Shown: piece by piece, positions 1-64,000 of the stretch | How positions within the stretch are numbered: position 1 is the first letter of the stretch | Layout: the number at the start of each line of letters is the position of its first letter | Program-made: the position numbers and the translations under genes | The notes under the pieces: generated by a model | Database searches by the model: none | What the model was told of the DNA's origin: nothing | The model's input: the letters and a program-made list of their open reading frames with translations, nothing else | NCBI RefSeq assembly: GCF_028283685.1 | Contig: NZ_JAPWKF010000007.1 | Coordinates: 620,001 to 684,000 of the forward strand | Origin: Edaphobacter sp. | GTDB lineage: Bacteria > Acidobacteriota > Terriglobia > Terriglobales > Acidobacteriaceae | DNA length: 64,000 nt | Direction of reading: 5' to 3'

Positions 1-284
1 TCGGCCAGCGAGTCCAGCTCCTTGCCGAAGTCGCTCGCTGTGTTCGTCAGACGCGCAATCATGCCGTCCACGCCGTCGAACAGCACCGCAAAGCCGATCG
101 CCAGCGCCGCCCGGTCGAAGTACTGCGGCTCCAGCGCCGTTCCCTGCATCGCCTGCGTGATCGCGTAATAGCCCGCTGCAATATTGGCTGCCGTAAACAG
201 CGATGGCAGAACGTACATCCCGCGGCTCGGACGCCGCCGTTCCTTACTCAGCGGGCGCGCCGTCCCCGACGCCGTCGATTCCAT
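1..284 (-). CDS. pssA: CDP-diacylglycerol-serine O-phosphatidyltransferase, N-terminal part (cut by window edge)
   Basis: This gene makes phosphatidylserine from CDP-diacylglycerol and serine in the inner membrane. Only the first 94 codons are present. A membrane segment (SLFTAANIAAGYYAI) is followed by the CDP-alcohol phosphotransferase motif: DGMIAR near residues 74-79, then G and D at the expected spacing; the last aspartate codon is split by the window edge. The ATG at 284 overlaps the psd stop codon by one base (TGATG), so the two genes are translationally coupled. psd-pssA is a common order because the products act in sequence toward phosphatidylethanolamine. The specific family (PssA rather than a PgsA relative) is inferred mainly from the psd neighbour. 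Confidence 0.85.
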   Translation of the reverse strand, partial: MESTASGTARPLSKERRRPSRGMYVLPSLFTAANIAAGYYAITQAMQGTALEPQYFDRAALAIGFAVLFDGVDGMIARLTNTASDFGKELDSLA

Positions 285-904
285 CACTTCACCGCGATCG
301 CAGCCAGTACCGTCGAGCCGCCCTTCACCTTCATGCCCTTTTTTACCCGAAGCTCCGCATCGACCGGCAGCAGCACATCCACGCGAGAGCCGAACTTGAT
401 CAGCCCCATGCGATCGCCGCGCTGCACCACATCGCCCGCCTTCAGGTTGCAGACAATCCTGCGCGCCAGCAATCCGGCGATCTGCTTAAAACTCACCTCG
501 TAGCTGCCCGCGTTGATCGTAATCAGGGTCTGCTCATTCATCGTCGCCGACTCCTGCTTCATCGCATTCAGGAAGGCTCCCTTGCGCAGCTCCGCCAGCG
601 TCACCGTTCCGCCCACCGGGCAACGGTTCACATGCACGTTGAAGACATTCAGAAAAACGCTTATCCGCAGACGGCTTCCTGCTGCCGTCTCAATCCGGTC
701 AGCTTCAGTCACCACGCCGTCGCCGGGTGAGACCACCAGCCCCGCCCCTTGCGGAATCTCGCGGTTCGGGTCCCGGAAAAACCAAAGGAAGAACGCCGCC
801 AGAAGTACCGGGATCGCCACCAGCCAGATCAGGTGGGTCAGCATCCAGATCACTACGGCGACCACGCCCAAACCGAGCGCATAAAAATATCCGTCTCGAA
901 CCAT
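284..904 (-). CDS. psd: phosphatidylserine decarboxylase, short form
   Basis: The enzyme decarboxylates phosphatidylserine to phosphatidylethanolamine at the inner membrane. At 206 residues it is the short, archaeal-type form. Two hydrophobic N-terminal segments (about residues 8-45) are followed by SPGDGVV near 58, the NVHVNR histidine region near 92, and KFGS near 170-173, whose Gly-Ser bond is the expected self-cleavage site that generates the pyruvoyl group. The reading frame is open further upstream, but the ATG at 904 starts directly before the first hydrophobic segment and matches the family's usual start. A TATAAT box lies 14 bases upstream of this ATG. It is coupled to pssA by a one-base overlap. 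Confidence 0.92.
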   Translation of the reverse strand: MVRDGYFYALGLGVVAVVIWMLTHLIWLVAIPVLLAAFFLWFFRDPNREIPQGAGLVVSPGDGVVTEADRIETAAGSRLRISVFLNVFNVHVNRCPVGGTVTLAELRKGAFLNAMKQESATMNEQTLITINAGSYEVSFKQIAGLLARRIVCNLKAGDVVQRGDRMGLIKFGSRVDVLLPVDAELRVKKGMKVKGGSTVLAAIAVK

Positions 905-912
905 AAGTGACT

Positions 913-918
913 CGATTA
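913..918 (-). promoter_or_regulatory. TATAAT -10-like box before psd
   Basis: A perfect TATAAT on the minus strand lies 14 bases upstream of the psd ATG. A weak -35 candidate (TTCGGA) is about 17 bases further upstream. If used, the mRNA would have a very short leader, which fits the lack of a clear Shine-Dalgarno sequence. Confidence 0.4.
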
Positions 919-1060
919 TACGGCCCGGACACCCTCTCCGAACCGGGTAACGCGCTCGGGATACACTCCTGCTCCCACTCGCTCCGGCAAACAACCGCAG
1001 CCTTCAAATGCAGCATCGGCCGGCGCCCCGTCAAACGAAATCCAGATGCGTACCCGACGT

Positions 1061-1086
1061 CTATTCCTTACGGCTATTCCATACGC
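1061..1086. repeat. 13-bp tandem duplication containing the stop codon of the YdcH-like gene
   Basis: CTATTCCTTACGG (1061-1073) is followed directly by CTATTCCATACGC (1074-1086), 11 of 13 bases identical. The second copy contains the stop codon of the YdcH-like gene (minus strand, 1074-1076), and the first copy lies just beyond it. Confidence 0.6.
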
Positions 1087-1286
1087 CTGATTCGCTCCAT
1101 CTCGTCCTTCAGGCTCAGCTTCAGCTTCTTCAGCCGTATCTCTTCCATCTTCTCCGGTTCGGTCAGAAAGAGCTTCGAGCGCAACGCATCCAGCCTGCGG
1201 TCGTAGAGGCTGTGCTCCTGGACCAGCTGTTGCAACGAGGGATGTCCTGGGGTGGTCGGTAACTCCGGGAACCTGGCAGTCTGCAT
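1074..1286 (-). CDS. YdcH-like DUF465 small protein
   Basis: This 70-residue protein is predicted to be an alpha-helical hairpin of the DUF465/YdcH type. It has a short N-terminal segment, then LVQEHSLYDRRLDALR and a charged helix rich in Lys and Glu (LRLKK/LSLKDEMERI-like pattern), typical of the family. The family's molecular role is not established. The start is supported by AGGAGG about 10 bases upstream, and a TTGCAA/TAGGGT promoter-like pair lies in the upstream gap. It is flanked by psd downstream and rimI upstream on the same strand, but with gaps large enough for its own transcript. A short tandem duplication overlaps its stop codon. Confidence 0.8.
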   Translation of the reverse strand: MQTARFPELPTTPGHPSLQQLVQEHSLYDRRLDALRSKLFLTEPEKMEEIRLKKLKLSLKDEMERIRRME

Positions 1287-1334
1287 GAGACGGATACCTC
1301 CTGGCTCAACACAATTCGCCCTACACTGGCCGCT

Positions 1335-1364
1335 ACCCTAACACACGCCCGTTCCCGCTTGCAA
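1335..1364 (-). promoter_or_regulatory. candidate promoter of the YdcH-like gene
   Basis: On the minus strand TTGCAA (1359-1364) and TAGGGT (1335-1340) are separated by 18 bases, about 50 bases upstream of the YdcH-like start, which also has an AGGAGG ribosome binding site. The match to sigma-70 boxes is moderate. Confidence 0.35.
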
Positions 1365-1408
1365 AGCCGATATTCACGTTTTCTGTGGAGAAAATTCGCC
1401 CCGGAAAA

Positions 1409-1885
1409 TCACGCCGTACGGTCAACCCGGTTCATCAGAACCGCATCCTCCGCCGGGTCACGATAATACCCGGCACGCACACCGACCTCGACGAACCCAA
1501 GACTGCCGTAGAGAGCCCTCGCCCCCTCGCTTCCGCTCCTCACCTCAAGCTCCACCACCGCCGCACCCTGTGCCGCGCACCACCCAATCACGGCCTCGCA
1601 CAGCGCTCGTCCCGCACCCAGCCGCCGCGCATCCTCTGCGACCGCAACACTCTCCAGCTCCCCCACCGCATCCTCCCCGGAACCAATCACCTTGCCCACG
1701 GCAAAGCCCACCATCGCCGCATCCCGCTCAGCGATCAGCAGCACCCGGCGCACCGCTGCCGCAGGATCCGCCAGCATCCGCACATACTCCTCGCGCCCCC
1801 AGTGCGGAGCCTCGGCGATCGTCCGCTCCAGCACGACTACAGCATCCACATCACCCACCGTCGCCGCACGAATCGCCACCGTCAT
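1409..1885 (-). CDS. rimI: ribosomal protein alanine N-acetyltransferase (GNAT family)
   Basis: RimI transfers an acetyl group from acetyl-CoA to the N-terminal alanine of ribosomal protein S18. The 158-residue protein is a single GNAT domain; the acetyl-CoA pyrophosphate loop RRLGAGR sits near residues 86-92, preceded by the beta strand ELESVAVAEDA and followed by SLGFVEVG near the C terminus. The ATG overlaps the tsaB stop by four bases (ATGA), so the two genes are co-translated; the tsaB-rimI pairing is widespread. It is the last gene of the meaB::epimerase-tsaB-rimI operon. GNAT proteins are hard to assign by sequence alone, so the name rests partly on the neighbour. Confidence 0.85.
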   Translation of the reverse strand: MTVAIRAATVGDVDAVVVLERTIAEAPHWGREEYVRMLADPAAAVRRVLLIAERDAAMVGFAVGKVIGSGEDAVGELESVAVAEDARRLGAGRALCEAVIGWCAAQGAAVVELEVRSGSEGARALYGSLGFVEVGVRAGYYRDPAEDAVLMNRVDRTA

Positions 1886-2550
1886 CGCGCCGTGCCCTGC
1901 ACCGGCTTGGCGAAGATCTCCGCATCCGTCCGTCTCAGATAGTTCGCATCGATCAGCGCGGCATCGTCAAACGCTCCCGCCTCGGCACGAGCCAGCGCAA
2001 TCGCCAGCGCATCCTCCGCCAGAGGCTCACGCACTTTGACCGGCCCAAGATCGCCAAGTGCCTCCGCCATCTTCTCCTCGCAGACGATCACCGCAGCCCC
2101 TCCCTGCGCTGCCTCGCGCAGCCCCTCCCCCGTCACCAGGGCTTCGCGCACGCAGTCTCCATCTCCATCTTTATAGAGGCCCAGGTAAAACTCTCCCCGC
2201 CCCGCATCCAGCACAGCGCACCGCTCGCCCGCCACGTCAGACAACCCTGCCAGCACCGCCAGCCGTGAGATCGCGATCAGCCCCACCCCGCCCGCCTCGC
2301 TCAATCCCTTCGCCGCGCTCAGCCCCACGCGAACTCCCGTAAACGATCCCGGCCCATGCACCACGACAATCGCGCGCAGCTCGGCCAGCTTCCACCCCGC
2401 CACCGTCATCATCTCGCGCACCACCGGTAGCAGACGCTCCGACGCGCTCCGGCCCGGCAGCGTCTGCCGCGCAATCACTCCACCGGCGTCCGTATCGGCC
2501 AGCGCCACCGAGCCCTCGCTCCCACACGTATCCATCAACAGCAGCCGCAT
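1882..2550 (-). CDS. tsaB: tRNA threonylcarbamoyladenosine biosynthesis protein TsaB
   Basis: TsaB is the inactive ASKHA-fold partner of TsaD in the complex that makes t6A at position 37 of ANN-decoding tRNAs in the cytoplasm. The 222-residue protein starts MRLLLMDTCGSEGSVAL (phosphate-1-like strand) and carries the diagnostic GPGSFTGVRVGLSAAKGL near residues 70-87. Its ATG shares one base with the stop codon of the upstream meaB fusion gene (TGATG), and its end overlaps rimI by four bases. A TTG codon directly before the ATG is possible but less likely as the start. Length and motif order are normal for the family. Confidence 0.93.
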   Translation of the reverse strand: MRLLLMDTCGSEGSVALADTDAGGVIARQTLPGRSASERLLPVVREMMTVAGWKLAELRAIVVVHGPGSFTGVRVGLSAAKGLSEAGGVGLIAISRLAVLAGLSDVAGERCAVLDAGRGEFYLGLYKDGDGDCVREALVTGEGLREAAQGGAAVIVCEEKMAEALGDLGPVKVREPLAEDALAIALARAEAGAFDDAALIDANYLRRTDAEIFAKPVQGTAR

Positions 2551-3788
2551 CAATCCGTACCCTTCTCTTCGTTCCCTACAATCTCTACCAGCACACCGCC
2601 CGTGCTCGCCGGATGCACAAAGAAGTAGCGATGCCCTCCTGCGCCCACCTTCACCGCATCGCTCGCCAGCCGCACGCCCTGCTCCTTCATCCGCGCAAAC
2701 ATCGCATCCACACTCTCTACCTTAATAGCGATATGGTGCAGCCCCTCGCCGCGCTTCGCTACAAACCGGCCGATCACCGAATCCTCCGCCGTCGCCTCCA
2801 GCAGCTCGATCCTCGTGCCTCCCAGCGGAAGCATCGCCACGCGTACCTGCTCATGCTCCACCGCCTCTTCATGCACCACGCGCAGACCCAGCGCCTCATA
2901 AAACCCGCGCGCCGTCGCAAGACTCTTCACCGCCACGCCAAGATGATCCAGCTGCAGGCCCGGCATCGCCCCCAGCATGGAACTCTTCGCCACACCATGT
3001 TCCTTCTTCCACGCCGCGCAGCGCCGTACCTCCTGCAACAGCTCCGTCACACCCTCGCCCGTCATCGCCGAACAGCGCACCACCGGCGGCATCCATCCCA
3101 TCGCCATTCCGAGTGATTGCATCGCAACGATCTCTGCCTCTACCTGCTCCGCGCCGCCGCGGTCCGCCTTGTTGACTGCATAAACCTCCGCCGCCTCCAT
3201 CACGCCGGCCTTCATGCTCTGCACCTCATCGCCCATCCCCGGCACCAGCACCAGCACCACCACATCCACCAGCCCTGCGACCGCGACCTCGTCCTGCCCC
3301 ACGCCCACGGTCTCCAGCAGAATCACGTCACGGCCAGCGGCCTCCATCACCTCGCACACCTCGCCCGCAGCCCGTGCCACCCCACCCAGCGCACCCCGCG
3401 AAGCCATGCTGCGGATGTACACACCCGTCTCCGCCTGCATCCTGATCCGGTCGCCCAGCAGCGCTCCGCCCGTCACCGCGCTCGTCGGGTCCACCGCCAC
3501 CACGCCAACGCTGTGCCCCTCCTTCACCAGCAGCCGCGCCAGCCCGTCCACCAGCGTGCTCTTCCCCGCCCCGGGAGCGCCCGTCACGCCCACCCGCAGC
3601 GCCCGCCTGCCCCGCGCGCGAACCAGCGCCAACAGCTTCGCCGCCTCCGGGCCGCCATCCTCCACCACGGAGATCGCCCGGGCCAGCGCCCGTACATCCC
3701 CCGCGCCCAGCCGGGCGATAAACTCCTCAGGCTGCCCCGCCTCCGACCTGTCCTTATCGTTCACCTGTGCGATCATACCGCCGCCCAT
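2550..3788 (-). CDS. fused MeaB-type GTPase and methylmalonyl-CoA epimerase
   Basis: The protein joins two steps of propionyl/methylmalonyl-CoA metabolism. Residues about 10-280 are a MeaB/ArgK G3E GTPase, which protects and loads methylmalonyl-CoA mutase with adenosylcobalamin: Walker A GVTGAPGAGKS, EAAGRDVILLETVGVGQDE and NKAD are all visible. Residues about 280-405 are a VOC-fold methylmalonyl-CoA epimerase (LDHLGVAVKSLATA, then GLHHIAIKV, and a terminal GVLVEIVG with the metal-ligand glutamate). The two are usually separate genes. I chose the ATG at 3788 because AAAGG lies six to seven bases upstream; an ATG four codons later (3776) is possible, and the longer frame adds an atypical N terminus. 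It overlaps tsaB by one base. Confidence 0.9.
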   Translation of the reverse strand: MGGGMIAQVNDKDRSEAGQPEEFIARLGAGDVRALARAISVVEDGGPEAAKLLALVRARGRRALRVGVTGAPGAGKSTLVDGLARLLVKEGHSVGVVAVDPTSAVTGGALLGDRIRMQAETGVYIRSMASRGALGGVARAAGEVCEVMEAAGRDVILLETVGVGQDEVAVAGLVDVVVLVLVPGMGDEVQSMKAGVMEAAEVYAVNKADRGGAEQVEAEIVAMQSLGMAMGWMPPVVRCSAMTGEGVTELLQEVRRCAAWKKEHGVAKSSMLGAMPGLQLDHLGVAVKSLATARGFYEALGLRVVHEEAVEHEQVRVAMLPLGGTRIELLEATAEDSVIGRFVAKRGEGLHHIAIKVESVDAMFARMKEQGVRLASDAVKVGAGGHRYFFVHPASTGGVLVEIVGNEEKGTD

Positions 3789-3843
3789 TCCCCACCTTTT
3801 ATGGCGGAAAAACAATTTGCACCCATGAATGAAAACTTTCACC

Positions 3844-3849
3844 TATAAT
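3844..3849 (+). promoter_or_regulatory. TATAAT -10-like box before the fucosidase
   Basis: A perfect TATAAT lies 35 bases upstream of the GTG start of the fucosidase gene in the divergent gap with meaB::epimerase. I see no good -35 at 16-18 bases; TTGCAC at 3817 is 21 bases away. Confidence 0.4.
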
Positions 3850-3884
3850 TCCGCTGCCGTTATTCCACCCCTCGAGGACGTACC

Positions 3885-5327
3885 GTGAATCTCGCCTCAC
3901 GCAGCATTGTCACCGGCCTTTTGTTCGCCGCCTCCACCCTCGGATACGCCCAGCTCGAAGGGTCCAAAGCCGACACCACCCCCGTCCATCACCCCGTCCC
4001 CGCCATCCAGGACACCGAGACTCCCGCCCAGCGCGACGCCCGCATGGCCTGGTGGCGCGACGCCCGCTTCGGCATGTTCATCCACTGGGGCCTCTACTCC
4101 ATCCCCGCCGGCGAATGGAACGGCAAGCGCACCACCCACATCGGCGAATGGATCATGAACGACCTCTCCATCCCCGTCGCCGACTACAAAGGCTTCGCCA
4201 AGGACTTCAATCCCACCGGCTTCTCCGCGCACGACATCGTCGCCCTCGCCAAGGCCGCCGGCATGAAGTACATCGTCATCACCGCCAAGCATCACGACGG
4301 CTTCGCCATGTTCGACTCCAAGGTCGACCCCTTCAACATCGTCGCCGCCACCCCCTTCAAGCGCGATCCCCTCAAGGAGCTCGCCGAAGAGTGCCGCAAG
4401 CAGGGCGTCAAGCTCGGCTTCTACTACTCGCAGTCGCAGGACTGGACCTATCCCGGCGGCGGCGCTGCCGTACGCCCCGGCCACAACCAGCAGACCGGCC
4501 ACTGGGACCCCGCGCAGGACGGCTCCTTCGACGACTACCTCAAGAACAAGTCCATCCCCCAGATCAAGGAGCTGCTTGAGAACTACAAGGGCTTCCCTGT
4601 CGTCGTCTGGTTCGATACCCCCGGCAAGAACATGACCCCCGAGCGCGCCGCCGAGGTCGTCAAGCTGCTCAATAAATATCCCAACCTCATCTGGAACAAC
4701 CGCCTCGGCGGCACCTACAAGGGAGACACCGAGACCCCCGAGCAGTACATCCCACCGCAGGGCTACCCCGGCCAGGACTGGGAATCCTGCATGACCATGA
4801 ACGACACCTGGGGCTTCAAGTCCTTCGACACCAACTTCAAATCCACCGAAACCCTGCTGCGCAACCTCATCGACATCGCCAGCAAGGGCGGCAACTACCT
4901 GCTCAACATCGGTCCTGACTCCAAGGGCGTCGTCCCCGCGCCCGAGGTCGAGCGCCTGCAGCAGGTGGGCAAGTGGCTCGACGTCAACGGAGAGGCCATC
5001 TACGGCACCACGGCCACCGTCTTCGACGTCCCCACCGGCACCTTCTCCACCACCGAAAAGGGCCGCAACGGACAGCCCAAGTTCCTTCCCACCTGGAACT
5101 GGCGCTCCACCACCAAGGGCAACAAGGTCTACGTCGAGATCTTCGACTGGACCGGCAGCTTCCACGTCGACAAGATGCCGCGCAAGGTCACCGGAGCCTA
5201 CCTGCTCGCCGACAAGGCCCACAAGCCGCTCAAGTTCACCCAGAACGGCACCGCCCTCGACGTCCAGCTCCCCTCCAAGGCCCTCGACCCCATCGCCACC
5301 GTCGTCGTCCTCAACACAACGATGTAG
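3885..5327 (+). CDS. secreted alpha-L-fucosidase, glycoside hydrolase family 29
   Basis: GH29 enzymes release alpha-L-fucose from glycans by a retaining mechanism. The 480-residue protein has a signal peptide ending at about LGYAQ (residue 23), so it is exported. The catalytic barrel runs from about residue 40 to 370, with GMFIHWGLYS near 63, the KHHDGFAMF strand near 132 and VVVWFDTPGK near 240, where Asp244 is the likely nucleophile. A C-terminal beta-sandwich follows. The GTG start is preceded by GAGG seven bases away. A transporter and a GntR regulator follow on the same strand, suggesting a sugar-use cluster, though the 465-base gap indicates separate transcription. The exact sugar specificity is not proven by sequence. 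Confidence 0.9.
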   Translation: MNLASRSIVTGLLFAASTLGYAQLEGSKADTTPVHHPVPAIQDTETPAQRDARMAWWRDARFGMFIHWGLYSIPAGEWNGKRTTHIGEWIMNDLSIPVADYKGFAKDFNPTGFSAHDIVALAKAAGMKYIVITAKHHDGFAMFDSKVDPFNIVAATPFKRDPLKELAEECRKQGVKLGFYYSQSQDWTYPGGGAAVRPGHNQQTGHWDPAQDGSFDDYLKNKSIPQIKELLENYKGFPVVVWFDTPGKNMTPERAAEVVKLLNKYPNLIWNNRLGGTYKGDTETPEQYIPPQGYPGQDWESCMTMNDTWGFKSFDTNFKSTETLLRNLIDIASKGGNYLLNIGPDSKGVVPAPEVERLQQVGKWLDVNGEAIYGTTATVFDVPTGTFSTTEKGRNGQPKFLPTWNWRSTTKGNKVYVEIFDWTGSFHVDKMPRKVTGAYLLADKAHKPLKFTQNGTALDVQLPSKALDPIATVVVLNTTM

Positions 5328-5348
5328 CCAGAAGCCAACCAAGCAAAA

Positions 5349-5380
5349 GAGCGGCGGAGCCCCAAAAAGCTTCGCCGCTC
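5349..5380 (+). terminator. hairpin terminator after fucosidase
   Basis: GAGCGGCG (5349-5356) pairs with CGCCGCTC (5373-5380), with further AGC/GCT pairing inside, 21 bases after the stop codon. The following AATTCTTTAA is only weakly U-rich. Confidence 0.6.
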
Positions 5381-5409
5381 AATTCTTTAAAGCCTTCTAC
5401 GCGATCAAT

Positions 5410-5443
5410 AGATAAAGCTAGTTGTCAGATAAAGCTAGTTGTC
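5410..5443. repeat. exact 17-bp tandem duplication
   Basis: AGATAAAGCTAGTTGTC occurs at 5410-5426 and again without gap at 5427-5443, with no mismatch. It lies about 80 bases downstream of the fucosidase stop codon, beyond the terminator hairpin. Confidence 0.9.
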
Positions 5444-5490
5444 GAAATCAGAAGACAAAGCCGATGACAGGCATCATCAGCAGAAACAAA

Positions 5491-5540
5491 TTGTCATCTC
5501 GACCGAAGCGCAGCGAAGTGGAGAGACCTGCTTCTCAACC
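5491..5540 (+). repeat. dispersed GTCAT-type repeat, copy A
   Basis: The copy begins TTGTCATCTCGACCGAAGCG and continues through GTGGAGAGACC to CTTCTCAACC. It closely matches copies at 12372 and 13149 and is intergenic. Confidence 0.8.
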
Positions 5541-5618
5541 ACCGACCCCACCCAGCCACAACCAGCGCCCTTCCAACCCGCCTCGATCCCAACTCGCACA
5601 TTGCCTCCAATGCGGGAA

Positions 5619-5633
5619 ATTGGTCCAACCAAT
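5619..5633. promoter_or_regulatory. FadR-subfamily operator dyad before the transporter
   Basis: ATTGGT-CCA-ACCAAT is a perfect dyad that contains the TGGTnnnACCA core typical of sites bound by FadR-subfamily GntR regulators. The regulator encoded at 7233 belongs to this subfamily, so it is the natural candidate to bind here and control the MFS gene. Binding is inferred. Confidence 0.6.
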
Positions 5634-5665
5634 AAACGAATTCGCCCCTAACCTTCGCTTCCTCC

Positions 5666-5696
5666 TTGACATCCATCACCTCTAAACGACTATCCT
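5666..5696 (+). promoter_or_regulatory. candidate promoter of the MFS gene
   Basis: A perfect TTGACA (5666-5671) is followed after 19 bases by TATCCT (5691-5696), 97 bases before the MFS ATG and just downstream of the dyad at 5619. The long spacer lowers confidence. Confidence 0.4.
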
Positions 5697-5792
5697 CATC
5701 CCGACGCCGTTTCTTCCCTTTCTCCCACGGCCTTCGCTGGCCTCATCAATCTGCAATGGTCTGACCTGCATTGCTGCCGGAGCTTTGATTTC

Positions 5793-7124
5793 ATGTCGAC
5801 GAACACATCGAGCCTGCAGGACACAGGCTTCGCCGCTACCGATAACGAAACCTCCTCCATGCGATGGTTCGTCTGCTTCCTGCTCTTCCTGGCCACCACC
5901 ATCAATTACATGGACCGCTCGGTCTTCGCCTTCATCGAGCCGCTCCTGCACAACGTCCCGTTCATGGGATGGGACTTCGCCGCCGACAAGTTCCACCAGC
6001 CTGTCTTCGATAACAACTTCGGCAACGTCATCATCACCTTCCAGTTCGCCTACGGCATCGGCTTCATCTTCGCCGGGCGCGTCATCGACAAGCTGGGAAC
6101 CAAGACCGGTTATGCCCTCGCCATCCTCATCTGGGGCCTTGCCTCCATGAGCCACTCCCTGGTCGGCTCCGTCCTCGGTTTCTGCATCGCCCGCGTCTTC
6201 CTCGGCCTCGGCGAGTCCGGCAACTTCCCCGCCGCCATCAAGGCCATCAGCGAGTGGTTCCCCGCACGCGAGCGCGGCAAGGCCGTAGGCCTCTTCAACT
6301 CCGGCTCCAACGTCAGCTTCTTCCTCGCGCCCCTCATCATCTCCGTCGTCACGGCACGCTGGGGATGGCGCTCCGCCTTCCTCGCCACCGGTTCGATGGG
6401 CATGGTCTGGCTCGTCATCTGGCTCCTCTTCCCCTACAACAAGCTCCGCCGCGGAGCCACACAGACCCAGGCAGCGCTCGCCCCCGTCACCGAAGGCGGC
6501 CCTCTGCTCGGCAAGCTCCTCACCAACCGCGGAACCTACGCCTTCGCCATCGGCAAGGGGCTCACCGACGGCGTCTGGTGGTTTTACCTCTTCTACCTCC
6601 CCCAGTTCCTCAACCGGAACTACGGCCTCTCGCTCTCGCAGGCCTACTGGTACATCGTCACCGTCTACGTCATCTCCTCGGTCGGCTCCATCGGCGGTGG
6701 CTCACTCTCCGGCTTCCTCATGAGCCGCGGCTACTCCGTCAACGCCGGTCGCAAGATCGCCATGCTCTCCATGGCTGTCCTGGTTCTGCCGCTCATCTTT
6801 GTGCCGCACATGGGCGATCTCTTCCCCTCTAACCCCTGGCCCGCGACGCTCATCATCGCGCTCGCCGCCGCCGCTCATCAGGGCTGGTCGGCCAATCTCT
6901 TCTCCACCCCGTCCGACATGTTCCCCTCCACCGCCGTCTCCACCGTCGTCGGCATCGGCGGAGCAGCCGGAGCAGCTGGCGGCGCAGCCTTCACCTGGCT
7001 CGTCAAAAACAATCTCTCGCTCCATCCGCTGGTCGTCTTCACCATAGCGGCGAGCCTCTATCTCATCTCGCTCGCCTGCTTCCAGCTGCTCGTTCCGCGC
7101 CTCGGACCACCGAAGAACGCCTGA
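5793..7124 (+). CDS. MFS transporter, anion:cation symporter (ACS)/hexuronate type
   Basis: This 443-residue inner-membrane protein has about twelve hydrophobic segments. The first reads FLLFLATTINYMDRSVFAF (about residues 29-47), the signature opening of ACS-family carriers such as ExuT and GudP, and the loop GLGESGNFPAAIKAISEWFP near residue 140 is also characteristic; these carriers take up sugar acids with protons. Loop motifs rich in basic residues fit an inside-facing topology. It lies between a fucosidase and a FadR-type regulator, with a dyad operator upstream, so it probably imports a plant- or glycan-derived sugar or sugar acid. The substrate cannot be read from the sequence. Confidence 0.88.
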   Translation: MSTNTSSLQDTGFAATDNETSSMRWFVCFLLFLATTINYMDRSVFAFIEPLLHNVPFMGWDFAADKFHQPVFDNNFGNVIITFQFAYGIGFIFAGRVIDKLGTKTGYALAILIWGLASMSHSLVGSVLGFCIARVFLGLGESGNFPAAIKAISEWFPARERGKAVGLFNSGSNVSFFLAPLIISVVTARWGWRSAFLATGSMGMVWLVIWLLFPYNKLRRGATQTQAALAPVTEGGPLLGKLLTNRGTYAFAIGKGLTDGVWWFYLFYLPQFLNRNYGLSLSQAYWYIVTVYVISSVGSIGGGSLSGFLMSRGYSVNAGRKIAMLSMAVLVLPLIFVPHMGDLFPSNPWPATLIIALAAAAHQGWSANLFSTPSDMFPSTAVSTVVGIGGAAGAAGGAAFTWLVKNNLSLHPLVVFTIAASLYLISLACFQLLVPRLGPPKNA

Positions 7125-7137
7125 TCCCGCATCACGG

Positions 7138-7171
7138 CGGATGGCCCGACCACTTCGGTTCGGACCATCCG
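7138..7171 (+). terminator. hairpin after the MFS gene
   Basis: CGGATGG (7138-7144) pairs with CCATCCG (7165-7171), with an inner CCGA/TCGG pairing after one mismatch. It lies 14 bases after the MFS stop. No U-tract follows, so it may be a weak terminator or an mRNA-stabilising hairpin. Confidence 0.45.
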
Positions 7172-7232
7172 TCCACTTCATAAGCTCCGTGTTACCCTTC
7201 TCTCCACGAATCGAGAAGGAGCGCCCCCCGCC

Positions 7233-8021
7233 GTGAAAAAAGAGGCTGTCAAAGAGCCCGCAGAAAAGGCTGCCAACGCAGGCACCCCCCACAGCCAGCT
7301 CACCATGCAGGTCGTCGAGCACGTCCGCGCCCTCATCGCCTCCGGAGAGGTCAAACCAGGTGACCGTCTCCCGCCCGAGCGTGAGCTCGCCCGCGAGCTG
7401 CAGATCTCCCGCTCCAGCCTCCGCGCCGGCATCGGCTTCCTCTCCGCCATGGGTGTGCTCAAGAGCCGCCACGGCGCCGGAACCTTCGTGTCGTCAGGTC
7501 CACCGGCCCTGGACTCCAACTCCCTCTCCGTCCTCGGCGTCCTCCACGGCTTCCTGCCCTGGCAGATGTTCGAAGCCCGTCTCGTCCTCGAGGCCTCCGT
7601 CGCCGCCCTCGCCGCCGAGCGCGCAACCGACGAGCACATCGCCGAGCTCGCCGAAGAGGTCGCCGAGATGTACGCCTCCCTCGACGATCCCCAGGAATAT
7701 CTGATCCACGACGTCCGCTTCCACCGAACCATCGCCCGCGCCGCCGGCAACCCCATCCTCGCCGCGCTGATGGAAACCATCACCGCCAATCTCTACGAGA
7801 ACCGCCAGCACACCGTACACCACTCGCAGGACCTCAAAGAGTCGGCCGAGATGCACCGCGAGATCTTCCGGGCCATCCGTACCCGCAACGGAGCCGCCGC
7901 ACGCCGCACCATGGAGCAGCACCTCAACCTCGCTCGCGTCGCCCAGGACGCTGAAGCCAGCGCCGCTAAAGCCGACGCCGTTGCTGCCCCCGAACCCAGG
8001 ACCCCCGGCGCGCCCTCCTGA
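7233..8021 (+). CDS. FadR-subfamily (FCD) GntR transcriptional regulator
   Basis: The 262-residue protein has an N-terminal winged helix (about residues 25-90), with the GntR signature GDRLPPERELARELQISRSS. The effector-binding FCD domain (about 105-235) follows, with the metal-site Asp in DVRFHRTIA and histidines in RFH, EMHREI and MEQHL. FCD domains usually bind small carboxylates or sugar acids at a metal ion. The start is a GTG, with AAGGAG about a dozen bases upstream. It likely represses the preceding transporter through the dyad at 5619-5633. The C terminus (after 240) is an Ala/Pro-rich tail. The ligand is unknown. Confidence 0.9.
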   Translation: MKKEAVKEPAEKAANAGTPHSQLTMQVVEHVRALIASGEVKPGDRLPPERELARELQISRSSLRAGIGFLSAMGVLKSRHGAGTFVSSGPPALDSNSLSVLGVLHGFLPWQMFEARLVLEASVAALAAERATDEHIAELAEEVAEMYASLDDPQEYLIHDVRFHRTIARAAGNPILAALMETITANLYENRQHTVHHSQDLKESAEMHREIFRAIRTRNGAAARRTMEQHLNLARVAQDAEASAAKADAVAAPEPRTPGAPS

Positions 8022-8029
8022 CCCCACCC

Positions 8030-8047
8030 GTGCGGCCCCGTCCGCAC
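8030..8047 (+). terminator. small hairpin after the FCD regulator
   Basis: GTGCGG (8030-8035) pairs with CCGCAC (8042-8047) around a six-base loop, nine bases after the stop codon. It has no U-tract and is short, so this is a weak call. Confidence 0.3.
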
Positions 8048-8117
8048 ACCGTCCAAAAGCTCCTCGCACCAAACCCGGCACGCCCCGCGCCCCTGATAAA
8101 CTTGGGGCTACTGCCCC

Positions 8118-10589
8118 ATGTCTGAGAAGCCAAGCAAGTATTACCTCACTACGCCGATCTATTACGTCAATGCGCGTCCCCACATCGGCCACGCCTATAC
8201 GACGATCGCAGCCGACGTCATCGCACGCCGCCAGCGCACCCTGCTCGGAGCCGAAAACGTCTGGTTCCTCACCGGTACCGACGAGCACGGCCAGAAGGTG
8301 CAGCGCTCGGCTCAGGCTGCCGGAATTACGCCGCAGCAGTTCACCGACGAGGTCTCCGCCCAGTTCCGCTCCCTCTGGCAGCGCATGGGCATCACCTACG
8401 ACGACTACATCCGCACCACCGAGCCGCGCCACGTCCAGGGCGTCCAGAAGCTCTTCAACGAGCTTTACTCGCGCGGCCACATCTACCTCGACACCTACAC
8501 CGGCCAGTACTCCGTCGGCGAGGAGATGTTCGTCGACGGCCCCCCCGGCACCATCGGCCCCGACGGCAAGCCCACCGAGACCGTCACCGAAGAGAACTTC
8601 TACTTCCGCCTCAGCGCATACCAGGCCCAGCTCATCGACCTCATCGAGTCCGGCGAGTTCTGCGTAGAACCCGAAGCCCGCCGTAACGAAGTCCTCAGCT
8701 TCCTCCGCGGCAACGTCTCTTCGCCAACCGCTAGCTCTTCGCCAACCGGCAACGCCACTTCGGCCCCCACAGAAGGTGTCATCCTGAGCGAAGCGCGAAG
8801 CGCGGAGTCGAAGGACCTGCGGTTCTCCGCCAAAGGCACCCCATACGTCCCCGGTGCGCTCAAGGATCTCTCCATCTCGCGCAGCTCCTTTGACTGGGGT
8901 ATCCCCGTCCCCGAGCCCGCCGCCAGCACCACGCAGAAGAAGCACGTCATCTACGTCTGGCTCGACGCCCTCGCCAACTACATGACCGCCGTAGGCTACG
9001 GCAGCGACCAGCCCGTCGACCTCGCGAAGCTCCAGAAGTTCTGGCCCGCCGACCTGCACCTCGTCGGCAAAGAGATCATCCGCTTCCACTGCGTCTACTG
9101 GCCCGCCTTCCTGCTCGCCGCAGAGCTGCCTCTGCCGAAAAAAGTACAGGCCCACGGCTGGCTCCTCTTCGAGGAGTCCAAGATGTCGAAGTCGCGCGGC
9201 AACATCGTCCGCACCGAGACCATCCTCGACGCCTTCGGCGGCCTTCTGCTTCCCTCCGCAAAGGTGTCATCCCGACCGGAGCGCAACGCTGCGGAGGGAC
9301 CTGCTTCCCCCGACGCCCCACCGGCGCCCACCAAGGCCGAGCAGGACCTCTTCGGCTCCGACGTCCTCCGCTACTTCCTCCTCCGCGAGATCTCCTTCGG
9401 ACAGGACGGCAGCTTCTCCTTCGATGCCCTCGTGCAGCGCTACAACTCCGATCTCGCCAACGGCTACGGCAACCTCGTCAGCCGCACGCTCACCATGATC
9501 GAGAAGAACCTCGACGCCGCGCACCCCGGGCTCACCTCGCCCGCAACCGACGCGCTCGCCGAGATCGCCAACAAGCTCGCAGGCTCCGCCATCGCTCTCA
9601 TCGACTCCGTCGCCGACGACTTCGCCGACCTTCGCTTCACCCGCGTCCTCACCAACGTCGCCGCCTACATCACCGAAGTCGACGGCTTCTTCTCCTTCGG
9701 CACCCCGTGGAAGCTCGCCAAATCCGACGAGCCCAGCGCGAAAGAAGACCTCCGCGCCATCCTCTCCACCACCGCCGAGGCTATCCGCGTCATCACCGCC
9801 GTCCTCTACCCCATCCTTCCCTACTCCACGGCGAAGGTCTGGGAGCAGCTGGGCCTCGGCGACATCGAAGCCGCAGCAAAGTCCGGCGAACTCAACAACC
9901 TTACCTGGGGAGGCCTCAAGCCCGGCACAAAGCTCGGCACTCTCGGCCCCATCTTCCCCCGCGCACCCAAGGAACTCATTCAGCAGATGACAGACGCAGA
10001 GAACCCCACCCCTCCCACCCCCTCCAGGCTCGTCGACGAGAAGATCGGCCACGTCACCCCCGCGCCCGCCGACCCGACGCACCCCGCCGCAGCCCCGCGC
10101 ACCGGCACCCTTCCCGGCGACAATCCCGGCGCCGATGTCGCTGGCTCCTCGGCCTCGGTACCCGACCTGCCCAAGCCTCCCGCTCCGCACACCGAAGCCC
10201 CCGCCTCCGGCCCCTTCGCCGCGGCCTCCGCAGGCTCCGCCACACCCGACACCCCGCAGATCGCCATCGACGACTTCGTCAAGATCGACCTCCGCGTCGC
10301 CAAGGTCCTCGTCGCCGAGCGCATTCCCAAGGCCGACAAACTCCTCCGCATCGAAGTCGACCTCGGCTACGAGAAGCGCCAGATCCTCTCCGGCATCGCC
10401 CAGTGGTACGCCCCCGAAGACCTCATCGGCCGCCGCATCGTCATCGTCGCCAACCTCGCACCCCGCAAGATGCGCGGCCTCGAATCCCACGGCATGCTCC
10501 TCGCAGCCTCACACGGCGAAGACGGTAAGCCCATCCTCGCCACCTTCGCCGATAGCGACGAGATCGAACTCGGCTCCAGGCTTCGCTAA
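8118..10589 (+). CDS. metG: methionyl-tRNA synthetase with two in-frame repeat-derived insertions
   Basis: MetRS charges tRNA-Met in the cytoplasm. The class I signature HIGH is at residues 22-25 and KMSKS near 355-359; after a Pro/Ala-rich linker (about 650-712) the C-terminal Trbp111/EMAP-II tRNA-binding domain spans about 714-823. The protein is 823 residues, long for the family. Two stretches look foreign: about residues 200-248, between FLRGNV and LKDLSISRSSFDWGIP, and about 377-409, between TILDAFGG and GSDVLRYFLLREI. Each contains a copy of the dispersed GTCAT repeat read in frame, and both flanking segments remain well conserved. The zinc-knuckle cysteines (CxxC) are absent after YTGQYS. 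GGGG upstream may serve as ribosome binding site. Confidence 0.95.
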   Translation: MSEKPSKYYLTTPIYYVNARPHIGHAYTTIAADVIARRQRTLLGAENVWFLTGTDEHGQKVQRSAQAAGITPQQFTDEVSAQFRSLWQRMGITYDDYIRTTEPRHVQGVQKLFNELYSRGHIYLDTYTGQYSVGEEMFVDGPPGTIGPDGKPTETVTEENFYFRLSAYQAQLIDLIESGEFCVEPEARRNEVLSFLRGNVSSPTASSSPTGNATSAPTEGVILSEARSAESKDLRFSAKGTPYVPGALKDLSISRSSFDWGIPVPEPAASTTQKKHVIYVWLDALANYMTAVGYGSDQPVDLAKLQKFWPADLHLVGKEIIRFHCVYWPAFLLAAELPLPKKVQAHGWLLFEESKMSKSRGNIVRTETILDAFGGLLLPSAKVSSRPERNAAEGPASPDAPPAPTKAEQDLFGSDVLRYFLLREISFGQDGSFSFDALVQRYNSDLANGYGNLVSRTLTMIEKNLDAAHPGLTSPATDALAEIANKLAGSAIALIDSVADDFADLRFTRVLTNVAAYITEVDGFFSFGTPWKLAKSDEPSAKEDLRAILSTTAEAIRVITAVLYPILPYSTAKVWEQLGLGDIEAAAKSGELNNLTWGGLKPGTKLGTLGPIFPRAPKELIQQMTDAENPTPPTPSRLVDEKIGHVTPAPADPTHPAAAPRTGTLPGDNPGADVAGSSASVPDLPKPPAPHTEAPASGPFAAASAGSATPDTPQIAIDDFVKIDLRVAKVLVAERIPKADKLLRIEVDLGYEKRQILSGIAQWYAPEDLIGRRIVIVANLAPRKMRGLESHGMLLAASHGEDGKPILATFADSDEIELGSRLR
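8717..8748 (+). repeat. 14-bp direct repeat, period 18, within metG
   Basis: CTCTTCGCCAACCG occurs at 8717-8730 and 8735-8748. The 18-base period keeps the reading frame and yields a duplicated Ser-Ser-Pro-Thr stretch at the left edge of the first metG insertion. Confidence 0.85.
8776..8828 (+). repeat. dispersed GTCAT-type repeat, copy B, inside metG
   Basis: The copy begins GTGTCATCCTGAGCGAAGCG and ends near GACCTGCGGTTCTCC. It is translated in frame as part of metG (EGVILSEARSAESKDLRFS) with no stop codon. Confidence 0.8.
9264..9311 (+). repeat. dispersed GTCAT-type repeat, copy C, inside metG
   Basis: The copy begins GTGTCATCCCGACCGGAGCG and runs to GGACCTGCTTCCCCC. It is translated in frame (KVSSRPERNAAEGPASP) between the KMSKS region and the conserved GSDVLRYFLLREI. 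Confidence 0.8.
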
Positions 10590-10596
10590 AGACAAA

Positions 10597-10624
10597 GGCG
10601 GTCACCGCATAAGCAGTGACCGCC
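10597..10624. terminator. hairpin between convergent metG and arsR
   Basis: GGCGGTCAC (10597-10605) pairs perfectly with GTGACCGCC (10616-10624). On the minus strand it is followed by TTTGTCTTT, so it could stop transcription from the arsR side and, less strongly, from metG. Confidence 0.6.
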
Positions 10625-10654
10625 ACATCGCTTTTAGAAACCCCACCACAAAAA

Positions 10655-10687
10655 GTTGTCATTCCGAGCGAAGCGAGGAACCCCCGC
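10655..10687 (+). repeat. dispersed GTCAT-type repeat, short copy D
   Basis: The copy GTTGTCATTCCGAGCGAAGC continues as GAGGAACCCCCGC. It is shorter than the other copies, with the internal arm missing, and lies between metG and arsR. Confidence 0.65.
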
Positions 10688-10721
10688 ATTCACTCGCGCA
10701 GCCACTGATCCGCAGGACGCC

Positions 10722-11024
10722 TTACCCCTTCAGCACAGCCTTCAAAAGCCCCGGAAATCTCTTCTCCAGGTCCTCGCTTCGCAGCGTATTCAGCAGCGTC
10801 TTGCCATCCTTCCGCGTCGACACCACGCCGGACTCCCGCAGCACCCTGAAGTGATGCGACAGCGAAGACTTCGGCCTGTCCACCTCAAACACGCCGCACG
10901 CCTGCTCTCCCTTCGCCGCAAGCTGCCTTACGATCCCCAAACGAATCTCATCACTCAGCGCATAGAGCACCGCTGTCATCAGCATCTCCTTGCGCGATGG
11001 CTCTTTGGGCAGAAAGATCGGCAC
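10722..11024 (-). CDS. ArsR-family winged-helix repressor
   Basis: This 100-residue protein is one ArsR/SmtB winged helix: LYALSDEIRLGIVRQLA (about residues 20-36), an ACGVFEVDRPKSSLSHHFRVLRESGVV recognition region (about 43-69) and a beta-wing RKDGKTLLN. Such repressors bind dyads in the promoters they control. A cysteine before the recognition helix might sense metal or redox state, but no full metal site is visible. I chose the GTG at 11024 (GAGG four bases upstream), because the family's N-terminal helix lies upstream of the internal ATG codons at 10985 and 10979; the latter has AAGGAG at good spacing and remains possible. It is divergent from an oxidoreductase across a clear operator. 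Confidence 0.88.
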   Translation of the reverse strand: MPIFLPKEPSRKEMLMTAVLYALSDEIRLGIVRQLAAKGEQACGVFEVDRPKSSLSHHFRVLRESGVVSTRKDGKTLLNTLRSEDLEKRFPGLLKAVLKG

Positions 11025-11067
11025 TTTTCCTCAACCTCGCATTTGACAAAGCTCCTGCGCTTCGTCA

Positions 11068-11107
11068 ATAGTTCGACTGTACCATAGTTCGATTTTATTC
11101 GAACTAT
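11068..11107. promoter_or_regulatory. ArsR-type operator between divergent arsR and oxidoreductase genes
   Basis: ATAGTTCGA (11084-11092) and TCGAACTAT (11099-11107) form a perfect nine-base inverted repeat around TTTTAT. A third identical half-site ATAGTTCGA lies at 11068-11076, exactly 16 bases before the first. The dyad covers the promoter region of both genes, so the ArsR protein likely represses both. Confidence 0.8.
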
Positions 11108-11126
11108 ACCAAGGAGATGGATCACG

Positions 11127-12137
11127 ATGAAAGCATGGCAGCTCACAGCCTTCGGCCGCGAAAACCTCAAGCTCAACGACATCCCTCAGCCCACACCCGG
11201 CCCCGGTGAAGCCCTCGTCCGCATCTCCGCCGTCTCGCTCAACTACCGCGACAAGCTCATCTACGACGGCAACTACAACCCGCACCTTGAGTTCCCCATC
11301 ACCCAGGTCGCCGACGCCGTAGGCGAGGTCGTTGCCGTCGGCCCCAACACCACCCGCGTCAAGCCCGGCGACCGCGTCGTCACCAGCTACTGCACCCGCT
11401 GGATCGACGGCGAGCCCTCGGCAAAGGAGACGCTCTACTCCCTCGGCAACATCATCCCCGGCGCCCTCGCCGAGTACCTCGTCCTCACCGAGAACGCCCT
11501 CGCCGTCGCGCCCGCCTACCTCACCGACGAAGAAGCGGCCGCGCTTCCCTGCGCCGGTCTCACCGCCTGGTACTCGCTCGTCGAAAAGGGTGACGTCAAA
11601 TCCGGCGACACCGTCCTCGTCCAGGGCACCGGCGGCGTCTCGCTCTTCGGCCTGCAGATCGCCGCAGCCCTTGGCGCTACCGTCATCGCCACATCCTCCA
11701 GCGATGACAAGCTCGCCCGCGCCAAGTCCCTCGGAGCCACCCACACCATCAACTACAAGAAGACCCCCGACTGGGAGAACGAAGCCCTCGCCCTCACCAA
11801 CAAGCGCGGCGTCGATCACATCCTCGAGGTCGTCGGCGGCTCCAACCTCGCCCGCTCCATCAAGGCCATCCGCCCCGAAGGCCAGATCTCCATCATCGGC
11901 ATCATCGACGGCTTCGACGCAACCATTCCGCTCTTCGGCGTCATTCAGAAACACGCCGTCATCCGCGGCATCTCCGTAGGCCCGCTACGCGCCCTCGAAC
12001 GCATGCTGGCAAAGTTCGACGAGCTAAAGCTGCGCCCCGTCATCGACTCCGTGCACAGCTTCAACGACGCCCCCAAGGCCTTCGACCGCCTCGAACAAGG
12101 CGGCTTCGGCAAGATCGTCATCCGCGTTAGAGACTGA
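11127..12137 (+). CDS. medium-chain NAD(P)-dependent oxidoreductase, quinone oxidoreductase-like
   Basis: The 336-residue protein belongs to the medium-chain dehydrogenase/reductase superfamily. The GroES-like domain covers about residues 1-130, and the Rossmann domain has VQGTGGVSLFGLQIA near 165-180. The position where zinc alcohol dehydrogenases carry a catalytic cysteine reads SLNYRDKLIYDG, so a catalytic zinc is unlikely and a quinone- or enone-reductase activity is more probable. AAGGAG lies ten bases before the ATG. It is divergent from the ArsR repressor across a shared operator and is probably induced when that repressor releases DNA, for example by reactive small molecules. The substrate is unknown. 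Confidence 0.87.
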   Translation: MKAWQLTAFGRENLKLNDIPQPTPGPGEALVRISAVSLNYRDKLIYDGNYNPHLEFPITQVADAVGEVVAVGPNTTRVKPGDRVVTSYCTRWIDGEPSAKETLYSLGNIIPGALAEYLVLTENALAVAPAYLTDEEAAALPCAGLTAWYSLVEKGDVKSGDTVLVQGTGGVSLFGLQIAAALGATVIATSSSDDKLARAKSLGATHTINYKKTPDWENEALALTNKRGVDHILEVVGGSNLARSIKAIRPEGQISIIGIIDGFDATIPLFGVIQKHAVIRGISVGPLRALERMLAKFDELKLRPVIDSVHSFNDAPKAFDRLEQGGFGKIVIRVRD

Positions 12138-12179
12138 CACGCCCGTATCCTGCAAGCACAGCCACCACACAACTCAAAA

Positions 12180-12201
12180 GGGCACGGCCTAAGCCGTGCC
12201 C
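12180..12201 (-). terminator. perfect hairpin, likely terminator
   Basis: GGGCACGGC (12180-12188) and GCCGTGCCC (12193-12201) form a nine-base stem with a four-base loop. On the minus strand it is followed by TTTTGAGTT; on the plus strand it lies 42 bases after the oxidoreductase stop codon without a U-tract. Confidence 0.55.
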
Positions 12202-12208
12202 TCACCAA

Positions 12209-12274
12209 CCGCGGCTAACACCAAACCCGTGGCCAACACCAACCTGCGGCTGACACCAACCCGCGGCCAACACC
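12209..12274. repeat. degenerate 17-bp tandem repeat, four units
   Basis: Four units of the type CCGCGGCTAACACCAA follow one another at 12209, 12225, 12243 and 12260, differing at a few positions (GTGGCCAACACCAA, TGCGGCTGACACCAA, CGCGGCCAACACC). The array lies directly after the hairpin at 12180. Confidence 0.75.
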
Positions 12275-12371
12275 TCGTCAGTCTGTACGCGCTGCCGTCC
12301 CCTACACCCACCCTGCCTGTACATCCTGCAATCCCCTGCAACCTGCTGTATACCTGCCATCCCCCTACAAC

Positions 12372-12430
12372 CTGTCATTTCGACCGGAGCGGCGCAGCCG
12401 CGCAGTGGAGAAACCCGCTTTTCAACCCCA
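12372..12430 (+). repeat. dispersed GTCAT-type repeat, copy E
   Basis: The copy begins CTGTCATTTCGACCGGAGCG, contains an inner GCGGC/GCCGC stem and ends GAAACCCGCTTTTCAACC. It is the closest relative of copy F. Confidence 0.8.
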
Positions 12431-12526
12431 ACCACATCCCGGCCACCCCACTTCATTTGTCGGTGCCACAGTTTTGTTGTCATTCCACACCGCACCGGAG
12501 ACTCAACCCTCAACGCTCACAAACGC

Positions 12527-12985
12527 TTATCCCTCAGCCCGCCCAATGGCGATCACAAAGTAATTCGCGTCCACCGTACCCACATTCTTCAACCCATGCA
12601 TCACATTCGACGCGTTGAAGATCACCCCTCCGGGCCCCAGCCTGCTCTTGGTGCCGTTGCTGTCCACCTCCACCTCGCCCTCGCGGATAAACAGAAACTC
12701 CGAGTGACGATGCTTATGCGGAGGATGCGGCATCTGGCCCGGAGGCAGCGTCGTCTCATGCACCTCCACCGGCTCACCCGTCGCCACCACGCCCTGCACC
12801 ACCGCGCGGCTCGCGCCACCGTTCGAACTCTTCTTCACCGGCAGCGAATCGAAGGTCCAGCTCTTCGACTGCGCAAGAACATCATTCGACCGCGCCTGGC
12901 CCACCGCCTCCGGCACAGACCCCGCCCCCACCGCAGCCAACGCAGAGAGAGCCACACAAAGCTCACGACGACTCATATCTTTCAT
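12527..12985 (-). CDS. exported cupin-domain protein
   Basis: The protein (152 residues from the ATG at 12985) has an N-terminal signal with a twin arginine (MSRRELCVALSALAAVGAG), suggesting Tat export, and ends with one cupin_2 barrel. The metal-site motif is HPPHKHRHSEFLFIREG near residues 75-90, and the second cupin motif shows NVMHGLKNVG near 130. Such small cupins bind a metal and may act as isomerases, dioxygenases or binding proteins; the reaction is unknown. AGGA lies eight bases before the chosen ATG; two in-frame starts further upstream are possible. A second Tat-type cupin is encoded at 31271, but the two share only the fold. Confidence 0.75.
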   Translation of the reverse strand: MKDMSRRELCVALSALAAVGAGSVPEAVGQARSNDVLAQSKSWTFDSLPVKKSSNGGASRAVVQGVVATGEPVEVHETTLPPGQMPHPPHKHRHSEFLFIREGEVEVDSNGTKSRLGPGGVIFNASNVMHGLKNVGTVDANYFVIAIGRAEG

Positions 12986-13456
12986 GGCCGCCATCCTACC
13001 CACCCGACCAACAGCCTGTCACCACATCAGACCCTAACGCCGGGAAAATCTGCCATCGGACACTCTTTGACGGCACGCAGCAAATCACCCTGGCATATCT
13101 GCCATCTCGCCAATCCGTACAGCGGATATAACGTGCAGCCAAAGAACTCTGTCATCTCGACCGAAGCGGCAAAGCCGCGCAGTGGAGAGACCCGCTTCTC
13201 AACCTCCACCTAGTCCCAGCGCAAACTTCCCTCCGGCCGGCTCCACAAACGCTGTCAACCCCCATCACCCCCTAACCCAAACTCCATCAATAGCATCCAT
13301 CTGCCGATTCACCCCTCCGCATCCGCTAAACTAAGACTGGAGCCAAACGGGCCAACGCTCAGCCAGCGGCCATGCAACTTTGGTAACCGCGCCAATAAAG
13401 TACATCGTTTGAAGACTTTGCATAAAAACGACCCCGGGGAGAGGGGGTAGCCACAC
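12986..13456. other. gene-free region between cupin and tatD
   Basis: These 471 bases separate divergent genes and should hold both promoters. The only structured element I can support is dispersed repeat copy F at 13149-13206. A strong ribosome binding site GGGGAGAGGGGG precedes tatD. No gene or RNA is recognised. Confidence 0.55.
13149..13206 (+). repeat. dispersed GTCAT-type repeat, copy F
   Basis: The copy begins CTGTCATCTCGACCGAAGCG, contains an inner GCGGC AAA GCCGC stem and ends GAGACCCGCTTCTCAACC. It matches copies A and E closely and is intergenic. Confidence 0.85.
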
Positions 13457-14332
13457 ATGCTGATCGACTCGCACGCGCACCTCGACTTCTACACCACGCA
13501 TCCAGCCGAACGCGACGAGATCCTTGCCTCCGCCTGGGACGCAGGCGTGCGCACCATCCTCGCCATCGGCATCGGCGAAGGCCCCTCCGAGATGCACAAG
13601 GCGCTCGACCTCGCCACCTCCGTCGCGGCAGACACCCAGCCCCGCAACACTCCCGTCGTCTGGGCCACCGCAGGCATTCACCCCGAGCAGGCGCACAACG
13701 CCACCCCCGAGGCCCTCGCCGAGCTCACCCGCCTCGCCTCACACGACCGCTGCATCGCCGTCGGCGAGATCGGCCTCGACTACTACCACCTCGAAAACCC
13801 GGATATCCCCACTCAAAAAGCCGCCTTCATCGCCCAGATGGAGATCGCCATCGCGGTGAAGAAACCCATCGCCATCCACTGCCGCACCTCCGAGCTGGCC
13901 ACCCCCAAGGCGAAGGAACGATATGGTCCAGCCGACGCTGCCGCCGACACCTACAGCCTCATCGCCGAACACTTCCGGCCCAGCGGCCTGCCCGGCATCA
14001 TGCACTGCTTCTCCGGCAACGTCGACGACGCCCGCCACGCCTTGGACCTTGGCTTCTATCTCTCCTTCGCCGGAAATCTCACCTATCCCAGGGCGCAGAA
14101 CATCCGCGACGCCGCCCTCTTCGCGCCCGCCGACCGCATCCTCGTCGAGACCGACGCACCCTTTCTCGCGCCCGTTCCACTCCGCGGACAGCGCAATCAA
14201 CCCGCCTACGTCGCGCATACCGCCGCGGCTTTGGCCCAGCTGCGCGGCATCCCTGCCGAACAGCTCGCATCTATTACAACGGAGAACTTTTACCGGCTCT
14301 TTCCCGTCACGCGTCCCGTAGTGGAAGCCTGA
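13457..14332 (+). CDS. tatD: TatD-family metal-dependent deoxyribonuclease
   Basis: TatD proteins are cytoplasmic TIM-barrel metallohydrolases with 3'-5' DNase activity linked to DNA repair. In this 291-residue protein the metal ligands are visible in order: SHAHLD at residues 4-9, GEIGLDYY near 105, IHCR near 140, MHCFSG near 183 and ETDAPFLAP near 231. The segment LRGQRNQP is also typical. A purine-rich GGGGAGAGGGGG lies upstream of the ATG. yajQ follows 41 bases downstream on the same strand and may be co-transcribed. Length is slightly above average because of an insertion near residues 155-170 around the sequence AKERYGPADAAADT. Confidence 0.92.
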   Translation: MLIDSHAHLDFYTTHPAERDEILASAWDAGVRTILAIGIGEGPSEMHKALDLATSVAADTQPRNTPVVWATAGIHPEQAHNATPEALAELTRLASHDRCIAVGEIGLDYYHLENPDIPTQKAAFIAQMEIAIAVKKPIAIHCRTSELATPKAKERYGPADAAADTYSLIAEHFRPSGLPGIMHCFSGNVDDARHALDLGFYLSFAGNLTYPRAQNIRDAALFAPADRILVETDAPFLAPVPLRGQRNQPAYVAHTAAALAQLRGIPAEQLASITTENFYRLFPVTRPVVEA

Positions 14333-14373
14333 CATAATAGAAACCGGAATTTTTTAGCGAAGGATTGGAAGAC

Positions 14374-14874
14374 ATGGCATCAGATAACAGCTTCGACGTC
14401 GTCAGCAAAGTTGAGATTCAGGAAGTCAAGAACGCCATCGACCAGGCGTCGAAAGAGGTCGGTTCGCGCTTCGACCTCAAGAACTCCAAGTCCACCATCG
14501 AGCTCCAGGGGCAGGACACCATCCAGCTCGCCTCACAGGACGAGTACACCCTCAAGGCCATCATCGAGATCCTCTCGCAGAAGCTGGTCAAGCGCGGCGT
14601 CTCGCTCAAGAATCTCGAGTACGAGAAGATCGAGCCCGCAGCCGGCACCTCCGTGCGCCAGAAGATCAAGCTCGTGCAGGGCATCCCTTCCGACAAGGCG
14701 AAGCTGGTGGTCGCGATGATTAAAGACTCCAAGCTCAAGGCGCAGGCCAGCATCCAGGGCGATACCGTTCGTGTCGTATCAAAGGACCGCGACATCCTGC
14801 AGCAGGTGATGGGCAAGCTACGCGCCGGTGACTTCGGTGTCGAGCTGCAGTTCACCAACTTCCGCTCCAACTAA
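14374..14874 (+). CDS. yajQ: YajQ-family nucleotide-binding protein
   Basis: YajQ proteins have two ferredoxin-like folds and bind nucleotides; a homologue in Xanthomonas binds cyclic di-GMP and controls transcription. The product (166 residues, normal length) begins MASDNSFDVVSKVEIQEVKN, the family hallmark, and continues with RFDLKNSKSTIEL, VKRGVSLKNLEY, KIKLVQGIPSDKAK and a C-terminal LRAGDFGVELQFTNFR. I chose the ATG at 14374, with AAGGA nine bases upstream, rather than the in-frame TTG at 14365. It follows tatD closely and ends at a strong hairpin. Whether this bacterium's protein senses cyclic di-GMP is unknown. Confidence 0.93.
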   Translation: MASDNSFDVVSKVEIQEVKNAIDQASKEVGSRFDLKNSKSTIELQGQDTIQLASQDEYTLKAIIEILSQKLVKRGVSLKNLEYEKIEPAAGTSVRQKIKLVQGIPSDKAKLVVAMIKDSKLKAQASIQGDTVRVVSKDRDILQQVMGKLRAGDFGVELQFTNFRSN

Positions 14875-14892
14875 GCTTGATCCTGCCGGAAC

Positions 14893-14925
14893 GCGACTCG
14901 AAAATCCCCGCATTTTTCGAGTCGC
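14893..14925 (+). terminator. strong hairpin terminator after yajQ
   Basis: GCGACTCGAAAAT (14893-14905) pairs with ATTTTTCGAGTCGC (14912-14925) with one bulged T, 18 bases after the yajQ stop. The A/T pairs at the top of the stem serve in place of a long U-tract. Confidence 0.7.
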
Positions 14926-14951
14926 CGTTCTGCCATGGTGAACATCCTGTT

Positions 14952-14967
14952 ACTCTGAATTCAGAGT
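14952..14967. promoter_or_regulatory. 16-bp perfect palindrome overlapping the polyprenyl synthase start codon
   Basis: ACTCTGAATTCAGAGT is a perfect palindrome whose right end overlaps the GTG start (14966-14968). It could be a protein-binding site. As RNA it could fold only if the central bases open as a loop. Confidence 0.5.
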
Positions 14968-15967
14968 GAGCACCCTCTCCATCGCGACAGCCGCTGAGGT
15001 CTTCGATCTCCTTCGTGACGACCTCGCAGCCATTGAGCTCGAGTTCTCCAAGCAATCGGCATCCAACGTCGCCGTTATCACCGAGATCGCCGAATATCTC
15101 ATCGCCGGCGGCGGTAAGCGCATCCGCCCCCTGCTTCTCCTGCTGGCCGCCAAGTCGCTCGGCAACGATAATCACAGCCGCATTCGCCTCGGCGCCGTCG
15201 TCGAGATGCTGCATACCGCAACTCTGGTACACGACGACATCATCGACGAGGCCGACACCCGCCGCGGCCGCCCCTCCTCAAACACGACCTGGGGCAACTC
15301 CAAGTGCGTTCTCGCCGGTGACTGGCTGTACATGCAGGCCTTCAGTGCCGCTCTCGAAGAGCGCAGCTTCCATGTCCTCGATCTGCTCATCTCGCTGACG
15401 CAGCAGATGGTTGAAGGCGAACTGCTGCAGATCGAAAAGCTCGGCAAGCTCATCAACGAGGAAGAGTACTTCGACCTCATCTATCGCAAGACAGCCTGCC
15501 TCTTCAAGGTCTCCATGCAGCTGGGCGCCGCGATCACGCCGCACCCCTACGGCGACGCCGACCAGGTGGAAGCACGCCTCGGTGAATATGGACGCAACCT
15601 CGGTCTCGCCTTCCAGATCATCGACGACGTCCTCGATCTGACCGCCACCGAAGAGGTTCTCGGCAAGCCCGTCGCCAGCGACCTGCGTGAGGGCAAAGCG
15701 ACGCTCGCCGTCATCCACGCTCTCGAACGCGGAACAGGCGCTGACCGTGAGGCGATTCGCACCGTCCTCTCCGACCGCAGCTTCGCCCGCGTCTCGCACC
15801 TGCAGATCATCGAGATCCTGACCCGCCACGGCTCCATCGAATACGCAGCCGACACAGCGATGGCCTACGCCGAGGCCGCGCGCCAGTCGATCGCAGATCT
15901 GCCGCCTTCCGATGCCAAGCGAGCCCTGCTCTGGGTTCCCGGATTCGTCACCAGTCGCGACCGTTAA
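14966..15967 (+). CDS. ispB: polyprenyl diphosphate synthase (octaprenyl/solanesyl type)
   Basis: The enzyme condenses isopentenyl diphosphate units onto allylic diphosphates to make the long side chain of respiratory quinones. The 333-residue protein has GGGKRIRPLL near residue 50, the first aspartate-rich motif DDIIDEADTRRGRPS near 90, the KT dipeptide (YRKTA) near 174 and the second motif FQIIDDVLDL near 215. The residues before the first motif (HTATLVH) are small, consistent with a long-chain product, but the exact length is not fixed. The GTG start has no Shine-Dalgarno and overlaps a 16-bp palindrome; a seven-codon ATG frame lies just upstream. A UbiA-type prenyltransferase at 61.4 kb could use the product. 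Confidence 0.9.
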   Translation: MSTLSIATAAEVFDLLRDDLAAIELEFSKQSASNVAVITEIAEYLIAGGGKRIRPLLLLLAAKSLGNDNHSRIRLGAVVEMLHTATLVHDDIIDEADTRRGRPSSNTTWGNSKCVLAGDWLYMQAFSAALEERSFHVLDLLISLTQQMVEGELLQIEKLGKLINEEEYFDLIYRKTACLFKVSMQLGAAITPHPYGDADQVEARLGEYGRNLGLAFQIIDDVLDLTATEEVLGKPVASDLREGKATLAVIHALERGTGADREAIRTVLSDRSFARVSHLQIIEILTRHGSIEYAADTAMAYAEAARQSIADLPPSDAKRALLWVPGFVTSRDR

Positions 15968-15993
15968 GCCTCTCACGGAGCTACAATTTCCTC

Positions 15994-17034
15994 GTGCGCA
16001 GGACTCTCATCGCCGCGCTGCTTCTCTGCATCGCTCCTGCTGTCTATGGACAGACGGCCGATGACAGCACGTTGCGCGTCTCGTCACGCCTTGTCGAAGT
16101 GCCTGCTCTTGTTCAAAGCCACACAGAAGATGTCGTGTACACACTTCGCGCCGAAGACTTTCAGCTGAACGATCGCGGTGTCCGGCAGCAGATCCGCCTT
16201 GACGACACAACGAAGCAGCCGCTCTCGCTGGTCGTCCTGATGCAGACCGGCGGTGCCGCAGTGCGAGAGTTCGATAAGTATCGCGGTCTGGAGACGATGC
16301 TGGAAGAGATGCTCGGCGGAGCGCCCAATCAGGTCGCCATCGTCAACTTCGACAGCCAGCCAGAGGCCGCATCTTCGTTTACCTCGGACATCGAGCAGTG
16401 GAAGGACGCGATCGATCAGCCTGACCCAGGCAATAGCGGAGCAGCTATTCGCGACGCTCTCAAGTTCAGCCTCAACATGCTGGCGAAACAACCGGCCAGC
16501 CATCGCAAGGTGATTTTGCTGATCTCACAGCCGCAGGATTCGGGCAGCACAACGACCGCCGAAGAGGTGGCACGCACTGCGGGCGAAACCGATACGGCCA
16601 TCTACTCGCTGACCTTCACGCCGCAGGCAACAAGGCTCAAAGGAGCGCTCAAGGAACCTCCCCACCCCTGCCGTCCTGTCACCCTGGCAACGGGTACCGC
16701 AGGAGAGGTCAACGTCTGCGGCTTCGACTTCAGCGAACCGCTGAACATGGTGATTGACGCCATGCGCAAAGATGTTGCGGCAGAGGTGGCGAAGGTTTCA
16801 GGAGGAGAGGCCATGCGCTTTTCCGACAAGAACCAGCTGGACGACACGCTCGCTCTTATCGGCAGGCACATGCGCAATCGGTACATGCTCAGCTTTTCCC
16901 CCTCGAGCCCCACGGCCGGCTTTCATCCAATCCACGTGAGCCTCCTGAATCACCCGGAGTTTACCGTCACAGCAAGGAAGGGCTATTGGCTAAGCAGTGA
17001 GACGGATGGAGCGAAAGACAAATCGACTCGCTAG
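15994..17034 (+). CDS. VWFA-related exported protein with degenerate MIDAS
   Basis: This 346-residue protein matches the VWFA-related family common in Acidobacteriota. A signal peptide (MRRTLIAALLLCIAPAVYGQ) is followed by a beta-rich segment with RLVEVPALVQ and FQLNDRGVRQ, then the VWA fold from about residue 78. The metal-site signature DxSxS is replaced by VVLMQTGGAA, and the later LITD position reads LLISQPQD, so both MIDAS aspartates are missing. The C-terminal RYMLSFSPSSP and TARKGYW segments are as in family members. A second member at 54417 keeps the motif (AIDGSESV). The gene probably has a periplasmic binding or scaffold role, but its function is unknown. Confidence 0.82.
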   Translation: MRRTLIAALLLCIAPAVYGQTADDSTLRVSSRLVEVPALVQSHTEDVVYTLRAEDFQLNDRGVRQQIRLDDTTKQPLSLVVLMQTGGAAVREFDKYRGLETMLEEMLGGAPNQVAIVNFDSQPEAASSFTSDIEQWKDAIDQPDPGNSGAAIRDALKFSLNMLAKQPASHRKVILLISQPQDSGSTTTAEEVARTAGETDTAIYSLTFTPQATRLKGALKEPPHPCRPVTLATGTAGEVNVCGFDFSEPLNMVIDAMRKDVAAEVAKVSGGEAMRFSDKNQLDDTLALIGRHMRNRYMLSFSPSSPTAGFHPIHVSLLNHPEFTVTARKGYWLSSETDGAKDKSTR

Positions 17035-17052
17035 AGTTGCGAGGTCGACGTC

Positions 17053-17319
17053 TTAATCCTCATCGACATCCTCATCCGCGTCGAAGTCTTCATCCTCTTC
17101 GGCCTCGAGCTCAAGCGGCTGCGCCTTCATCTTGCCGCCGCCCTGCTCCATCAGCACCTGGATGCGGCCTTCAGCAGAGTCCAGTTCCTGCTTGCAGCTC
17201 TCGGAGAGCTTCATGCCCTCTTCAAACAGGCGCACCGACTCTTCAAGAGGAAGGTCTCCCTGCTCCAATCGTTCAACGACGGATTCGAGATCGGTCAGCT
17301 TCTTTTCAAAGTCAGCCAC
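17053..17319 (-). CDS. xseB: exodeoxyribonuclease VII small subunit
   Basis: XseB is the small, helical subunit that assembles in several copies on XseA to form exonuclease VII, which degrades single-stranded DNA. The product is 88 residues with the family core FEKKLTDLESVVERLEQGD and LPLEESVRLFEEGMKL, followed by a second helix and an unusually acidic tail (EAEEDEDFDADEDVDED). The GTG start shares one base with the TAG stop of the upstream methyltransferase fusion gene, indicating coupled translation. xseA is not in this window, which is unusual since the subunits are often adjacent. Confidence 0.9.
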   Translation of the reverse strand: MADFEKKLTDLESVVERLEQGDLPLEESVRLFEEGMKLSESCKQELDSAEGRIQVLMEQGGGKMKAQPLELEAEEDEDFDADEDVDED

Positions 17320-19232
17320 TACACACCAACGCTTTCCGTGAGCCCCAGCACCTGGGCCGCTGCCGTGTATTTGCCAAACGGAGCCGAGACCTGGACGCCC
17401 TGCACCATCGGACGCGCCTCGGCCAGCATCTCCTGCGCAATCTTCAGCCCCTCGGCGCGTGCTGCCTCCGGTGAACCTGCGGTGGCCATCCTCGCCATGA
17501 TCTCCTCCGGCATGCTGACGCGAAGATCGTTCTTCATGAACTCCGCGTTACGCAGGCTGGTCAGAGGCCAGATACCCGCAATGATCGGGATGCGGAACTG
17601 CTCGATGCGACGCAGGAACTCTTCCAGCACGCGCAGGTCGAAGACCGGCTGCGTGATGGCGTATTCAGCGCCTGCCTCCACCTTGTAGGCGAATCGGCGG
17701 ACCTCCTGGTCGAGATCAGGCACGCCGGGATTTGCCGCGACGGCGATGGTAAAGCCGGTCGAGGCGCCGATCGAATTCTTGCCGATATCGAGCCCGTTGT
17801 TCAGGTTTCGAACCATGTTGACCAGGCCGATGGCATCGACATCAAAGACCGCCGTTGCGTCCGGATAGTTGCCGAGCTTCGGCGGATCGCCGGTAAGACA
17901 GAGCACATTCTTCAGGCCGATCGACGACGCTCCGAGCAGATCGCTCTGGATGCTGAGCACGTTGCGGTCGCGGCAGGTGTAGTGCAGGATCGTCTCGATG
18001 CCGACGTGCTGCTGAATCTGCACGCAGAGGCTCTGTGCGCTCATGCGCGCGCTGGCCCGCGGCGAGTCGGGGATGTTGATGACATCGACGCCGAGCCTGT
18101 GCAGCATCGCAGCGCCATCGATCTCCTTAGTGCAATCGATACCCTTAGGCGGAACGATCTCCACCATGGAGACGAACTCGCCCGCGGCGACCATGGAGCC
18201 AACCTTCGAGCGGTCTTTGAGTGGAGGCGGAGCCACCTTGCTGGCTGTGGCCGCCTCCGCACGCTGTTCCATCACCTGAGCTCCGCCGTCCATGGCGTCC
18301 ATGGCACGGATGGCGCTCTTCATGGCGCGGGTGTAGCTGGGCGTGGTGCCGCAGCAGCCACCGACGAAGGTTGCACCGGCCTTGATCAGCTTGCGGGTAA
18401 AGCTCGCCATGTACTCCGGCGAAGTCATATAAATCGTGCGGCCTTCGACGGCGCGCGGGATGCCGGCGTTCGGCATCGCGGCCAGGGGAAGATTCGTGAC
18501 CGGGCGCATGCGCTCGATGACGCTCAGCACCGTCACCGGGCCGGAGCTGCAGTTGCAGCCAATCGCATCCGCACCGGTCGCGGTGAGACGCTTTGCCGCG
18601 TTCTCGGCAGAGGTGCCATCGAGACAGTTGCCGTCCTCGTCGACCGTCACCATGACGATGACAGGAATTCCGGGCGCAACCTCGCGGGCAGCCAGCACGG
18701 CCTGCTCGGATTCGACGATGGAGGTCATCGTCTCGACGCACAGCAGGTCGACTCCTACACCGGGACCATCTTCGACCAGGGCTGCGATCTGTTCGGCGAA
18801 CGCGGCGCGGGCCTCATCCAGTCCGAGCTTGCCGAGCGGCTCCAGCCGAACGCCAAGCGGACCGATGGCTCCGGCGACAAAGGCCTCCGAGGACTGCTTA
18901 TCACGAATCTCATTGACGCTGGCGCGGGCCAGCCTCACGCCAGCGAGATTAATCTCGCGAACCTTGTCGGGCAGGCCGAAGTGCTCCAGACGATAGGCAT
19001 TGGCGCCGAAGGTGTTGGTCTCGATGACCTCGGCCCCGGCCTGGAGGTACTCCTGGTGGATGGCACGCACCATCTCCGGCTGGCTGAGATTCAGCTCGTC
19101 GTAGCACTTATTGATGAAGACACCGCGGGCGTAAAGCATGGTGCCCATCGCGCCGTCACACAAAACCGGTGAACCTGCAAAAAGGCGTTTTGTGGACGAG
19201 ATGCCGCCTGTCTCCGTCAAAGATATGGACAT
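17319..19232 (-). CDS. bifunctional homocysteine S-methyltransferase / 5,10-methylenetetrahydrofolate reductase
   Basis: The 637-residue protein resembles Bacillus YitJ: an N-terminal homocysteine methyltransferase barrel (about 1-300) joined to a C-terminal flavin-dependent methylenetetrahydrofolate reductase (about 335-637). In the first half LCDGAMGTMLYARG opens the barrel, and the zinc ligands appear as GCNCSSGP and GGCCGTTP. In the second half VEIVPPKGIDCTKEIDGA, RDRNVLSIQSDLLGA, LTGDPPKLG and AEYAITQPVFD mark the reductase. It would generate 5-methyl-THF and methylate homocysteine to methionine. I chose the ATG at 19232, preceded by a purine-rich GGAAAGAGAAAG; the frame is open further upstream. 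The xseB start overlaps its stop. Confidence 0.9.
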   Translation of the reverse strand: MSISLTETGGISSTKRLFAGSPVLCDGAMGTMLYARGVFINKCYDELNLSQPEMVRAIHQEYLQAGAEVIETNTFGANAYRLEHFGLPDKVREINLAGVRLARASVNEIRDKQSSEAFVAGAIGPLGVRLEPLGKLGLDEARAAFAEQIAALVEDGPGVGVDLLCVETMTSIVESEQAVLAAREVAPGIPVIVMVTVDEDGNCLDGTSAENAAKRLTATGADAIGCNCSSGPVTVLSVIERMRPVTNLPLAAMPNAGIPRAVEGRTIYMTSPEYMASFTRKLIKAGATFVGGCCGTTPSYTRAMKSAIRAMDAMDGGAQVMEQRAEAATASKVAPPPLKDRSKVGSMVAAGEFVSMVEIVPPKGIDCTKEIDGAAMLHRLGVDVINIPDSPRASARMSAQSLCVQIQQHVGIETILHYTCRDRNVLSIQSDLLGASSIGLKNVLCLTGDPPKLGNYPDATAVFDVDAIGLVNMVRNLNNGLDIGKNSIGASTGFTIAVAANPGVPDLDQEVRRFAYKVEAGAEYAITQPVFDLRVLEEFLRRIEQFRIPIIAGIWPLTSLRNAEFMKNDLRVSMPEEIMARMATAGSPEAARAEGLKIAQEMLAEARPMVQGVQVSAPFGKYTAAAQVLGLTESVGV

Positions 19233-19403
19233 TCTTTCTCTTTCCGTTGCGCTTCCTATTTTAAGGCACGCGCGGCGAGCCACCAAACCGGTCCGAAACC
19301 GTAGCAACCTTTCCCATCCCCGTGGGTTCCCTTTGTTATACTTGGGCGATACAGTTGTGGCCTAAAAACCCAAGCCTGCAGCGCAGTTCGGAGTTTGTCA
19401 CCG

Positions 19404-20870
19404 TTGAAGAATCGTAGTCTGTTTACCCAGTCGTTCTGCGCCCAGATTCTCTGCGGCCTGCTTCTCGCCGTCGTCGCGGTTGGCTTGACCGCATGCGAAA
19501 CGCGTTATTACAAGTTTCCGACGTACACGTTCGCGGATCGCCCGGTGCCCCCCAGCAAGCTGGACAGCCGCGTGATGGTCGGTGTGACTGTGGATGGCAC
19601 CTCGCAGGGCAAGCTTGAGATTCTCGACGGCAAGCGCGACCTTCGCAACAGCATCTTCAATCCCAACTCGACCTTCTCGATCTCGGGCTATTCGGCTGCC
19701 TATCCCAGCCAGATATTCAACTTCCCCGAGCAGATTTCGGGCTTCGTCTACTCCAGAAACGACGGCAGCCTGAACATCATTGACTACGGCACCGAAGCGG
19801 TGAAGCAGTCGGCCGGCACTTTGCCCGCGAATGTGGACTCGATCGCTGTACCCGACGGCTTCGGCCATGTGTATGCTGCGTCATCTGCGACCGGTCAGCT
19901 GGCCGTCATTGATATCGCTGCAGGCAGGACCTACGCTCTGAACCTGCCGAACGTCTATCGCGTGGCAGCGAACACGGGCGATACCACGGTGCTCGCGATG
20001 GTGCGCAACTCCAACCTGATCTATCGCCTGGTGAAACTGAACTCGGCGCAGACCGCGGTTCCCGGCTCTATTGATTGCCAGCCTCAGACCAACCCGGTTT
20101 ACTGCGTTGTGCCCGTGCCGGACAGCACATCGACTCCGACCTTCGATCGTCCCGTTGGCGCTTACTTCTCGATCGATGGATCGACAGCCTACGTGCTGAA
20201 CTGCGGACAGGAGTGCGGCGGCAAGACCTCGAGCCTGACCATGATGCAGACCGGTGCGCTGCTGATGACGACCTATCCCACATCGGCCAGCTACACCTCG
20301 CCGGTGACTGGCAGCATCGCCGTTCCCGGCGGAGCGACCGTGGCCCTCTCGGACGGCTCCACTCTCTACGTCGCTGGCCAGCAGTTGCAGACCGACGGAC
20401 TCTTTGCCGGCAATCTGACGACGATCGACGAGGCCAGCAAGACCGTGACCGGGACCTACTCGATCTCGGACGGCAATCACAGCAAGTTGCTCTTTGCGGA
20501 CAACAACACGCTGTGGATCGGCTCGCAGTCCTGCGCAACCGGTGAGCGCGCGGCCAAGAAGCAGAACTACAACTGCCTGACCCGCTTCGACCGCACGGCC
20601 AAGACCGCAGCCATCGTCCCTGCTGTCGATCCGACCAACTCCGCGTCCAGCGTGCCGTATCCGAATTCGAACGAGAACCAGTACTACTACGGCGACCTGA
20701 CCGGCATCTGCTGGGTGCAGAATCAGTTCAAGGTCTATAGCGCGTATGGCGGCCAGATTCACGCCTTCAATACGACCGACGGATCCGAGATCAACAACTC
20801 TCAGATCACCGTCCAGGGTACGGCGCTCGATGTGGCCTACCTCGACGCTCTGACCAACGACGCAAACTAG
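19404..20870 (+). CDS. lipoprotein with beta-propeller-like repeats
   Basis: The protein (488 residues) begins with a lipoprotein signal ending in LLAVVAVGLTAC; Cys31 is the likely lipidated residue, so it is membrane-anchored outside the cytoplasm. The rest is beta-rich, with recurring blocks such as GSLNIIDYGTEAV, GQLAVIDIAAG, STAYVLNCG and STLYVAGQ that resemble YVTN/beta-propeller blades. Eight further cysteines occur, some in pairs (SIDCQPQTNPVYC, NCGQECGG), suggesting disulfides. I chose the TTG at 19404, with GGAG ten bases upstream; the earlier TTG at 19395 is too close to it. A bshB1-like deacetylase follows after 25 bases. Function unknown. Confidence 0.75.
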   Translation: MKNRSLFTQSFCAQILCGLLLAVVAVGLTACETRYYKFPTYTFADRPVPPSKLDSRVMVGVTVDGTSQGKLEILDGKRDLRNSIFNPNSTFSISGYSAAYPSQIFNFPEQISGFVYSRNDGSLNIIDYGTEAVKQSAGTLPANVDSIAVPDGFGHVYAASSATGQLAVIDIAAGRTYALNLPNVYRVAANTGDTTVLAMVRNSNLIYRLVKLNSAQTAVPGSIDCQPQTNPVYCVVPVPDSTSTPTFDRPVGAYFSIDGSTAYVLNCGQECGGKTSSLTMMQTGALLMTTYPTSASYTSPVTGSIAVPGGATVALSDGSTLYVAGQQLQTDGLFAGNLTTIDEASKTVTGTYSISDGNHSKLLFADNNTLWIGSQSCATGERAAKKQNYNCLTRFDRTAKTAAIVPAVDPTNSASSVPYPNSNENQYYYGDLTGICWVQNQFKVYSAYGGQIHAFNTTDGSEINNSQITVQGTALDVAYLDALTNDAN

Positions 20871-20895
20871 GCCTCGACCGAAGAAGACAGAGCCG

Positions 20896-21612
20896 ATGCT
20901 CGATATTCTTGCCATCGCCGCGCACCGTGACGACGTAGAGCAGACCTGCGGAGGCACTCTGCTCGCCATGCAGGCGCGGGGATGGCAGACGGGCATCCTC
21001 GACCTGACCCAGGGCGAGGCTGGTACGCGCGGCTCAGCAGCTGAGCGCCAGGCAGAGGCCGAGGCAGCAGCCCGCATACTCAAGGTCTCGCACCGCGAGG
21101 CTCTGGACCTGCCCGACGGCAACGTCGAGAACACCCTTCCCAATCGAATCAAGATCGCAGGTGTCCTGCGGCGCCTGCGGCCACGGGTCGTCATTCTGCC
21201 TTACTGGCAGGGGCGTCATCCGGACCACTACACCAGCGCCACCCTGGGCTACGAGGCCTGCTTCGTCAGCGGCCTCAGCAAGCTGGAGATTCCGGGCAGC
21301 AGCGATGCTCCTCACCGCCCCTACAAGATCCTCTACGCCTCGCTGTACGCCGATGTGCGGCCCAGTTTTGTCGTCGACATCACGCCGCACGTCGAGCAGA
21401 GGCTGCAGTCCCTGCTTGCCTATCGCTCGCAGTATGCCAACCAGCAGCCCGGCGGCGGCCTGTTCGTCCCGGAAGAAGATATCCGCGAGCGGATGCTGGC
21501 AACGGCTCGTCATTACGGGCTGCTGGCGGGGGTTCGCTACGCCGAGCCGTTCGTGCAGAAAGAGGTCGGCCTGGTGGACGATCTGATGATGCTTCCCGTG
21601 CAATCAATCTGA
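20896..21612 (+). CDS. bshB1: PIG-L family deacetylase, BshB1-like
   Basis: The product (238 residues) is a LmbE/PIG-L fold zinc deacetylase. BshB1 removes the acetyl group from N-acetylglucosaminyl-malate during bacillithiol synthesis. The zinc-binding motif reads AAHRDDVEQTCGGT (residues 8-21, with Arg instead of the usual Pro), followed by DLTQGEAGTRGSAAER near 37-52 and the second metal site QGRHPDHYTSA near 109, all as in the BshB1 branch. The gene starts 25 bases after the lipoprotein gene and may be co-transcribed. No bshA or bshC is in the window, so bacillithiol production is an inference; other N-deacetylase roles are possible. Confidence 0.8.
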   Translation: MLDILAIAAHRDDVEQTCGGTLLAMQARGWQTGILDLTQGEAGTRGSAAERQAEAEAAARILKVSHREALDLPDGNVENTLPNRIKIAGVLRRLRPRVVILPYWQGRHPDHYTSATLGYEACFVSGLSKLEIPGSSDAPHRPYKILYASLYADVRPSFVVDITPHVEQRLQSLLAYRSQYANQQPGGGLFVPEEDIRERMLATARHYGLLAGVRYAEPFVQKEVGLVDDLMMLPVQSI

Positions 21613-21744
21613 CCGACGCTGCGGGAGGGCAGGAAGGTGAACCATAGGCCGCCCGCAAGCAGTCTGGCGAGACACCGCAGAAGATTCCCAGAATTCAGTG
21701 TGCGCCGCAACATTCACACAAATGGCCCGATACGTAGGGCTACA

Positions 21745-22365
21745 TCAGCCCCGCGCTGCGATCGCGGATAGATGCTGCTGCACGAAGGCGACGATTTCGT
21801 CGGTCACATACGATGGTGGACGCATGGCAAGAACAGGGATGCCCTGCACCAGCTTCAGAGACACATCCTTCCATTCGGGCCGTCCCAGCGACCCCTCCGG
21901 CGCCAGAACCGCATCGGCGCGATCGAGAAAAAGCCGAGCCGAGCTCTTGAAGTCCCTCACCGTGGGATCCAGCACGCTCAAGTAAAGATCTGGTTTGAGA
22001 AAGCGGAGGATGCTGTTGGACTCGATGATGGCATTCTCTGCGTGCTCGAGCTCGCGTCGAATACGCGGCATCGCCTCCACCAGGTCGCCGGTCCGCGTGC
22101 GCACCCAGAGCGACCGGACGGCCCCAGCGGCAAGATAGCGCGAGGAATCCGTTCCGGAGGCTAACTCACGTTCCTCTGTGACTGCCAGCGTGTGTTCTGC
22201 CGTCTCGCAGTCGCAGGGCTCGCCGTTGGCCGAGCACATGCCGTGTCCGAACTGGGTGATCTTGAAGGAGGTCCAGCACCTCTCGGGCATAGCCCGGATG
22301 AGGCCCTCCATCACGCTGGTCTTGCCGATGTTTCTCGAGTGACCGCCCACAACAACGATCGCCAT
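21745..22365 (-). CDS. P-loop NTPase, MobB-like
   Basis: The 206-residue protein starts with a Walker A loop, GGHSRNIGKTS (residues 7-17), in the style of the MobB/SIMIBI NTPases that bind GTP during molybdenum cofactor assembly. A cysteine cluster follows (MCSANGEPCDC, about 43-53), possibly a metal site. The C-terminal half contains DLYLSVLDPTVRDFKSSAR and RADAVLAPEG. It lies 15 bases after lpxD on the same strand with GGGGG upstream of its ATG, so it is the third gene of an lpxL-lpxD operon, which gives no obvious link to molybdenum. Its function is not known; MobB-like describes only the fold. Confidence 0.7.
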   Translation of the reverse strand: MAIVVVGGHSRNIGKTSVMEGLIRAMPERCWTSFKITQFGHGMCSANGEPCDCETAEHTLAVTEERELASGTDSSRYLAAGAVRSLWVRTRTGDLVEAMPRIRRELEHAENAIIESNSILRFLKPDLYLSVLDPTVRDFKSSARLFLDRADAVLAPEGSLGRPEWKDVSLKLVQGIPVLAMRPPSYVTDEIVAFVQQHLSAIAARG

Positions 22366-22380
22366 CGTCTACCCCCTGCC

Positions 22381-23316
22381 CTAGCGGTGTTTCAGCCGCG
22401 CCAGGTCGCGCAGGTATTCCTTCAAAGGCCGCGCCGGGCGTCCCCAGAAGACCTCTCCCGGTCCCCGCATTTTTTTTCCACTCAGTACGCCTGCGCCGCC
22501 GCCAAGGATGACACCCTCGCCTACCGTCGCATGCTCTCCAATACCGACCTGTCCACCGAGGATGGCACCGTCTTCGACGACGCTCGATCCGGAGATGCCG
22601 GTCTGCGCCGCGATGACCACGTTTCGCCCGATGATGCAGTTGTGTCCGATGTGGACGAGGTTATCGATCTTCGTGCCAAAGCCGATGCGGGTCTCACCCA
22701 GCGCGCCGCGGTCGATGGTGGTGTTGGCGCCGATCTCGACGCGGGCATCGATGATGAGACGGCCCTGTTGAGGAAAGAGCAGGTACTCGCCGGTCTCGGC
22801 GTTGCGCGCATAGCCGAAGCCCGTGCCGCCGAGGACGGCCCCCGCCTGCACCACAACCTCATCGCCGAGGACTACTCCCGGGTAGATGATGACGCGCGCA
22901 TCGATCCTGCATCGCTGTCCGATGAGGGAGCCATCGCCGATCACGGCGCCGGGGCCTATCGAGGTCCCCTCGCCAATCACAACGTCGCGGCCGATCACAG
23001 CCGTGGAATCGATACTGCCCGTCTGACCGGTCGCAGCCAGCTTGTGGGCGACGAGCGAGAAGGCATAGCGTGCATCGCGCACCCACAACACACGTGCGTC
23101 ATCGAGAGGCGAATCGGCATCCTTGAGCTTTGCATTTGCAAGCACCAAACCAGCGGACGAGGCCAGTGCCGAGGCCAGCGTCTCGGCGTCCATGGCAAAG
23201 ACAACGGCATCGGGCGATGCATCTTCCAGCGAGGAGACGCGGGTAAGGTCAGCGGCTTTATGCGCTCCTGCTCCTTCCGCGCTGGTCCATACGGCGATAT
23301 CTGCTGTGGTTGCCAT
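22381..23316 (-). CDS. lpxD: UDP-3-O-acylglucosamine N-acyltransferase
   Basis: LpxD adds the N-linked 3-hydroxyacyl chain in the third step of lipid A synthesis, using acyl-ACP in the cytoplasm. The 311-residue protein has an N-terminal uridine-binding domain (about 1-95) and a left-handed beta-helix of hexapeptide repeats (IGRDVVIGEGTSIGPGAVIG onward). The catalytic histidine lies in KIDNLVHIGHN near residue 225, and GTGFGYAR near 165 is characteristic. The ATG overlaps the stop of the acyltransferase gene by one base (TGATG), which decides the start although the frame is open upstream. It forms an operon with the LpxL-type gene and the MobB-like NTPase gene. Confidence 0.93.
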   Translation of the reverse strand: MATTADIAVWTSAEGAGAHKAADLTRVSSLEDASPDAVVFAMDAETLASALASSAGLVLANAKLKDADSPLDDARVLWVRDARYAFSLVAHKLAATGQTGSIDSTAVIGRDVVIGEGTSIGPGAVIGDGSLIGQRCRIDARVIIYPGVVLGDEVVVQAGAVLGGTGFGYARNAETGEYLLFPQQGRLIIDARVEIGANTTIDRGALGETRIGFGTKIDNLVHIGHNCIIGRNVVIAAQTGISGSSVVEDGAILGGQVGIGEHATVGEGVILGGGAGVLSGKKMRGPGEVFWGRPARPLKEYLRDLARLKHR

Positions 23317-24260
23317 CAGTAAATTCCCTTCTCGCCCGCCGGACGGGTCTTCCAGCGGCGGTGCATCCAGAGCCACTGATCAGGATACCTGCGAATGTAA
23401 CTCTCAATGACGCCAGTAAAGTTTGCCGTGTTCTCCAGTGCGTCGTTTTCGGCGTCACCCGTGTTGATGACCGGGATCTCCTTGCCGAAGTGGAGGACGT
23501 ACTTCTGCTCGCTCTCCTCCCACAGCAGGAAACCGGGAACGACGGCCGCCCCGGTGCGTGCGGCGACGCGTGCCATGCCGGAGGCAGTGCAGGCCTCGAC
23601 GCCGAAGAACGGCACAAAGACACCCTGCGGCGGGGTCATGTTGGTATCCATGAGAATGCCGACGGTCTCGCCTGCACGCATGGACGCGATCAGGCCGCGG
23701 GCGAAGTCGTCTTTGTGGATGACGCGGTTACCGTGCAGGCAGCGAATGTTATTCACGAACTGGTCGACAAGGGGATTATCCAATCTGCGGATCACCATCC
23801 CCATGGGATAACCCATCAGTGAGTGGTAAAAGCTGGAGAGCTCCCATGCTCCAAGGTGGCCAGTCAAAACCAGGACGCCCTTGCCGCGATCGCGTGCCTG
23901 GAGGTAGTTCTCGAGGCCGTCATAACGGATAAACTCGCTGGCCTGCTGCGGAGTATAGCCGGGCATCAGGCAGAACTCGGCGAGAAGATGCCCCAGGTTG
24001 CGGTACTCGCCTGCGAGCAAATCTTCACGGGCTTCGGCGCTCTTCTCTGGAAAGGCGAGGGCGAGATTATTGGCTCCGACCTTGCGGAGACGACTCAATC
24101 CTGCGTATGCCGTGCGGCCGATTCCGGCGCCGACCCAGCGCGCGAGAGGACGAGGAAAGAGACCGAGCAGCCGAACCAGCAACCACACCGCGACGAACTC
24201 CAGCGTCTCGCGCACGGAGGCCTTCGGCAGGGCAGACTCTTTCTCGTTCAGAACGTTCAA
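23316..24260 (-). CDS. lpxL: lipid A biosynthesis acyltransferase (LpxL/HtrB family)
   Basis: LpxL-type enzymes add secondary acyl chains to the lipid A precursor at the inner face of the inner membrane. The 314-residue protein has an N-terminal membrane segment (VAVWLLVRLLGLFPRPLARWV-like region, about residues 24-44) and the HX4E catalytic motif in LTGHLGAWELSSF near residues 132-144. It also has MDTNMTPPQGVFVPFFG near 200 and the terminal WLWMHRRWKTRP. Its stop codon overlaps the lpxD start. A large hairpin lies upstream, so this is the first gene of the operon. Which position is acylated cannot be read from sequence. Confidence 0.9.
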   Translation of the reverse strand: MNVLNEKESALPKASVRETLEFVAVWLLVRLLGLFPRPLARWVGAGIGRTAYAGLSRLRKVGANNLALAFPEKSAEAREDLLAGEYRNLGHLLAEFCLMPGYTPQQASEFIRYDGLENYLQARDRGKGVLVLTGHLGAWELSSFYHSLMGYPMGMVIRRLDNPLVDQFVNNIRCLHGNRVIHKDDFARGLIASMRAGETVGILMDTNMTPPQGVFVPFFGVEACTASGMARVAARTGAAVVPGFLLWEESEQKYVLHFGKEIPVINTGDAENDALENTANFTGVIESYIRRYPDQWLWMHRRWKTRPAGEKGIY

Positions 24261-24296
24261 GGCTTCAGTCTATAACCCGAGTGACAGGTGAGTGTC

Positions 24297-24336
24297 GCAG
24301 CAAAACGGGGAGCGTCGACGCCCCCCGTTTTGCTGC
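24297..24336 (-). terminator. large hairpin after the SYLF gene
   Basis: GCAGCAAAACGGGG (24297-24310) pairs perfectly with CCCCGTTTTGCTGC (24323-24336), and the loop contains the self-complementary GCGTCGACGC. It lies 43 bases after the SYLF stop and before the lpxL start on the minus strand. There is no long U-tract, but the 14-bp stem is exceptional. Confidence 0.7.
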
Positions 24337-24378
24337 ACCCGAAATTCTGCGAGACTACTTTTTCTGCAGGGCTATGGG

Positions 24379-25095
24379 CTACTTGTTCTCGTCCTTCGCC
24401 TGAACGAAGTTAGTGGCTACGGTACGGACGAATGGACGTGCCTCGTCCGGGGTCGCCTGGTTGCCCTTCAGGATCGACTCGAAGGGAATGGCTGCGCCAT
24501 ACATTACACGGGTGTCGTCCTGATTCTGCGAGAGGACGGATCCGTCGAGGTCGATTCCGGCGAAGAGGCCCTTGCTGCGCGAATAGGTCAGCAGCTCGGC
24601 GTTCATCTTCCAGTCGGTGCCGGCCTGCGCATTACGTCCCACCGGACCGGCGGAGGCGGCGGCATCAGCACCGATCTTGAACTTGTTCTTGAGCATGTCC
24701 TGCAGGCCGCGATCGTTCATCGCGAGGATGATCAGGTCCGTGCCCTGTACACCGATCTGGAAGCCGAAGCTGCCGCCTGCCAGCTGCACGAAGACCGGAG
24801 CGCTCCAGCCATGCGGCGTACGGCAGGTGACGACGCCCTGTCCGTACTGTGCGCCCACCAGAAAGGCCGCTTTTTTGTAGCTGGGGATGACCGTGACACA
24901 GTTAGCACCGGCCAGGATGCTGGACGGGATGCCCTTGTCGGGAGCTGCCATGATCTGCGTAATGACGGCCTGCGCGTCCTGCAGACGCTCCACAAGCTTC
25001 GCCTTGTCAGTGGCCGCAGATGCCGAGGTCGATGCTGCCGCCAGGGTCAGGCTGCATACAAGCCCCGTTGCCACTTGAGAAAAATATCTTTTCAT
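24379..25095 (-). CDS. exported SYLF (YSC84-like) lipid-binding protein
   Basis: SYLF domains bind phospholipids. The 238-residue protein has a signal peptide (MKRYFSQVATGLVCSLTLAAASTSASA) and then one SYLF domain covering most of the chain: VITQIMAAPDKGIPSSILAGANCVTVIPS, GAQYGQGVVTCR and SFGFQIGVQGTDLIILAMND. The domain continues with KIGADAAASAGPVGRNAQAGTDW and SRSKGLFAGIDLDGSVL. These proteins are thought to act in the periplasm or outer membrane in bacteria, but their role there is unclear. It is transcribed alone, with a large hairpin downstream. GAGG and AAAGGA lie shortly before the ATG. Confidence 0.9.
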   Translation of the reverse strand: MKRYFSQVATGLVCSLTLAAASTSASAATDKAKLVERLQDAQAVITQIMAAPDKGIPSSILAGANCVTVIPSYKKAAFLVGAQYGQGVVTCRTPHGWSAPVFVQLAGGSFGFQIGVQGTDLIILAMNDRGLQDMLKNKFKIGADAAASAGPVGRNAQAGTDWKMNAELLTYSRSKGLFAGIDLDGSVLSQNQDDTRVMYGAAIPFESILKGNQATPDEARPFVRTVATNFVQAKDENK

Positions 25096-25407
25096 TCCTT
25101 TGGTTCCTCATTTCTTACAGTCTGTCTTCGTTTAGACGGACAACTCTACTGTTTGCAATAGGATGATAGATGTTTTCTGACAGGGGGGCGTTGTCTGGAC
25201 CAACCTGGGTAACATGGAGGACATAAAAAATGGGGGTTGTAGAGAAGTGCCTGGATCACCAAGCGCGCTCTCTACAACCCCTCTCCCAGGTCTGTGTTGC
25301 TGAAATGAGATTGCCTGAGAGCGGGCGAACGTACAACGGTACGGAGGTCTGTAGACCTTCGGAATCACTGATTTCCCAGTCAGATCTCCCCACGAAGGAT
25401 CTTTCCG
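25096..25407. other. gene-free region between SYLF gene and response regulator
   Basis: About 310 bases. It holds the strong minus-strand terminator listed at 25224-25281, a small AGGTCT/AGACCT dyad at 25345-25358 and presumably the SYLF promoter. I see no gene or recognisable riboswitch. Confidence 0.55.
25224..25281 (-). terminator. intrinsic terminator for dcd/response-regulator transcript
   Basis: On the minus strand a 13-base stem (25269-25281 with 25233-25245) encloses a 23-base loop and is followed by CATTTTTTATG, a six-T tract. It lies 127 bases after the response regulator stop codon. This is the clearest rho-independent terminator on the minus strand in the window. Confidence 0.8.
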
Positions 25408-26058
25408 TCAGGGGGTTTCACGGGCTATCAGGTTCCGATTCACGGCCTGCATGGTGAGAGCAATACGGTTTTCTACGCCAACCTTACGCATCAGTCGTCC
25501 GACGTGCGCCTTGACCGTCGCCGCGTCGATGCCCAGAGCCTCAGCGATATCCCGGTTGGGCCGTCCGGCGACCAGGAGACGCAGCACCTGCCCCTCCCGC
25601 TCAGTGAACTTCGGCTCTGCAGCGACCGCATGCGTCTCTGAGGAAGAGGCCTCCAGCAGGCGGGCCAACACCTTGCGCGGGGCCCAGACGGAACCATCGC
25701 TGACAATATCCACTGCGAGCCGGATCTCGTTCTCGCGCGCCGCATGCGACAGGTAGCCCTTAGCCCCGGCTCCGATCACACGCTGAATGTAATCGTGGCT
25801 CTCCTCAAGCCCGATGACGATAAGACGGAGATGAGGCCGGGTACGGCGGAAGGTCTCCAGCAACTCGAAGAGATGATCGGTGCAGGCGGCGTCGATCATG
25901 ACGACAGAGACACCAACAGCGTCCAGCTCGCCAGGGGCGGACAGAGGCAGCACCTCGATGTCCCCTTCGGCAAAGATCGTCTCCAGCCCCAGAATGCGTA
26001 GTGGGTCCGTAGCGATCAGCCCTATCCGTTGCTGGCTCTTTGTCGGTGTATCCGTCAT
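25408..26058 (-). CDS. LuxR/NarL-type response regulator with degenerate receiver
   Basis: The protein (216 residues from the ATG at 26058) has a receiver-like domain (about 10-125) and a LuxR-type helix-turn-helix (about 148-210: FTEREGQVLRLLVAGRPNRDIAEALG, TVKAHVGRLMRKVGV). The receiver lacks the paired acidic pocket (only IATD remains), and the usual lysine in the GYLxK position is His (GAKGYLSHAA). The presumed phosphate acceptor is the Asp of VVMIDAACTDH. It may therefore work without phosphorylation. An in-frame ATG at 26118 follows the dcd stop codon directly, so a 20-residue longer form is possible. No histidine kinase is nearby. Targets unknown. Confidence 0.83.
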   Translation of the reverse strand: MTDTPTKSQQRIGLIATDPLRILGLETIFAEGDIEVLPLSAPGELDAVGVSVVMIDAACTDHLFELLETFRRTRPHLRLIVIGLEESHDYIQRVIGAGAKGYLSHAARENEIRLAVDIVSDGSVWAPRKVLARLLEASSSETHAVAAEPKFTEREGQVLRLLVAGRPNRDIAEALGIDAATVKAHVGRLMRKVGVENRIALTMQAVNRNLIARETP

Positions 26059-26118
26059 GATCCTGCAGATGCCCCGGAGAAGATTCCGGGCAGCAAACGA
26101 GGCCGCCCGGAGACCCAT

Positions 26119-26673
26119 TTACAGCTTCGGTAGAACGATACCCTGCTGCTTCTGGTACTTGCCCTTGCGATCGGCGTAGCTCGTCTCGCAGACCTCGTCG
26201 GACTGAAAGAACAGGATCTGGCACAGCCCCTCATTGGCATACACCTTGGCCGGGAGAGGGGTGGTGTTGGAGATCTCGAGCGTGACGTAGCCCTCCCACT
26301 CGGGCTCAAACGGTGTCACGTTCACGATAATGCCACAACGGGCGTAGGTCGACTTGCCCACGCAGATCGTGAGCACATCGCGGGGAATTTTGAAATATTC
26401 GATCGAGCGCGCCAGAGCGAACGAGTTCGGCGGAACGATGACGCTTTCGGCCTCCACCGTCACGAACGAGCGCTCATCGAAGTTTTTGGGGTCGATGATC
26501 GCACTGTTGACGTTGGTGAAGATCTTGAACTCGTTGGAGACCCGGAGGTCGTATCCATACGACGACAAACCGTAAGAGATCACGCCCTCACGGACCTGTT
26601 TCTCGCTGAACGGGGAGATCATTCCGTTTTCGATCGCCTGCTGACGTATCCAACGGTCGCTTTTAATGGCCAC
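26119..26673 (-). CDS. dcd: dCTP deaminase
   Basis: Dcd deaminates dCTP to dUTP, feeding dTTP synthesis in the cytoplasm. The 184-residue protein has the trimeric dUTPase-like fold with [13 protein letters not shown] near residues 37-49, [22 protein letters not shown] near 106-128 (the catalytic Glu lies in EPEWEG), and a C-terminal YQKQQGI. The length is normal. The stop codon is directly followed by an ATG of the response regulator frame, so the two genes are almost certainly co-transcribed. The DCD-only and bifunctional DCD-DUT forms are similar; the sequence does not let me separate them. Confidence 0.92.
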
Positions 26674-26824
26674 GCGGCTCCGCTTCCCTTCTTGCTGCCA
26701 GTCAATTCACTTCTTCTAACAATTTATCCGACCCTGGCCGCCCGCCTGTGGCAAAATAGGCCGGTCGGACAGTTTCAGTCCGGTACTGTCATTAGATTCT
26801 TCATCTTACGGTAGAGGTCTGCCG

Positions 26825-26853
26825 TTGACAATCTGCCCCCAAGTTTCTAGTAT
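26825..26853 (+). promoter_or_regulatory. sigma-70 promoter for the HU gene
   Basis: A perfect TTGACA (26825-26830) and TAGTAT (26848-26853) are separated by the optimal 17 bases, giving a leader of about 65 bases before the HU ATG at 26927. This is the best sigma-70-like promoter I see in the window. Confidence 0.75.
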
Positions 26854-26926
26854 CACCAATACCAAATCCCGGTCAGTTTCTCTGTAACTTATTTCAAATC
26901 TACAGCCCCAAGGACGGCGGCCCAGA

Positions 26927-27196
26927 ATGATTAAGCAGGATCTCATACAAAGGGTTGTTGAACGCACCGGCCTGCCAAGAACAAAAGCAGAGGCTGCGGT
27001 AGACGCTATCTTCGAGAGCATGAAACAGACGTTGGTTGCAGGTGATCGCATCGAGCTTCGCGGCTTCGGTGTCTTTACCGTGAAGCCCCGTAAAACGGGC
27101 ATCGGACGCAACCCCAGAACCGGAGCGGAAGTTACGATCGCTCCCGGTAAGGCCGTCCGCTTCAAGCCCGGCAAAGAGCTGCATCTACTCACCTAG
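26927..27196 (+). CDS. hup: HU/IHF-family DNA-binding protein
   Basis: This 89-residue protein is a bacterial histone-like protein that bends and compacts DNA as a dimer. It has the standard layout: helical N terminus (MIKQDLIQRVVERTGLPRTK), then the saddle with IELRGFGVFTVKPRKTG. The DNA-binding arm follows with GRNPRTGAEVTIAPGKAVRFKPGKEL, including the intercalating proline of the RNP motif. A near-consensus promoter lies about 70 bases upstream, consistent with strong expression. HU and IHF subunits cannot be told apart safely here, though one gene of this length suggests a homodimer. Confidence 0.93.
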   Translation: MIKQDLIQRVVERTGLPRTKAEAAVDAIFESMKQTLVAGDRIELRGFGVFTVKPRKTGIGRNPRTGAEVTIAPGKAVRFKPGKELHLLT

Positions 27197-27219
27197 GCTT
27201 ACTGTTCTAACGGCAACGG

Positions 27220-29712
27220 TTACATCAGGTGAACGGCGTCCACGTCGACGACCAGGTTGCGACGCGGGATCGCCTTCACCTCTGAAAAAGCGAGCAAAGC
27301 GCGCAACACACTCCCCAGCGCCTGCCTCTTCTCTCCTTTTAATACGAAATGAAACCGGTAAATGCGCTTGAGCCGCGAGATCGGCGCAGCTGCAGGCCCA
27401 AGCACGCGTATGCCTTCGAGCCGGGACTGCTGAAACCAGCGGCCCAGCTCCATCGACCATCCCGTCGCCTCTTCCAGCCGGTCGCTCTGCACCACGACGT
27501 TGGCGAGCACGGCATACGGCGGATAGTGCATCCACCGCCGGTACTGCAATTCCTTCGCGACGAATCCCGTGTAGTCATGCTGTGCAGCGAACTTCACGGC
27601 ATAGTGGTCGGGATGGTAGCTCTGCACCAGCACCCGGCCCGGCAGCTCGCCGCGACCGGCGCGGCCTGAGACCTGGGTAAGCAGCTGGAAGACACGCTCG
27701 GCGGCGCGGAAGTCAGGCAGCCCCAACGCGAAGTCCGCCCCCACAACGCCCACCATGGTGACGCCATGAATGTCGTGCCCCTTGGCGATCATCTGCGTAC
27801 CTACCAGCAGGTTGATCTCGCCCGCATGCAGACGCGCCAGCAGGCGCTCCATGTCGGCGCGGCCACGGACCGTGTCGCGGTCCATGCGGCCGATCCTGGC
27901 GCCGGGGAATATCTCCTGCAGCCGCTCCTCGCCCTGCTGCGAACCTGCGCCCAGGTAGTACAGGTGCTCGCTGTCGCATTTGGGGCAGCGCTTGGGCACG
28001 CTGCGGCGGAAGCCGCAGTAGTGGCACTCCAGCCGCTCGCCGGGCTTGGCGATGCCGTCGCCCTCGGTCCCATGCTTGTGATACGTCATCGAGATGGCAC
28101 AGTTCTCACACTCGATCTTGTCGCCGCAGCTGCGACACATCACCACGAAGGAGTAGCCGCGGCGATTGAGCAGGATGATCGCCTGCTCGCCGCGATCGAG
28201 CGTCGCCTGCGTCTCCTCGATCAATCGCCGGGAGAAGATCTGTTCCTGTCCGGTCTCACGAAACTCGTTGCGCATGTCGACCAGTTCGACGGCGGGAAGC
28301 GCGCGCGACATCACGCGTTCCCGCATCTCGACGCGCGCATAGCGGCCCTTCTCGGCGTTCGACCAGCTCTCCAGCGACGGCGTCGCCGAACCTAGCAGAA
28401 CAACAGCCTCGTTCAGTTTGGCGCGCATCACGGCGACATCGCGACCGTGGTAGCGCGGCGTCTCCTCCTGCTTGTAGCTGCCGTCGTGCTCTTCGTCGAC
28501 GATGATCAGGCCAAGCTTCACCAGTGGCGCAAAGACAGCCGAGCGCGTTCCAACAACGACTCGCGCCTCGCCACGGCGAATCCTGTGCCACTGCTCGGCA
28601 CGCTCGTCAGGCGTCAGCTGTGAGTGCAGCAGCGCGACCTCGTCTCCGAAGGCCGCTACGAGCTGCCCTGTCATGGCCGGAGTCAAACCGATCTCCGGCA
28701 CCAACAGCAATGCACTGCACCCTGCATCGAGCGCCCGGCGCATCGCGGCAAAGTACACTGCCGTCTTGCCGCTGCCGGTGACGCCGTAGAGCAGGTGCGG
28801 GGCGAAGCCGCCCTTCGCCATCGCGGCGACGATCGCGCTGAGTGCCTCCATCTGCTGCTCGTTCAGGACGTGCTCGTGCGCGTGCTTCTTGCCGTGGGTC
28901 GCGACACCGCCGAAGTGAAACTCCTCGGCGACCTCCTCGATGCGCACCAGCTCGCGACGCACCAGCGTGGTGAGCGTCGTCTCGGGCACGCCGGCGTGGC
29001 CAAGCTTCTCCTTAAGGTCACGAACCCTCATGCGTCCGCCAACCGCAGCCAGCTCCGCCAAAATCGCGGTCTGGTTCGTGTTCAGCTTTGGCAGTCGCGC
29101 ATCTTCGATCAGCACGGCGACCTTCTCCAGCCGCCGCGCATCGCGCTCTTCGGCGACGGCCTCGCGTAGCAGCCACTTCTTTTTGACCATTCCCTCAAGC
29201 AGCTGCTTGTTGGCGTTGGTGGCCGATCGTAGGGTGCCCAGCTTGGCCCCCTCGCCGCTCTCGAGATAGTTCAGAACGGCGTACTCGCGGTTCTGGTCTT
29301 CGGCGCTCAGCTTCGAACGCCGCGAGGCCCCCTTCTCTGCGCCTTCGTAGAGAATTCGGCGGCCGACGTCGGTGATGCGATAGACGAAGTGCCGCTTCAC
29401 CTCTGCGCCGAGGGGCAGCATGCCGCGCAAGACCTCGCCCAGCGGGGCGACGTAGTACTGCGCGATCCAGCGAGCCAGCTCCATCAGCTCATCGGGAAGC
29501 AGGGCTGAATCGTCCAGCACCTGCTGGATCGGCTTGACCTCGAAACCCTGCTGCGGCGCTTCGTCGTGGACACGCATCACGACGCCCATCAGCCGCTGGC
29601 CGCTGAACGGGACCAGCACGCGCGCGCCCACCACCGGAACCACACCATTCACCGCGTAGGTGAATGTCTGATCCAGGGGAACCGGCAGCGCGATATCAGC
29701 GTAAGAAGACAC
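27220..29712 (-). CDS. priA: primosomal replication restart helicase PriA
   Basis: PriA recognises stalled forks and reloads the replicative helicase. The 830-residue protein begins with the 3'-end-binding domain (ADIALPVPLDQTFTY). The helicase core follows, with LLYGVTGSGKT near residue 310 (Walker A), IIVDEEHDGSYKQ near 405 (Walker B), the two-zinc cysteine domain (CRSCGDKIECENC to CHYCGFRR and CPKCDSE) near 525-580 and GTQMIAKGHD near 640. The likely start is the GTG at 29712, leaving 75 bases to the divergent beta-lactamase-like gene; the open frame continues upstream, but that sequence is the other gene's reverse strand. No clear Shine-Dalgarno is seen. Confidence 0.93.
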   Translation of the reverse strand: MSSYADIALPVPLDQTFTYAVNGVVPVVGARVLVPFSGQRLMGVVMRVHDEAPQQGFEVKPIQQVLDDSALLPDELMELARWIAQYYVAPLGEVLRGMLPLGAEVKRHFVYRITDVGRRILYEGAEKGASRRSKLSAEDQNREYAVLNYLESGEGAKLGTLRSATNANKQLLEGMVKKKWLLREAVAEERDARRLEKVAVLIEDARLPKLNTNQTAILAELAAVGGRMRVRDLKEKLGHAGVPETTLTTLVRRELVRIEEVAEEFHFGGVATHGKKHAHEHVLNEQQMEALSAIVAAMAKGGFAPHLLYGVTGSGKTAVYFAAMRRALDAGCSALLLVPEIGLTPAMTGQLVAAFGDEVALLHSQLTPDERAEQWHRIRRGEARVVVGTRSAVFAPLVKLGLIIVDEEHDGSYKQEETPRYHGRDVAVMRAKLNEAVVLLGSATPSLESWSNAEKGRYARVEMRERVMSRALPAVELVDMRNEFRETGQEQIFSRRLIEETQATLDRGEQAIILLNRRGYSFVVMCRSCGDKIECENCAISMTYHKHGTEGDGIAKPGERLECHYCGFRRSVPKRCPKCDSEHLYYLGAGSQQGEERLQEIFPGARIGRMDRDTVRGRADMERLLARLHAGEINLLVGTQMIAKGHDIHGVTMVGVVGADFALGLPDFRAAERVFQLLTQVSGRAGRGELPGRVLVQSYHPDHYAVKFAAQHDYTGFVAKELQYRRWMHYPPYAVLANVVVQSDRLEEATGWSMELGRWFQQSRLEGIRVLGPAAAPISRLKRIYRFHFVLKGEKRQALGSVLRALLAFSEVKAIPRRNLVVDVDAVHLM

Positions 29713-29787
29713 AACAGTCAGGATAACCGCCTCGCACGCTTCGAAGCACGGCGACAACTCGATCGAAATCCACACCCCGGACTCTCC

Positions 29788-31236
29788 ATGAGACAAAAGA
29801 TGCTCGTCGCCGCCGCTTTTTTCGCCCTGGCAGCCAGTGCTGCCCGGGCGCAGACCTCCATTGGCCAGCTCAGCCGCGACATTCCTGCGCTCATGCAGCA
29901 GACCGATATCCCGGGCCTCTCCATCGCGCTCGTCCAGAACGGCCGCACCTCGTGGGTGAAAAGCTTCGGCACCGTCGATCCCGCCACCCACGAGCCCGTC
30001 ACCGAGCACACGCGCTTCAGCGCCGCCTCACTCTCAAAGACTGTCTTCGCCTATGCCGTCCTGCAACTGGTCGATCAGGGCAAGCTGGACCTCGACACGC
30101 CACTGACCCATTACTGGCCCGAGAGGGTCGTGACGCCAACCGACGATCCGCGAGCCGACCAGATTACAGCGCGCATCGTCCTGAGCCACCGTACCGGCTT
30201 TCGCAACTGGCGCGGCGACGAGAAGCTCAGCATCCACTTCACTCCCGGAGAGCGGTTCAGCTACTCCGGCGAAGGCTACGTCTACCTGCAGCACGTTGTC
30301 GAGCACATTGAAGGCAAGCCGCTCAACCAGATCGCGCAGGAGCTTGTCTTCACACCACTCGGCATGAAGGACTCAACCTACATCTCCGTCCCAGGCCCCA
30401 ACATCACGATGGGCTATAACGCCGGGGGTCAGCAACGCACGCCGCTGCGCAGTGAAGATGGCAATGCAGCCTCCAGCCTGCTTACGACAGCGCACGACTA
30501 CGCTCTGTTCCTTGAAGCTCTGCTGCATGGCCGCGGCCTTAGGCCCGCGACGCTGCGCCAGATGGAGAGCCCGCAGATCGCCGTCGATCCCTCGTGCACC
30601 AACTGCACCGATCACGCACCCGCAACGCTCTCCACCCAGCTCTTCTGGGGTCTGGGCTGGGGCATCGAAAAGACCAGGACCGGCACCTATCTCTGGCACT
30701 GGGGAGACAACGGCGCCTTCAAAGCTTTCACCGCCATCGACCTCAAGCGCCGCAGTGCCGTCGTCTATTTCGCCAACAGCAGCAACGGGCTGGCCATCGC
30801 ACCGGCGATCGTGAGCGACGCCATCGGCGGCCAGCATCCGGCATTCGACTGGATCAAGTACGATCGCTACGACTCAGCCGACGTGCGCTTTATCCACGAT
30901 GCCGTCCACCAGGGCGCAAGCGTTCTGACGACCTACCGGGAATCGATCGACAACAATACCGTCACCGAAGTCGCGCTCAACTCCGCCGGTTATTTTCTAC
31001 TCGCCCAGAAGCGATACGACGATGCCATCGCGATCCTCAACCGCTGCCTGGAGCTGCATCCACGCAACGACAACACCTACAACAACCTTGGCGACGCTTA
31101 CACCGCGATGGGCAAGACCGACCTTGCCATCGGCAACTACGAGCACGCCCTGGCGCTCGACCCCTCGCGAGACGACACGAAGGCCGCGCTGGCAAAGCTG
31201 CGTGCGACGCCTGACAAAACAGGAGCGGCCCACTGA
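29788..31236 (+). CDS. exported beta-lactamase-fold serine hydrolase with C-terminal TPRs
   Basis: The 482-residue protein has a signal peptide (MRQKMLVAAAFFALAASAARAQ) and a class C beta-lactamase/esterase domain (about 30-340). The catalytic SxxK is in SAASLSKTVFAY near residues 80-83, the YSG form of the second motif is in RFSYSGEGYVYLQ near 155, and HWGDNGAFKAF supplies the third motif near 305. A helical region and about two tetratricopeptide repeats follow (AGYFLLAQKRYDDAIAILNR and NNLGDAYTAMGKTDLAIGNY). Members include peptidases, esterases and lactamases, so activity is open. Its stop codon sits in the loop of a 13-bp hairpin. It is divergent from priA. Confidence 0.88.
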   Translation: MRQKMLVAAAFFALAASAARAQTSIGQLSRDIPALMQQTDIPGLSIALVQNGRTSWVKSFGTVDPATHEPVTEHTRFSAASLSKTVFAYAVLQLVDQGKLDLDTPLTHYWPERVVTPTDDPRADQITARIVLSHRTGFRNWRGDEKLSIHFTPGERFSYSGEGYVYLQHVVEHIEGKPLNQIAQELVFTPLGMKDSTYISVPGPNITMGYNAGGQQRTPLRSEDGNAASSLLTTAHDYALFLEALLHGRGLRPATLRQMESPQIAVDPSCTNCTDHAPATLSTQLFWGLGWGIEKTRTGTYLWHWGDNGAFKAFTAIDLKRRSAVVYFANSSNGLAIAPAIVSDAIGGQHPAFDWIKYDRYDSADVRFIHDAVHQGASVLTTYRESIDNNTVTEVALNSAGYFLLAQKRYDDAIAILNRCLELHPRNDNTYNNLGDAYTAMGKTDLAIGNYEHALALDPSRDDTKAALAKLRATPDKTGAAH

Positions 31237-31252
31237 TGTGTGGGCCGCTCCT
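31221..31252. terminator. hairpin terminator containing the stop codon of the hydrolase gene
   Basis: AGGAGCGGCCCAC (31221-31233) pairs perfectly with GTGGGCCGCTCCT (31240-31252); the six-base loop TGATGT begins with the stop codon. On the minus strand TGTTTTGTC follows, so it can serve the convergent cupin gene too. Confidence 0.7.
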
Positions 31253-31270
31253 GGAACAAAACCGTCCGGC

Positions 31271-31789
31271 TTACTCCGCGGAGATCAGCAGCAGGCTCAC
31301 GCTGTTTTCGGTGACCCGCTTGTGCGGGGTCATACGAGGAACAAAGAGGTAGTCCCCCTGTTTGAGGGAGACCGATTTGTGGCCTTCGGACTCGGGTGCG
31401 AGATATTCGCCCGGCTTGATCTCACGAGAATTCTTCGGCGTTCCGCCCAGCAGATACGTCGTATCACCGGCGAGCACCTGGAAGACGTGGTCGCGCTTGG
31501 CGTGATACTCGAACTCCTTGGCGACCTTGTTGCTCTCTTCGCTGATCACCATGGTGACGTCCATGCCTTTGGGCGAGATGAGGTTCTTGGCGCCGTGGCT
31601 CGACTGCACATCCTTCAGGCTGGCCGCCATCATGTCGGCGGTAAAGACCTCGAAGGGAACGGGGGGGCCAGCGGTCTCCGTCTGCCCTGCTGTTGCGGCG
31701 CGCAACAGCGTATCGGTAAGGGGAGAGACGGCGGCAGCAGCGATCGGGGCTGTCAGCAGAAAATTGCGGCGGGTCTTTACAGTAGCCAT
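31271..31789 (-). CDS. Tat-exported cupin-like protein
   Basis: The 172-residue protein begins with a twin-arginine signal, MATVKTRRNFLLTAPIAAAA, so it is probably exported folded by the Tat system. The mature part is a cupin-like barrel: EFEYHAKRDHVFQVLAGDTTYLLGG, PGEYLAPESEGHKSVSLKQGDYLFVPR and TPHKRVT supply the histidine and glutamate positions expected for metal binding. The enzymatic role is not known. The neighbours (a beta-lactamase-fold protein and an RNase T2) are also exported but face other directions. A shared hairpin separates it from the convergent hydrolase gene. Confidence 0.75.
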   Translation of the reverse strand: MATVKTRRNFLLTAPIAAAAVSPLTDTLLRAATAGQTETAGPPVPFEVFTADMMAASLKDVQSSHGAKNLISPKGMDVTMVISEESNKVAKEFEYHAKRDHVFQVLAGDTTYLLGGTPKNSREIKPGEYLAPESEGHKSVSLKQGDYLFVPRMTPHKRVTENSVSLLLISAE

Positions 31790-31851
31790 GGCAGAGAGTG
31801 AAACACACCGAAGCCACGTCGCGCCACCATCCCTGCTATCCTTCCCTCACC

Positions 31852-32538
31852 ATGAAGAAGGCCGCACTCATCCTCTCGCTTCTTCTCGCCGCGTTCTCTC
31901 TCATTCTCAGCGGCTGCGATCCGCATCCATCGCCAACACCCGAGCCAAAGCCGACGCCGCGCTCCGGTGTCGCCCAGGCGCAGTCAGCCACAGAGGCTCC
32001 ACAAAGCTTCGACTATTACCTGCTGAACCTTTCGTGGTCGCCGGAGTTCTGCCACTCGCATCCGACCAACGTCCAGTGCGGGCTGCACTCGACCTTTGTG
32101 CTGCATGGCCTGTGGCCGCAGCAGTCCAACGGCAGCTATCAGCAGAACTGCTCCACCGCACCCGGCCCGACGGACCCCTCGCAGTATAAGGATCTCTACC
32201 CGGATCCCAGCCTTCTGCAGCATGAGTGGAAGACGCACGGCACCTGCTCAGGCCTCGCTCCCGATGCTTACTTTACGGCGGCACGCAAGGCGCTGCAGTC
32301 GGTGACGATCCCTACGAAGCTCTCACAGCTGGATCACCAGATCTCGCTTCCGCCGGAGCAGATTCTCGCTCTCTTCACGGCGGCAAACCCGGATATTCCG
32401 CGCGATGCGATGGCGCTCTCCTGCGGCAACAACTACCTCACCGCGGTCGAGGTCTGCCTGAGCAAGCAGCTCACGCCGATGTCCTGTGGGTCGATCCGCT
32501 CCTGCCGCGCCAACAGCGTTCGCATTCCCGCGCCGTAA
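31852..32538 (+). CDS. ribonuclease T2 family lipoprotein
   Basis: RNase T2 enzymes cut single-stranded RNA through a 2',3'-cyclic phosphate, outside the cytoplasm. The product is 228 residues, with a lipoprotein signal ending in LILSGC (Cys22) and a Pro-rich spacer. Both catalytic segments are present: FVLHGLWPQ near residue 82 and HEWKTHGTCSG near 124, with three conserved histidines in total. Cysteines near the C terminus (SCGSIRSCR) fit the disulfides of the family. I chose the ATG at 31852 because the signal starts there. As a periplasmic lipoprotein it likely scavenges RNA or phosphate. A bacterial T2 enzyme with a lipobox is somewhat unusual. Confidence 0.9.
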   Translation: MKKAALILSLLLAAFSLILSGCDPHPSPTPEPKPTPRSGVAQAQSATEAPQSFDYYLLNLSWSPEFCHSHPTNVQCGLHSTFVLHGLWPQQSNGSYQQNCSTAPGPTDPSQYKDLYPDPSLLQHEWKTHGTCSGLAPDAYFTAARKALQSVTIPTKLSQLDHQISLPPEQILALFTAANPDIPRDAMALSCGNNYLTAVEVCLSKQLTPMSCGSIRSCRANSVRIPAP

Positions 32539-32550
32539 CGAAACAAACGC

Positions 32551-33534
32551 CTAGCCGCGCGAAGGAGGCTTCAGCCCCATCTCCTTCATGACCATCTGCA
32601 GATCTTTCCACGCCTCGGCCTTCTGGCGCGGGTCACGCAGGAGGAAGGCGGGATGATATGTTACCGCCAGCTTTGCGCCTCGGCAGCTGTGCCAGCGGCC
32701 ACGCAACCCGCTGAGCGACTGCTTGACGCCGAGCAGATAGGTCGCCGCCGTCGAACCCAGCGCAACGATCACCTCGGGCTGGACAACGTCGATCTGCTTC
32801 AACAGGAACTGCGAGCACGTCGTCGCCTCGATCGGCTCCGGGGTGCGGTTGGCGGGCGGGCGGCACTTCACGATGTTGGCGATGTAGACCTGCTCGCGTG
32901 TCACGCCCATCGCGTTGATCATGTTGTTCAGCAACTGCCCGGCCTTGCCGACAAACGGGAGGCCCTGCGCATCCTCATCGGCTCCCGGGCCTTCGCCGAC
33001 GAACATCAGCCTGGCGTTCGAGTCGCCATCGGCGAAGACGATCTTATTACGGCCCGCATAGGCCAGCGGGCAACGGGTGCAGTCGCCGATCTCTTCCTGA
33101 ATGGCGGCCAGAGCAGCGGGCTTCGCCGTGGAGGCAAGACGCTCCGTGGGAAGCGGCGCAAGTTCGTTGAAACTGACAGGCTTGGGAATTGCGGTCTCCT
33201 GAAAACTTTCGAGAGCCACGGCAGGAGGCATCACGGGCGCAGCAGGCACGGGACGAGCTGGCGGTGACGGGACAGGCGGTGCCATCGGCGAGGCAGCGCG
33301 AGCTGCGGGTTCCTGTCCTGCTGCAACGACCGGCATCACTGCCGGCTTCGGCGCATCCCCAACAACAGGATGCTCTAGAACAGGCTGCGCTGGTGCAACA
33401 GCAGTCGCCTGCTGCGACGCAGGCAAATCGGCGGCATACACGGGCTCGCCGTGGCGATAAAAATCGTACACGCCGAGGTCGCGAAGATACTCGACGTACG
33501 CGCGCAGTGCCTGCTCTGACTCTCCCGCTGCCAT
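32551..33534 (-). CDS. uracil-DNA glycosylase, family 4 (Fe-S type)
   Basis: This 327-residue protein removes uracil from DNA in base excision repair. The catalytic domain is the C-terminal half (about 140-327): motif 1 GEGPGADEDAQGLPFVG, then NIVKCRPPANRTP and the terminal TYHPAFLLR. Four cysteines (CTRC near residue 153, KCRPP, TTCSQF) fit the iron-sulfur cluster of family 4. The first 140 residues form a separate module: an N-terminal helix (ESEQALRAYVEYLRDLGV), then a Pro/Ala-rich linker. The start lies 46 bases after the rpoZ stop on the same strand, so gmk-rpoZ-udg may be one transcript. Confidence 0.9.
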   Translation of the reverse strand: MAAGESEQALRAYVEYLRDLGVYDFYRHGEPVYAADLPASQQATAVAPAQPVLEHPVVGDAPKPAVMPVVAAGQEPAARAASPMAPPVPSPPARPVPAAPVMPPAVALESFQETAIPKPVSFNELAPLPTERLASTAKPAALAAIQEEIGDCTRCPLAYAGRNKIVFADGDSNARLMFVGEGPGADEDAQGLPFVGKAGQLLNNMINAMGVTREQVYIANIVKCRPPANRTPEPIEATTCSQFLLKQIDVVQPEVIVALGSTAATYLLGVKQSLSGLRGRWHSCRGAKLAVTYHPAFLLRDPRQKAEAWKDLQMVMKEMGLKPPSRG

Positions 33535-33579
33535 GGCTCTATGCTATCGTGCCGGGCAGCTGTGAAGAATCGTATAGAT

Positions 33580-33780
33580 TTAGTGGCTGCCAGGCTCGGT
33601 ACGCGCCGGAACATTCGGCAGCACGTACTTCACCTGCCCCTGGCGAATCTCGTCCTGCGCGACGCGGCAGGCCTTCATCGACTTGGAGGTAATCAGCGCA
33701 GGAGCACCCGACTGCAGTTGACGTGCGCGGCGGGCAGCACCCTTTACCAGGCTGTACTTGTTGTGGAATGCAGAGTCCAT
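33580..33780 (-). CDS. rpoZ: RNA polymerase omega subunit
   Basis: Omega is the small subunit that helps assemble beta' in RNA polymerase. The product is only 66 residues, but contains the family core: NKYSLVKGAARRARQL, then PALITSKSMKACRVAQDEI and the terminal EI/V-type strand VKYVLPNV. It lies downstream of gmk, the classic gmk-rpoZ arrangement, though 158 bases separate them. A GGGGG tract lies upstream of the ATG, but the spacing is long. No stringent-response gene (spoT) follows, unlike in many proteobacteria; a uracil-DNA glycosylase does instead. Confidence 0.88.
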   Translation of the reverse strand: MDSAFHNKYSLVKGAARRARQLQSGAPALITSKSMKACRVAQDEIRQGQVKYVLPNVPARTEPGSH

Positions 33781-33938
33781 GGTCTACACGACCCCCTTTG
33801 TGGTCTGAATGTATCTCAGCCGTACGAGATCATCTACTGTGGATATGTCGGTATTATCTACAAATCCACGGGATGTGTCGCCTCCCCAAACGGGGGACTT
33901 CTGTCGCCGGAAGATGCAGACGCCCGGTGAACGATGCT

Positions 33939-34601
33939 TCAGTTTTCGCCGAAGGCGGTGAGAACGCTCGCAAGGGCCGTGGTGTGAGTGTCCGTGCGGC
34001 AGGCCTGCGCCAGCTCCCGAAGATCGTCGCCGGTGCCGCGCTCGTAGAGAACGATCGCTCGCATCTCGGCAACAGCCTTATCGAGGACATCGTTGACCAG
34101 TGCATAACGATAGTCGAAGACCTGCTTCAACTCATGCTTTGCAGCGTTCAGACGCTTCTCGATGATGGCCTCAGAGGTCATGTTCTCTGCGGCGCTGCGA
34201 TTGCGGAGCCGCATCTCCAAAATCTGCGGGCTCGGCGGCAGAATAAAGATCGACACGGCCTCGGGCATCTTCTTCATCACCTGCAACGCGCCCTGCACAT
34301 CGATGTCGAGCAGAAGATCTTTCCCCAGATCCTTGGCGTGGAGCAGTGCCGAGACTGCGGTTCCGTAGTAATTGCCGAAGACCTCGGCCCACTCCAGGAA
34401 CTCGCCTGCCGCGATCATGCGCTCAAACTCTGCGCGTGTCGTGAAGTAATACTCGCGGGCATGCTCTTCCGACCCTCGCGGCGCCCGCGTCGTGTACGAG
34501 ATGGAGAAGTCCAGACCTTCTACCAGCGTCCGCAGCTGCGTCACCAGTGTCGACTTCCCTGAGCCCGAAGGCGCCGAGATGATAAACAGTATTCCGGCCA
34601 T
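33939..34601 (-). CDS. gmk: guanylate kinase
   Basis: Gmk phosphorylates GMP to GDP with ATP in the cytoplasm. The 220-residue protein has the Walker A SAPSGSGKST at residues 9-18, the GMP-binding SISYTTRAPRGSE near 33-45 and GEFLEWAEVFGNYYGT near 69-84. It also has LLLDIDVQGALQVKK-like (LLDIDVQGALQVMKK) near 95-110 and IFILPPSP near 118. Length is slightly above average through a C-terminal extension (about residues 195-220). AAGGAG lies just before the ATG. It forms a cluster with yicC upstream and rpoZ downstream on the same strand. Confidence 0.94.
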   Translation of the reverse strand: MAGILFIISAPSGSGKSTLVTQLRTLVEGLDFSISYTTRAPRGSEEHAREYYFTTRAEFERMIAAGEFLEWAEVFGNYYGTAVSALLHAKDLGKDLLLDIDVQGALQVMKKMPEAVSIFILPPSPQILEMRLRNRSAAENMTSEAIIEKRLNAAKHELKQVFDYRYALVNDVLDKAVAEMRAIVLYERGTGDDLRELAQACRTDTHTTALASVLTAFGEN

Positions 34602-34670
34602 CTACTCCTTAGACCACCCTATTGGTATGTCCTCAGTGTAACGGCAGCTCTGCCGCGGATTGAACAGGAT

Positions 34671-35576
34671 TTATTCGAGGTTCTGAACCTGCTCACGCGC
34701 CTTCTCAATCTCGGCCTTGATCTCCAGCCCAAGCTCGGTAATACGCAGGCTGTTGTCTCCAGCCGCCGAGCCTGTCTTTGAGAGCATCGTATTCGCCTCG
34801 CGATTGAGCTCCTGCAGCAGGAAGTCCATCCGCTTGCCCAGCTCGCCGCCCTCGTCGAGCATAGCGACGAAGCGATCGATGTGAGTCCGCAGGCGAACAA
34901 TTTCCTCTTCCACATCGCTCTTTTCGGCCAGCACAGCAGCCTCGGCGAGGATACGCTCTTCGCTGACGGCGACGCCTTCGGTCAGCTCCGCCAGGCGAAC
35001 CTTGAGGCGATCGAACTGTGCCTCGCGAACGCCATTGCGCAGTCCTGCCATCTCTTCGGCAAAGACACGCAGTCGTCCCATGGAGGCATACAGCTCGGCG
35101 GCGAGCGCAGCGCCCTCCTGGGCACGCACAACGTTCAGGCGCTCGAGCAGGGCAGGCATCTCGGCCATCACGGCGGCGTCCAGCTCGGCGTTACCCTCTA
35201 CGCCTGCCTGCACCTCCGCCGTCATCACCCCCGGGATACGCAACAGCGAGTTGATGTCCGGCTTCTCTTCGACGTTGTGAAGCAAAGACGCCTTCTTGAA
35301 CGCGCTTACATACGCATCCAGCAGGTCGACGTTCAGCTCAATCTGGGCGCTGGAGCGTCGCTCCACCTGCAGGGTCACTTCGATGTGACCGCGCTTGAGG
35401 GTTTCTTTAAGAATCTTGCGAAGCTGCATCTCCAACGCATCGCAGTAAGAAGGCAGCCGCATGTGCAGATCGAGAAAGCGGTGGTTCACGCTCTTGATGG
35501 CGAGCGCAAAACCCGGCTTGTCATCAGCGGCGCCGCGCGCGCTGGCAAATCCTGTCATCGAATAGATCGGGTTCAA
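34671..35576 (-). CDS. yicC: YicC-family endoribonuclease
   Basis: YicC/YloC proteins are now known as endoribonucleases; in E. coli YicC affects decay of the small RNA RyhB. The 301-residue protein shows the N-terminal signature SMTGFASARG (residues 6-15), the central NHRFLDLHMRLP segment near 31-42 and the C-terminal LGKRMDFLLQELNREANTMLSK near 247-268. A run of helices in between is predicted to mediate oligomer formation. The TTG start at 35576 overlaps the msbA-type stop (TTGA) with GGAGGG six bases upstream, which supports it over the later ATG at 35558. yicC next to gmk is a frequent order. Confidence 0.92.
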   Translation of the reverse strand: MNPIYSMTGFASARGAADDKPGFALAIKSVNHRFLDLHMRLPSYCDALEMQLRKILKETLKRGHIEVTLQVERRSSAQIELNVDLLDAYVSAFKKASLLHNVEEKPDINSLLRIPGVMTAEVQAGVEGNAELDAAVMAEMPALLERLNVVRAQEGAALAAELYASMGRLRVFAEEMAGLRNGVREAQFDRLKVRLAELTEGVAVSEERILAEAAVLAEKSDVEEEIVRLRTHIDRFVAMLDEGGELGKRMDFLLQELNREANTMLSKTGSAAGDNSLRITELGLEIKAEIEKAREQVQNLE

Positions 35577-37441
35577 GCAAATCCCTCCGGCTCCACGGCC
35601 ACGGCTCCAGCCGCGACCGGAACGATTTCGTCTCCAAACTGCATGTCGTAAAGACGGCGATATGTCCCCGAACGCAGCATCAGCTCTTCGTGAGTTCCCA
35701 TCTCGGTGATCTGCCCTCGCTCCAGCACCGCGATCCTTGTCGCCCGTCGCACGGTCGACAACCGGTGCGCGATGACGAACACGGTACGTCCCTGCATCAG
35801 GTTCGCCAGCGCCGCCTGCACAAACTGTTCGCTCTCCGTATCCAGAGCGCTGGTGGCCTCGTCGAGAATCAGGATCGGCGCGTTCTTCAGAATGGCGCGC
35901 GCAATCGCAAGGCGCTGCCGTTCGCCGCCGCTGAGACGAAGTCCCTTCTCGCCGATGCGGGTGTTGTAGCCCTCCGGCATGTTCATGATGAAGTCGTGCG
36001 CCAGCGCCATACGCGCGGCCTCCTCGACCTTCGCCAGCGGAACGTCAGGCTGACCGTAGGCGATGTTATTGCGCACCGTGTCGTTGAAGAGCACCGTCTC
36101 CTGCGTTACCTTACCGATCTGCTCGCGCAGCGAGGCGATGGTGACATCGCGTACATCGTACCCATCAACGGTGATCCTGCCCTCGCTCACATCGAAGAAA
36201 CGCGGGATCAGATTCACCAGCGACGATTTGCCTGCGCCACTGGGGCCAACGAACGCAATCACCTCGCCCGGCTTCACATCGAGATTGATTCCGTGCAGCA
36301 CCTCGACCAGACCTCCATCATCGGAGGCGTAGCCAAAGGAGGCATTCTCAAACGCGATTCCCTGATGGAAGCCCTTCAACACATGAGCACGCTTCTTTTC
36401 GCGCACATCGTCCTGCGCGTCCATGAACTTGAAGATCTCTTCGCTGGCGCCCAGCGCCTGTTGGAAGCTGTTGTAAAAGACAGCGAATTTGCGCACCGGA
36501 TCGTACAGCGTAAACACCGCAATCAGGAAGGTCACAAACGATCCCGCGGTCATCGCCCCGCTCTGAATCCTGGTGCGGCCAAACAGCAGCAGCCCTGCGA
36601 TGCCAACCGAGCCCAGCGCATCCATCAACGGCGAGCTGATGGCCTGCACGCTGACGGACTTCAGATTCGCCCGGAACAACCTGCGCGCGGCCTTGCGGAA
36701 GCGATTCATCTCCCACAACTCCATACCGAAGGCCTTCACGATGCGGTTGCCGGTGATGGTCTCGTGGAGGATGTTCTGAATTTCGGCGAGCTTGTCCTGC
36801 CCCTTGCGCGTCGTCTGCCGCACCCGCCGCCCAATGCGCCTGGCCGATGAGATCACAATCGGCACAAACAGCAGGAGCACCCAGGCCATCTTGCCGCCCA
36901 CCACGATCACCACGCCGATCGTGAACAGCAGCGTAAACAGCTGCTGCAGAAAATCACTCAGCACCGTCGACATCGCATACTGCACCCGCTCGACGTCGTT
37001 GATCAGCGTGGAGAGGAGCGAACCAGTCGTATGCTTCTGAAAAAACGCAACCGACCGCCGCAGCACGGCGTTGTAGAGGTCATTCCGCAGGTCCGTAATC
37101 ATGCCGAATCCGGCATAGTTCACGAGATACGTCCCGATGTAATCGCACACCGACTTCAGTACGGCCGACACAACCAGCGCATAGGCCACCACGGTCCATG
37201 CATTCTGAAAGTGGCTCGGCACCAGGAAGTGCAGGTTCAACTTCCACCCGAACCGCGGGACCTGATACACCAGGACGCTGTGCGTCACCGTATCCGGCCG
37301 CAGCACGTTGTCGAAGATAGGCTTGACCAGCAGGACGCGCAGCGCTGACATCGCGCCGACGACTGCCATCAAGAAAACTGACGCCAGCAGATGCAGCCCA
37401 TATGGCCGTACATAGACCAGCAGTCGCCAGATGCGCTTCAC
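35573..37441 (-). CDS. msbA: ABC exporter, MsbA/lipid-type
   Basis: The 622-residue protein is an ABC half-transporter: six membrane helices (about 10-320), then an ATP-binding domain (about 345-590). Visible motifs are Walker A FVGPSGAGKSS near 398, the Q-loop QIGKVTQETVLF, the signature LRLSGGERQRLAIARAILK near 502 and Walker B ILILDEATSALD near 524, followed by the H-loop. It most resembles MsbA, which flips lipid A-core across the inner membrane; this fits the LPS genes in the window, but other lipid or drug exporters share the layout. The GTG start has AGGAGAG upstream. Its stop overlaps yicC. Confidence 0.85.
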   Translation of the reverse strand: MKRIWRLLVYVRPYGLHLLASVFLMAVVGAMSALRVLLVKPIFDNVLRPDTVTHSVLVYQVPRFGWKLNLHFLVPSHFQNAWTVVAYALVVSAVLKSVCDYIGTYLVNYAGFGMITDLRNDLYNAVLRRSVAFFQKHTTGSLLSTLINDVERVQYAMSTVLSDFLQQLFTLLFTIGVVIVVGGKMAWVLLLFVPIVISSARRIGRRVRQTTRKGQDKLAEIQNILHETITGNRIVKAFGMELWEMNRFRKAARRLFRANLKSVSVQAISSPLMDALGSVGIAGLLLFGRTRIQSGAMTAGSFVTFLIAVFTLYDPVRKFAVFYNSFQQALGASEEIFKFMDAQDDVREKKRAHVLKGFHQGIAFENASFGYASDDGGLVEVLHGINLDVKPGEVIAFVGPSGAGKSSLVNLIPRFFDVSEGRITVDGYDVRDVTIASLREQIGKVTQETVLFNDTVRNNIAYGQPDVPLAKVEEAARMALAHDFIMNMPEGYNTRIGEKGLRLSGGERQRLAIARAILKNAPILILDEATSALDTESEQFVQAALANLMQGRTVFVIAHRLSTVRRATRIAVLERGQITEMGTHEELMLRSGTYRRLYDMQFGDEIVPVAAGAVAVEPEGFA

Positions 37442-37505
37442 GCTGCCACTCTCCTGATCCTGGGAACGCTGACCATCTCTATATTCTATGGCCGATGCGC
37501 TGCTT

Positions 37506-38465
37506 CTAGCGCGGCATATCGCGATGTGCGCTCTTCACGCGATAGCCTGCCGCCGTCAGCCGCTTCTTCATCTCCTCGGCGATAAAGACCGAGCGATGCT
37601 GCCCCCCGGTGCAGCCAAAAGCCACCGTCAGGTAACTCTTGCCCTCCTTGATGTAGTGCGGCAGGAGAAACTTCAGAAGATCTGTCGTCTTATCCAGAAA
37701 CTCAGCCGTCTGTGGAAAGTCACGCACGTACTTCGCAACCTTGGGATGCCGTCCCGTCAGCTTGCGGAACTCCGGGATGAAGTGTGGGTTGGGCAGAAAT
37801 CTTACGTCAAAGACAAGATCCGCTTCGGCAGGCACACCGTTCTTGAAACCGAAGCTGTTGGTCGAGATCGTTAGATTGCGATCGCTCTCTTCGCGCTCGA
37901 ACTGAGCCCCGATGTGGGCGCGCAGATCGTGCACCGTGAACTTCGTGGTATCGAGCACGATATCTGCGACATTGCGGATCGGGTCAAGCCGCTTGCGCTC
38001 CTCGCGGATCGACTTCACCACCGTGTTCGAGCGGCCCATGGGATGCGGACGGCGCGTCTCGGAGAAGCGGCGGATCAACGACTCGTCGCTGGCTTCCAGG
38101 AACAGCACACGCGTCGGCAGCACCCGCCGCACCTTCTTCAGAAGAGCGGGAAACTCCTCGAGCCGCATGCCCTCGCGCACATCGACGACCAGCGCGGCGC
38201 GCTCGATCTCAGTCGACTGCCGCACCAGGTCCGCGAACCGCGGCACCAGCTCCAGAGGAAGATTGTCGACGGAATAAAAGCCCAGGTCTTCGAACGACTT
38301 CAGGGCCGAGAGCTTTCCCGATCCCGAAAGACCGGTAAGGATAACCAGCTCGCCTTTGCCCTCACCGTTGCCCTTGCCGGTCTTCGGCTTGGTTGATGCA
38401 ACAACTTTCTTCGGCTTAGCCCTGTTGATCTTCACGGCAGCTTTCTTCGATTCTCTGCGTGGCAT
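37506..38465 (-). CDS. rapZ: RNase adapter RapZ (altered Walker A)
   Basis: RapZ binds the sRNA GlmZ and RNase E in enterobacteria, thereby controlling glucosamine-6-phosphate synthase; in other bacteria it may hydrolyse nucleotides. The 319-residue protein starts with a lysine-rich extension of about 38 residues. The Walker A that follows reads GLSGSGKLSALK, with Leu52 where Ser or Thr is expected. Then come EDLGFYSVDNLP, DVREGM and LFLEASDESLIRRFSETRRPHP; the C-terminal domain has ISTNSFGFKNGVP, DVRFLPNPHF and VAFGCTGGQHRSV. It closes the lptC::lptA-lptB-rpoN-hpf-rapZ block, in which ptsN is missing between hpf and rapZ. Confidence 0.92.
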   Translation of the reverse strand: MPRRESKKAAVKINRAKPKKVVASTKPKTGKGNGEGKGELVILTGLSGSGKLSALKSFEDLGFYSVDNLPLELVPRFADLVRQSTEIERAALVVDVREGMRLEEFPALLKKVRRVLPTRVLFLEASDESLIRRFSETRRPHPMGRSNTVVKSIREERKRLDPIRNVADIVLDTTKFTVHDLRAHIGAQFEREESDRNLTISTNSFGFKNGVPAEADLVFDVRFLPNPHFIPEFRKLTGRHPKVAKYVRDFPQTAEFLDKTTDLLKFLLPHYIKEGKSYLTVAFGCTGGQHRSVFIAEEMKKRLTAAGYRVKSAHRDMPR

Positions 38466-38513
38466 GCTGGCATCCTAGCATCCCGCCGATCTCTCCACGA
38501 GAGACAAAACAGA

Positions 38514-38546
38514 TGCGGCGCAGACCCCACCGGGAACTGCGCCGCA
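38514..38546 (-). terminator. hairpin terminator after hpf
   Basis: TGCGGCGCAG and CTGCGCCGCA form a perfect ten-base stem with a 13-base loop. On the minus strand TCTGTTTTGTCTC follows. It lies 20 bases after the hpf stop and before rapZ, so rapZ may have its own promoter. Confidence 0.7.
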
Positions 38547-38566
38547 CCCACCCTGTTTCTTGTCGT

Positions 38567-39196
38567 CTATGGAACCTCGATCAGCTCCATCTTGCCGTCG
38601 CGCTTGCGATGCAGCACCATCGCCTGACCGCCGTGATCGCGGAAGACGAAGACTTCGCGGTCGCGGAAGGCGGCCTCTTTTACAGCCTCGTCCAGCGTCA
38701 TCGGCCGCAGGGCCACGCCGTCCTTCGAACGCACAAGATGTGGCTCCGTCAGGGGCGAATGCGAGGGAAAGGAGTGCACCAGCATCGGCACCACCTTGCG
38801 GGCGTCGCCGTTGCGCGCCACGATAGTTGCCAACTCAGCATCGACGACCAGCGCACCGTCCGCCGTGGGCGCCACCGCAACCTCACGCACACCGACCTTG
38901 GCATTGCGCTTGATCGTGGTCTTCCGCTTCTTCTGTTTGATTGCCTGTTTCTCAAGCGCCGCCAGGGCGTCATGCAGCGCCGTTTCCATATCTGTCGCCT
39001 CGCAGGAGGCAACGAGTTTGAGGTTCCTCGACTGCACAGTCAGTTCGGCTGCACGTCTGTATTTTTCAGTGGTAAGGATGACATGCACACTTGCTCCATC
39101 GCCGATGATCTTTGCAATTCGTTCAAGTCCGGCTTCGGTCTGCGTCTTCAGTTTTTTTGTGATGGTCGTCTGTCTTCCGGTGTATTCCACGTTCAT
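38567..39196 (-). CDS. hpf: ribosome hibernation promoting factor, long form
   Basis: HPF binds the 30S decoding centre in stationary phase; long forms also dimerise ribosomes. The product (209 residues) begins with the S30AE fold (MNVEYTGRQTTITKKLKTQ to about residue 105). A linker and the C-terminal dimerisation domain (SKDGVALRPMTLDEAVKEA, near residue 160, then FRDREVFVFRDHGGQAMVLHR) follow. The ATG at 39196 has GAGG seven bases upstream. It follows rpoN as in many bacteria and ends at a hairpin terminator before rapZ. The linker is rich in basic residues. Confidence 0.92.
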   Translation of the reverse strand: MNVEYTGRQTTITKKLKTQTEAGLERIAKIIGDGASVHVILTTEKYRRAAELTVQSRNLKLVASCEATDMETALHDALAALEKQAIKQKKRKTTIKRNAKVGVREVAVAPTADGALVVDAELATIVARNGDARKVVPMLVHSFPSHSPLTEPHLVRSKDGVALRPMTLDEAVKEAAFRDREVFVFRDHGGQAMVLHRKRDGKMELIEVP

Positions 39197-39286
39197 CGCG
39201 GTACCTCGTTGGAGACATATTACGCCCGTCGCCGCGACACCGCGAGGCACGAACCTTGCACGCAAACTTTGGCAAAAAAGAAGCGT

Positions 39287-40966
39287 CTAACGAACGCGGC
39301 GCTGGTGCGTGCTGGGGATCTGCATGTCTTCGCGGTACTTGGCCACGGTGCGTCGCGTGACCTGAATTCCCTGCCGCTGCAGCTCGGCAGCAAGGAAGTC
39401 GTCCGTCAGCGGCTTGCGTGGATCTTCGTCTTCGATCAGCTTCTTCACCTTGCGCTTCAACAGCACCAGCGGCAGGTCGCCGCCCTCCGGGCCATTGACC
39501 CCTTCGGAGAAGAAGAAGCGCAACTCATAGACGCCCTGCGGCGTGTGCACATACTTGTTGGCCACCGCGCGCGAGACCGTCGAAGGATGCACCCCGATCT
39601 CCTCGGCAACCTCCTTGATCATCATCGGCTTCAGGGCTTCGACGCCATGCTCCAGAAAATCCGCCTGTCGCCGCACGATCACCTCGCAGGTCCGCACGAT
39701 GGTGTTCTTGCGCTGCTCGATGTTGCGCAGCAGCTGGATCGCCGATTTGTAGCGCTCCTTGACGTACTCCTTGACTTCCTTCTCCGTCTGCTTCTCCTGC
39801 AGCATCCTGCGATAGCTGTGGTTCAGGCGGAGTGCCGGCATGTCCTCTTCATTGACCAGCACGACGTATCTATCGTCGCGCTTCACAAAGGCGACGTCCG
39901 GCTCGATGAGCCGCGTCTCAATATGGTTATACCGCTGCCCCGGCCTGGGATCGAGGGTACGGATGAAGTCCACCGCCGCATGCACATCCTCGGCATCGCG
40001 TCCGCAGCTGCGGGTCAGCTCGCGAATATCCTTTTTCTGCAGCAGCGGGAGGCAGTTGGCGACGATGAAGGCCGCAAGCGAAAAGACATCGCGCTGCTTA
40101 CCGTTGCCGTTTTCCAAGGGAGCCGTCGTTCCGTTGCCTGCCGCACGGGCGTTCGCCTCGCGACGACGCAGCACCATGACGGCTTCCTTCTGCTGCGCGT
40201 GAATCTGGATCGTCAGGCACTCCCGCAGATCGCGTGCGCCGACACCCACAGGGTCGAGATCGTTGATGACGGAGCGAGCCTCCGCGACAAGCTGCAGAAG
40301 CTGGCTGCGATTCCGGTCGCTGGACGATGGCACAGGCTCGGTCGTCTCCCCGGATGCAGCGACGATAGCCATCTCAGGATGCGCATCGCGACGTGCGCCA
40401 CGCTCGAAGGGAATCGGCTTCGGAAGGTCGCTCTCCATCTGCCCCAGGGCATCGGCAAGCTCTTCATCGGTGGCGGTCAGGTAGCCGTTCTCGTTCAGAT
40501 TGCCGACGACCAGCTCGCAGGCTATACGAACATCCGGATCGAGGTTGAGCGAGCCCAGCTGCCAGTGCAGGTGATCGCTCAGCGTTCCCGGCTGCGACAG
40601 AAAATTTTCAAACGACGGCTTGTCGTACTCCTCGAAGTTTGAAGCGGTTCGAAATCCCGGGTCCAGATACTCCTGGAAGTAATTGCCGAAGTCGATCTCT
40701 TCAAAGGGATCCTTCTCGGCGCGTTCGCCTTCGGCGGAGACCTCCTCGGCCGAGCGCTCGCGATCCCCTTCCATACCGGCCCGCTCATCGAGCGATACGC
40801 CGGTATCTTCGATCTCCTCGAGAACGGGGTTCTCGACGATCTCGGTATTGATCATCTCCCTGAGTTCCAGCTTGTTCAGAGCCAGAACGCTGACCATCTG
40901 CACCAGTCCAGGTGTCAGCACCTGGCGCTGGGAGACTTTCAGGTTCAGCTTTGGTTGTAGCAGCAC
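39287..40966 (-). CDS. rpoN: RNA polymerase sigma-54 factor
   Basis: Sigma-54 directs polymerase to -24/-12 promoters and needs an AAA+ activator. The 559-residue protein has region I (LKVSQRQVLTPGLVQMVSVL, residues 9-28), an acidic region II (about 55-110), core-binding and HTH domains, and at the C terminus the RpoN box TRRTVAKYREDMQIP near 540 with the DNA-recognition residues intact. The long spacer between the core-binding repeats (about 225-260) is Ala/Asn-rich. The GTG start at 40966 follows AGGA. It lies between lptB and hpf, the conserved arrangement; no activator is in the window. Confidence 0.93.
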   Translation of the reverse strand: MLLQPKLNLKVSQRQVLTPGLVQMVSVLALNKLELREMINTEIVENPVLEEIEDTGVSLDERAGMEGDRERSAEEVSAEGERAEKDPFEEIDFGNYFQEYLDPGFRTASNFEEYDKPSFENFLSQPGTLSDHLHWQLGSLNLDPDVRIACELVVGNLNENGYLTATDEELADALGQMESDLPKPIPFERGARRDAHPEMAIVAASGETTEPVPSSSDRNRSQLLQLVAEARSVINDLDPVGVGARDLRECLTIQIHAQQKEAVMVLRRREANARAAGNGTTAPLENGNGKQRDVFSLAAFIVANCLPLLQKKDIRELTRSCGRDAEDVHAAVDFIRTLDPRPGQRYNHIETRLIEPDVAFVKRDDRYVVLVNEEDMPALRLNHSYRRMLQEKQTEKEVKEYVKERYKSAIQLLRNIEQRKNTIVRTCEVIVRRQADFLEHGVEALKPMMIKEVAEEIGVHPSTVSRAVANKYVHTPQGVYELRFFFSEGVNGPEGGDLPLVLLKRKVKKLIEDEDPRKPLTDDFLAAELQRQGIQVTRRTVAKYREDMQIPSTHQRRVR

Positions 40967-41184
40967 GTCTCAGGATCCTCAGTCATACAGGGAAATCAGG
41001 GTTCGATCGTCCACGCCAAAACATCGGCGGATCATCCGACGAGCAAGGGGGGAGGGGCTTGTAGGCCACAGTCTACAACTCCTCGCGCTCTCTTGCGCAA
41101 GTCTAACGCGAAGACCGCCGGCAACACGCGGTCTCGTCGGTGCACGCTGTTACCACAGAAGTTGTACAGTTTGTTTACCTTAGC

Positions 41185-41913
41185 TCAATCCATTGAAAAC
41201 TTGTCGCCAAGATAGATTCGCCGAACCTCTGGGTCGCGGCCCAGATCGCCAGGCGTCCCGGTACGGAAGATCTTGCCTTCGGCAATGATATAAGCTCGGT
41301 CGGTCACCGACATGGTCTCACGCACGTTATGGTCCGTGATCAGCACGCCGATGCCGCTCCGCTTGAGGCCGAAGATGATCTCCTGCAGGTCCAGGACGGC
41401 AATGGGATCGATTCCCGAAAAAGGTTCGTCGAGAAGGATAAAGGCCGGGTCGATCGCCAGGCAGCGGGCGATCTCGACGCGGCGTCGTTCGCCTCCGCTG
41501 AGGGCGTATCCCTGGGTCTTGCGGACGTGCCCTAAGTTGAGCTGCTCCAGCAACTTCTCCGTGCGCGTTCTGCGGCCCTCCCAGCTCGTCTGCTGAGACT
41601 CGAGGACGGCGAGGATGTTGTCCTCCACCGTCAACTTACGGAAGACGGATGGTTCCTGTGGCAGGTAGCTGATGCCATGACTACGTGCGCGCAGGTACAT
41701 CGGCATCCGGGTGATGTCATTGCCGTCCAACAGGATACGGCCGGTATCGGGGCGCACCAGACCGACGATCATATAGAAGCTCGTCGTCTTGCCGGCACCG
41801 TTCGGCCCCAGCAGACCGACGACCTCCCCCTGCTCAATTTTCAGGCTGACCCCACGCACTACTTGGCGGCCGCCGTACGACTTACCGATCTCCTCGGTCG
41901 AAAGCGTCTTCAT
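41185..41913 (-). CDS. lptB: LPS export ABC transporter ATP-binding protein
   Basis: LptB powers extraction of LPS from the inner membrane with LptFG and passes it to LptC and LptA. The 242-residue ATPase shows Walker [12 protein letters not shown] near residue 36, the Q-loop [13 protein letters not shown] near 85, the signature [14 protein letters not shown] near 139, Walker [14 protein letters not shown] near 158 and the H-loop ITDHN near 194. The ATG overlaps the lptC::lptA stop by four bases (ATGA). lptF and lptG are not in this window, as in many bacteria where they lie elsewhere. Confidence 0.94.
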
Positions 41914-44504
41914 CGATCTCGTTTCACTCGCGTCTCCGTGTGGACCCTTGGTCCGGAGCTGCCCTTCTCTCCATTAGAAATCACGACGCTCTCGTCGGTG
42001 GAGCGGAAGCGCAACTCGCCTCCGGTCACCGTACCGTGCGCCTGGTCGACCACCCGCGGCGGGACGGCCGCCGTTCCGGTCAGAACGCACCATCCATCAC
42101 CCGCCGTGTATACCAGCCGGTCTCCTGTCGCTCTGCGACCGGGCTGGTCGATCAGGATCGAACCCGTCACGGTCACACGCTGCAAACCTCCGCCCAGGAA
42201 CCCCGCAGCCGACGCCTGTGCCTTTGGAGCCGCAGCCTTTTGCCCGCCAGCGTCCAGCAGAGCCACAGCCCGTTCGCCGCGCATGACGCCATCGGCGCTT
42301 TCGATGCGTACGCCGCCGGTAAACTCCGCCTCGTGCGCCGTATCGGAGTAGTGCATCTCGCGGCTGGCGATGCGAACGACACTGCCCTTCCGTGCCATGG
42401 AATCCGGCTTCGCCGCAGCAGTCTTTTCGACTGGCTGGCTGGTCTCGCCTGTGCTGACCAGAACGGTGTGGACCACCATCGGCACACCGGCACCCTCTCC
42501 GTGAGCTATCAGGTCGCGGCGCTTCTGGTTGAACTCGAGCACCGGCGCCTCAACCTGCGAGCCGTTCTGCCAGAGACGGGCAGGGCGCCCCGCCTCTCCG
42601 TGGAAGATCGCGGTACCGCCGGCCTTCTTCAAGTCAGCCCGCGACGCCATCACATGAACCATGGCAGCCTGCGGACCCTGCTGATAGCTGGCCTTGACGC
42701 CACCCTCAGCCGCACCGTCACCGGTGACCTGGTTGACCAGAAGGCGATCGGACCACATCGTTCCCTCCGCGTTGTTAACCTGTACATTGCCGCTCAGAGC
42801 CAGCATCTGCGTGTTGCCGTCGAAGGTGGCGCGTTCGGCGGTGGCCTTGTCCATCTCAGGCTCCATGCCCTCCGCCTTCGCCGGGGTGTGGCGCGTCACC
42901 ACGACATGGCCCTGCTGCACCGCATTGGCGATCTCTGCCCCCTGCATCTCCTTCGATCCGGACGCAGCCCCCTTGGCGGCCTCGCGGAAGCGGACCTCGA
43001 GCGTGTCGCCGTTGCTCGTGTTTACGACACCTGCCTCGGTGGTCTGTTCCAGCACGGTCCGCCCGCTGCCGTGAACCTGGTCCAGGCGGCTGGTTCCGTC
43101 GCTGCCGGTCACAAACTGTGCCGTCAGTACATCACCGGACATGGCATTCGAGCGCGTGCCCTTACCCGTCGCCACCGAATCCACTACGCGCAGCTTCGCG
43201 TTCCCCGTAGCCTTCGCATCGCGCGGGTGCGAACGGCCAGCGGCATCGCTTGCCAGCCCCATCTCGACCGCTGTCGCGCTCAGCTGACGGTCACTCCACG
43301 CCTGCTTCGCTGCGCCCTGTGTTGCGGCTGCCGTCAGCACATGCTCGCTCAGCTTCACCGCTCCATTCAAGACGACGTGTTCGGCATTGCCTTGCTTGTC
43401 GAAGGCGATCCTGGCCTCAGACGAGTTGCCCGTGGCATGGCGCGTCTCGTCGTCCGCGGCGTAGGTAACGTTGCCCCATATGTGCGCATTCTGAGCTTTG
43501 CCGTGCTCATTGAACCACACCTCTCCGTGGTCTCCGGTCACGCGAACGCCATCGCCGGCCGTCAGCGTAACGCCGGTTTCACCCTGGATGTGCTCAATAC
43601 CGCCGCCGTCCCGCAGGAGGATCACAGCATGCTGAGCCCGGACCGTCTGCCGTCCCCTGGGACCCTCCCCGCCGCCGCTCACCGTAAGGTACTCGGCGTC
43701 GTTGAGCGTTACCGTATGGCTGTCTCGATCGAGCTCCGCCCGTGACGCTGTCAGCAGAACCGGCTTCCCATTCTGCAGCCCGTTGGCCTTCACCGCCGCA
43801 TGCAGAATAAGAATGCCGGTGTCCGAGTTGTACTCCGCTCCCTTGGCGTGGCCCGTCAGGCCGTTGTACTCAAATTCGATATCTTCGTCCGTCGCCGCGG
43901 TTCCCAGCTTCTGCAGGTAGACCAGGTTCGTCGTCTTGACGTGGATCAGCTTCAGATCACCCTGCCCCGCTTCGTGCTGTTCTGTCCCCGGCCCGGCGGG
44001 CGCACTGGCTGCGATAGGAGGCTCCTTGATATCGGTGCCTGCGGCGTAATCCATCTTGCCCTTGGCGTCCTTGGCTGCTGGCGCCTCAAGGTCCATATGG
44101 ACCTCGCCGATCGCCTTCACCACTCCAGTGTTCTGGTCGAGATCGAACTCCTTGCCGTAGATGCGGTCGACGCGCTCATTCTTCTTGGCGCTGGGGGTCT
44201 CTTCGTTCTGCGCCTGGCCATGACCATAGACGGCAACGCCCACATCGTGCAGCGTGTACATGCCGTCCTTATGCTGAATGGCCTTGGCCGCGTGGAGCGT
44301 GAAGACGACTCTGCCCTTGACGGTCTGCGACCAGGTAAAGGCATTGGTCTCCTGCCGGACATCGGCGCCCAGCTTCCGGGGCAGCTCTGTGATGAAGCGA
44401 TGGACCCGCCAGTGCGCCAGTCCCAGGAAGCCTGCGACGACGAGCACCAGAAGGCCAGCTCCCGCCAGCAACCAAATTCGTAGCCTGTCTACCGAAACAC
44501 GCAT
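41910..44504 (-). CDS. fused LptC-LptA LPS transport protein
   Basis: This 864-residue protein has one N-terminal membrane helix ([20 protein letters not shown], residues 9-28), so it is anchored in the inner membrane with the rest in the periplasm. The part up to about 170 resembles LptC ([46 protein letters not shown]). The remainder is a long series of beta-jellyroll OstA/LptA-type strands, with signatures such as [31 protein letters not shown] and [13 protein letters not shown]. It is far larger than LptC or LptA alone and could bridge the periplasm as one chain. It is the first gene of the lptB-rpoN-hpf block; no Shine-Dalgarno is clear. Confidence 0.87.
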
Positions 44505-44572
44505 CGCAAGTCTTTATTTTCTCATCTGCGGGGCAATCCCCACCCAGGCTCCATGAGCGATAGACTGTCTTT

Positions 44573-45217
44573 ATGGCCGATCAGCTCTACCTCAGCCTCT
44601 GGTTCCCCAACTTCCGCTTCGACTCGCTGCCCGCAGCCCTGGTCTCCGTGCTGCGCCAGTTCGCGCTCATCAGCGGCGACAAGCGGGTGTCGACGGCTAC
44701 CGTCTACCCCATCAGCTTCACCGAATCGCCGGTCTACCAGCGAATCTTCGTCAACGACGACCGCTCCCAGTCCACCGAGGACTCGATCATCGAGAACGCC
44801 GTCTCCGAAGCCACCGAGCAGCTCCACGACGACATGGCCTACGAGTTCGAGATGAAGTGGAACCTGTGGCAGCCGGAACACAGCGGCGCAAGTGGGGCTG
44901 AACTCGATGCCCTCTGGAAGCCGCGGCCCCGCACCGTCAAGATCATCGGCTTCGGCCCCCAGTTCGACCAGGCCACCTACGAGCAGAACGGCCACATCCG
45001 CGTGGACTTCGGCCTGGATACCCCCTGGGTGATGGACGAGGAAGACGAGGCGCTCGACGAGGAGGCGCAAAAGCACATTCAGCAGAACGTCGAGATTCTG
45101 CTCGCCTTTACGCTGTCGGTGGAAAAGCACTCCGGCATCTCCAGCCGCCTGCTCTGGACCGAATCCGGTGAACCGCTCGCTGAAAAGCTCATCGCACGCC
45201 TGCAGCGTCTCAACTAA
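44573..45217 (+). CDS. conserved protein of unknown function
   Basis: I do not recognise this 214-residue protein. It has no signal peptide or membrane segment and is acidic (EDEALDEEAQKHIQQ near residue 160). It reads like a compact mixed alpha/beta cytoplasmic protein: an opening LYLSLWFPNF strand, a WNLWQPEHSG loop near 100, the strand KIIGFGPQFD near 125 and a C-terminal helix with LLWTESGEPLAEKLI. Codon use and GC match its neighbours, so it is probably a real, vertically inherited gene. It is divergent from lptC::lptA by 68 bases, and its last eight bases overlap the convergent DUF1275 gene. The start codon lacks a clear ribosome binding site. Confidence 0.75.
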   Translation: MADQLYLSLWFPNFRFDSLPAALVSVLRQFALISGDKRVSTATVYPISFTESPVYQRIFVNDDRSQSTEDSIIENAVSEATEQLHDDMAYEFEMKWNLWQPEHSGASGAELDALWKPRPRTVKIIGFGPQFDQATYEQNGHIRVDFGLDTPWVMDEEDEALDEEAQKHIQQNVEILLAFTLSVEKHSGISSRLLWTESGEPLAEKLIARLQRLN

Positions 45218-45935
45218 CCAGTGAGGTCGCCGCGCGCGGCCTCACCCGCAGCAGCACCACCATCAGCAGAACGACATCTGCCCACAGCGCCTTGCCGCCA
45301 AGATGCATCGTGGCCACGCCACCTGCCGCGGCACCTGCAAAAAAGGCGAAGCAGATGGTGCCGAAGTCCACCGTCGTGCTCCGCGCCTCCTCCCCACCCC
45401 CGGCAAACAGCCATGAGAAGCAACTCTCGGCGAAGGTGCGCAGATTACCCGTCGTAAAGGTGGAGTTGTAGTTCTTGCCATGCACGCGGCGGAAGCTCTC
45501 CACCTGCACGGAAGCCGCAAAGGCGATCGTGGTGGTGAACCACATATCCGGCGTGCCGGCCGGAAGAAACGCAAGCACCGAGAGCAGCGCAATCTGCACC
45601 GAGAGCGCCAGCAGGTGCGGATACCTGAGGCGCAACGACGGCGCGTAAACCTCCAGCGCCTTGGCCGCCGTCACGCCCAGCACGAACATCACAATCGGAG
45701 GCAGATGCCTCGCTCCCGCGCCGACCGCTCCCGAAAAACAGCTGATGCCAAGCAGCACGACGTTGCCCGTCATCGCATTGGCGAAGACATGCCCGTGGCC
45801 CACATAGGTAAATCCGTCGAGATAGCCGCCCGCCAGCGCCAGCAACGCACTGATCGACAGCTGGGAGGCCGCCATCTCCATGGCGTCCCAGCCAACTGCC
45901 GTCTGCGCTCGTGTCACCGGTCCCCTTTGTTCCAT
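45210..45935 (-). CDS. DUF1275 (YoaK) family membrane protein
   Basis: The 241-residue protein has about six hydrophobic segments. Its first membrane segment reads ALLALAGGYLDGFTYVGHGH, followed by VFANAMTGNVVLLG, the signature of the YoaK/DUF1275 family of inner-membrane proteins. Further family features are TGNLRTFAE and the terminal LWADVVLLMVVLLRV. The function of the family is not established. It is transcribed alone; its 3' end overlaps the convergent gene at 44573 by eight bases. The first 28 residues before the membrane part are poorly conserved, so the true start could be an internal ATG such as the one at MEMAASQ. Confidence 0.85.
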   Translation of the reverse strand: MEQRGPVTRAQTAVGWDAMEMAASQLSISALLALAGGYLDGFTYVGHGHVFANAMTGNVVLLGISCFSGAVGAGARHLPPIVMFVLGVTAAKALEVYAPSLRLRYPHLLALSVQIALLSVLAFLPAGTPDMWFTTTIAFAASVQVESFRRVHGKNYNSTFTTGNLRTFAESCFSWLFAGGGEEARSTTVDFGTICFAFFAGAAAGGVATMHLGGKALWADVVLLMVVLLRVRPRAATSLVS

Positions 45936-45991
45936 AACGCTGCCTGCGGTCGCCTCTTCTCCTTCAGACGCCGCAATCGGCCGGCGTGGAT

Positions 45992-46939
45992 CTACTTGTT
46001 CTCCGCCGCACGCCGCCTGCGTCCGCTGATCAGGTAGATCGCGGCTCGCAGCTCCAGCAGAGGATCGTCCGAAGGATCGATGCCCTCCACACGCGGAATC
46101 GGATCGAAGATGATGTGCTGCTGCTCCGCGGCGCTATCCTCCACCGGAGCCGTCAGTTCGATGGTGCCGAGCGTCAGCACCGTGCGCGAGTCCGGCCAGT
46201 GTACCGTGGCGTTGTCGACGACGTCGCCCTCCTCAGCCAGCTGCACCGCGAGCCTAAACTTCACCGGCTCCTTACCGACGCGCTCAACAATCTCACCCAC
46301 CAGGTAGTCCGCAGGCTTCGCCGCCAGATCATCTCCTTCAAGGAAATCATTCCCTGCCTCAGGCAGAATACGATAACGGCCGAACCGGCTCACGCCTTCG
46401 GCATTCGTAAACTTCATCGCCGTCACGCCGAAGTACGTCTCCCGCGCATAGCTCGATGGAGCGGGCTTGGGGGTCTGCACAAACGCCAGAGCCTCGGGAT
46501 GCGCGCCGAGAAAGGCCTCCAGCGGCGAACCCGCCAGGTTCTTCGGATCGCTCGACGCCAGCGCCTTCAGGAACTCCAGAAACTCTGCTCCTGTGTGCGT
46601 GGGAAAGCCGTCGGTGGAATGACTGACGATGTCGGTGTGCACCCGCTCGGCCATGTAAAACCGCACGGCCATGCCGCGTGGATTCGCGTTCGGGTCGTTG
46701 TCCGGAATCAGCGGCAGGCCAGTTGAGTTCGAGAAACGCACGACCACCGGCAGCGGCCTGGCAAAGTGCGGCGCCTTCGAGAGCGTTGCAGCCTCGGCCG
46801 TCGGTGTAAACGTCCCCTTCACCATCACGCCCTTGGCGTGTGCCGGACGAAATCCAGGGTATTGGCCAAAGATCGCATTGAACTGGGCAATCAGATCGTT
46901 ACTCAGGGCAATCAGCTTCTCATCACTCGGTAAGGGCAC
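45992..46939 (-). CDS. catalase-family heme peroxidase (SrpA-like)
   Basis: The 315-residue protein is a small catalase-fold member, of the catalase-family peroxidase type that lacks the usual C-terminal extension. The distal histidine lies in RPAHAKGVMVKGTF near residue 34, PVVVRFSNSTG near 67 and NPRGMAVRFY near 89 follow the catalase core, and the proximal heme ligand Tyr is in ELRAAIYLISGRR near 302. Such proteins use peroxide to oxidise organic substrates. No signal peptide is visible, so it is cytoplasmic. The GTG start has a strong AGGAGG seven bases upstream. It is probably single-gene transcribed. Confidence 0.85.
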   Translation of the reverse strand: MPLPSDEKLIALSNDLIAQFNAIFGQYPGFRPAHAKGVMVKGTFTPTAEAATLSKAPHFARPLPVVVRFSNSTGLPLIPDNDPNANPRGMAVRFYMAERVHTDIVSHSTDGFPTHTGAEFLEFLKALASSDPKNLAGSPLEAFLGAHPEALAFVQTPKPAPSSYARETYFGVTAMKFTNAEGVSRFGRYRILPEAGNDFLEGDDLAAKPADYLVGEIVERVGKEPVKFRLAVQLAEEGDVVDNATVHWPDSRTVLTLGTIELTAPVEDSAAEQQHIIFDPIPRVEGIDPSDDPLLELRAAIYLISGRRRRAAENK

Positions 46940-47054
46940 CGTCTACCTCCTCGAAAAGTTCAGGAAATCGGATATGCAACGACGATAGAAGACTGCCATC
47001 ACTCTTACCAGACACCTTCGGGTTGTTTATCGCAGCAGCCGTCCACCCAAAATG

Positions 47055-47082
47055 ATGAAGGCAGGCCAAGGCCTGCCTTCAT
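47055..47082 (-). terminator. hairpin terminator after glyS
   Basis: ATGAAGGCAGGCC (47055-47067) pairs with GGCCTGCCTTCAT (47070-47082), a perfect 13-base stem with a nominal two-base loop. On the minus strand CATTTTGGG follows. It lies 18 bases after the glyS stop. Confidence 0.75.
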
Positions 47083-47099
47083 TCATATACACCAGAAAA

Positions 47100-49205
47100 T
47101 TATCCGGCGGTGACGATCTCCGAGAAGTCCGCGATCCCCGAGAAGCTCTTCACAATCGAAGCCAGCAGCGCCAGCCTGCCGCTGCGAACATTGGCATCCG
47201 GGTCCATCACCATGACCTGGTCGAAGAAAGCATCCACCTGCGGGCGCAACGTTGCCACAGACTCGAGCGCAGCGCCATACTCGTGCGCTACACTCAGCGT
47301 CTCGACACGGCTGCCAACCTCTGACGCCGCCCTGGCGAGCCCCGCCTGCGCTGCATGAACATCCTTCAACTCGCTCGCGCTGTCGAAGGTTTCACCCTTC
47401 TCCTTCGCCTGCGCCAGAATATTTTTCATGCGCTTGAACGCCGCGCTGACCGCCTCAAAGTCGGAAGAGCCTCGCATCGAGGTCACCGCCTCTGCACGCG
47501 AGACAGCATCGCGGACATCATCACTGCCCGCAGCCAGTACAGCCTTCACAACATCGTAGGCCTGCCCCTTCGCCTCGCGCAGGTAGAACTCCAGACGCTC
47601 GGCGAGGAACGCACGTACCTTCGCCTCGACAGCCTCATTCGGCGTGGCACGTCCTGCCACTTCGCTCAGCGTCAGCGGCAGAGCCGGAACGCTCTCAGCC
47701 AGCATCTTCACAATGCCGTTGGCAGCGCGTCGCAGGGCGAATGGATCCTTCGAGCCGGTCGGCTCCAGCCCAAGCCCGAACATGCCCGCAATCGTGTCCG
47801 CCTTGTCAGAGATGGACAACAGAGCGCCTTCAACGGTGTGTGGCACGGCGTCTTCCATCGACTCCGGAAGATACTGGTCATAGATCGCCGCGGCAGCCTT
47901 CTCCGAGAAGCCCTGCGCCTTCGCATACAGACCGCCCACGATGCCCTGCAGCTCGGTGAACTCCTTCACCAGATCCGTCGTCAGATCCGTTTTGGCCAGT
48001 ACCGCAGCTTCGTCCAGAGCGACGGCATCCACGACGACGCCGCGCGAAGTCACCAGCTCAGCCAGCCCAAGAGCAAGCTCGCGTACCCGCATCGACTTGG
48101 CCGCATAGCTGCCCAGCTCCTTCTGGAAGGTGACGTTCTCAAGCAGCTTCACGCGCTCCTTCAGCGGCATGCGCTGGTCGAACTCCCAGAAGAAGCGTGC
48201 GTCGTTGAACCGTGCCCTCAGCACACGCGCATTGCCGTGACGAATTACGCCCAGCCCGGCATCGTTCGCTTCCATGTTGAGCACGGCGAGAAAGTGCGGA
48301 GCCAGCTTGCCCGTCGCATCCTCCACGGCCAGATACTTCTGGTGATCGCGCATGACGGTGACAAGCACCTCTTCGGGCAGCGAGAGATACTCCGGCTCGA
48401 AGTTACCCAGGATCACCGAACGATCGGAGGCCCACTCTGTCAGGTGCGTCAGCGTATCGATCAGGCCATGATCCTCGCGCCAGCGAGCGCCTTCCACGGT
48501 GCGGGTCACACGATCGAGCGCCTTGCGGATCTTCTGTCGCCGGGTCTCGACATCGGCGATGACGTAGGCGCCGAGCAGCACCTCCTCATACTTCGCCGGA
48601 GCCTCAAGCTTCAGCGCGGCGTCGCCAAACAACACGCGATGGCCGTAAGTGATCGCACCGGCGGTCTTGCCACCGAACTCAACCGGAACGACCTCGGCGC
48701 CCAGCAGAGCCACCATCCAGCGCAGGGGACGCACAAAGCGCTCCGGCTTTCCGGCGCGCCAGTACATGTTCTTCGCCCAGTAGATACCGGCGATCTCCTT
48801 CGGCAGCTCCGCGGCGATCACCTCGGCAGCAACGCGGCCGGCTTTGACCACCGTGGCAGCAAGATACTCTCCCTTGGGCGTCGTCACGGTCTTCAACTCT
48901 TCGACAGCAACGCCTGCCTTCTTTGCGAATGCCACAGCAGCAGGAGTCGGCGCGCCATCCTTGAATGCCACCTTCACCGAGGGCCCGGTCAGCTCTTCGC
49001 TCGCATCAGCCTGCTTTTCCGTTACGCCACGGACCAGCACGGCCAGCCGACGAGGCGTCGAATAACTCTTTGCCTCGGCATCGGCGGCGATCAGGCGTTC
49101 ACGTTCCAGCAGGCCTATGACGCGCCGCTTCAGCTCAGCCTCGGCGCTCGCGATCATCCGCGCAGGTACTTCCTCTAAACCAATCTCAAAAAGAAAATCC
49201 GCCAT
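47100..49205 (-). CDS. glyS: glycyl-tRNA synthetase beta subunit
   Basis: The beta subunit binds tRNA-Gly in the alpha2beta2 form of glycyl-tRNA synthetase. The 701-residue product starts at the ATG at 49205 (MADFLFEIGLEEVPARMI), although the frame is open further upstream. Recognisable blocks are SYSTPRRLAVLVRG, the VRPLRWMVALLG region near residue 162, MRDHQKYLAVEDATG near 285, RVLRARFNDARFFWEFDQ near 335 and LPESMEDAVPHT near 445. It follows glyQ by 14 bases on the same strand, so the subunits are made together, and ends at a strong hairpin. The length is normal. Confidence 0.94.
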   Translation of the reverse strand: MADFLFEIGLEEVPARMIASAEAELKRRVIGLLERERLIAADAEAKSYSTPRRLAVLVRGVTEKQADASEELTGPSVKVAFKDGAPTPAAVAFAKKAGVAVEELKTVTTPKGEYLAATVVKAGRVAAEVIAAELPKEIAGIYWAKNMYWRAGKPERFVRPLRWMVALLGAEVVPVEFGGKTAGAITYGHRVLFGDAALKLEAPAKYEEVLLGAYVIADVETRRQKIRKALDRVTRTVEGARWREDHGLIDTLTHLTEWASDRSVILGNFEPEYLSLPEEVLVTVMRDHQKYLAVEDATGKLAPHFLAVLNMEANDAGLGVIRHGNARVLRARFNDARFFWEFDQRMPLKERVKLLENVTFQKELGSYAAKSMRVRELALGLAELVTSRGVVVDAVALDEAAVLAKTDLTTDLVKEFTELQGIVGGLYAKAQGFSEKAAAAIYDQYLPESMEDAVPHTVEGALLSISDKADTIAGMFGLGLEPTGSKDPFALRRAANGIVKMLAESVPALPLTLSEVAGRATPNEAVEAKVRAFLAERLEFYLREAKGQAYDVVKAVLAAGSDDVRDAVSRAEAVTSMRGSSDFEAVSAAFKRMKNILAQAKEKGETFDSASELKDVHAAQAGLARAASEVGSRVETLSVAHEYGAALESVATLRPQVDAFFDQVMVMDPDANVRSGRLALLASIVKSFSGIADFSEIVTAG

Positions 49206-49219
49206 CACACTCTCTCTGG

Positions 49220-50182
49220 CTAAACCGCCAACTCGCCTACCGGCTCTGCCGCAAGCAGCTCTCCCTGCCGCGCATAAGCCTTTGCCACGCCCACAACCAG
49301 GGTGCGAATCCGCGCCATGACACCTACGCGCTCGGTCACCGAGATCGCGCCACGCGCATCCAGCAGGTTGAACATGTGCGAGCACTTCAGCGCCAGTTCA
49401 TAAGCGCCGAGCACCGGAAAGCGCTTCAACGTCAGCGCATCCATCTTGTCCATTCCCCTGGCCTTCTCCAGCAGCTCCAGGCACTCCGCCTCATACAGCT
49501 TCAGGTGCTCCCATAGCTTCGGCACCTCGGCGTAGTCGAAGCTGTACGCCGAGAACTGCTCCTCTTCGGCCAGACGCATCTCGCCGTAAGTCACCTTGCG
49601 GCCCGTGTCCGGCTCGATCGCCCACACAATGTCGTAGATCGAGTCCACGTCCTGCAGGAACCCGGCGATGCGCTCAAGGCCATAGGTGATCTCGCCGCAG
49701 ATGGGGTCGAGATCCATGCCGCCGCACTGCTGGAAGTAGGTGAACTGCGTAATCTCGAGGCCGTCCAGCATCACCTGCCAGCCCACACCCCAGGCGCCGC
49801 CTACCGGCCACTCCCAGTTGTCTTCTTCGAACTTGATGTCGTGCTCGTGCAGGTTGATCCCCAGCGCCTCCAGCGACTCCAGATAAATCTCCTGGATGCG
49901 CTCCGGTGGCGGCTTCAGAATCACCTGAAGCTGCGTGTGGCGGAACAGGCGGTTGGGGTTCTCACCATAGCGGCCATCCGCGGGACGCCGCGACGGCTGC
50001 GCATAGGCGATCCGCACCGGCTTCGGTCCCAGCACACGCAGAAAGGTATCCGGGGACATCGTGCCCGCGCCGACCTCTACGTCATACGGCTGCTGTAATA
50101 CACAACCCTGTTCGGCCCAGAACCGCTGCAGCCGAAACAACATCTCCTGAAATGTCAGTGCCTTTTTGGCAGTCTCACTCAT
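49220..50182 (-). CDS. glyQ: glycyl-tRNA synthetase alpha subunit
   Basis: GlyQ is the catalytic subunit of the tetrameric class II glycyl-tRNA synthetase. The 320-residue protein shows [20 protein letters not shown] at the start, [16 protein letters not shown] near residue 43, [21 protein letters not shown] near 62, the strongly conserved [19 protein letters not shown] near 133 and [10 protein letters not shown] near 170. It precedes glyS by 14 bases. The bacterial two-subunit enzyme, rather than the single-chain form, is found in most Gram-negative bacteria, so this fits the assigned lineage. The C-terminal region (about 290-320) carries a family-typical helix. Confidence 0.95.
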
Positions 50183-50230
50183 ACTTCTCTCTTCAACTGT
50201 GGCTAACCACTCGATTCTAATGGAATCCGC

Positions 50231-51523
50231 TTAGCGAAGCCGATGCCAGTGCAGCGAGAGCCACCCCTGCGCCACCATCGCCGCCACGCCGACGGCGACC
50301 TGAAGCACGGTCGCGAGCAGGATTTCGCCATAAACCGGCTTTGCGGCCTGCTGACGCTTTAGGATCGGCAGGTTCATTACCGTGCTGACGATCGAGGTAA
50401 TGACCGTAGCCATTCCTGCCTCCAGCGCCGAGGTCTTGCCATGCTCCACCAGATTTGCCGCCGCCGCCGTGGTGCTGGCGCTAGAGACCATGCCGCCGAC
50501 CGCGCTCACGACCAGCACGCCGGAGTCTCCCATCCACCGCGCCGCCGCCGTACCCAAGACCTGAATCAGCAGAAATAGCCCGCCGAAGCTCATCACCTTG
50601 CCCAGCGAGATGGGCGAGGACAGCTTCAACTCGATCGGGCGCTCGTCGTCATAAGGCCTGTGGCGTCTCGCCACAAAATACCCAGCCACCGCCGTCATCG
50701 CGAGCAGCGGCAGGATGGCATAGGTTACGGCCTCGCGAGCAAAGATCGCGAGCAATAGCAGATTGCGGAGAAACATGGCCACCGAGGTCAGCAGCACCGC
50801 CACCACGGTCTGCGAGAGCAGGCCCGCCGCCGGCAGCGTACTCGCCAGCTCCGTCGCCGCAGCGGTCGAGTTCACCAGGCCGCCCAGCACTGCCGTCAGC
50901 CCCACGCCCTTGGTGCCGTAGACCCGCAGCAGGAAATAATTCACAAAGCCCAGCGAGGCCACGACCAGCACCGTCACCCAGGCTTCGCGCGGCTGCAACA
51001 ACTCCCACGGATCGACGTAATGATTGGGCAGCAGCGGCCAGATCACGAATCCGAAGAGCCCCAGCAGCAGAGCGCTGCGAATCTCCTCGGGCCTGACATC
51101 CCCCGCCAGCGCACGGAACTGCGGCTTCAGCGACAGCAGCCACGCCCCTACGATGGCCGAAGCCGTCGCCGTAAAGATATGCCCTTCGCCGCTGAGAGCG
51201 CCCAGAACAAAGGTCACCAGCAGCGCCGCCGAGGTCGTTCCCTCGACCGTCTTCGTAGCCAGGATGTCGCGGACATTCAACAGGACCGTCAACATGACCA
51301 CGCCAGCCATGCCCACGATCAGCACCGGCTGCGGCATCATCGCCGTCAGGCCGCCCAGCAGCGCAGTCAGGCTGAAAGTCCGTACACCGAAGTCTTTATG
51401 CGACCACTGGCGCTCAAATCCGATGAGCAGTCCGATCGCCAGAGCCACTGCCAGCTTGAGAGCAGTGGTTCCCGGAGGGAATACGGCAGAGTCGCCATGA
51501 AGCTGATCAATCCACGGATGCAA
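50231..51523 (-). CDS. MgtC/DUF4010-family multispanning membrane protein
   Basis: The 430-residue inner-membrane protein has about eleven hydrophobic segments. The N-terminal half matches MgtC-like proteins (ALAIGLLIGFERQW near residue 28, RTFSLTALLGGLTA near 48, GLTTSAA-like VEGTTSAALLVTFVLGAL near 92). The second half is DUF4010 with GLVNSTAAATELAS near 210 and GMVSSASTTAAAANL near 345. The function of this combination is not known; MgtC proteins are linked to magnesium stress. The TTG start is the only plausible one upstream of the first helix. It is divergent from the small membrane protein gene at 51604. Confidence 0.82.
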   Translation of the reverse strand: MHPWIDQLHGDSAVFPPGTTALKLAVALAIGLLIGFERQWSHKDFGVRTFSLTALLGGLTAMMPQPVLIVGMAGVVMLTVLLNVRDILATKTVEGTTSAALLVTFVLGALSGEGHIFTATASAIVGAWLLSLKPQFRALAGDVRPEEIRSALLLGLFGFVIWPLLPNHYVDPWELLQPREAWVTVLVVASLGFVNYFLLRVYGTKGVGLTAVLGGLVNSTAAATELASTLPAAGLLSQTVVAVLLTSVAMFLRNLLLLAIFAREAVTYAILPLLAMTAVAGYFVARRHRPYDDERPIELKLSSPISLGKVMSFGGLFLLIQVLGTAAARWMGDSGVLVVSAVGGMVSSASTTAAAANLVEHGKTSALEAGMATVITSIVSTVMNLPILKRQQAAKPVYGEILLATVLQVAVGVAAMVAQGWLSLHWHRLR

Positions 51524-51603
51524 TCCCAGGTAACCTCCATGCTCGAAGATGTTGACAGCTCATAGGCTTGCGAGCCACCGAAACCACCATCATACTGACA
51601 ACA

Positions 51604-52152
51604 ATGCCCGATCTCGCGACATCTCCGTCCGCAGCACGCGCCGGCCGCGCCACAGGTGCCATGTTTTTCGCCTTCTTCGGCGCAGCGTGGCTGATCCTGG
51701 GAGCACTGCGTTCAGGACACGCCTCTTTCCTGTTCTTTGCTGTCGTCCTGCTGATCGCCGCGAGCATCTTCTTCCTCGCTCTCCGCCATTACGGCGTCAA
51801 TCGGAGCGCTCGCGAAGCAGTGGCGGAAACCCCGGCATCCCGGCGACGCTCGCGCTGGTTCAATATCATCAACGCGCTCCAGTGGTTTGCCATCTTCCTG
51901 GTCAGCAACATTCTCGCCAACCTGCATCACGGCGAATGGATCATCCCCGCCATCATTCTTATCGTTGGACTGCACTTCTTCCCGCTTGCCCGGCTCTTCT
52001 GCTACCCGCCTCACTACATCACGGGAGCCGTGTTGGTCCTCATCGCGGCGGGTTACCCCTTCCTCGCGCCCGGAGGTCCGGCAAGCCCTGCTGGCAGCTT
52101 CGCAACCGGCCTTGTGCTCTGGGTAAGCGCTCTCTACGGACTCAGCACCTAG
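51604..52152 (+). CDS. small multispanning membrane protein
   Basis: This protein (182 residues) has five to six hydrophobic segments: MFFAFFGAAWLILGAL, FLFFAVVLLIAASIFF, NIINALQWFAIFLVSNIL, WIIPAIILIVGLHFFPLA, a short YITGAVLVLIAAGYPF and FATGLVLWVSALYGL. A basic stretch (ASRRRSRW, near residue 80) lies between the second and third. I do not recognise a named function. The sequence around HFFPLARLFCYPPHYITG near 135 looks like a conserved signature of a small uncharacterised membrane family. The ATG at 51604 starts just before the first segment, though the frame is open for twelve more codons. recO converges on it with a gap of six bases. Confidence 0.7.
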   Translation: MPDLATSPSAARAGRATGAMFFAFFGAAWLILGALRSGHASFLFFAVVLLIAASIFFLALRHYGVNRSAREAVAETPASRRRSRWFNIINALQWFAIFLVSNILANLHHGEWIIPAIILIVGLHFFPLARLFCYPPHYITGAVLVLIAAGYPFLAPGGPASPAGSFATGLVLWVSALYGLST

Positions 52153-52158
52153 GCTGTA

Positions 52159-52893
52159 TCAACGTTCCAGGGCACGCGCGCTTCTGATGCGGCGCTCCAG
52201 GTGGCGCTCCAGCAATCCCACGGCAAAGCTGCGCAGATCGGCGGCGCGATTCCTCGGCCACTCCTCCTTCGCCAACTCCTCGACCGGCGTGCGGAAGAAC
52301 CGCTGCGCCTCTGCGACGGAAGCTACGCTGAGCGCCGCGCTGCCACTGCGCTTGTCCTCGGAGCACATGACTCCGTCAGCAGCGGTAGACCACCACACTG
52401 TGCCTCCGCGAAGGTCCAGACCGCAGGCTGCGCAGTGGCCCAGCGCCGGCATCCACCCCATCAGCCGGCTCACCCACAGGGTGAAATAGGTCACCGGCAT
52501 CCACACCCGTCCGATCTTCATCTCGGCGATTACGGCCAGTGCCAGCCGGAAGACCGCATCCTCAGGCGCCTGGTCCGGCAACACCTCTTCCAGAATCTCA
52601 GCGACCAGCTCGAGCGCCGCCGTGCGCTCGTAGTCCACCGGGTCAGTCAGCGGCGACCAGAGGATCTCGAATGCATCCAGCCGCATCAGCTCCTGCTTCG
52701 GCTTCTCGGCATAACTGGCGCGAACGTAGGTCATCGGCTCCAGCGCCCCGCCGAACCGGCGACGGGAGCGCATCGCATGACGCGCCACTCCCTTGATGCG
52801 TCCTTGCTGCCGCGTCAGCAGACTTACCAGCAGATCGGCCTCTTCAAACGGCCAGGTACGCAGCACGATCGCCTCATCCTGCCTTTGCGTCAT
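52159..52893 (-). CDS. recO: DNA repair protein RecO
   Basis: RecO mediates RecA loading on gapped DNA with RecF and RecR and anneals strands. The product (244 residues) begins with an OB fold (EAIVLRTWPFEEADLLVSLLTRQQGRIKGVARHAMRSR region). A helical region follows with FRLALAVIAEMKIG and GWMPALGHCAACGLDL near 150; this zinc-type segment keeps HCAAC and a later MCSED cysteine. I chose the ATG at 52893 because family members start about five residues before EAIVLRT; an ATG four codons earlier (52905) is also possible. It overlaps no neighbour; a ferredoxin gene lies upstream on the same strand. Confidence 0.9.
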   Translation of the reverse strand: MTQRQDEAIVLRTWPFEEADLLVSLLTRQQGRIKGVARHAMRSRRRFGGALEPMTYVRASYAEKPKQELMRLDAFEILWSPLTDPVDYERTAALELVAEILEEVLPDQAPEDAVFRLALAVIAEMKIGRVWMPVTYFTLWVSRLMGWMPALGHCAACGLDLRGGTVWWSTAADGVMCSEDKRSGSAALSVASVAEAQRFFRTPVEELAKEEWPRNRAADLRSFAVGLLERHLERRIRSARALER

Positions 52894-52939
52894 CGCACCC
52901 GCCATCCTGCACAGATCTCAAGATCGTCTCCCAACGCAA

Positions 52940-52967
52940 CGATGCGCAGCCACAGGGCTGCGCATCG
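52940..52967 (-). terminator. hairpin between ferredoxin and recO
   Basis: CGATGCGCAGCC (52940-52951) and GGCTGCGCATCG (52956-52967) form a perfect 12-base stem with a four-base loop, 22 bases after the ferredoxin stop codon. There is no U-tract. Confidence 0.55.
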
Positions 52968-52989
52968 CTCCTTTAACTCCACCCAGAGG

Positions 52990-53250
52990 TTAGCGGCCGT
53001 AGTGATCGGCGGCCTTCTGCTGGAAGTTGACCCACTTCTCCGGCAGGTCGTCACCGGCGTAGATCGCCGAGACCGGGCAGACGGGTACGCATGCACCGCA
53101 GTCGATGCACTCGACCGGGTCGATGAAGAGCTGCTCGGCATCGCCGTGACCGCCTTCGTCCTTCTTCGGGTGGATGCAGTCCACCGGGCAGGCGTCGACA
53201 CATGCAGTGTCCTTCGTTCCGATGCACGGTTCCGCAATCACATAAGCCAT
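52990..53250 (-). CDS. fdxA: 7Fe-8S ferredoxin
   Basis: This 86-residue ferredoxin carries the cysteine pattern of two iron-sulfur clusters: PCIGTKDTACVDACPVDC (residues 8-25) and ECIDCGACVPVCPVSAI (about 47-63). The C-x7-C-x3-C-P spacing in the first motif matches the ferredoxins of Thermus and Azotobacter, which hold one [3Fe-4S] and one [4Fe-4S] cluster. It transfers electrons in the cytoplasm; the partner is unknown. The start is supported by GGGAGA seven bases upstream. The segment between the motifs has many acidic residues (KKDEGGHGDAE), and the protein is very acidic overall. Confidence 0.9.
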   Translation of the reverse strand: MAYVIAEPCIGTKDTACVDACPVDCIHPKKDEGGHGDAEQLFIDPVECIDCGACVPVCPVSAIYAGDDLPEKWVNFQQKAADHYGR

Positions 53251-53388
53251 TTCTTAGTCTCCCTTGAATCTAATCTTGTGCCGCCGCTGAAAACATCGTC
53301 TTTCAGTTGTGGGGCTTAAGAAGATTCTAGCAGCATTTTCTTCCTGCCCGGCAAACGAAAATCCCTGTAAACACGGACCTTTTCAGCC

Positions 53389-54264
53389 CTATTTCCCCGC
53401 TGCCGCGCGCCTCGCCGCAAACTCCGCAGGCGTCGGAATCGAGCCCAGCTCGCGTCCCGCAAACATCTCCGTGAAGATGTGCACGATCTCGTCTTGTATC
53501 AAGCCATTCGTGGCCAATACCTCACGGCTGTCCAGCGTGAATTTGCCGCCGTCGAAGTGCGAGACGGTTCCGCCAGCCTCCTCCACCATAAGTACGCCAG
53601 CCGACGTATCCCAGGGGTTCAGGTTGAACTCCCAGAAACCCTCCAGCCGTCCGCATGCCACGTAGGCCAGATCCAGCCCGGCCGAGCCTGCACGGCGGAC
53701 TCCATGCGAGCGCAGCGTAATCTGCTGATAGAAATGGATGTTCGGGCTGCCATGCCGCTTCTGGCTGGGGAAGCCAGTCGCCGTCAACGACTCCTGCAGC
53801 GTCTTCACCTTCGAGGCATGGATCCGGCGTCCGTTCAGCCATGCGCCCTTGCCCTTTTCCGTCACAAACATCTCGTCGCGCAGCGGATCGTAGGTCACGC
53901 CAGCGATCATTTCGCCATCCTCGTTCGCCGCCAGGCCCGGCTTGCGCCGCTCCAGCCCCAGCAGCACGCAAAAAGCCGGAAACCCGTGCGCAAAGTTGGT
54001 TGTGCCGTCCAGCGGATCGACGTACCAGCGATACTCGCTGTCCAGGCGATCGCGCGTGCCCTCTTCGCCATAGACGCCATGGTCAGGAAACGCCGCATGC
54101 AGCTTCTCGCGGATCAGCTTCTCGCTGGCCTTATCGGCCTCCGTCACCAGGTCGACATCGCCTTTGTACTCGGCCGTCACACCCTTCTGGTAGAAGTTCT
54201 TCAGCAACGCACCCGCCTCGCGCGCAATCCCCTCGGCGACATCGACAAACTCAAACTGGCTCAC
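53389..54264 (-). CDS. suhB: inositol monophosphatase family protein (SuhB-like)
   Basis: These magnesium-dependent phosphatases hydrolyse inositol-1-phosphate and related sugar phosphates. The 291-residue product shows the metal-binding core GVYGEEGTRD near residue 70, DPLDGTTNFAHGFPAF near 93-108 and NPWDTSAGVLMVEEAGG near 220. The GTG at 54264 was chosen because AAGGAG lies five bases upstream and the following sequence matches the family start; the frame is open for 24 more codons. SuhB in E. coli also acts in transcription antitermination, but nothing here shows that. It lies between the ferredoxin gene and a VWFA gene on the same strand. Confidence 0.88.
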   Translation of the reverse strand: MSQFEFVDVAEGIAREAGALLKNFYQKGVTAEYKGDVDLVTEADKASEKLIREKLHAAFPDHGVYGEEGTRDRLDSEYRWYVDPLDGTTNFAHGFPAFCVLLGLERRKPGLAANEDGEMIAGVTYDPLRDEMFVTEKGKGAWLNGRRIHASKVKTLQESLTATGFPSQKRHGSPNIHFYQQITLRSHGVRRAGSAGLDLAYVACGRLEGFWEFNLNPWDTSAGVLMVEEAGGTVSHFDGGKFTLDSREVLATNGLIQDEIVHIFTEMFAGRELGSIPTPAEFAARRAAAGK

Positions 54265-54416
54265 AGGTACTCCTTCTCCACTCAACTTTAACTGCACCAC
54301 GGCATTTACGAACAGTCTCGCCTCTTGCGGCCGCAAAGGCTATAGGCCAATCGTGTCATCCGCCACAGCACTCATCTGTCCAGACTGTCTCAACGAGTAA
54401 GATGCGCAACGTAGCT

Positions 54417-55403
54417 CTACCGCCCATCGGCGAAGTACCCGCTGCGATGCCGCAGGTCGTACTTCTCGCGCAGCGCCGGGTCCTTCATGCGCACCTTTAC
54501 CGTGCGGAAAGAGCTGTCCCGCCCACGCTGCGGCGCATAGTAGCCCAGCACATACTGCGTACGCAGATCGTCCGAGACCTGCGCAAACGCCGGCGCCAGA
54601 TCACTTTTATCCTCGACATAGAAGTACTTCCCTCCCGTGTCGTTCGACATCTGCACCAGCGCATGTTCGCCGCCCGTATCGCGCCCCGCGTCCGCCCAGA
54701 TCGGCACGATGATGATCGAGTAGATCATCGCCCCGGCACGCTGCGCCTCTTCCAGCGCCTGCGCATAGCGGGAGCGCTTCGCCGTATCCGAACCATCGGT
54801 AATCAACACGAGCACGCGTCTGCGGCCTGCATCCTTCCGCGTCTGCGATAACCGCTCCGACGCCAGATAAATGGCGTCGTACAGCGCCGTTGCCGCACCA
54901 TGCTCAATCTCCCCCAGCCCCGATTCGATCCTCTTCTTCTGGTTCGTAAACGGCACAATCTCGCGCACAGTATCGGAGAAGTCCATCAGATCCAGCTCGT
55001 CCTGATCGCGCAGCAGCGTATTCACAAACTTCTTCGCCGCCTGCTTCTCCAGCGACTCGTTCCGCTGCACACTCTCACTGCCGTCGATCGCCAGCACAAT
55101 CGAAAGTGGTGTCGTCGACTCCCTCTCGAAGTACGAGATCTTCTGCACCTTGCCGTCTTCGACAATCTCGAAGTCGCCCTGCTGCAGGCCTCCGACCGGG
55201 GCTCCCGTCTTGTCCACCACATTCACGGCGATATTCACCAGCCGCGTCTCAACCTTCAGTGTAGGAACCTGGTTCTGGTTCGAAGGCGTCTGCTGCTGTT
55301 GCTGATCCGCATCCGGGTCCACCGACGGCATCGGTGGACGGCGCACGATCGGCGCCTGCAACAAGAACGCGCCCCCCAGCAACAACCCGGCCAGCATCTT
55401 CAC
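54417..55403 (-). CDS. VWFA-related exported protein with intact MIDAS
   Basis: The 328-residue protein is a second member of the VWFA-related family. A signal-like hydrophobic start (MKMLAGLLLGGAFLLQAPIV) is followed by a Gln/Pro-rich stretch (DQQQQQTPSNQNQ). A beta segment (RLVNIAVNVVDKTG, FEIVEDGKVQKISYF) and the VWA fold come next. Here the metal-ion site is complete: AIDGSES near residue 110 and LITDGSDT near 205, in contrast with the copy at 15994. The C terminus (YVLGYYAPQRGRDSSFRTVKVR) is typical. Its start overlaps the moaE stop by four bases, so it is the last gene of a moaD-moaE-vwfA operon. Ligand and role are unknown. Confidence 0.85.
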   Translation of the reverse strand: MKMLAGLLLGGAFLLQAPIVRRPPMPSVDPDADQQQQQTPSNQNQVPTLKVETRLVNIAVNVVDKTGAPVGGLQQGDFEIVEDGKVQKISYFERESTTPLSIVLAIDGSESVQRNESLEKQAAKKFVNTLLRDQDELDLMDFSDTVREIVPFTNQKKRIESGLGEIEHGAATALYDAIYLASERLSQTRKDAGRRRVLVLITDGSDTAKRSRYAQALEEAQRAGAMIYSIIIVPIWADAGRDTGGEHALVQMSNDTGGKYFYVEDKSDLAPAFAQVSDDLRTQYVLGYYAPQRGRDSSFRTVKVRMKDPALREKYDLRHRSGYFADGR

Positions 55404-55861
55404 GGCTGTCCACCCGTCCCATTAGACTGCGGCACGATCTCCTCCGGAAACGGCTCGCCGTCGGCCCACACCGCGCCGTCCTCAAACTGTTCCTTCTTCC
55501 AGATCGGTACCGTCTTCTTCAGCGTATCGATCAGCCACCGGCAGGCATCGAACGCCGCCCCGCGATGCGCCGAGGCCACCACGATCAGTACGCTCGTATC
55601 CCCCACCATCAGCCTGCCCAGCCGATGCACCAGCGCCACATCGCGTACACCGTACTTCGCAATCGCCTCTTCTGCCAGAGCCCTCATCTGCGAGAGCGCC
55701 ATATCGCGATACGCCTCATAGTCGAGATAAAGCGTCTTTCTTCCGCGCGTATTATCGCGAACAATGCCGTCGAAGACGCACACCGCACCATCAGCCCCCG
55801 CCTTCATTGCGGCTGCGATCTGATCCGCAGGAATCGCTTCCTCAACGATCTCAATCCTCAC
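55400..55861 (-). CDS. moaE: molybdopterin synthase catalytic subunit
   Basis: MoaE transfers sulfur from the MoaD thiocarboxylate to precursor Z, forming molybdopterin. The 153-residue protein shows VCVFDGIVRDNTRGRKTLYLDYEAY near residues 31-54, HRLGRLMVGDTSVLIVVASAHR near 79-100 and VPIWKKEQFEDGAVW near 117-131; the lysines in PIWKKE are the expected active-site residues. The GTG start at 55861 overlaps the moaD stop (GTGA), so both subunits are translated together. The VWFA gene overlaps its end. No other cofactor genes (moaA, moaC, mog) are in the window. Confidence 0.93.
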   Translation of the reverse strand: MRIEIVEEAIPADQIAAAMKAGADGAVCVFDGIVRDNTRGRKTLYLDYEAYRDMALSQMRALAEEAIAKYGVRDVALVHRLGRLMVGDTSVLIVVASAHRGAAFDACRWLIDTLKKTVPIWKKEQFEDGAVWADGEPFPEEIVPQSNGTGGQP

Positions 55862-56109
55862 CGCGCACCTCCGCTCACCGGAGGCAGCAGAGCAACCTCG
55901 TCGCCCTGCTGCAAGATATCCGCAACCCCGGCATACTCACGATTCACTGCGACCGCCAGTGACTGAAGCAGCTTTGGCCGCGACGCGGCGCGTGCCGCAT
56001 ACCGCTGCAGCAGGTCGCCCACCGTGCTGCCTTCGGGAAGTTCCATCTCCTCGCTCTCGCCGCCGAACTCTTCCTTCAGCACGCCAAAAAATAAGACCGT
56101 TACTCGCAT
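55858..56109 (-). CDS. moaD: molybdopterin synthase small subunit with extended C terminus
   Basis: MoaD is the ubiquitin-like sulfur carrier of molybdopterin synthase; its C-terminal Gly-Gly must normally be the very end so it can be adenylated and thiocarboxylated. The 83-residue protein starts MRVTVLFFGVLKEEFGGES, contains the family strand GSTVGDLLQRY near 27-37 and ends LLPPVSGGAR. The last two residues (Ala-Arg) follow the Gly-Gly, so the reactive terminus would need trimming. The extension is encoded right before the stop that overlaps the moaE GTG, which makes a frame error less likely. It begins the moaD-moaE-vwfA operon. Confidence 0.88.
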   Translation of the reverse strand: MRVTVLFFGVLKEEFGGESEEMELPEGSTVGDLLQRYAARAASRPKLLQSLAVAVNREYAGVADILQQGDEVALLPPVSGGAR

Positions 56110-56188
56110 ACTCCTGAAAAGAATACGCGACTATAGCCCTTTGACTCTCGCTGCCTGAAAAGATCACGCGCGCTCGAACATCCCACTC

Positions 56189-56722
56189 TCAGAACAGAAC
56201 TGGCTCTTTGGGATAGAGCACATGGCCATTCCGAACCTGGGCAAAAGAGGTCATCCGATGCGGCTTCAAATGGCTCGCTCCATCTGCCTTCACGAAGAGA
56301 TCATCGACTTCCACACCGCGTGCCAGCAACGCATCCGCAATCAGCGAACGGTGGCACCGCCACGGCAGAGACTCCGCGCACATTACCACTGCATGCTCCT
56401 GCTCCGGCAGCCCCGCAAGCCATTCGATCTCCCGCGCAAAGGCCTCGGTCTGCATGTAGTCTGCATAGCCGCGAAAGCTCTCGTTCTTCCATCCTGTGTT
56501 CACGCTCTCCTTCGCCGGAGGTCTGCGGCCTCCCAGCGCCTCGCGCCACACCCCACGAATGCCAATCCGCTCCAGCGAATCAAACAGCGCCGCCTGCGAA
56601 AACTGCGGGTGCCTCTTCGACCCCGGGAACCGCCGCACATCCACCAGCACCTTCACGCTGTTATCGCTCAGCGCAAGCAGAAACGGCTCGATTCCCAGCG
56701 TCGAATGTCCCACGGTCATCAT
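56189..56722 (-). CDS. DUF488 family protein
   Basis: This 177-residue protein belongs to the DUF488 family, of unknown function. Its opening MMTVGHSTLGIEPFLLAL, the segment VDVRRFPGSKRHPQFSQ near residues 28-44 and VMCAESLPWRCHRSLIAD near 111-128 are hallmarks; the Cys-(x)n-WRCHR pattern suggests a metal or substrate site. It is transcribed towards the moaD gene with a gap of about 80 bases and is divergent from nothing, since lon ends 109 bases upstream on the same strand. Length is normal for the family. A role in nucleic acid or thiol chemistry has been suggested only by motif. Confidence 0.85.
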   Translation of the reverse strand: MMTVGHSTLGIEPFLLALSDNSVKVLVDVRRFPGSKRHPQFSQAALFDSLERIGIRGVWREALGGRRPPAKESVNTGWKNESFRGYADYMQTEAFAREIEWLAGLPEQEHAVVMCAESLPWRCHRSLIADALLARGVEVDDLFVKADGASHLKPHRMTSFAQVRNGHVLYPKEPVLF

Positions 56723-56796
56723 GACGATGCTTCAGCCTCCAAAGACGAGAGGCGGCCCAGGCACAAGCCCGAACCGCCTCTTCCTCAACATCCATC

Positions 56797-56839
56797 CAGT
56801 GCATTCACGACAGTGCATTCACGCCAGTGCATTACACGC
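56797..56839. repeat. 14-bp tandem repeat, three units, containing the lon stop codon
   Basis: CAGTGCATTCACGA (56797-56810), CAGTGCATTCACGC (56811-56824) and CAGTGCATTACACGC (56825-56839) follow one another. The third unit contains the TAA stop of lon (minus strand, 56832-56834); the other two lie beyond it. Confidence 0.85.
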
Positions 56840-59279
56840 CCGCGTGGATTACCTCTTCGCGAACCGCCTCGTCCTCGACGACCTCCTGCACCGTCTTGGG
56901 CAGGGCAACCGCGAGAACCTCCTCGATGCGCGTCGCATAGTGGATCTTGACGCCAGCCACCTGGTCGGCGGTCAGGTCTTCATCCACCTGCGTCTTGCAC
57001 TCCAGCGGCAGAATCACGTCCCGCACCCCGGCGCGCTTGGCCGCAAGGAACTTCTCCTTGATGCCTCCCACCGGCAGCACATTGCCGCTCAGCGTGATCT
57101 CGCCCGTCATCGCGGTCAGCGGATGCACCGGCGTGTCCGTCAACAGGCTCACCAGCGCCGTCGCCATCGTAATGCCGGCCGAAGGACCGTCCTTCGGGAT
57201 CGCTCCCGCCGGTACGTGGATGTGAATATCCACGTCCTTGGTGAAGTCCTCCTCCAGGCCCAGCGTCGGCGCATTCGAGCGCACCCAGGTCAGTGCGGCC
57301 TGCATGCTCTCCTTCATCACGTCACCGATCTGGCCAGTGATCGTGAATCCGCCCTTGCCCTTCATCTTGTTCGCCTCGATGAAGAGCACGTCGCCACCCG
57401 CCGGTGTCCACGCCAAACCGACCGCAACTCCCGGCCGCTTCGTACGCTCCGCGATCTCCGTGTCCACCCGCACCTTGATGCCGCCAAGGAACTCGTGGAT
57501 CACCTCCTGCGTGATCACGGTCTTCTCCGTCGCCCCCTCGGCGATACGGCGAGCCACCTTCCGCGCCACCGTACCAATACGCTGCTCAAGCTTACGAACG
57601 CCCGCCTCGCGTGTGTAGTGCCGTGCCACATAGCCCACCGAGGCCGTCGGAAACTCGATCATCTCCGGATCGACGCCATTCTCCTTCAGCTGCCGCGGGA
57701 TCAGGTACTTCTCCGCGATGTTGACCTTCTCCTCCTCGGTGTAGCCTGTCAGCTCGATGATCTCCATACGGTCGAGCAGCGGGCCGGGAATCGTGTCCAG
57801 CTGGTTCGCCGTGCAGATGAACAGCACCTTCGACAGGTCGAACGGCTGGTCGAGGTAGTTGTCGCGGAACGTGTTGTTCTGTTCCGGGTCCAGCGTCTCG
57901 AGCAACGCGCTCGCAGGGTCGCCACGGAAGTCGCGTCCAAGCTTATCGATCTCGTCCAGCATGAAGACCGGGTCGTTGACTTCGACTCTCTTCAGGTGCT
58001 GAATGATCTGGCCCGGCAGAGCGCCGATGTACGTCCGGCGATGTCCGCGGATCTCCGCTTCATCGTGCATGCCGCCCAGCGAGATGCGCGAGAACTTGCG
58101 TCCCAGCGCCCGTGCGATCGAACGGCCAAGCGAGGTCTTACCCACGCCCGGAGGCCCGACAAAGCACAGGATCGGTCCCTTCATGTCCGGCTTCAGACGA
58201 CGCACCGAGAGGTAATCCAGGATGCGGTCCTTCACCTTCTTCAGGCCGTAGTGATCCTCGTCAAGAAACTCCTTCGCCTTCTTGATATCGACCTCAGCTG
58301 TCGCCGAACCCTTCGACCACGGCAGCACCGCCAGCCACTCCACGTAGTTGCGCGTGAGGCTGTAGTCGGCCGCCATCGGGCTCATCCGGCTTAACCGGCT
58401 CAGCTCCTTCAGGGCGTCCTTCTTGGTCTCCTCCGGCATCCCGGCAGCTTCGATCTTCTCCTTCAGCTCCGTGATGTCCTTCTGGCTCTCGTCAACGTCG
58501 CCAAGTTCCTTCTGGATCGCCTTCAGCTGCTCGCGCAGGTAGTAATCCCGCTGCGACTGCTGCACCGAATCCTGCACCTCGGTCTGGATCTTGTTGCGCA
58601 GCTGCTGCACCTCAAGCTCCTTCGCCAGGTGCTTGTTGATGCGCTCCAGACGCCTGGAGACGTCCGGGGTCTCAAGCAGCTCCTGCTTGTCGGTCGTCGT
58701 CAAAAACGGCAGCGACGAAGCGATGAAGTCCGCCAGGCGGCCGGGTTCCTCGATGTTGATTGCGATGGTCTGAAGATCGTCGGACAGCGTCGGCGAGGAG
58801 GTCACGATCTGCTGGAACTGGCTGACCACGTTCCGCTGCAGCGCCTCGCTCTCCGGCGTCTTCTCCGGCTCAATCTCGGGGATCAGTTCATACTCCGCCG
58901 TCATAAACGGCGTGGTCTGCGTAAACTCGCCCAGGTGAATGCGCTCGTTGCCTTCGGTGAAGACAAACAGACTCTGATTGGGCATCTTGACGACCTTGTG
59001 AACGGTCGCACGCGTGCCCACGGCGTACAGGTCGCTGGTCTGCGGCGTGTCCTGCCGGGCATCCCGCTGTGCGACGACAAGAATCGACTTCTCTTCACCC
59101 AGCGATTGAATCAGTTGAATAGAGCTCTCCCGCCCCACCGTAAGCGGCAGAACCGCATGGGGAAACAGGACTGTGTCTCGGACTGGCAGAACCGGAACCG
59201 GCCGTCTGTCGTTGGCACCTTCACTACCCTCGGGCTTGTGGGCCGTCGGCTTGATTACACTTACGAAGTCGTTTGCCAT
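56832..59279 (-). CDS. lon: ATP-dependent Lon protease
   Basis: Lon degrades misfolded and regulatory proteins in the cytoplasm. The 815-residue product has the N-terminal substrate-recognition domain ([19 protein letters not shown] near residues 30-48), a long coiled middle segment, the AAA+ module with [13 protein letters not shown] near 372-384 and [11 protein letters not shown] near 440, and the protease domain with GPSAGITM near 698. Its catalytic Ser is in PKDGPSAG and the Lys follows about 43 residues later. The ATG at 59279 has AAGGA six bases upstream. A three-unit 14-bp repeat overlaps its stop codon. No heat-shock operator is evident in the 465-base upstream gap. Confidence 0.95.
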
Positions 59280-59744
59280 TGAGTGTCCTTCTATCAAATT
59301 ATCAGCTATAGGATGCAGCAACTTTCAGAAAGTCGCAAACCACTCTGCCCTGGCGTACACCCTTCACCCCGGCCGCTTTGTGCCAAATCCGATCTCTTAC
59401 CCTTGTGAGACGCCTCTTCCACCTACTACGTATCGGCAAACCATCACGATTCCCGAGTGGATTCCCACTCTACTCCTCGCCAGGACATCGCAGACGAGCA
59501 CCGCAGGACATAAGGCCGCTTTAAACTCGCTTGTGCGGTGGCGGTCGAACAAATATTCTGTAAGTCTTTTTTTATGATCGACTTAAATGATTTATTTCAA
59601 AATCCTCCGACCATCGCCCAATCGCGCGTAGAAAACCTGTCCCACCGACAGGCAGATGCAAAACCTGCTCCCGGCAAGAGTTTGCGCACGGATCTTTGCG
59701 CACGAATCTAAGAAATAAGTCTGAAATCCGGTGGAACCTGAGAA
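59280..59744. other. gene-free region between pheA and lon
   Basis: These 465 bases upstream of lon (minus) and downstream of pheA (minus) hold a 14-bp tandem repeat at 59682 and a T-run near 59567, and should contain the lon promoter. I see no gene and no clear terminator after pheA other than a weak CCTGAG/CTCAG pairing near 59733. Confidence 0.55.
59682..59709. repeat. 14-bp tandem duplication downstream of pheA
   Basis: TTTGCGCACGGATC (59682-59695) is followed directly by TTTGCGCACGAATC (59696-59709), 13 of 14 bases identical. It lies 36 bases beyond the pheA stop codon. Confidence 0.85.
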
Positions 59745-60584
59745 TCAGGCCTCAGCGGCCCGATACCGGCCCAGGACCTTGACCATGCGCGCGTGTTCGG
59801 TCAGGGCCGACACTGCTGCCTCTGCCCTGGCGGGTGTGTCAAACCGAACGTCGACATAGAAGACGTACTCCCACGGGCTGCCCGGCACCGGTCTGGACTC
59901 GATCTTGGTCAGATCCACGCCTTCCGCCGCCAGGCGCTGCAGGGCAGCTACCAGGGTCCCCGGCCGGTGGTCGATCGCGAACGCGAGACTCATCTTGTTG
60001 TCTGCCTCCGGGCTGGGCAGCAACTGGGAATCGATCGTCCGGCGGATCAGGTGAAAGCGGGTAAAGTTCTGCGCATGATCCTCGACCCCTGCCTGCAGCA
60101 CGACGCCGCCATATTGCCTTGCGGCAAGCTCCGGAGCGATCCCGGCAGTATCTTTCAGCCCGTCGGCCATCACGTGCTTCACCGCGCCCGCCGTGTCGTA
60201 GAACGGCATCACCTCGAACTCCGGGTGCGAGGCCAGGAACTTGCGGCACTGCGAGAGCGCCACCGGATGCGAGAGCACCCGACGGATGTCCTCCGGCTTC
60301 ACTCCCGGCGCCGCGATCAGGTTGTGCCGTATGCGCAGCAGGCTCTCGCGTTCGACGCGTACGTCAAGCTCCAGCAACAGATCGTAGTGTTCGGCGACTG
60401 AACCGTGCAGGCTGTTTTCGATCGGCAGCACCGCCGCATCCACCTCGCCCGCCATCACCCGGCCCATCACCTCGGCCGAGATGTTGCACGGTACGATCTC
60501 GAGGTCGGCAACCTCTTTGCCCAGCATTGCTACCGTTGCCATGTGACTGTTCGAACCGGCCTCACCCTGAATCGCAATCCGCAA
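59745..60584 (-). CDS. pheA: prephenate dehydratase with ACT domain
   Basis: The enzyme converts prephenate to phenylpyruvate in phenylalanine synthesis. The 279-residue product is monofunctional, without a chorismate mutase domain. It has LPIENSLHGSVAEHYDLL near residues 55-72, the catalytic TAGAVKHV-like segment (YDTAGAVKHVMADG) near 150 and a C-terminal ACT domain for allosteric phenylalanine control (HRPGTLVAALQRLAAEGVDL, then the strand ESRPVPGSPWEY). I chose the TTG at 60584 because AGGAGG lies seven bases upstream and the encoded start MRIAIQGEAGS is typical; the in-frame ATG codons upstream lack a binding site. The gene is transcribed towards the gap before lon. Confidence 0.9.
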   Translation of the reverse strand: MRIAIQGEAGSNSHMATVAMLGKEVADLEIVPCNISAEVMGRVMAGEVDAAVLPIENSLHGSVAEHYDLLLELDVRVERESLLRIRHNLIAAPGVKPEDIRRVLSHPVALSQCRKFLASHPEFEVMPFYDTAGAVKHVMADGLKDTAGIAPELAARQYGGVVLQAGVEDHAQNFTRFHLIRRTIDSQLLPSPEADNKMSLAFAIDHRPGTLVAALQRLAAEGVDLTKIESRPVPGSPWEYVFYVDVRFDTPARAEAAVSALTEHARMVKVLGRYRAAEA

Positions 60585-60746
60585 AAAGTTGCCTCCTGTT
60601 TTGAAATTCATTTTATTCCCGCCCATGGCAACCTCGGCCTCCGCCGCCGCAACTTACATCTCGGAAGCCGCATGGAACAAGGGCATTCTTGCCGCAGCGA
60701 TGCGGCCCTGGCATTGAACAATTTCACGACTTAGGAGTGAACGCGC

Positions 60747-60896
60747 ATGCTCTGGACTATCACCATTATCCTCTTCGTCCTCTGGGTTCTCGGACTGGTC
60801 AGCAGCTACACGATGGGCGGATGGATTCATATTCTGCTGGTTCTGGCTCTGATCGTTCTGGTCTTCAATCTTCTCTCTGGTCGCAGAGCGTTATAG
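60747..60896 (+). CDS. lmo0937-family small membrane protein
   Basis: This 49-residue protein consists of two hydrophobic helices: MLWTITIILFVLWVLGLV and a second, GWIHILLVLALIVLVFNLL, with SSYTMGG between them and the basic tail SGRRAL. This matches the small lmo0937-family inner-membrane proteins, whose function is not known but which are often stress induced. The ATG is preceded by TTAGGAGTGAAC, giving AGGAG nine bases upstream. It lies just before csbD on the same strand. A 17-base-period tandem duplication covers its stop codon (TAG at 60894-60896), an unusual feature. Confidence 0.8.
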   Translation: MLWTITIILFVLWVLGLVSSYTMGGWIHILLVLALIVLVFNLLSGRRAL

Positions 60897-60920
60897 ACCA
60901 CCAGCCGTTATAGACCACCA
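60889..60920. repeat. 15-bp repeat, period 17, across the lmo0937-like stop codon
   Basis: CGTTATAGACCACCA occurs at 60889-60903 and at 60906-60920, identical, with a two-base insert. The first copy contains the TAG stop codon of the small membrane protein gene (60894-60896). Confidence 0.85.
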
Positions 60921-61009
60921 AACGCAACCTCACCCTAACTTCGAGCGTTCGTCGCCACGACGCTCGCTCGAACACAGCTCTCAAATATGTAAATGTGCAG
61001 GAGTAAATC

Positions 61010-61348
61010 ATGAATAAAGAAACGTTGGAAGGAAAATTCGACCAGGTAACAGGCGCCATGAAGCAGAAGGCCGGTGAGGCCTTCGGCAATCAGAAGCTGG
61101 CCAATGCAGGTGTGGCCGATCAGGTCAAAGGTGCTGCGAAAGAAACCTGGGGCAACGCCAAAGACGCTGCTGCTGAGCGCCACGACGTAGCTGCCGACCG
61201 CGCCGATGCCAATAAACAGGATGCGAAGCTTCGCACGGAAGACAAGCTCGATGCAGCCCGCGACAAGGTCGTCAACACGGCGCAAAACATCAAGCACAAT
61301 CTTGAAGAGAAGATCGATTCATTCCGTGATCAGACGCACCGCGGCTAA
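61010..61348 (+). CDS. CsbD-family stress protein
   Basis: CsbD-like proteins are abundant small general-stress proteins of unclear function. The 112-residue product has the conserved N-terminal segment (MNKETLEGKFDQVTGAMKQKAGEAF, about residues 1-25), the KGAAKETWG segment and a highly charged, alpha-helical C-terminal half with repeats of the type AAAERHDVAADRADANKQDA. Such composition suggests a flexible, hydrophilic protein. The gene ends in a clear intrinsic terminator. A 20/21-base tandem duplication starts within its last codons and includes its stop (TAA, 61346-61348). It follows the lmo0937-like gene after 113 bases and may share stress control. Confidence 0.85.
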   Translation: MNKETLEGKFDQVTGAMKQKAGEAFGNQKLANAGVADQVKGAAKETWGNAKDAAAERHDVAADRADANKQDAKLRTEDKLDAARDKVVNTAQNIKHNLEEKIDSFRDQTHRG

Positions 61349-61379
61349 CCCCGTCTTCTCCGCGGCTAACCCGTCTTCT
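61339..61379. repeat. 20-21-bp tandem duplication across the csbD stop codon
   Basis: CCGCGGCTAACCCCGTCTTCT (61339-61359) is followed by CCGCGGCTAACCCGTCTTCT (61360-61379), which differs by one missing C. The first copy contains the csbD stop TAA. Confidence 0.85.
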
Positions 61380-61412
61380 CAAAGTGCCGCTGAAATTTTG
61401 AAGTGCCCCAAG

Positions 61413-61441
61413 AGCCCGCCGCCGTAACCGGCGGGCTTTTT
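61413..61441 (+). terminator. intrinsic terminator after csbD
   Basis: AGCCCGCCG (61413-61421) pairs with CGGCGGGCT (61429-61437), followed directly by TTTT. This is a classical rho-independent terminator on the plus strand, 64 bases after the csbD stop codon. Confidence 0.85.
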
Positions 61442-61443
61442 GC

Positions 61444-62310
61444 TTAACGGCGTAGCAGCACATCGGCCGCGATAAAAAAGAAGAAGACCACCGAGATCAC
61501 ACCGTTCAGCGTAAAGAAGGCCGCATTCATACGCCGCAGGTCCTTCGGCGAGATGATCATGTGCTCGTAGAGCAGCAGCAGTGCCACGATCACGATTCCC
61601 GCGATGGCGACCTTGCCCAATCCAAACAGCACAACCAGCCAGCACAACATACCCAGCATGCCCAGGTGCATGATGCGCGCGATCCAGAACGCTCCTTCAA
61701 TGCCGAAGGCTTGCGGCACGCTGTTCAATCCGACCTTGCGATCGTGTTCGAAGTCCTGGCAGGCATAGAGCACATCGAAGCCGCCCACCCACAGCAGCAC
61801 CGCCAGTGTCAGCACCACGATGCGGACATCGAGCGACCCGCGCACAGCGATCCATGCGGCGGCAGGGGCAATGCCCAGGGCGAGTCCCAGCACCAGATGC
61901 GACCAGCGCGTGACCCTCTTCATATAGCTGTAGGCCAGCACGACCGCCAGCGCCACAGGAGCCAGCACCAGCGTAAGGCGGTTCAGCATCGCAGCCCCAA
62001 GGAAGAACAGCGCCGAGGCTACCAGTACGAACCCAAGCACAAAGCCGCTCGTCAGCGAACCGGCTGGAATTGCGCGCATCGACGTGCGCGGGTTCGCTGC
62101 ATCGAGCCTCGCATCCACCAGTCGATTGAAGGCCATCGCAGCCGAACGCGCAGCCACCATGCACACGATGATCCACCCCAGCACTTTTGCCGGGGGCCAG
62201 GTCCCTGCCGCCAGTACCGCGGCGGTCATTGCAAAGGGGAGCGCAAAGATGGAGTGCTCCCACTTGATCATCTCAAGGGTGACCGCCGTACTCTTCCATA
62301 ACGAAGCCAT
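61444..62310 (-). CDS. ubiA: UbiA-family polyprenyltransferase (4-hydroxybenzoate/menaquinone type)
   Basis: The 288-residue integral membrane protein attaches a polyprenyl chain to an aromatic acceptor in quinone synthesis. The two aspartate-rich motifs that bind the diphosphate are NRLVDARLDAANPRT near residue 63-77 and DVLYACQDFEHDRKVG near 180-195. About eight hydrophobic helices surround them. It could act as UbiA on 4-hydroxybenzoate or as the menaquinone prenyltransferase MqnP of the futalosine route, which many acidobacteria would need; the sequence alone cannot separate them. A polyprenyl synthase at 14966 could supply the substrate. The start MASLWKSTAVTLEMIKWEH is family-like. Confidence 0.85.
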   Translation of the reverse strand: MASLWKSTAVTLEMIKWEHSIFALPFAMTAAVLAAGTWPPAKVLGWIIVCMVAARSAAMAFNRLVDARLDAANPRTSMRAIPAGSLTSGFVLGFVLVASALFFLGAAMLNRLTLVLAPVALAVVLAYSYMKRVTRWSHLVLGLALGIAPAAAWIAVRGSLDVRIVVLTLAVLLWVGGFDVLYACQDFEHDRKVGLNSVPQAFGIEGAFWIARIMHLGMLGMLCWLVVLFGLGKVAIAGIVIVALLLLYEHMIISPKDLRRMNAAFFTLNGVISVVFFFFIAADVLLRR

Positions 62311-62332
62311 GCCTCCATTCTAAAAGGCGAAA

Positions 62333-62358
62333 GGCCGCAGAGGGGAACCCCTGCGGCC
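62333..62358 (-). terminator. hairpin terminator after the BON gene
   Basis: GGCCGCAGAGGGG pairs with CCCCTGCGGCC with a two-base bulge, around a two-base loop. On the minus strand TTTCGCCTTTTAG follows. It lies 24 bases after the BON-domain stop. Confidence 0.65.
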
Positions 62359-62381
62359 CGACAGACGAATCAGCCCGAAAT

Positions 62382-63152
62382 CTACTTTTCCTTATCCGAC
62401 CCGACAACCTGAAGATTGTTGACGACCTTGAAGACTCCCGATACGCCACTCGCCCGGATGTTGGCCACATCCTTATCTGCCTCACTGTCCACGACGCCCG
62501 AGAGCGTGACATTTCCGTTGATCACCGTAATGCGGATCGGCTTGGCCGGATCGATCGCATATTTGTTCAGCTGCGGCGCCCCATAGACCGCCCGCGCCGT
62601 CGCCAGGCGAATCCGGTCATCCATCGGGGAGGTCGGCGCCACGTCGATGTTGTCCACCACATCCTTCACTCCCGGCGTATTCGCCACCAGGCTGATCGCC
62701 GAATCTTTGTCCGTCGGACCATAGGCCACGCCACCCAGCGTGACGACTCCATTCAGCACGCTGATGGTGAAGGCATTGAAGGCAGTCGTGCCATAGCCGA
62801 CTCGATCGTAGGTCAGCTTCTCGGAGAGGCGATTGCGCAGCGTCACATCCTCCACCGTCGGGCCGCCCACCTCAATCAGGTTCTGTACGCCCTTCACATC
62901 CTTGCGATGGTGCGCCTTGTGGTCAGCGTCTTCCTTCTCTGCATAGAGATCGACCGTACCGGAGAGCGTCACCACGCCGTTCTGTACGCCGACCTTCACA
63001 TCCCTAAATCGCTTATTGTCGAGCGCCTTGGTCACTTCGGCCTGGATCTGTGGGTCTTTACTTGCATCCTGTGCCAGAAGCTGTCCTTCACTCACAGACA
63101 GCAATACCATCACGGCGCAGCCCGCTGCCCTTCTCTGCCATCTCGTAATCAT
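62382..63152 (-). CDS. exported protein with three BON domains
   Basis: BON domains bind phospholipid membranes and are found in osmotic-stress and secretion proteins such as OsmY. The 256-residue protein has a signal-like start (WQRRAAGCAVMVLLSVSEGQ), then three BON units: about residues 33-97 (VKVGVQNGVVTLSGTVDLYAE), about 103-172 (FTISVLNGVVTLGGVAYGPTD) and about 178-250 (IRITVINGNVTLSGVVDSEAD). Each has the hallmark NGxVTLxG strand. It is probably periplasmic. It is transcribed on its own between the UbiA gene and the TamB end, with a hairpin terminator. The role here is unknown. Confidence 0.9.
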   Translation of the reverse strand: MITRWQRRAAGCAVMVLLSVSEGQLLAQDASKDPQIQAEVTKALDNKRFRDVKVGVQNGVVTLSGTVDLYAEKEDADHKAHHRKDVKGVQNLIEVGGPTVEDVTLRNRLSEKLTYDRVGYGTTAFNAFTISVLNGVVTLGGVAYGPTDKDSAISLVANTPGVKDVVDNIDVAPTSPMDDRIRLATARAVYGAPQLNKYAIDPAKPIRITVINGNVTLSGVVDSEADKDVANIRASGVSGVFKVVNNLQVVGSDKEK

Positions 63153-63209
63153 CGTCTCTCCTTGTTGTCCTTCGTCCCGTTCGACGGCTTACGTAATTCG
63201 CTGCTCATT

Positions 63210-64000
63210 TTAGCGATAGCGGCGGCGCCACTTGTAGACGATGCTGAATACACCCGACTCGTCGCGCCCGATCACAATCGACGAGGTCGGATTCAGATCA
63301 TACTGCACCTGGAGCAGCTGCTGCGCCGAACTGTTGACGTTGGTTGCAAACGTCGCCGTGATCTGTTTGCCGATCTGCTCCTGAATCGTAATGCGCGCCG
63401 AGGAGTTACCCAGCGTACCGACGAATGCGGGATCGATCTTCACGGATCCGCCACCAAAGAGTTTTTCGACACGCTGGCTGACAGTGGCATTCAGTGCACC
63501 ACCCAGCAGCGCGCTCGTCGTCGGGTCCTGCCCGGCACGAAGCTGCTGCGTCTGCGAGATCTGCGCCTCCTCCTGCGTACGGCCAAGGGCGAGCAGCGCA
63601 AAGACGTCGGCTTCGCTCAACGGCGGCTCCGAGCGATAGGTCGGCTTCAGGTTACTGGCCGTGCCATGCAGACCGACCGTGATCGAATAGTTCTCCACCT
63701 GTGCCACCGCGTCGATGTCGATCGCCGGATCAATCCGTACCGGATTGGTGAAGAAGATATCGCCACGCTGCAGCTGATACTTCGTGCTGGCAAAGGTTGC
63801 GCTACCATCCGTGATCTGGATCTTGCCCAGGATCGCCGGCGAGGCGACCGTCCCGCGGATATTGAGGTCGACCGATCCGGCGAGCTTGGCATAGGAGTTC
63901 TGGAAGTCGAGTTGCGGCGAACTGGTGACATGCACGTCCAGCCGCACCTTATTGGCCGCAGCATCCGGATCGGGCGGCGCACTAATCGTTCCGCCCGCCC
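63210..64000 (-). CDS. tamB: TamB-family translocation/assembly protein, C-terminal end (cut by window edge)
   Basis: TamB-like (DUF490) proteins span the periplasm as beta-taco tubes and help insert outer-membrane proteins or move phospholipids. Only the final 263 residues are here, and the reading frame stays open to the window edge. Family features are ILGKIQITDGSATFASTKYQL, LQRGDIFFTNPVRIDPAIDI, PPLSEADVFALLALG near the middle and the terminal YDLNPTSSIVIGRDESGVFSIVYKWRRRYR, which resembles the C-terminal strand of TamB. Full size cannot be judged. It is probably followed on the minus strand by the BON gene, 57 bases away. Confidence 0.85.
   Translation of the reverse strand, partial: AGGTISAPPDPDAAANKVRLDVHVTSSPQLDFQNSYAKLAGSVDLNIRGTVASPAILGKIQITDGSATFASTKYQLQRGDIFFTNPVRIDPAIDIDAVAQVENYSITVGLHGTASNLKPTYRSEPPLSEADVFALLALGRTQEEAQISQTQQLRAGQDPTTSALLGGALNATVSQRVEKLFGGGSVKIDPAFVGTLGNSSARITIQEQIGKQITATFATNVNSSAQQLLQVQYDLNPTSSIVIGRDESGVFSIVYKWRRRYR

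Follow-up and report, generated by a model that had tools for sequence, protein, structure and literature searches.

metG and its two extended loops

The window, which is the whole stretch of 64,000 nucleotides of Edaphobacter DNA analysed here, carries metG as a single open frame for a methionyl-tRNA synthetase (MetRS; Table 1). The product has what is expected of a bacterial methionyl-tRNA synthetase, namely the class I MetRS domains (in Pfam, tRNA-synt_1g with E 2.5e-95 and tRNA_bind with E 1.3e-27), the MetRS fold and the KMSKS motif. Aligned with two solved MetRS chains, it can be followed to residues 194-199 and again from 243-244, and then to residue 374 and again from 410-411. A first-pass annotation of this DNA had described two stretches foreign to the family, at about residues 200-248 and 377-409, both holding a repeat and both free of stop codons. 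Measured between conserved anchors, these stretches are the loops listed as sites 1 and 2 in Table 1; the open frame runs through both, and each contains one element that starts with TGTCAT, called the GTCAT element in the following.

Table 1. metG, its two loops and the GTCAT elements of the window
Feature	Position	Strand	Description	Basis
metG	8118..10589	+	methionyl-tRNA synthetase (MetRS), 823 aa, C-terminal tRNA-binding domain	ORF, Pfam, fold match
Site 1	8712..8858	+	49-residue loop, residues 199-247, between NEVLSFLRG and LKDLSISR	span between conserved anchors
Site 2	9240..9344	+	35-residue loop, residues 375-409, between KMSKS region/ILDAFG and DLFGSDVLRYF	span between conserved anchors
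GTCAT element, subtype A	8777..8824	+	in site 1, in frame, read GVILSEARSAESKDLRF, outer triplets CCT/AGG	
GTCAT element, subtype B	9265..9307	+	in site 2, in another phase than at site 1, read VSSRPERNAAEGPAS, outer triplets CCC/GGG	
GTCAT element, subtype B	5492..5540	+	outside metG, end approximate	
GTCAT element, subtype C (short)	10657..10690	+	just 3′ of metG, end approximate	
GTCAT element, subtype B	12373..12421	+	outside metG, end approximate	
GTCAT element, subtype B	13150..13198	+	outside metG, end approximate	

An AlphaFold2 model of the enzyme, built from 36 MetRS (mean pLDDT 83.9), finds its best structural match in the solved MetRS 2x1l, with a TM of 0.90 by target length. The pLDDT falls below 50 at residues 1-5, 203-230, 381-387 and 636-712. 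Modelling the position of the inserts, as had been proposed, places them as low-confidence loops (203-230 and 381-387) inside a well-predicted fold. In the model, the site-2 insert separates the helix behind the KMSKS region from the one that follows, and both inserts appear to be loops between intact structural elements.

A covarying palindrome dispersed through the genome

Further copies in the window had been claimed near 5491, 12372 and 13149. Their GTCAT motifs start at 5493, 12374 and 13151, and one more copy, starting at 10658, had been missed. The resemblance among copies is far better than the chance match that the first-pass annotation had allowed for: a DNA search of the same genome with positions 8715-9345 (631 bp) gave 31 other matches, with E values from 2e-14 to 7e-4 (40 of 151 candidates scored), and the degenerate 19-base core TGTCATYYYGASCGNAGYG occurs at 50 sites (30 + 20) in the 4.79 Mb, against none for the reversed control. 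Across 60 genomes of the genus, the number of cores ranges from 0 to 183, with at least one in 52 of them; the reversed core matched once in each of two of these genomes.

Covariation shows that the GTCAT element is a palindrome. In 70 of the 74 parsed copies of the own genome (four were unparsed), the triplet that follows GTCAT is the reverse complement of the one that precedes A(C/T)C or ACA, and five types of complementary pair occur. When the triplet partners were shuffled 10000 times, complementary pairs averaged 16.6 and never exceeded 30. A sample from the congener G040 behaves similarly, with complementary outer triplets in 73 of 83 copies (12 unparsed). The test says nothing on covariation in another congener, G050 (59 of 74, against a shuffled mean of 59.4), because nearly all copies there carry one triplet. 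Between the outer triplets, the element is variable, and its length ranges from 29 to 58 nt. The first A of the stem faces a C in 74 of 75 copies, the base before GTCAT is T in 66 and C in 9 of 78 own copies, and the tails, by reading, are ACCTGCTT, ACCTGCGGTT or ACCCCCGCATT. Folded as single-stranded DNA, the site-2 element is clearly better than its shuffles (-11.4 kcal/mol, z -2.80); for the other three of the four window elements, z is 0.16 (site 1), 0.37 and -1.57.

Reading frames and host genes

The element is unusually open to translation in one direction. Among the 52 elements delimited out of 78 copies, 43 are stop-free in all three sense frames (mononucleotide-shuffle expectation 0.24) and none is stop-free in all three antisense frames, the single antisense frames being open in 46, 18 and 40 of the 52. 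This stop-free sense reading would help sense insertions persist.

A search of other open frames in the same genome, which had been suggested as a check, led, among the copies examined, to six further hosts by Pfam: asparaginyl-tRNA synthetase (AsnRS), alanine racemase (Alr), a cytochrome P450, RecQ, a MutS domain V (MutS_V) gene and a Dus-like frame. The MutS domain V gene, which we take to be MutS2, has two in-frame copies. The Dus-like frame ends early, at 203 residues, and its copy is degenerate. Including those of MetRS, nine copies lie in named own genes, all of them in sense by frame reading. All three sense phases are used, giving for instance GVILSE in MetRS, SSRPER in MetRS, P450 and RecQ, and CHSERS in Alr.

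Crude gene callers over-extend N-termini, and their counts have to be read with this in mind. In the own sample, such a caller placed 18 copies in sense and one in antisense (L077) within genes, with 11 of the 18 judged to be N-terminal over-calls; eight loci (L041, L053, L066, L070, L079, L081, L082 and L088) were left out as over-calls by eye before hosts were named. A stretch of G050 had 13 sense and 4 antisense copies, and the G040 sample had five of each; thus, the sense excess is not general.

AsnRS could be compared across the genus. All 60 genomes have a match, but in eight of them it is weak (best E 6e-8 to 2e-12) and probably represents a different class II synthetase. Of 30 loci retrieved, 27 could be parsed. 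The protein has a single variable loop, which holds GTCAT in 9 of the 27, the own one included, with eight elements in one phase and two in another. In 5 of the 27, the loop holds the GGGTGCCCCA palindrome, a repeat that also occurs in MetRS (see below).

The MetRS loops across relatives

MetRS was found in 59 of the 60 genomes of the genus, and the loci of 30, own included, were aligned. Alignment with relatives had been asked for at the outset, and it reveals repeats that are present or absent at the same two loops. At site 1, GTCAT occurs in 8 of the 30 (in one, L011, degenerate) and a second palindrome, GGGTGCCCCA (GGGTGCCCCAGGTC...GACCTGGG), in 4, one species having both; the remaining 19 have no recognised repeat and a loop of 21-25 residues in 14 cases and 44-58 in five (L010, L017, L023, L026 and L030). 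At site 2, GTCAT occurs in 6 of the 30 (degenerate in L032) and a third palindrome, GGCTTCAGCC, in 4; the 20 without a recognised repeat have 11-23 residues. The GTCAT subtypes are distributed by loop, with A and C at site 1 and B at site 2. Both loops are extended, with 11 residues or more, in all 30 members. Since members free of repeats still have 21-25 or 44-58 residues at site 1 and 11-23 at site 2, the repeats sit inside loops that are already extended, and we read this as loops that were extended first and entered by palindromes afterwards.

MetRS relatives in named genomes, taken as the best 80 of at least 583, place the own genome with Acidobacteriota. Beyond the 30 members of the genus, a further 35 MetRS, which are those in the alignment out of 80 loci, were compared. 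The same segments in distant homologues would have counted against the first-pass annotation; instead, site 1 has only 4-5 residues between its anchors in 31 of the 35, and site 2 has none in 25 and 8-50 residues in the other ten. The long site-1 loops belong to two loci named Edaphobacter (L091 and L092) and two from acidobacterial metagenome-assembled genomes (L094 and L095). As a separate observation, site 2 of L094 contains a GTCAT-like VILSEG peptide.

The GGGTGCCCCA and GGCTTCAGCC palindromes are dispersed as well in the genomes searched: G023 has 28 matches and G001 has 9, metG copies included. Sites of these palindromes within three mismatches number 14 in G048, 3 in G040 and 57 in G030. 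A supply effect, by which MetRS would hold GTCAT where the genome has more cores, was tried and found to be weak (Mann-Whitney p 0.024 for 9 carriers against 21, with relatedness ignored).

These comparisons bear on whether the inserts are selected functional segments of MetRS, such as a binding or regulatory appendage, with the DNA repeats elsewhere being incidental. The extension of both loops in all 30 members and the shared phase of the site-1 copies would agree with such a role. Nevertheless, the same loops hold three unrelated palindromes, two GTCAT subtypes and two phases, close relatives do without them, the inserts are predicted as low-confidence disordered loops, and the same elements occur in unrelated proteins; a functional segment is accordingly a highly improbable explanation. 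The unrelated palindromes and differing phases argue for tolerance, although exaptation may have occurred.

How often the loops were entered is a related question. All matched copies at site 1 share one codon phase (7), and all those at site 2 share another (6); with one phase per site, some copies may have been inherited from a common ancestor. Changes were counted by parsimony on a tree of the MetRS core from which both sites had been cut out; of its 27 inner branches, 9 have poor resolution. On this tree, GTCAT needs at least 6 changes at site 1 and 5 at site 2, GGGTGCCCCA at least 4 at site 1 and GGCTTCAGCC at least 3 at site 2, which makes 18 in total. The palindromes might instead arise or be exchanged locally, through template switching or gene conversion among dispersed copies, so that insertion would be rare and old and most of the change would be hairpin turnover without transposition. 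The inner hairpin indeed varies by species at the same metG position, where it remains self-complementary and in frame (L009, L014 and L025; shorter in L015). We regard this account as possible though rather unlikely, because the different GTCAT subtypes, the unrelated palindromes and the 18 changes, with the poorly resolved branches borne in mind, require more than turnover.

Orientation, replication and transposases

The GTCAT copies are strongly biased with respect to base composition. At the sampled loci of the own genome, 77 of 78 distinct copies carry GTCAT on whichever strand is C-rich in the flanking DNA, where the skew averages -0.226. The same is true of all 21 copies in the metG loci of congeners and of 30 of the 32 in sampled stretches of the complete genome of G059. 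Between 1.06 and 1.20 Mb of G050, the copies have one orientation up to about 1.12 Mb and the opposite one from about 1.126 Mb, where the GC skew flips too; dnaA is at 1.112 Mb, about 8-15 kb from these flips. Genes lie on both strands in this region and, thus, transcription alone does not explain the orientation. Beyond it, both orientations are listed for G050. The own contig C5 has its change of orientation somewhere from 57489 to 83209, an interval that includes dnaA (78732).

The orientation in G050 also weighs on a role at the RNA level, in which the stem-loops would be transcribed and retained in the sense direction because they stabilise or terminate mRNA, and lying in coding sequence would be a by-product. 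The covarying stem and the sense direction of all nine copies in named own genes are what such a role would produce. It is nonetheless improbable: orientation follows GC skew in G050 while genes occupy both strands, and the extragenic copies with two neighbours (n = 47, by crude gene calls) lie in convergent (14), divergent (10), same-sense (14) and opposite-sense (9) contexts.

A strict replication-strand rule for all copies is weakened by two congeners. Of 96 copies sampled in G040, 58 are on the C-rich strand and 49 belong to inverted pairs; among the 47 singles, 34 are on the C-rich strand. In G059, dnaA is at 0.309 Mb but the orientation switches some 0.2 Mb away, near 0.52 Mb, and flips locally at other places as well, so that a plain origin-to-terminus rule fails. 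Copies crowd around dnaA in G050, and the own dnaA contig has 9 of the 50 cores on 93.7 kb of the 4.79 Mb. Proximity to the origin was rejected as what makes metG a hot spot, as about 1.4-1.9 Mb separate metG from dnaA in G059, G032, G038 and G040 (the last genome taken as circular).

Two Y1 transposase (Y1_Tnp) genes were found in the own genome, and the GTCAT core is absent from about 1.5 kb on each side of both. The GGGTGCCCCA repeats are there instead, on both sides of one gene (L040) and only upstream of the other (L039); GTCAT is therefore not supported as the flanking element of the resident Y1 transposases. According to one account, IS608 and ISDra2 insert as single strands in a manner linked to the lagging strand (PMC6006769). 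Insertion of this kind would give such a strand bias. With nearly all own copies on the C-rich, lagging-type strand, GTCAT copies have probably spread by a single-stranded DNA route linked to replication.

Relation to known repeats

Rickettsia is the best-known source of in-frame palindromes in proteins, next to scattered hits of REPs. The Rickettsia palindromic elements (RPEs), reportedly described as protein-coding palindromes by Ogata (2002) and by Claverie and Ogata (2003), resemble the present case in behaviour: short palindromes lie in frame in many unrelated genes, essential ones included, and also outside genes. In-frame palindromic insertion in unrelated genes is seen here in MetRS, AsnRS, Alr, P450, RecQ and the MutS_V gene. 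Unlike RPEs, the GTCAT element resides in a GC-rich genus of Acidobacteriota, it shares the same loops with two unrelated palindromes across species, and it has a strong bias to the C-rich strand.

REPs tagged with CGTC or TGTC offer a second comparison. As described, these have intragenic copies, also in tRNA synthetases, and are recorded in five phyla, Acidobacteria not being among those given there (Di Nocera, De Gregorio and Rocco 2013, PMC3733652). The CGTC class is described there as being without a transposase, and acidobacterial tyrosine transposases as having long inverted repeats (PMC3733652). GTCAT resembles this class in its TGTC tag, stem-loop, absence of a linked transposase and copies in genes, tRNA synthetases included; the end motif is present in the own copies, as T or C precedes GTCAT in the numbers given above. 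By contrast, GTCAT has no stem of 8-9 bp starting with AT, given that its first A faces C, no loop of 4-5 bases and no CCA tail, and its inner arms are variable. Because stem, loop and tail differ in this way, GTCAT is not classed as a CGTC REP.

Systems in which a repeat flanks a RAYT or Y1 transposase gene (REPIN/RAYT) are a third comparison, and GTCAT flanks neither of the two Y1_Tnp genes. Compared by description, GGGTGCCCCA beside the own Y1 transposase genes is similar to REPIN/RAYT and to acidobacterial TIRtrons/TIRYT (the latter in PMC3733652); GTCAT elements, in contrast, are not next to these Y1 genes. The Y1-adjacent GGGTGCCCCA of the own genome is also the palindrome that congeners have at MetRS site 1 and in the AsnRS loop. 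A literature search, mostly of papers outside subscription, yielded no report of this case and no occurrence of the literal repeat strings. We take three things to be new: that the hosts are of this group, that unrelated palindromes reuse the same loops, and that the copies favour one strand.

Interpretation and significance

In our view, the two metG stretches are very probably (at a rough probability of 0.85) insertions of a dispersed, REP-like GTCAT palindrome into two extended and probably disordered loops of MetRS. The first-pass annotation had proposed dispersed repeats tolerated in the loops of this enzyme, and the pattern of presence and absence in 30 members of the genus, the low pLDDT, the six further host frames and the AsnRS loop support this. 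The dispersal of the element, together with its presence or absence among relatives, suggests that it is mobile. In-frame copies would persist because the element is usually stop-free in every sense frame and the host loop is without structure, and no benefit to the enzyme would be needed to explain the pattern.

A bolder reading, which we consider unlikely as a whole and offer only tentatively, is that GTCAT is a translation-ready mobile palindrome. It would be kept stop-free in three sense frames, would spread on one replication strand and, along with two unrelated families, would supply aminoacyl-tRNA synthetases and repair proteins with new disordered stretches, at loops that had been extended beforehand.

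Insertion into tolerant loops, the reading that we prefer, is of interest in its own right. This free-living soil genus has many states of presence and absence at defined loops of two essential synthetases, for which the three unrelated palindromes serve as independent replicates. Direct tests thus become possible of how repeat DNA turns into protein, of the loops that admit it and of a link between insertion and the replication strand. Odd segments of acidobacterial proteins that do not align may find an explanation here as well and, if the translation-ready palindrome were true, it would be a standing source of protein-length evolution in the genus.

Placement and arrangement of GTCAT copies

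Within the window, all six copies of the dispersed, REP-like palindromic GTCAT element lie in positions 1-16000, where GC skew ranges from -0.23 to -0.32; positions 16001-64000, with a skew of -0.03 to -0.18, hold none. In the congener G050, 76 GTCAT cores were counted with a loose pattern in the 140 kb around dnaA (G050:C1:1060001-1200000, L171-L177), and at least 31 of the 102 strict cores of that genome fall within the same interval. In stretches of another congener, G040 (L184-L203), 49 of 96 sampled copies have an opposite copy at most 400 bases away, and such inverted pairs resemble REPIN or MITE doublets.

Synthetase loops and other frames

In two congeners (L023 and L028), MetRS has an insertion at a third site, which corresponds to the surroundings of residue 335 in the window protein; the inserted segment is about 21 residues long. 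It reads NPAT..KKPEEVPFEVH, and no repeat-like character was apparent in it by eye in either congener. In the AsnRS loop of the window's own genome (L003), a degenerate tandem peptide repeat of GTGINIAAPTD-type units lies upstream of the GTCAT copy. Across the genus, the AsnRS search gave only weak matches in G058, a genome rated 99% complete, and in seven others (best E 6e-8 to 2e-12); the enzyme may be missing or unsampled in these eight genomes.

A degenerate GTCAT element also lies inside a Dus-like frame (L002, own genome C7:307171), which stops after 203 residues and covers profile positions 2-75 of 311. This early end may reflect a frameshift, a pseudogene or an assembly error.

Y1 transposase genes

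Together with their adjoining repeats, two Y1 transposase genes of the own genome likely constitute TIRtron-type elements.

Y1 transposase genes and adjoining repeats in the own genome
Gene	Location	Adjoining repeats
L039	C8:489968	GGGTGCCCCA, upstream
L040	C2:249218	GGGTGCCCCA, both sides
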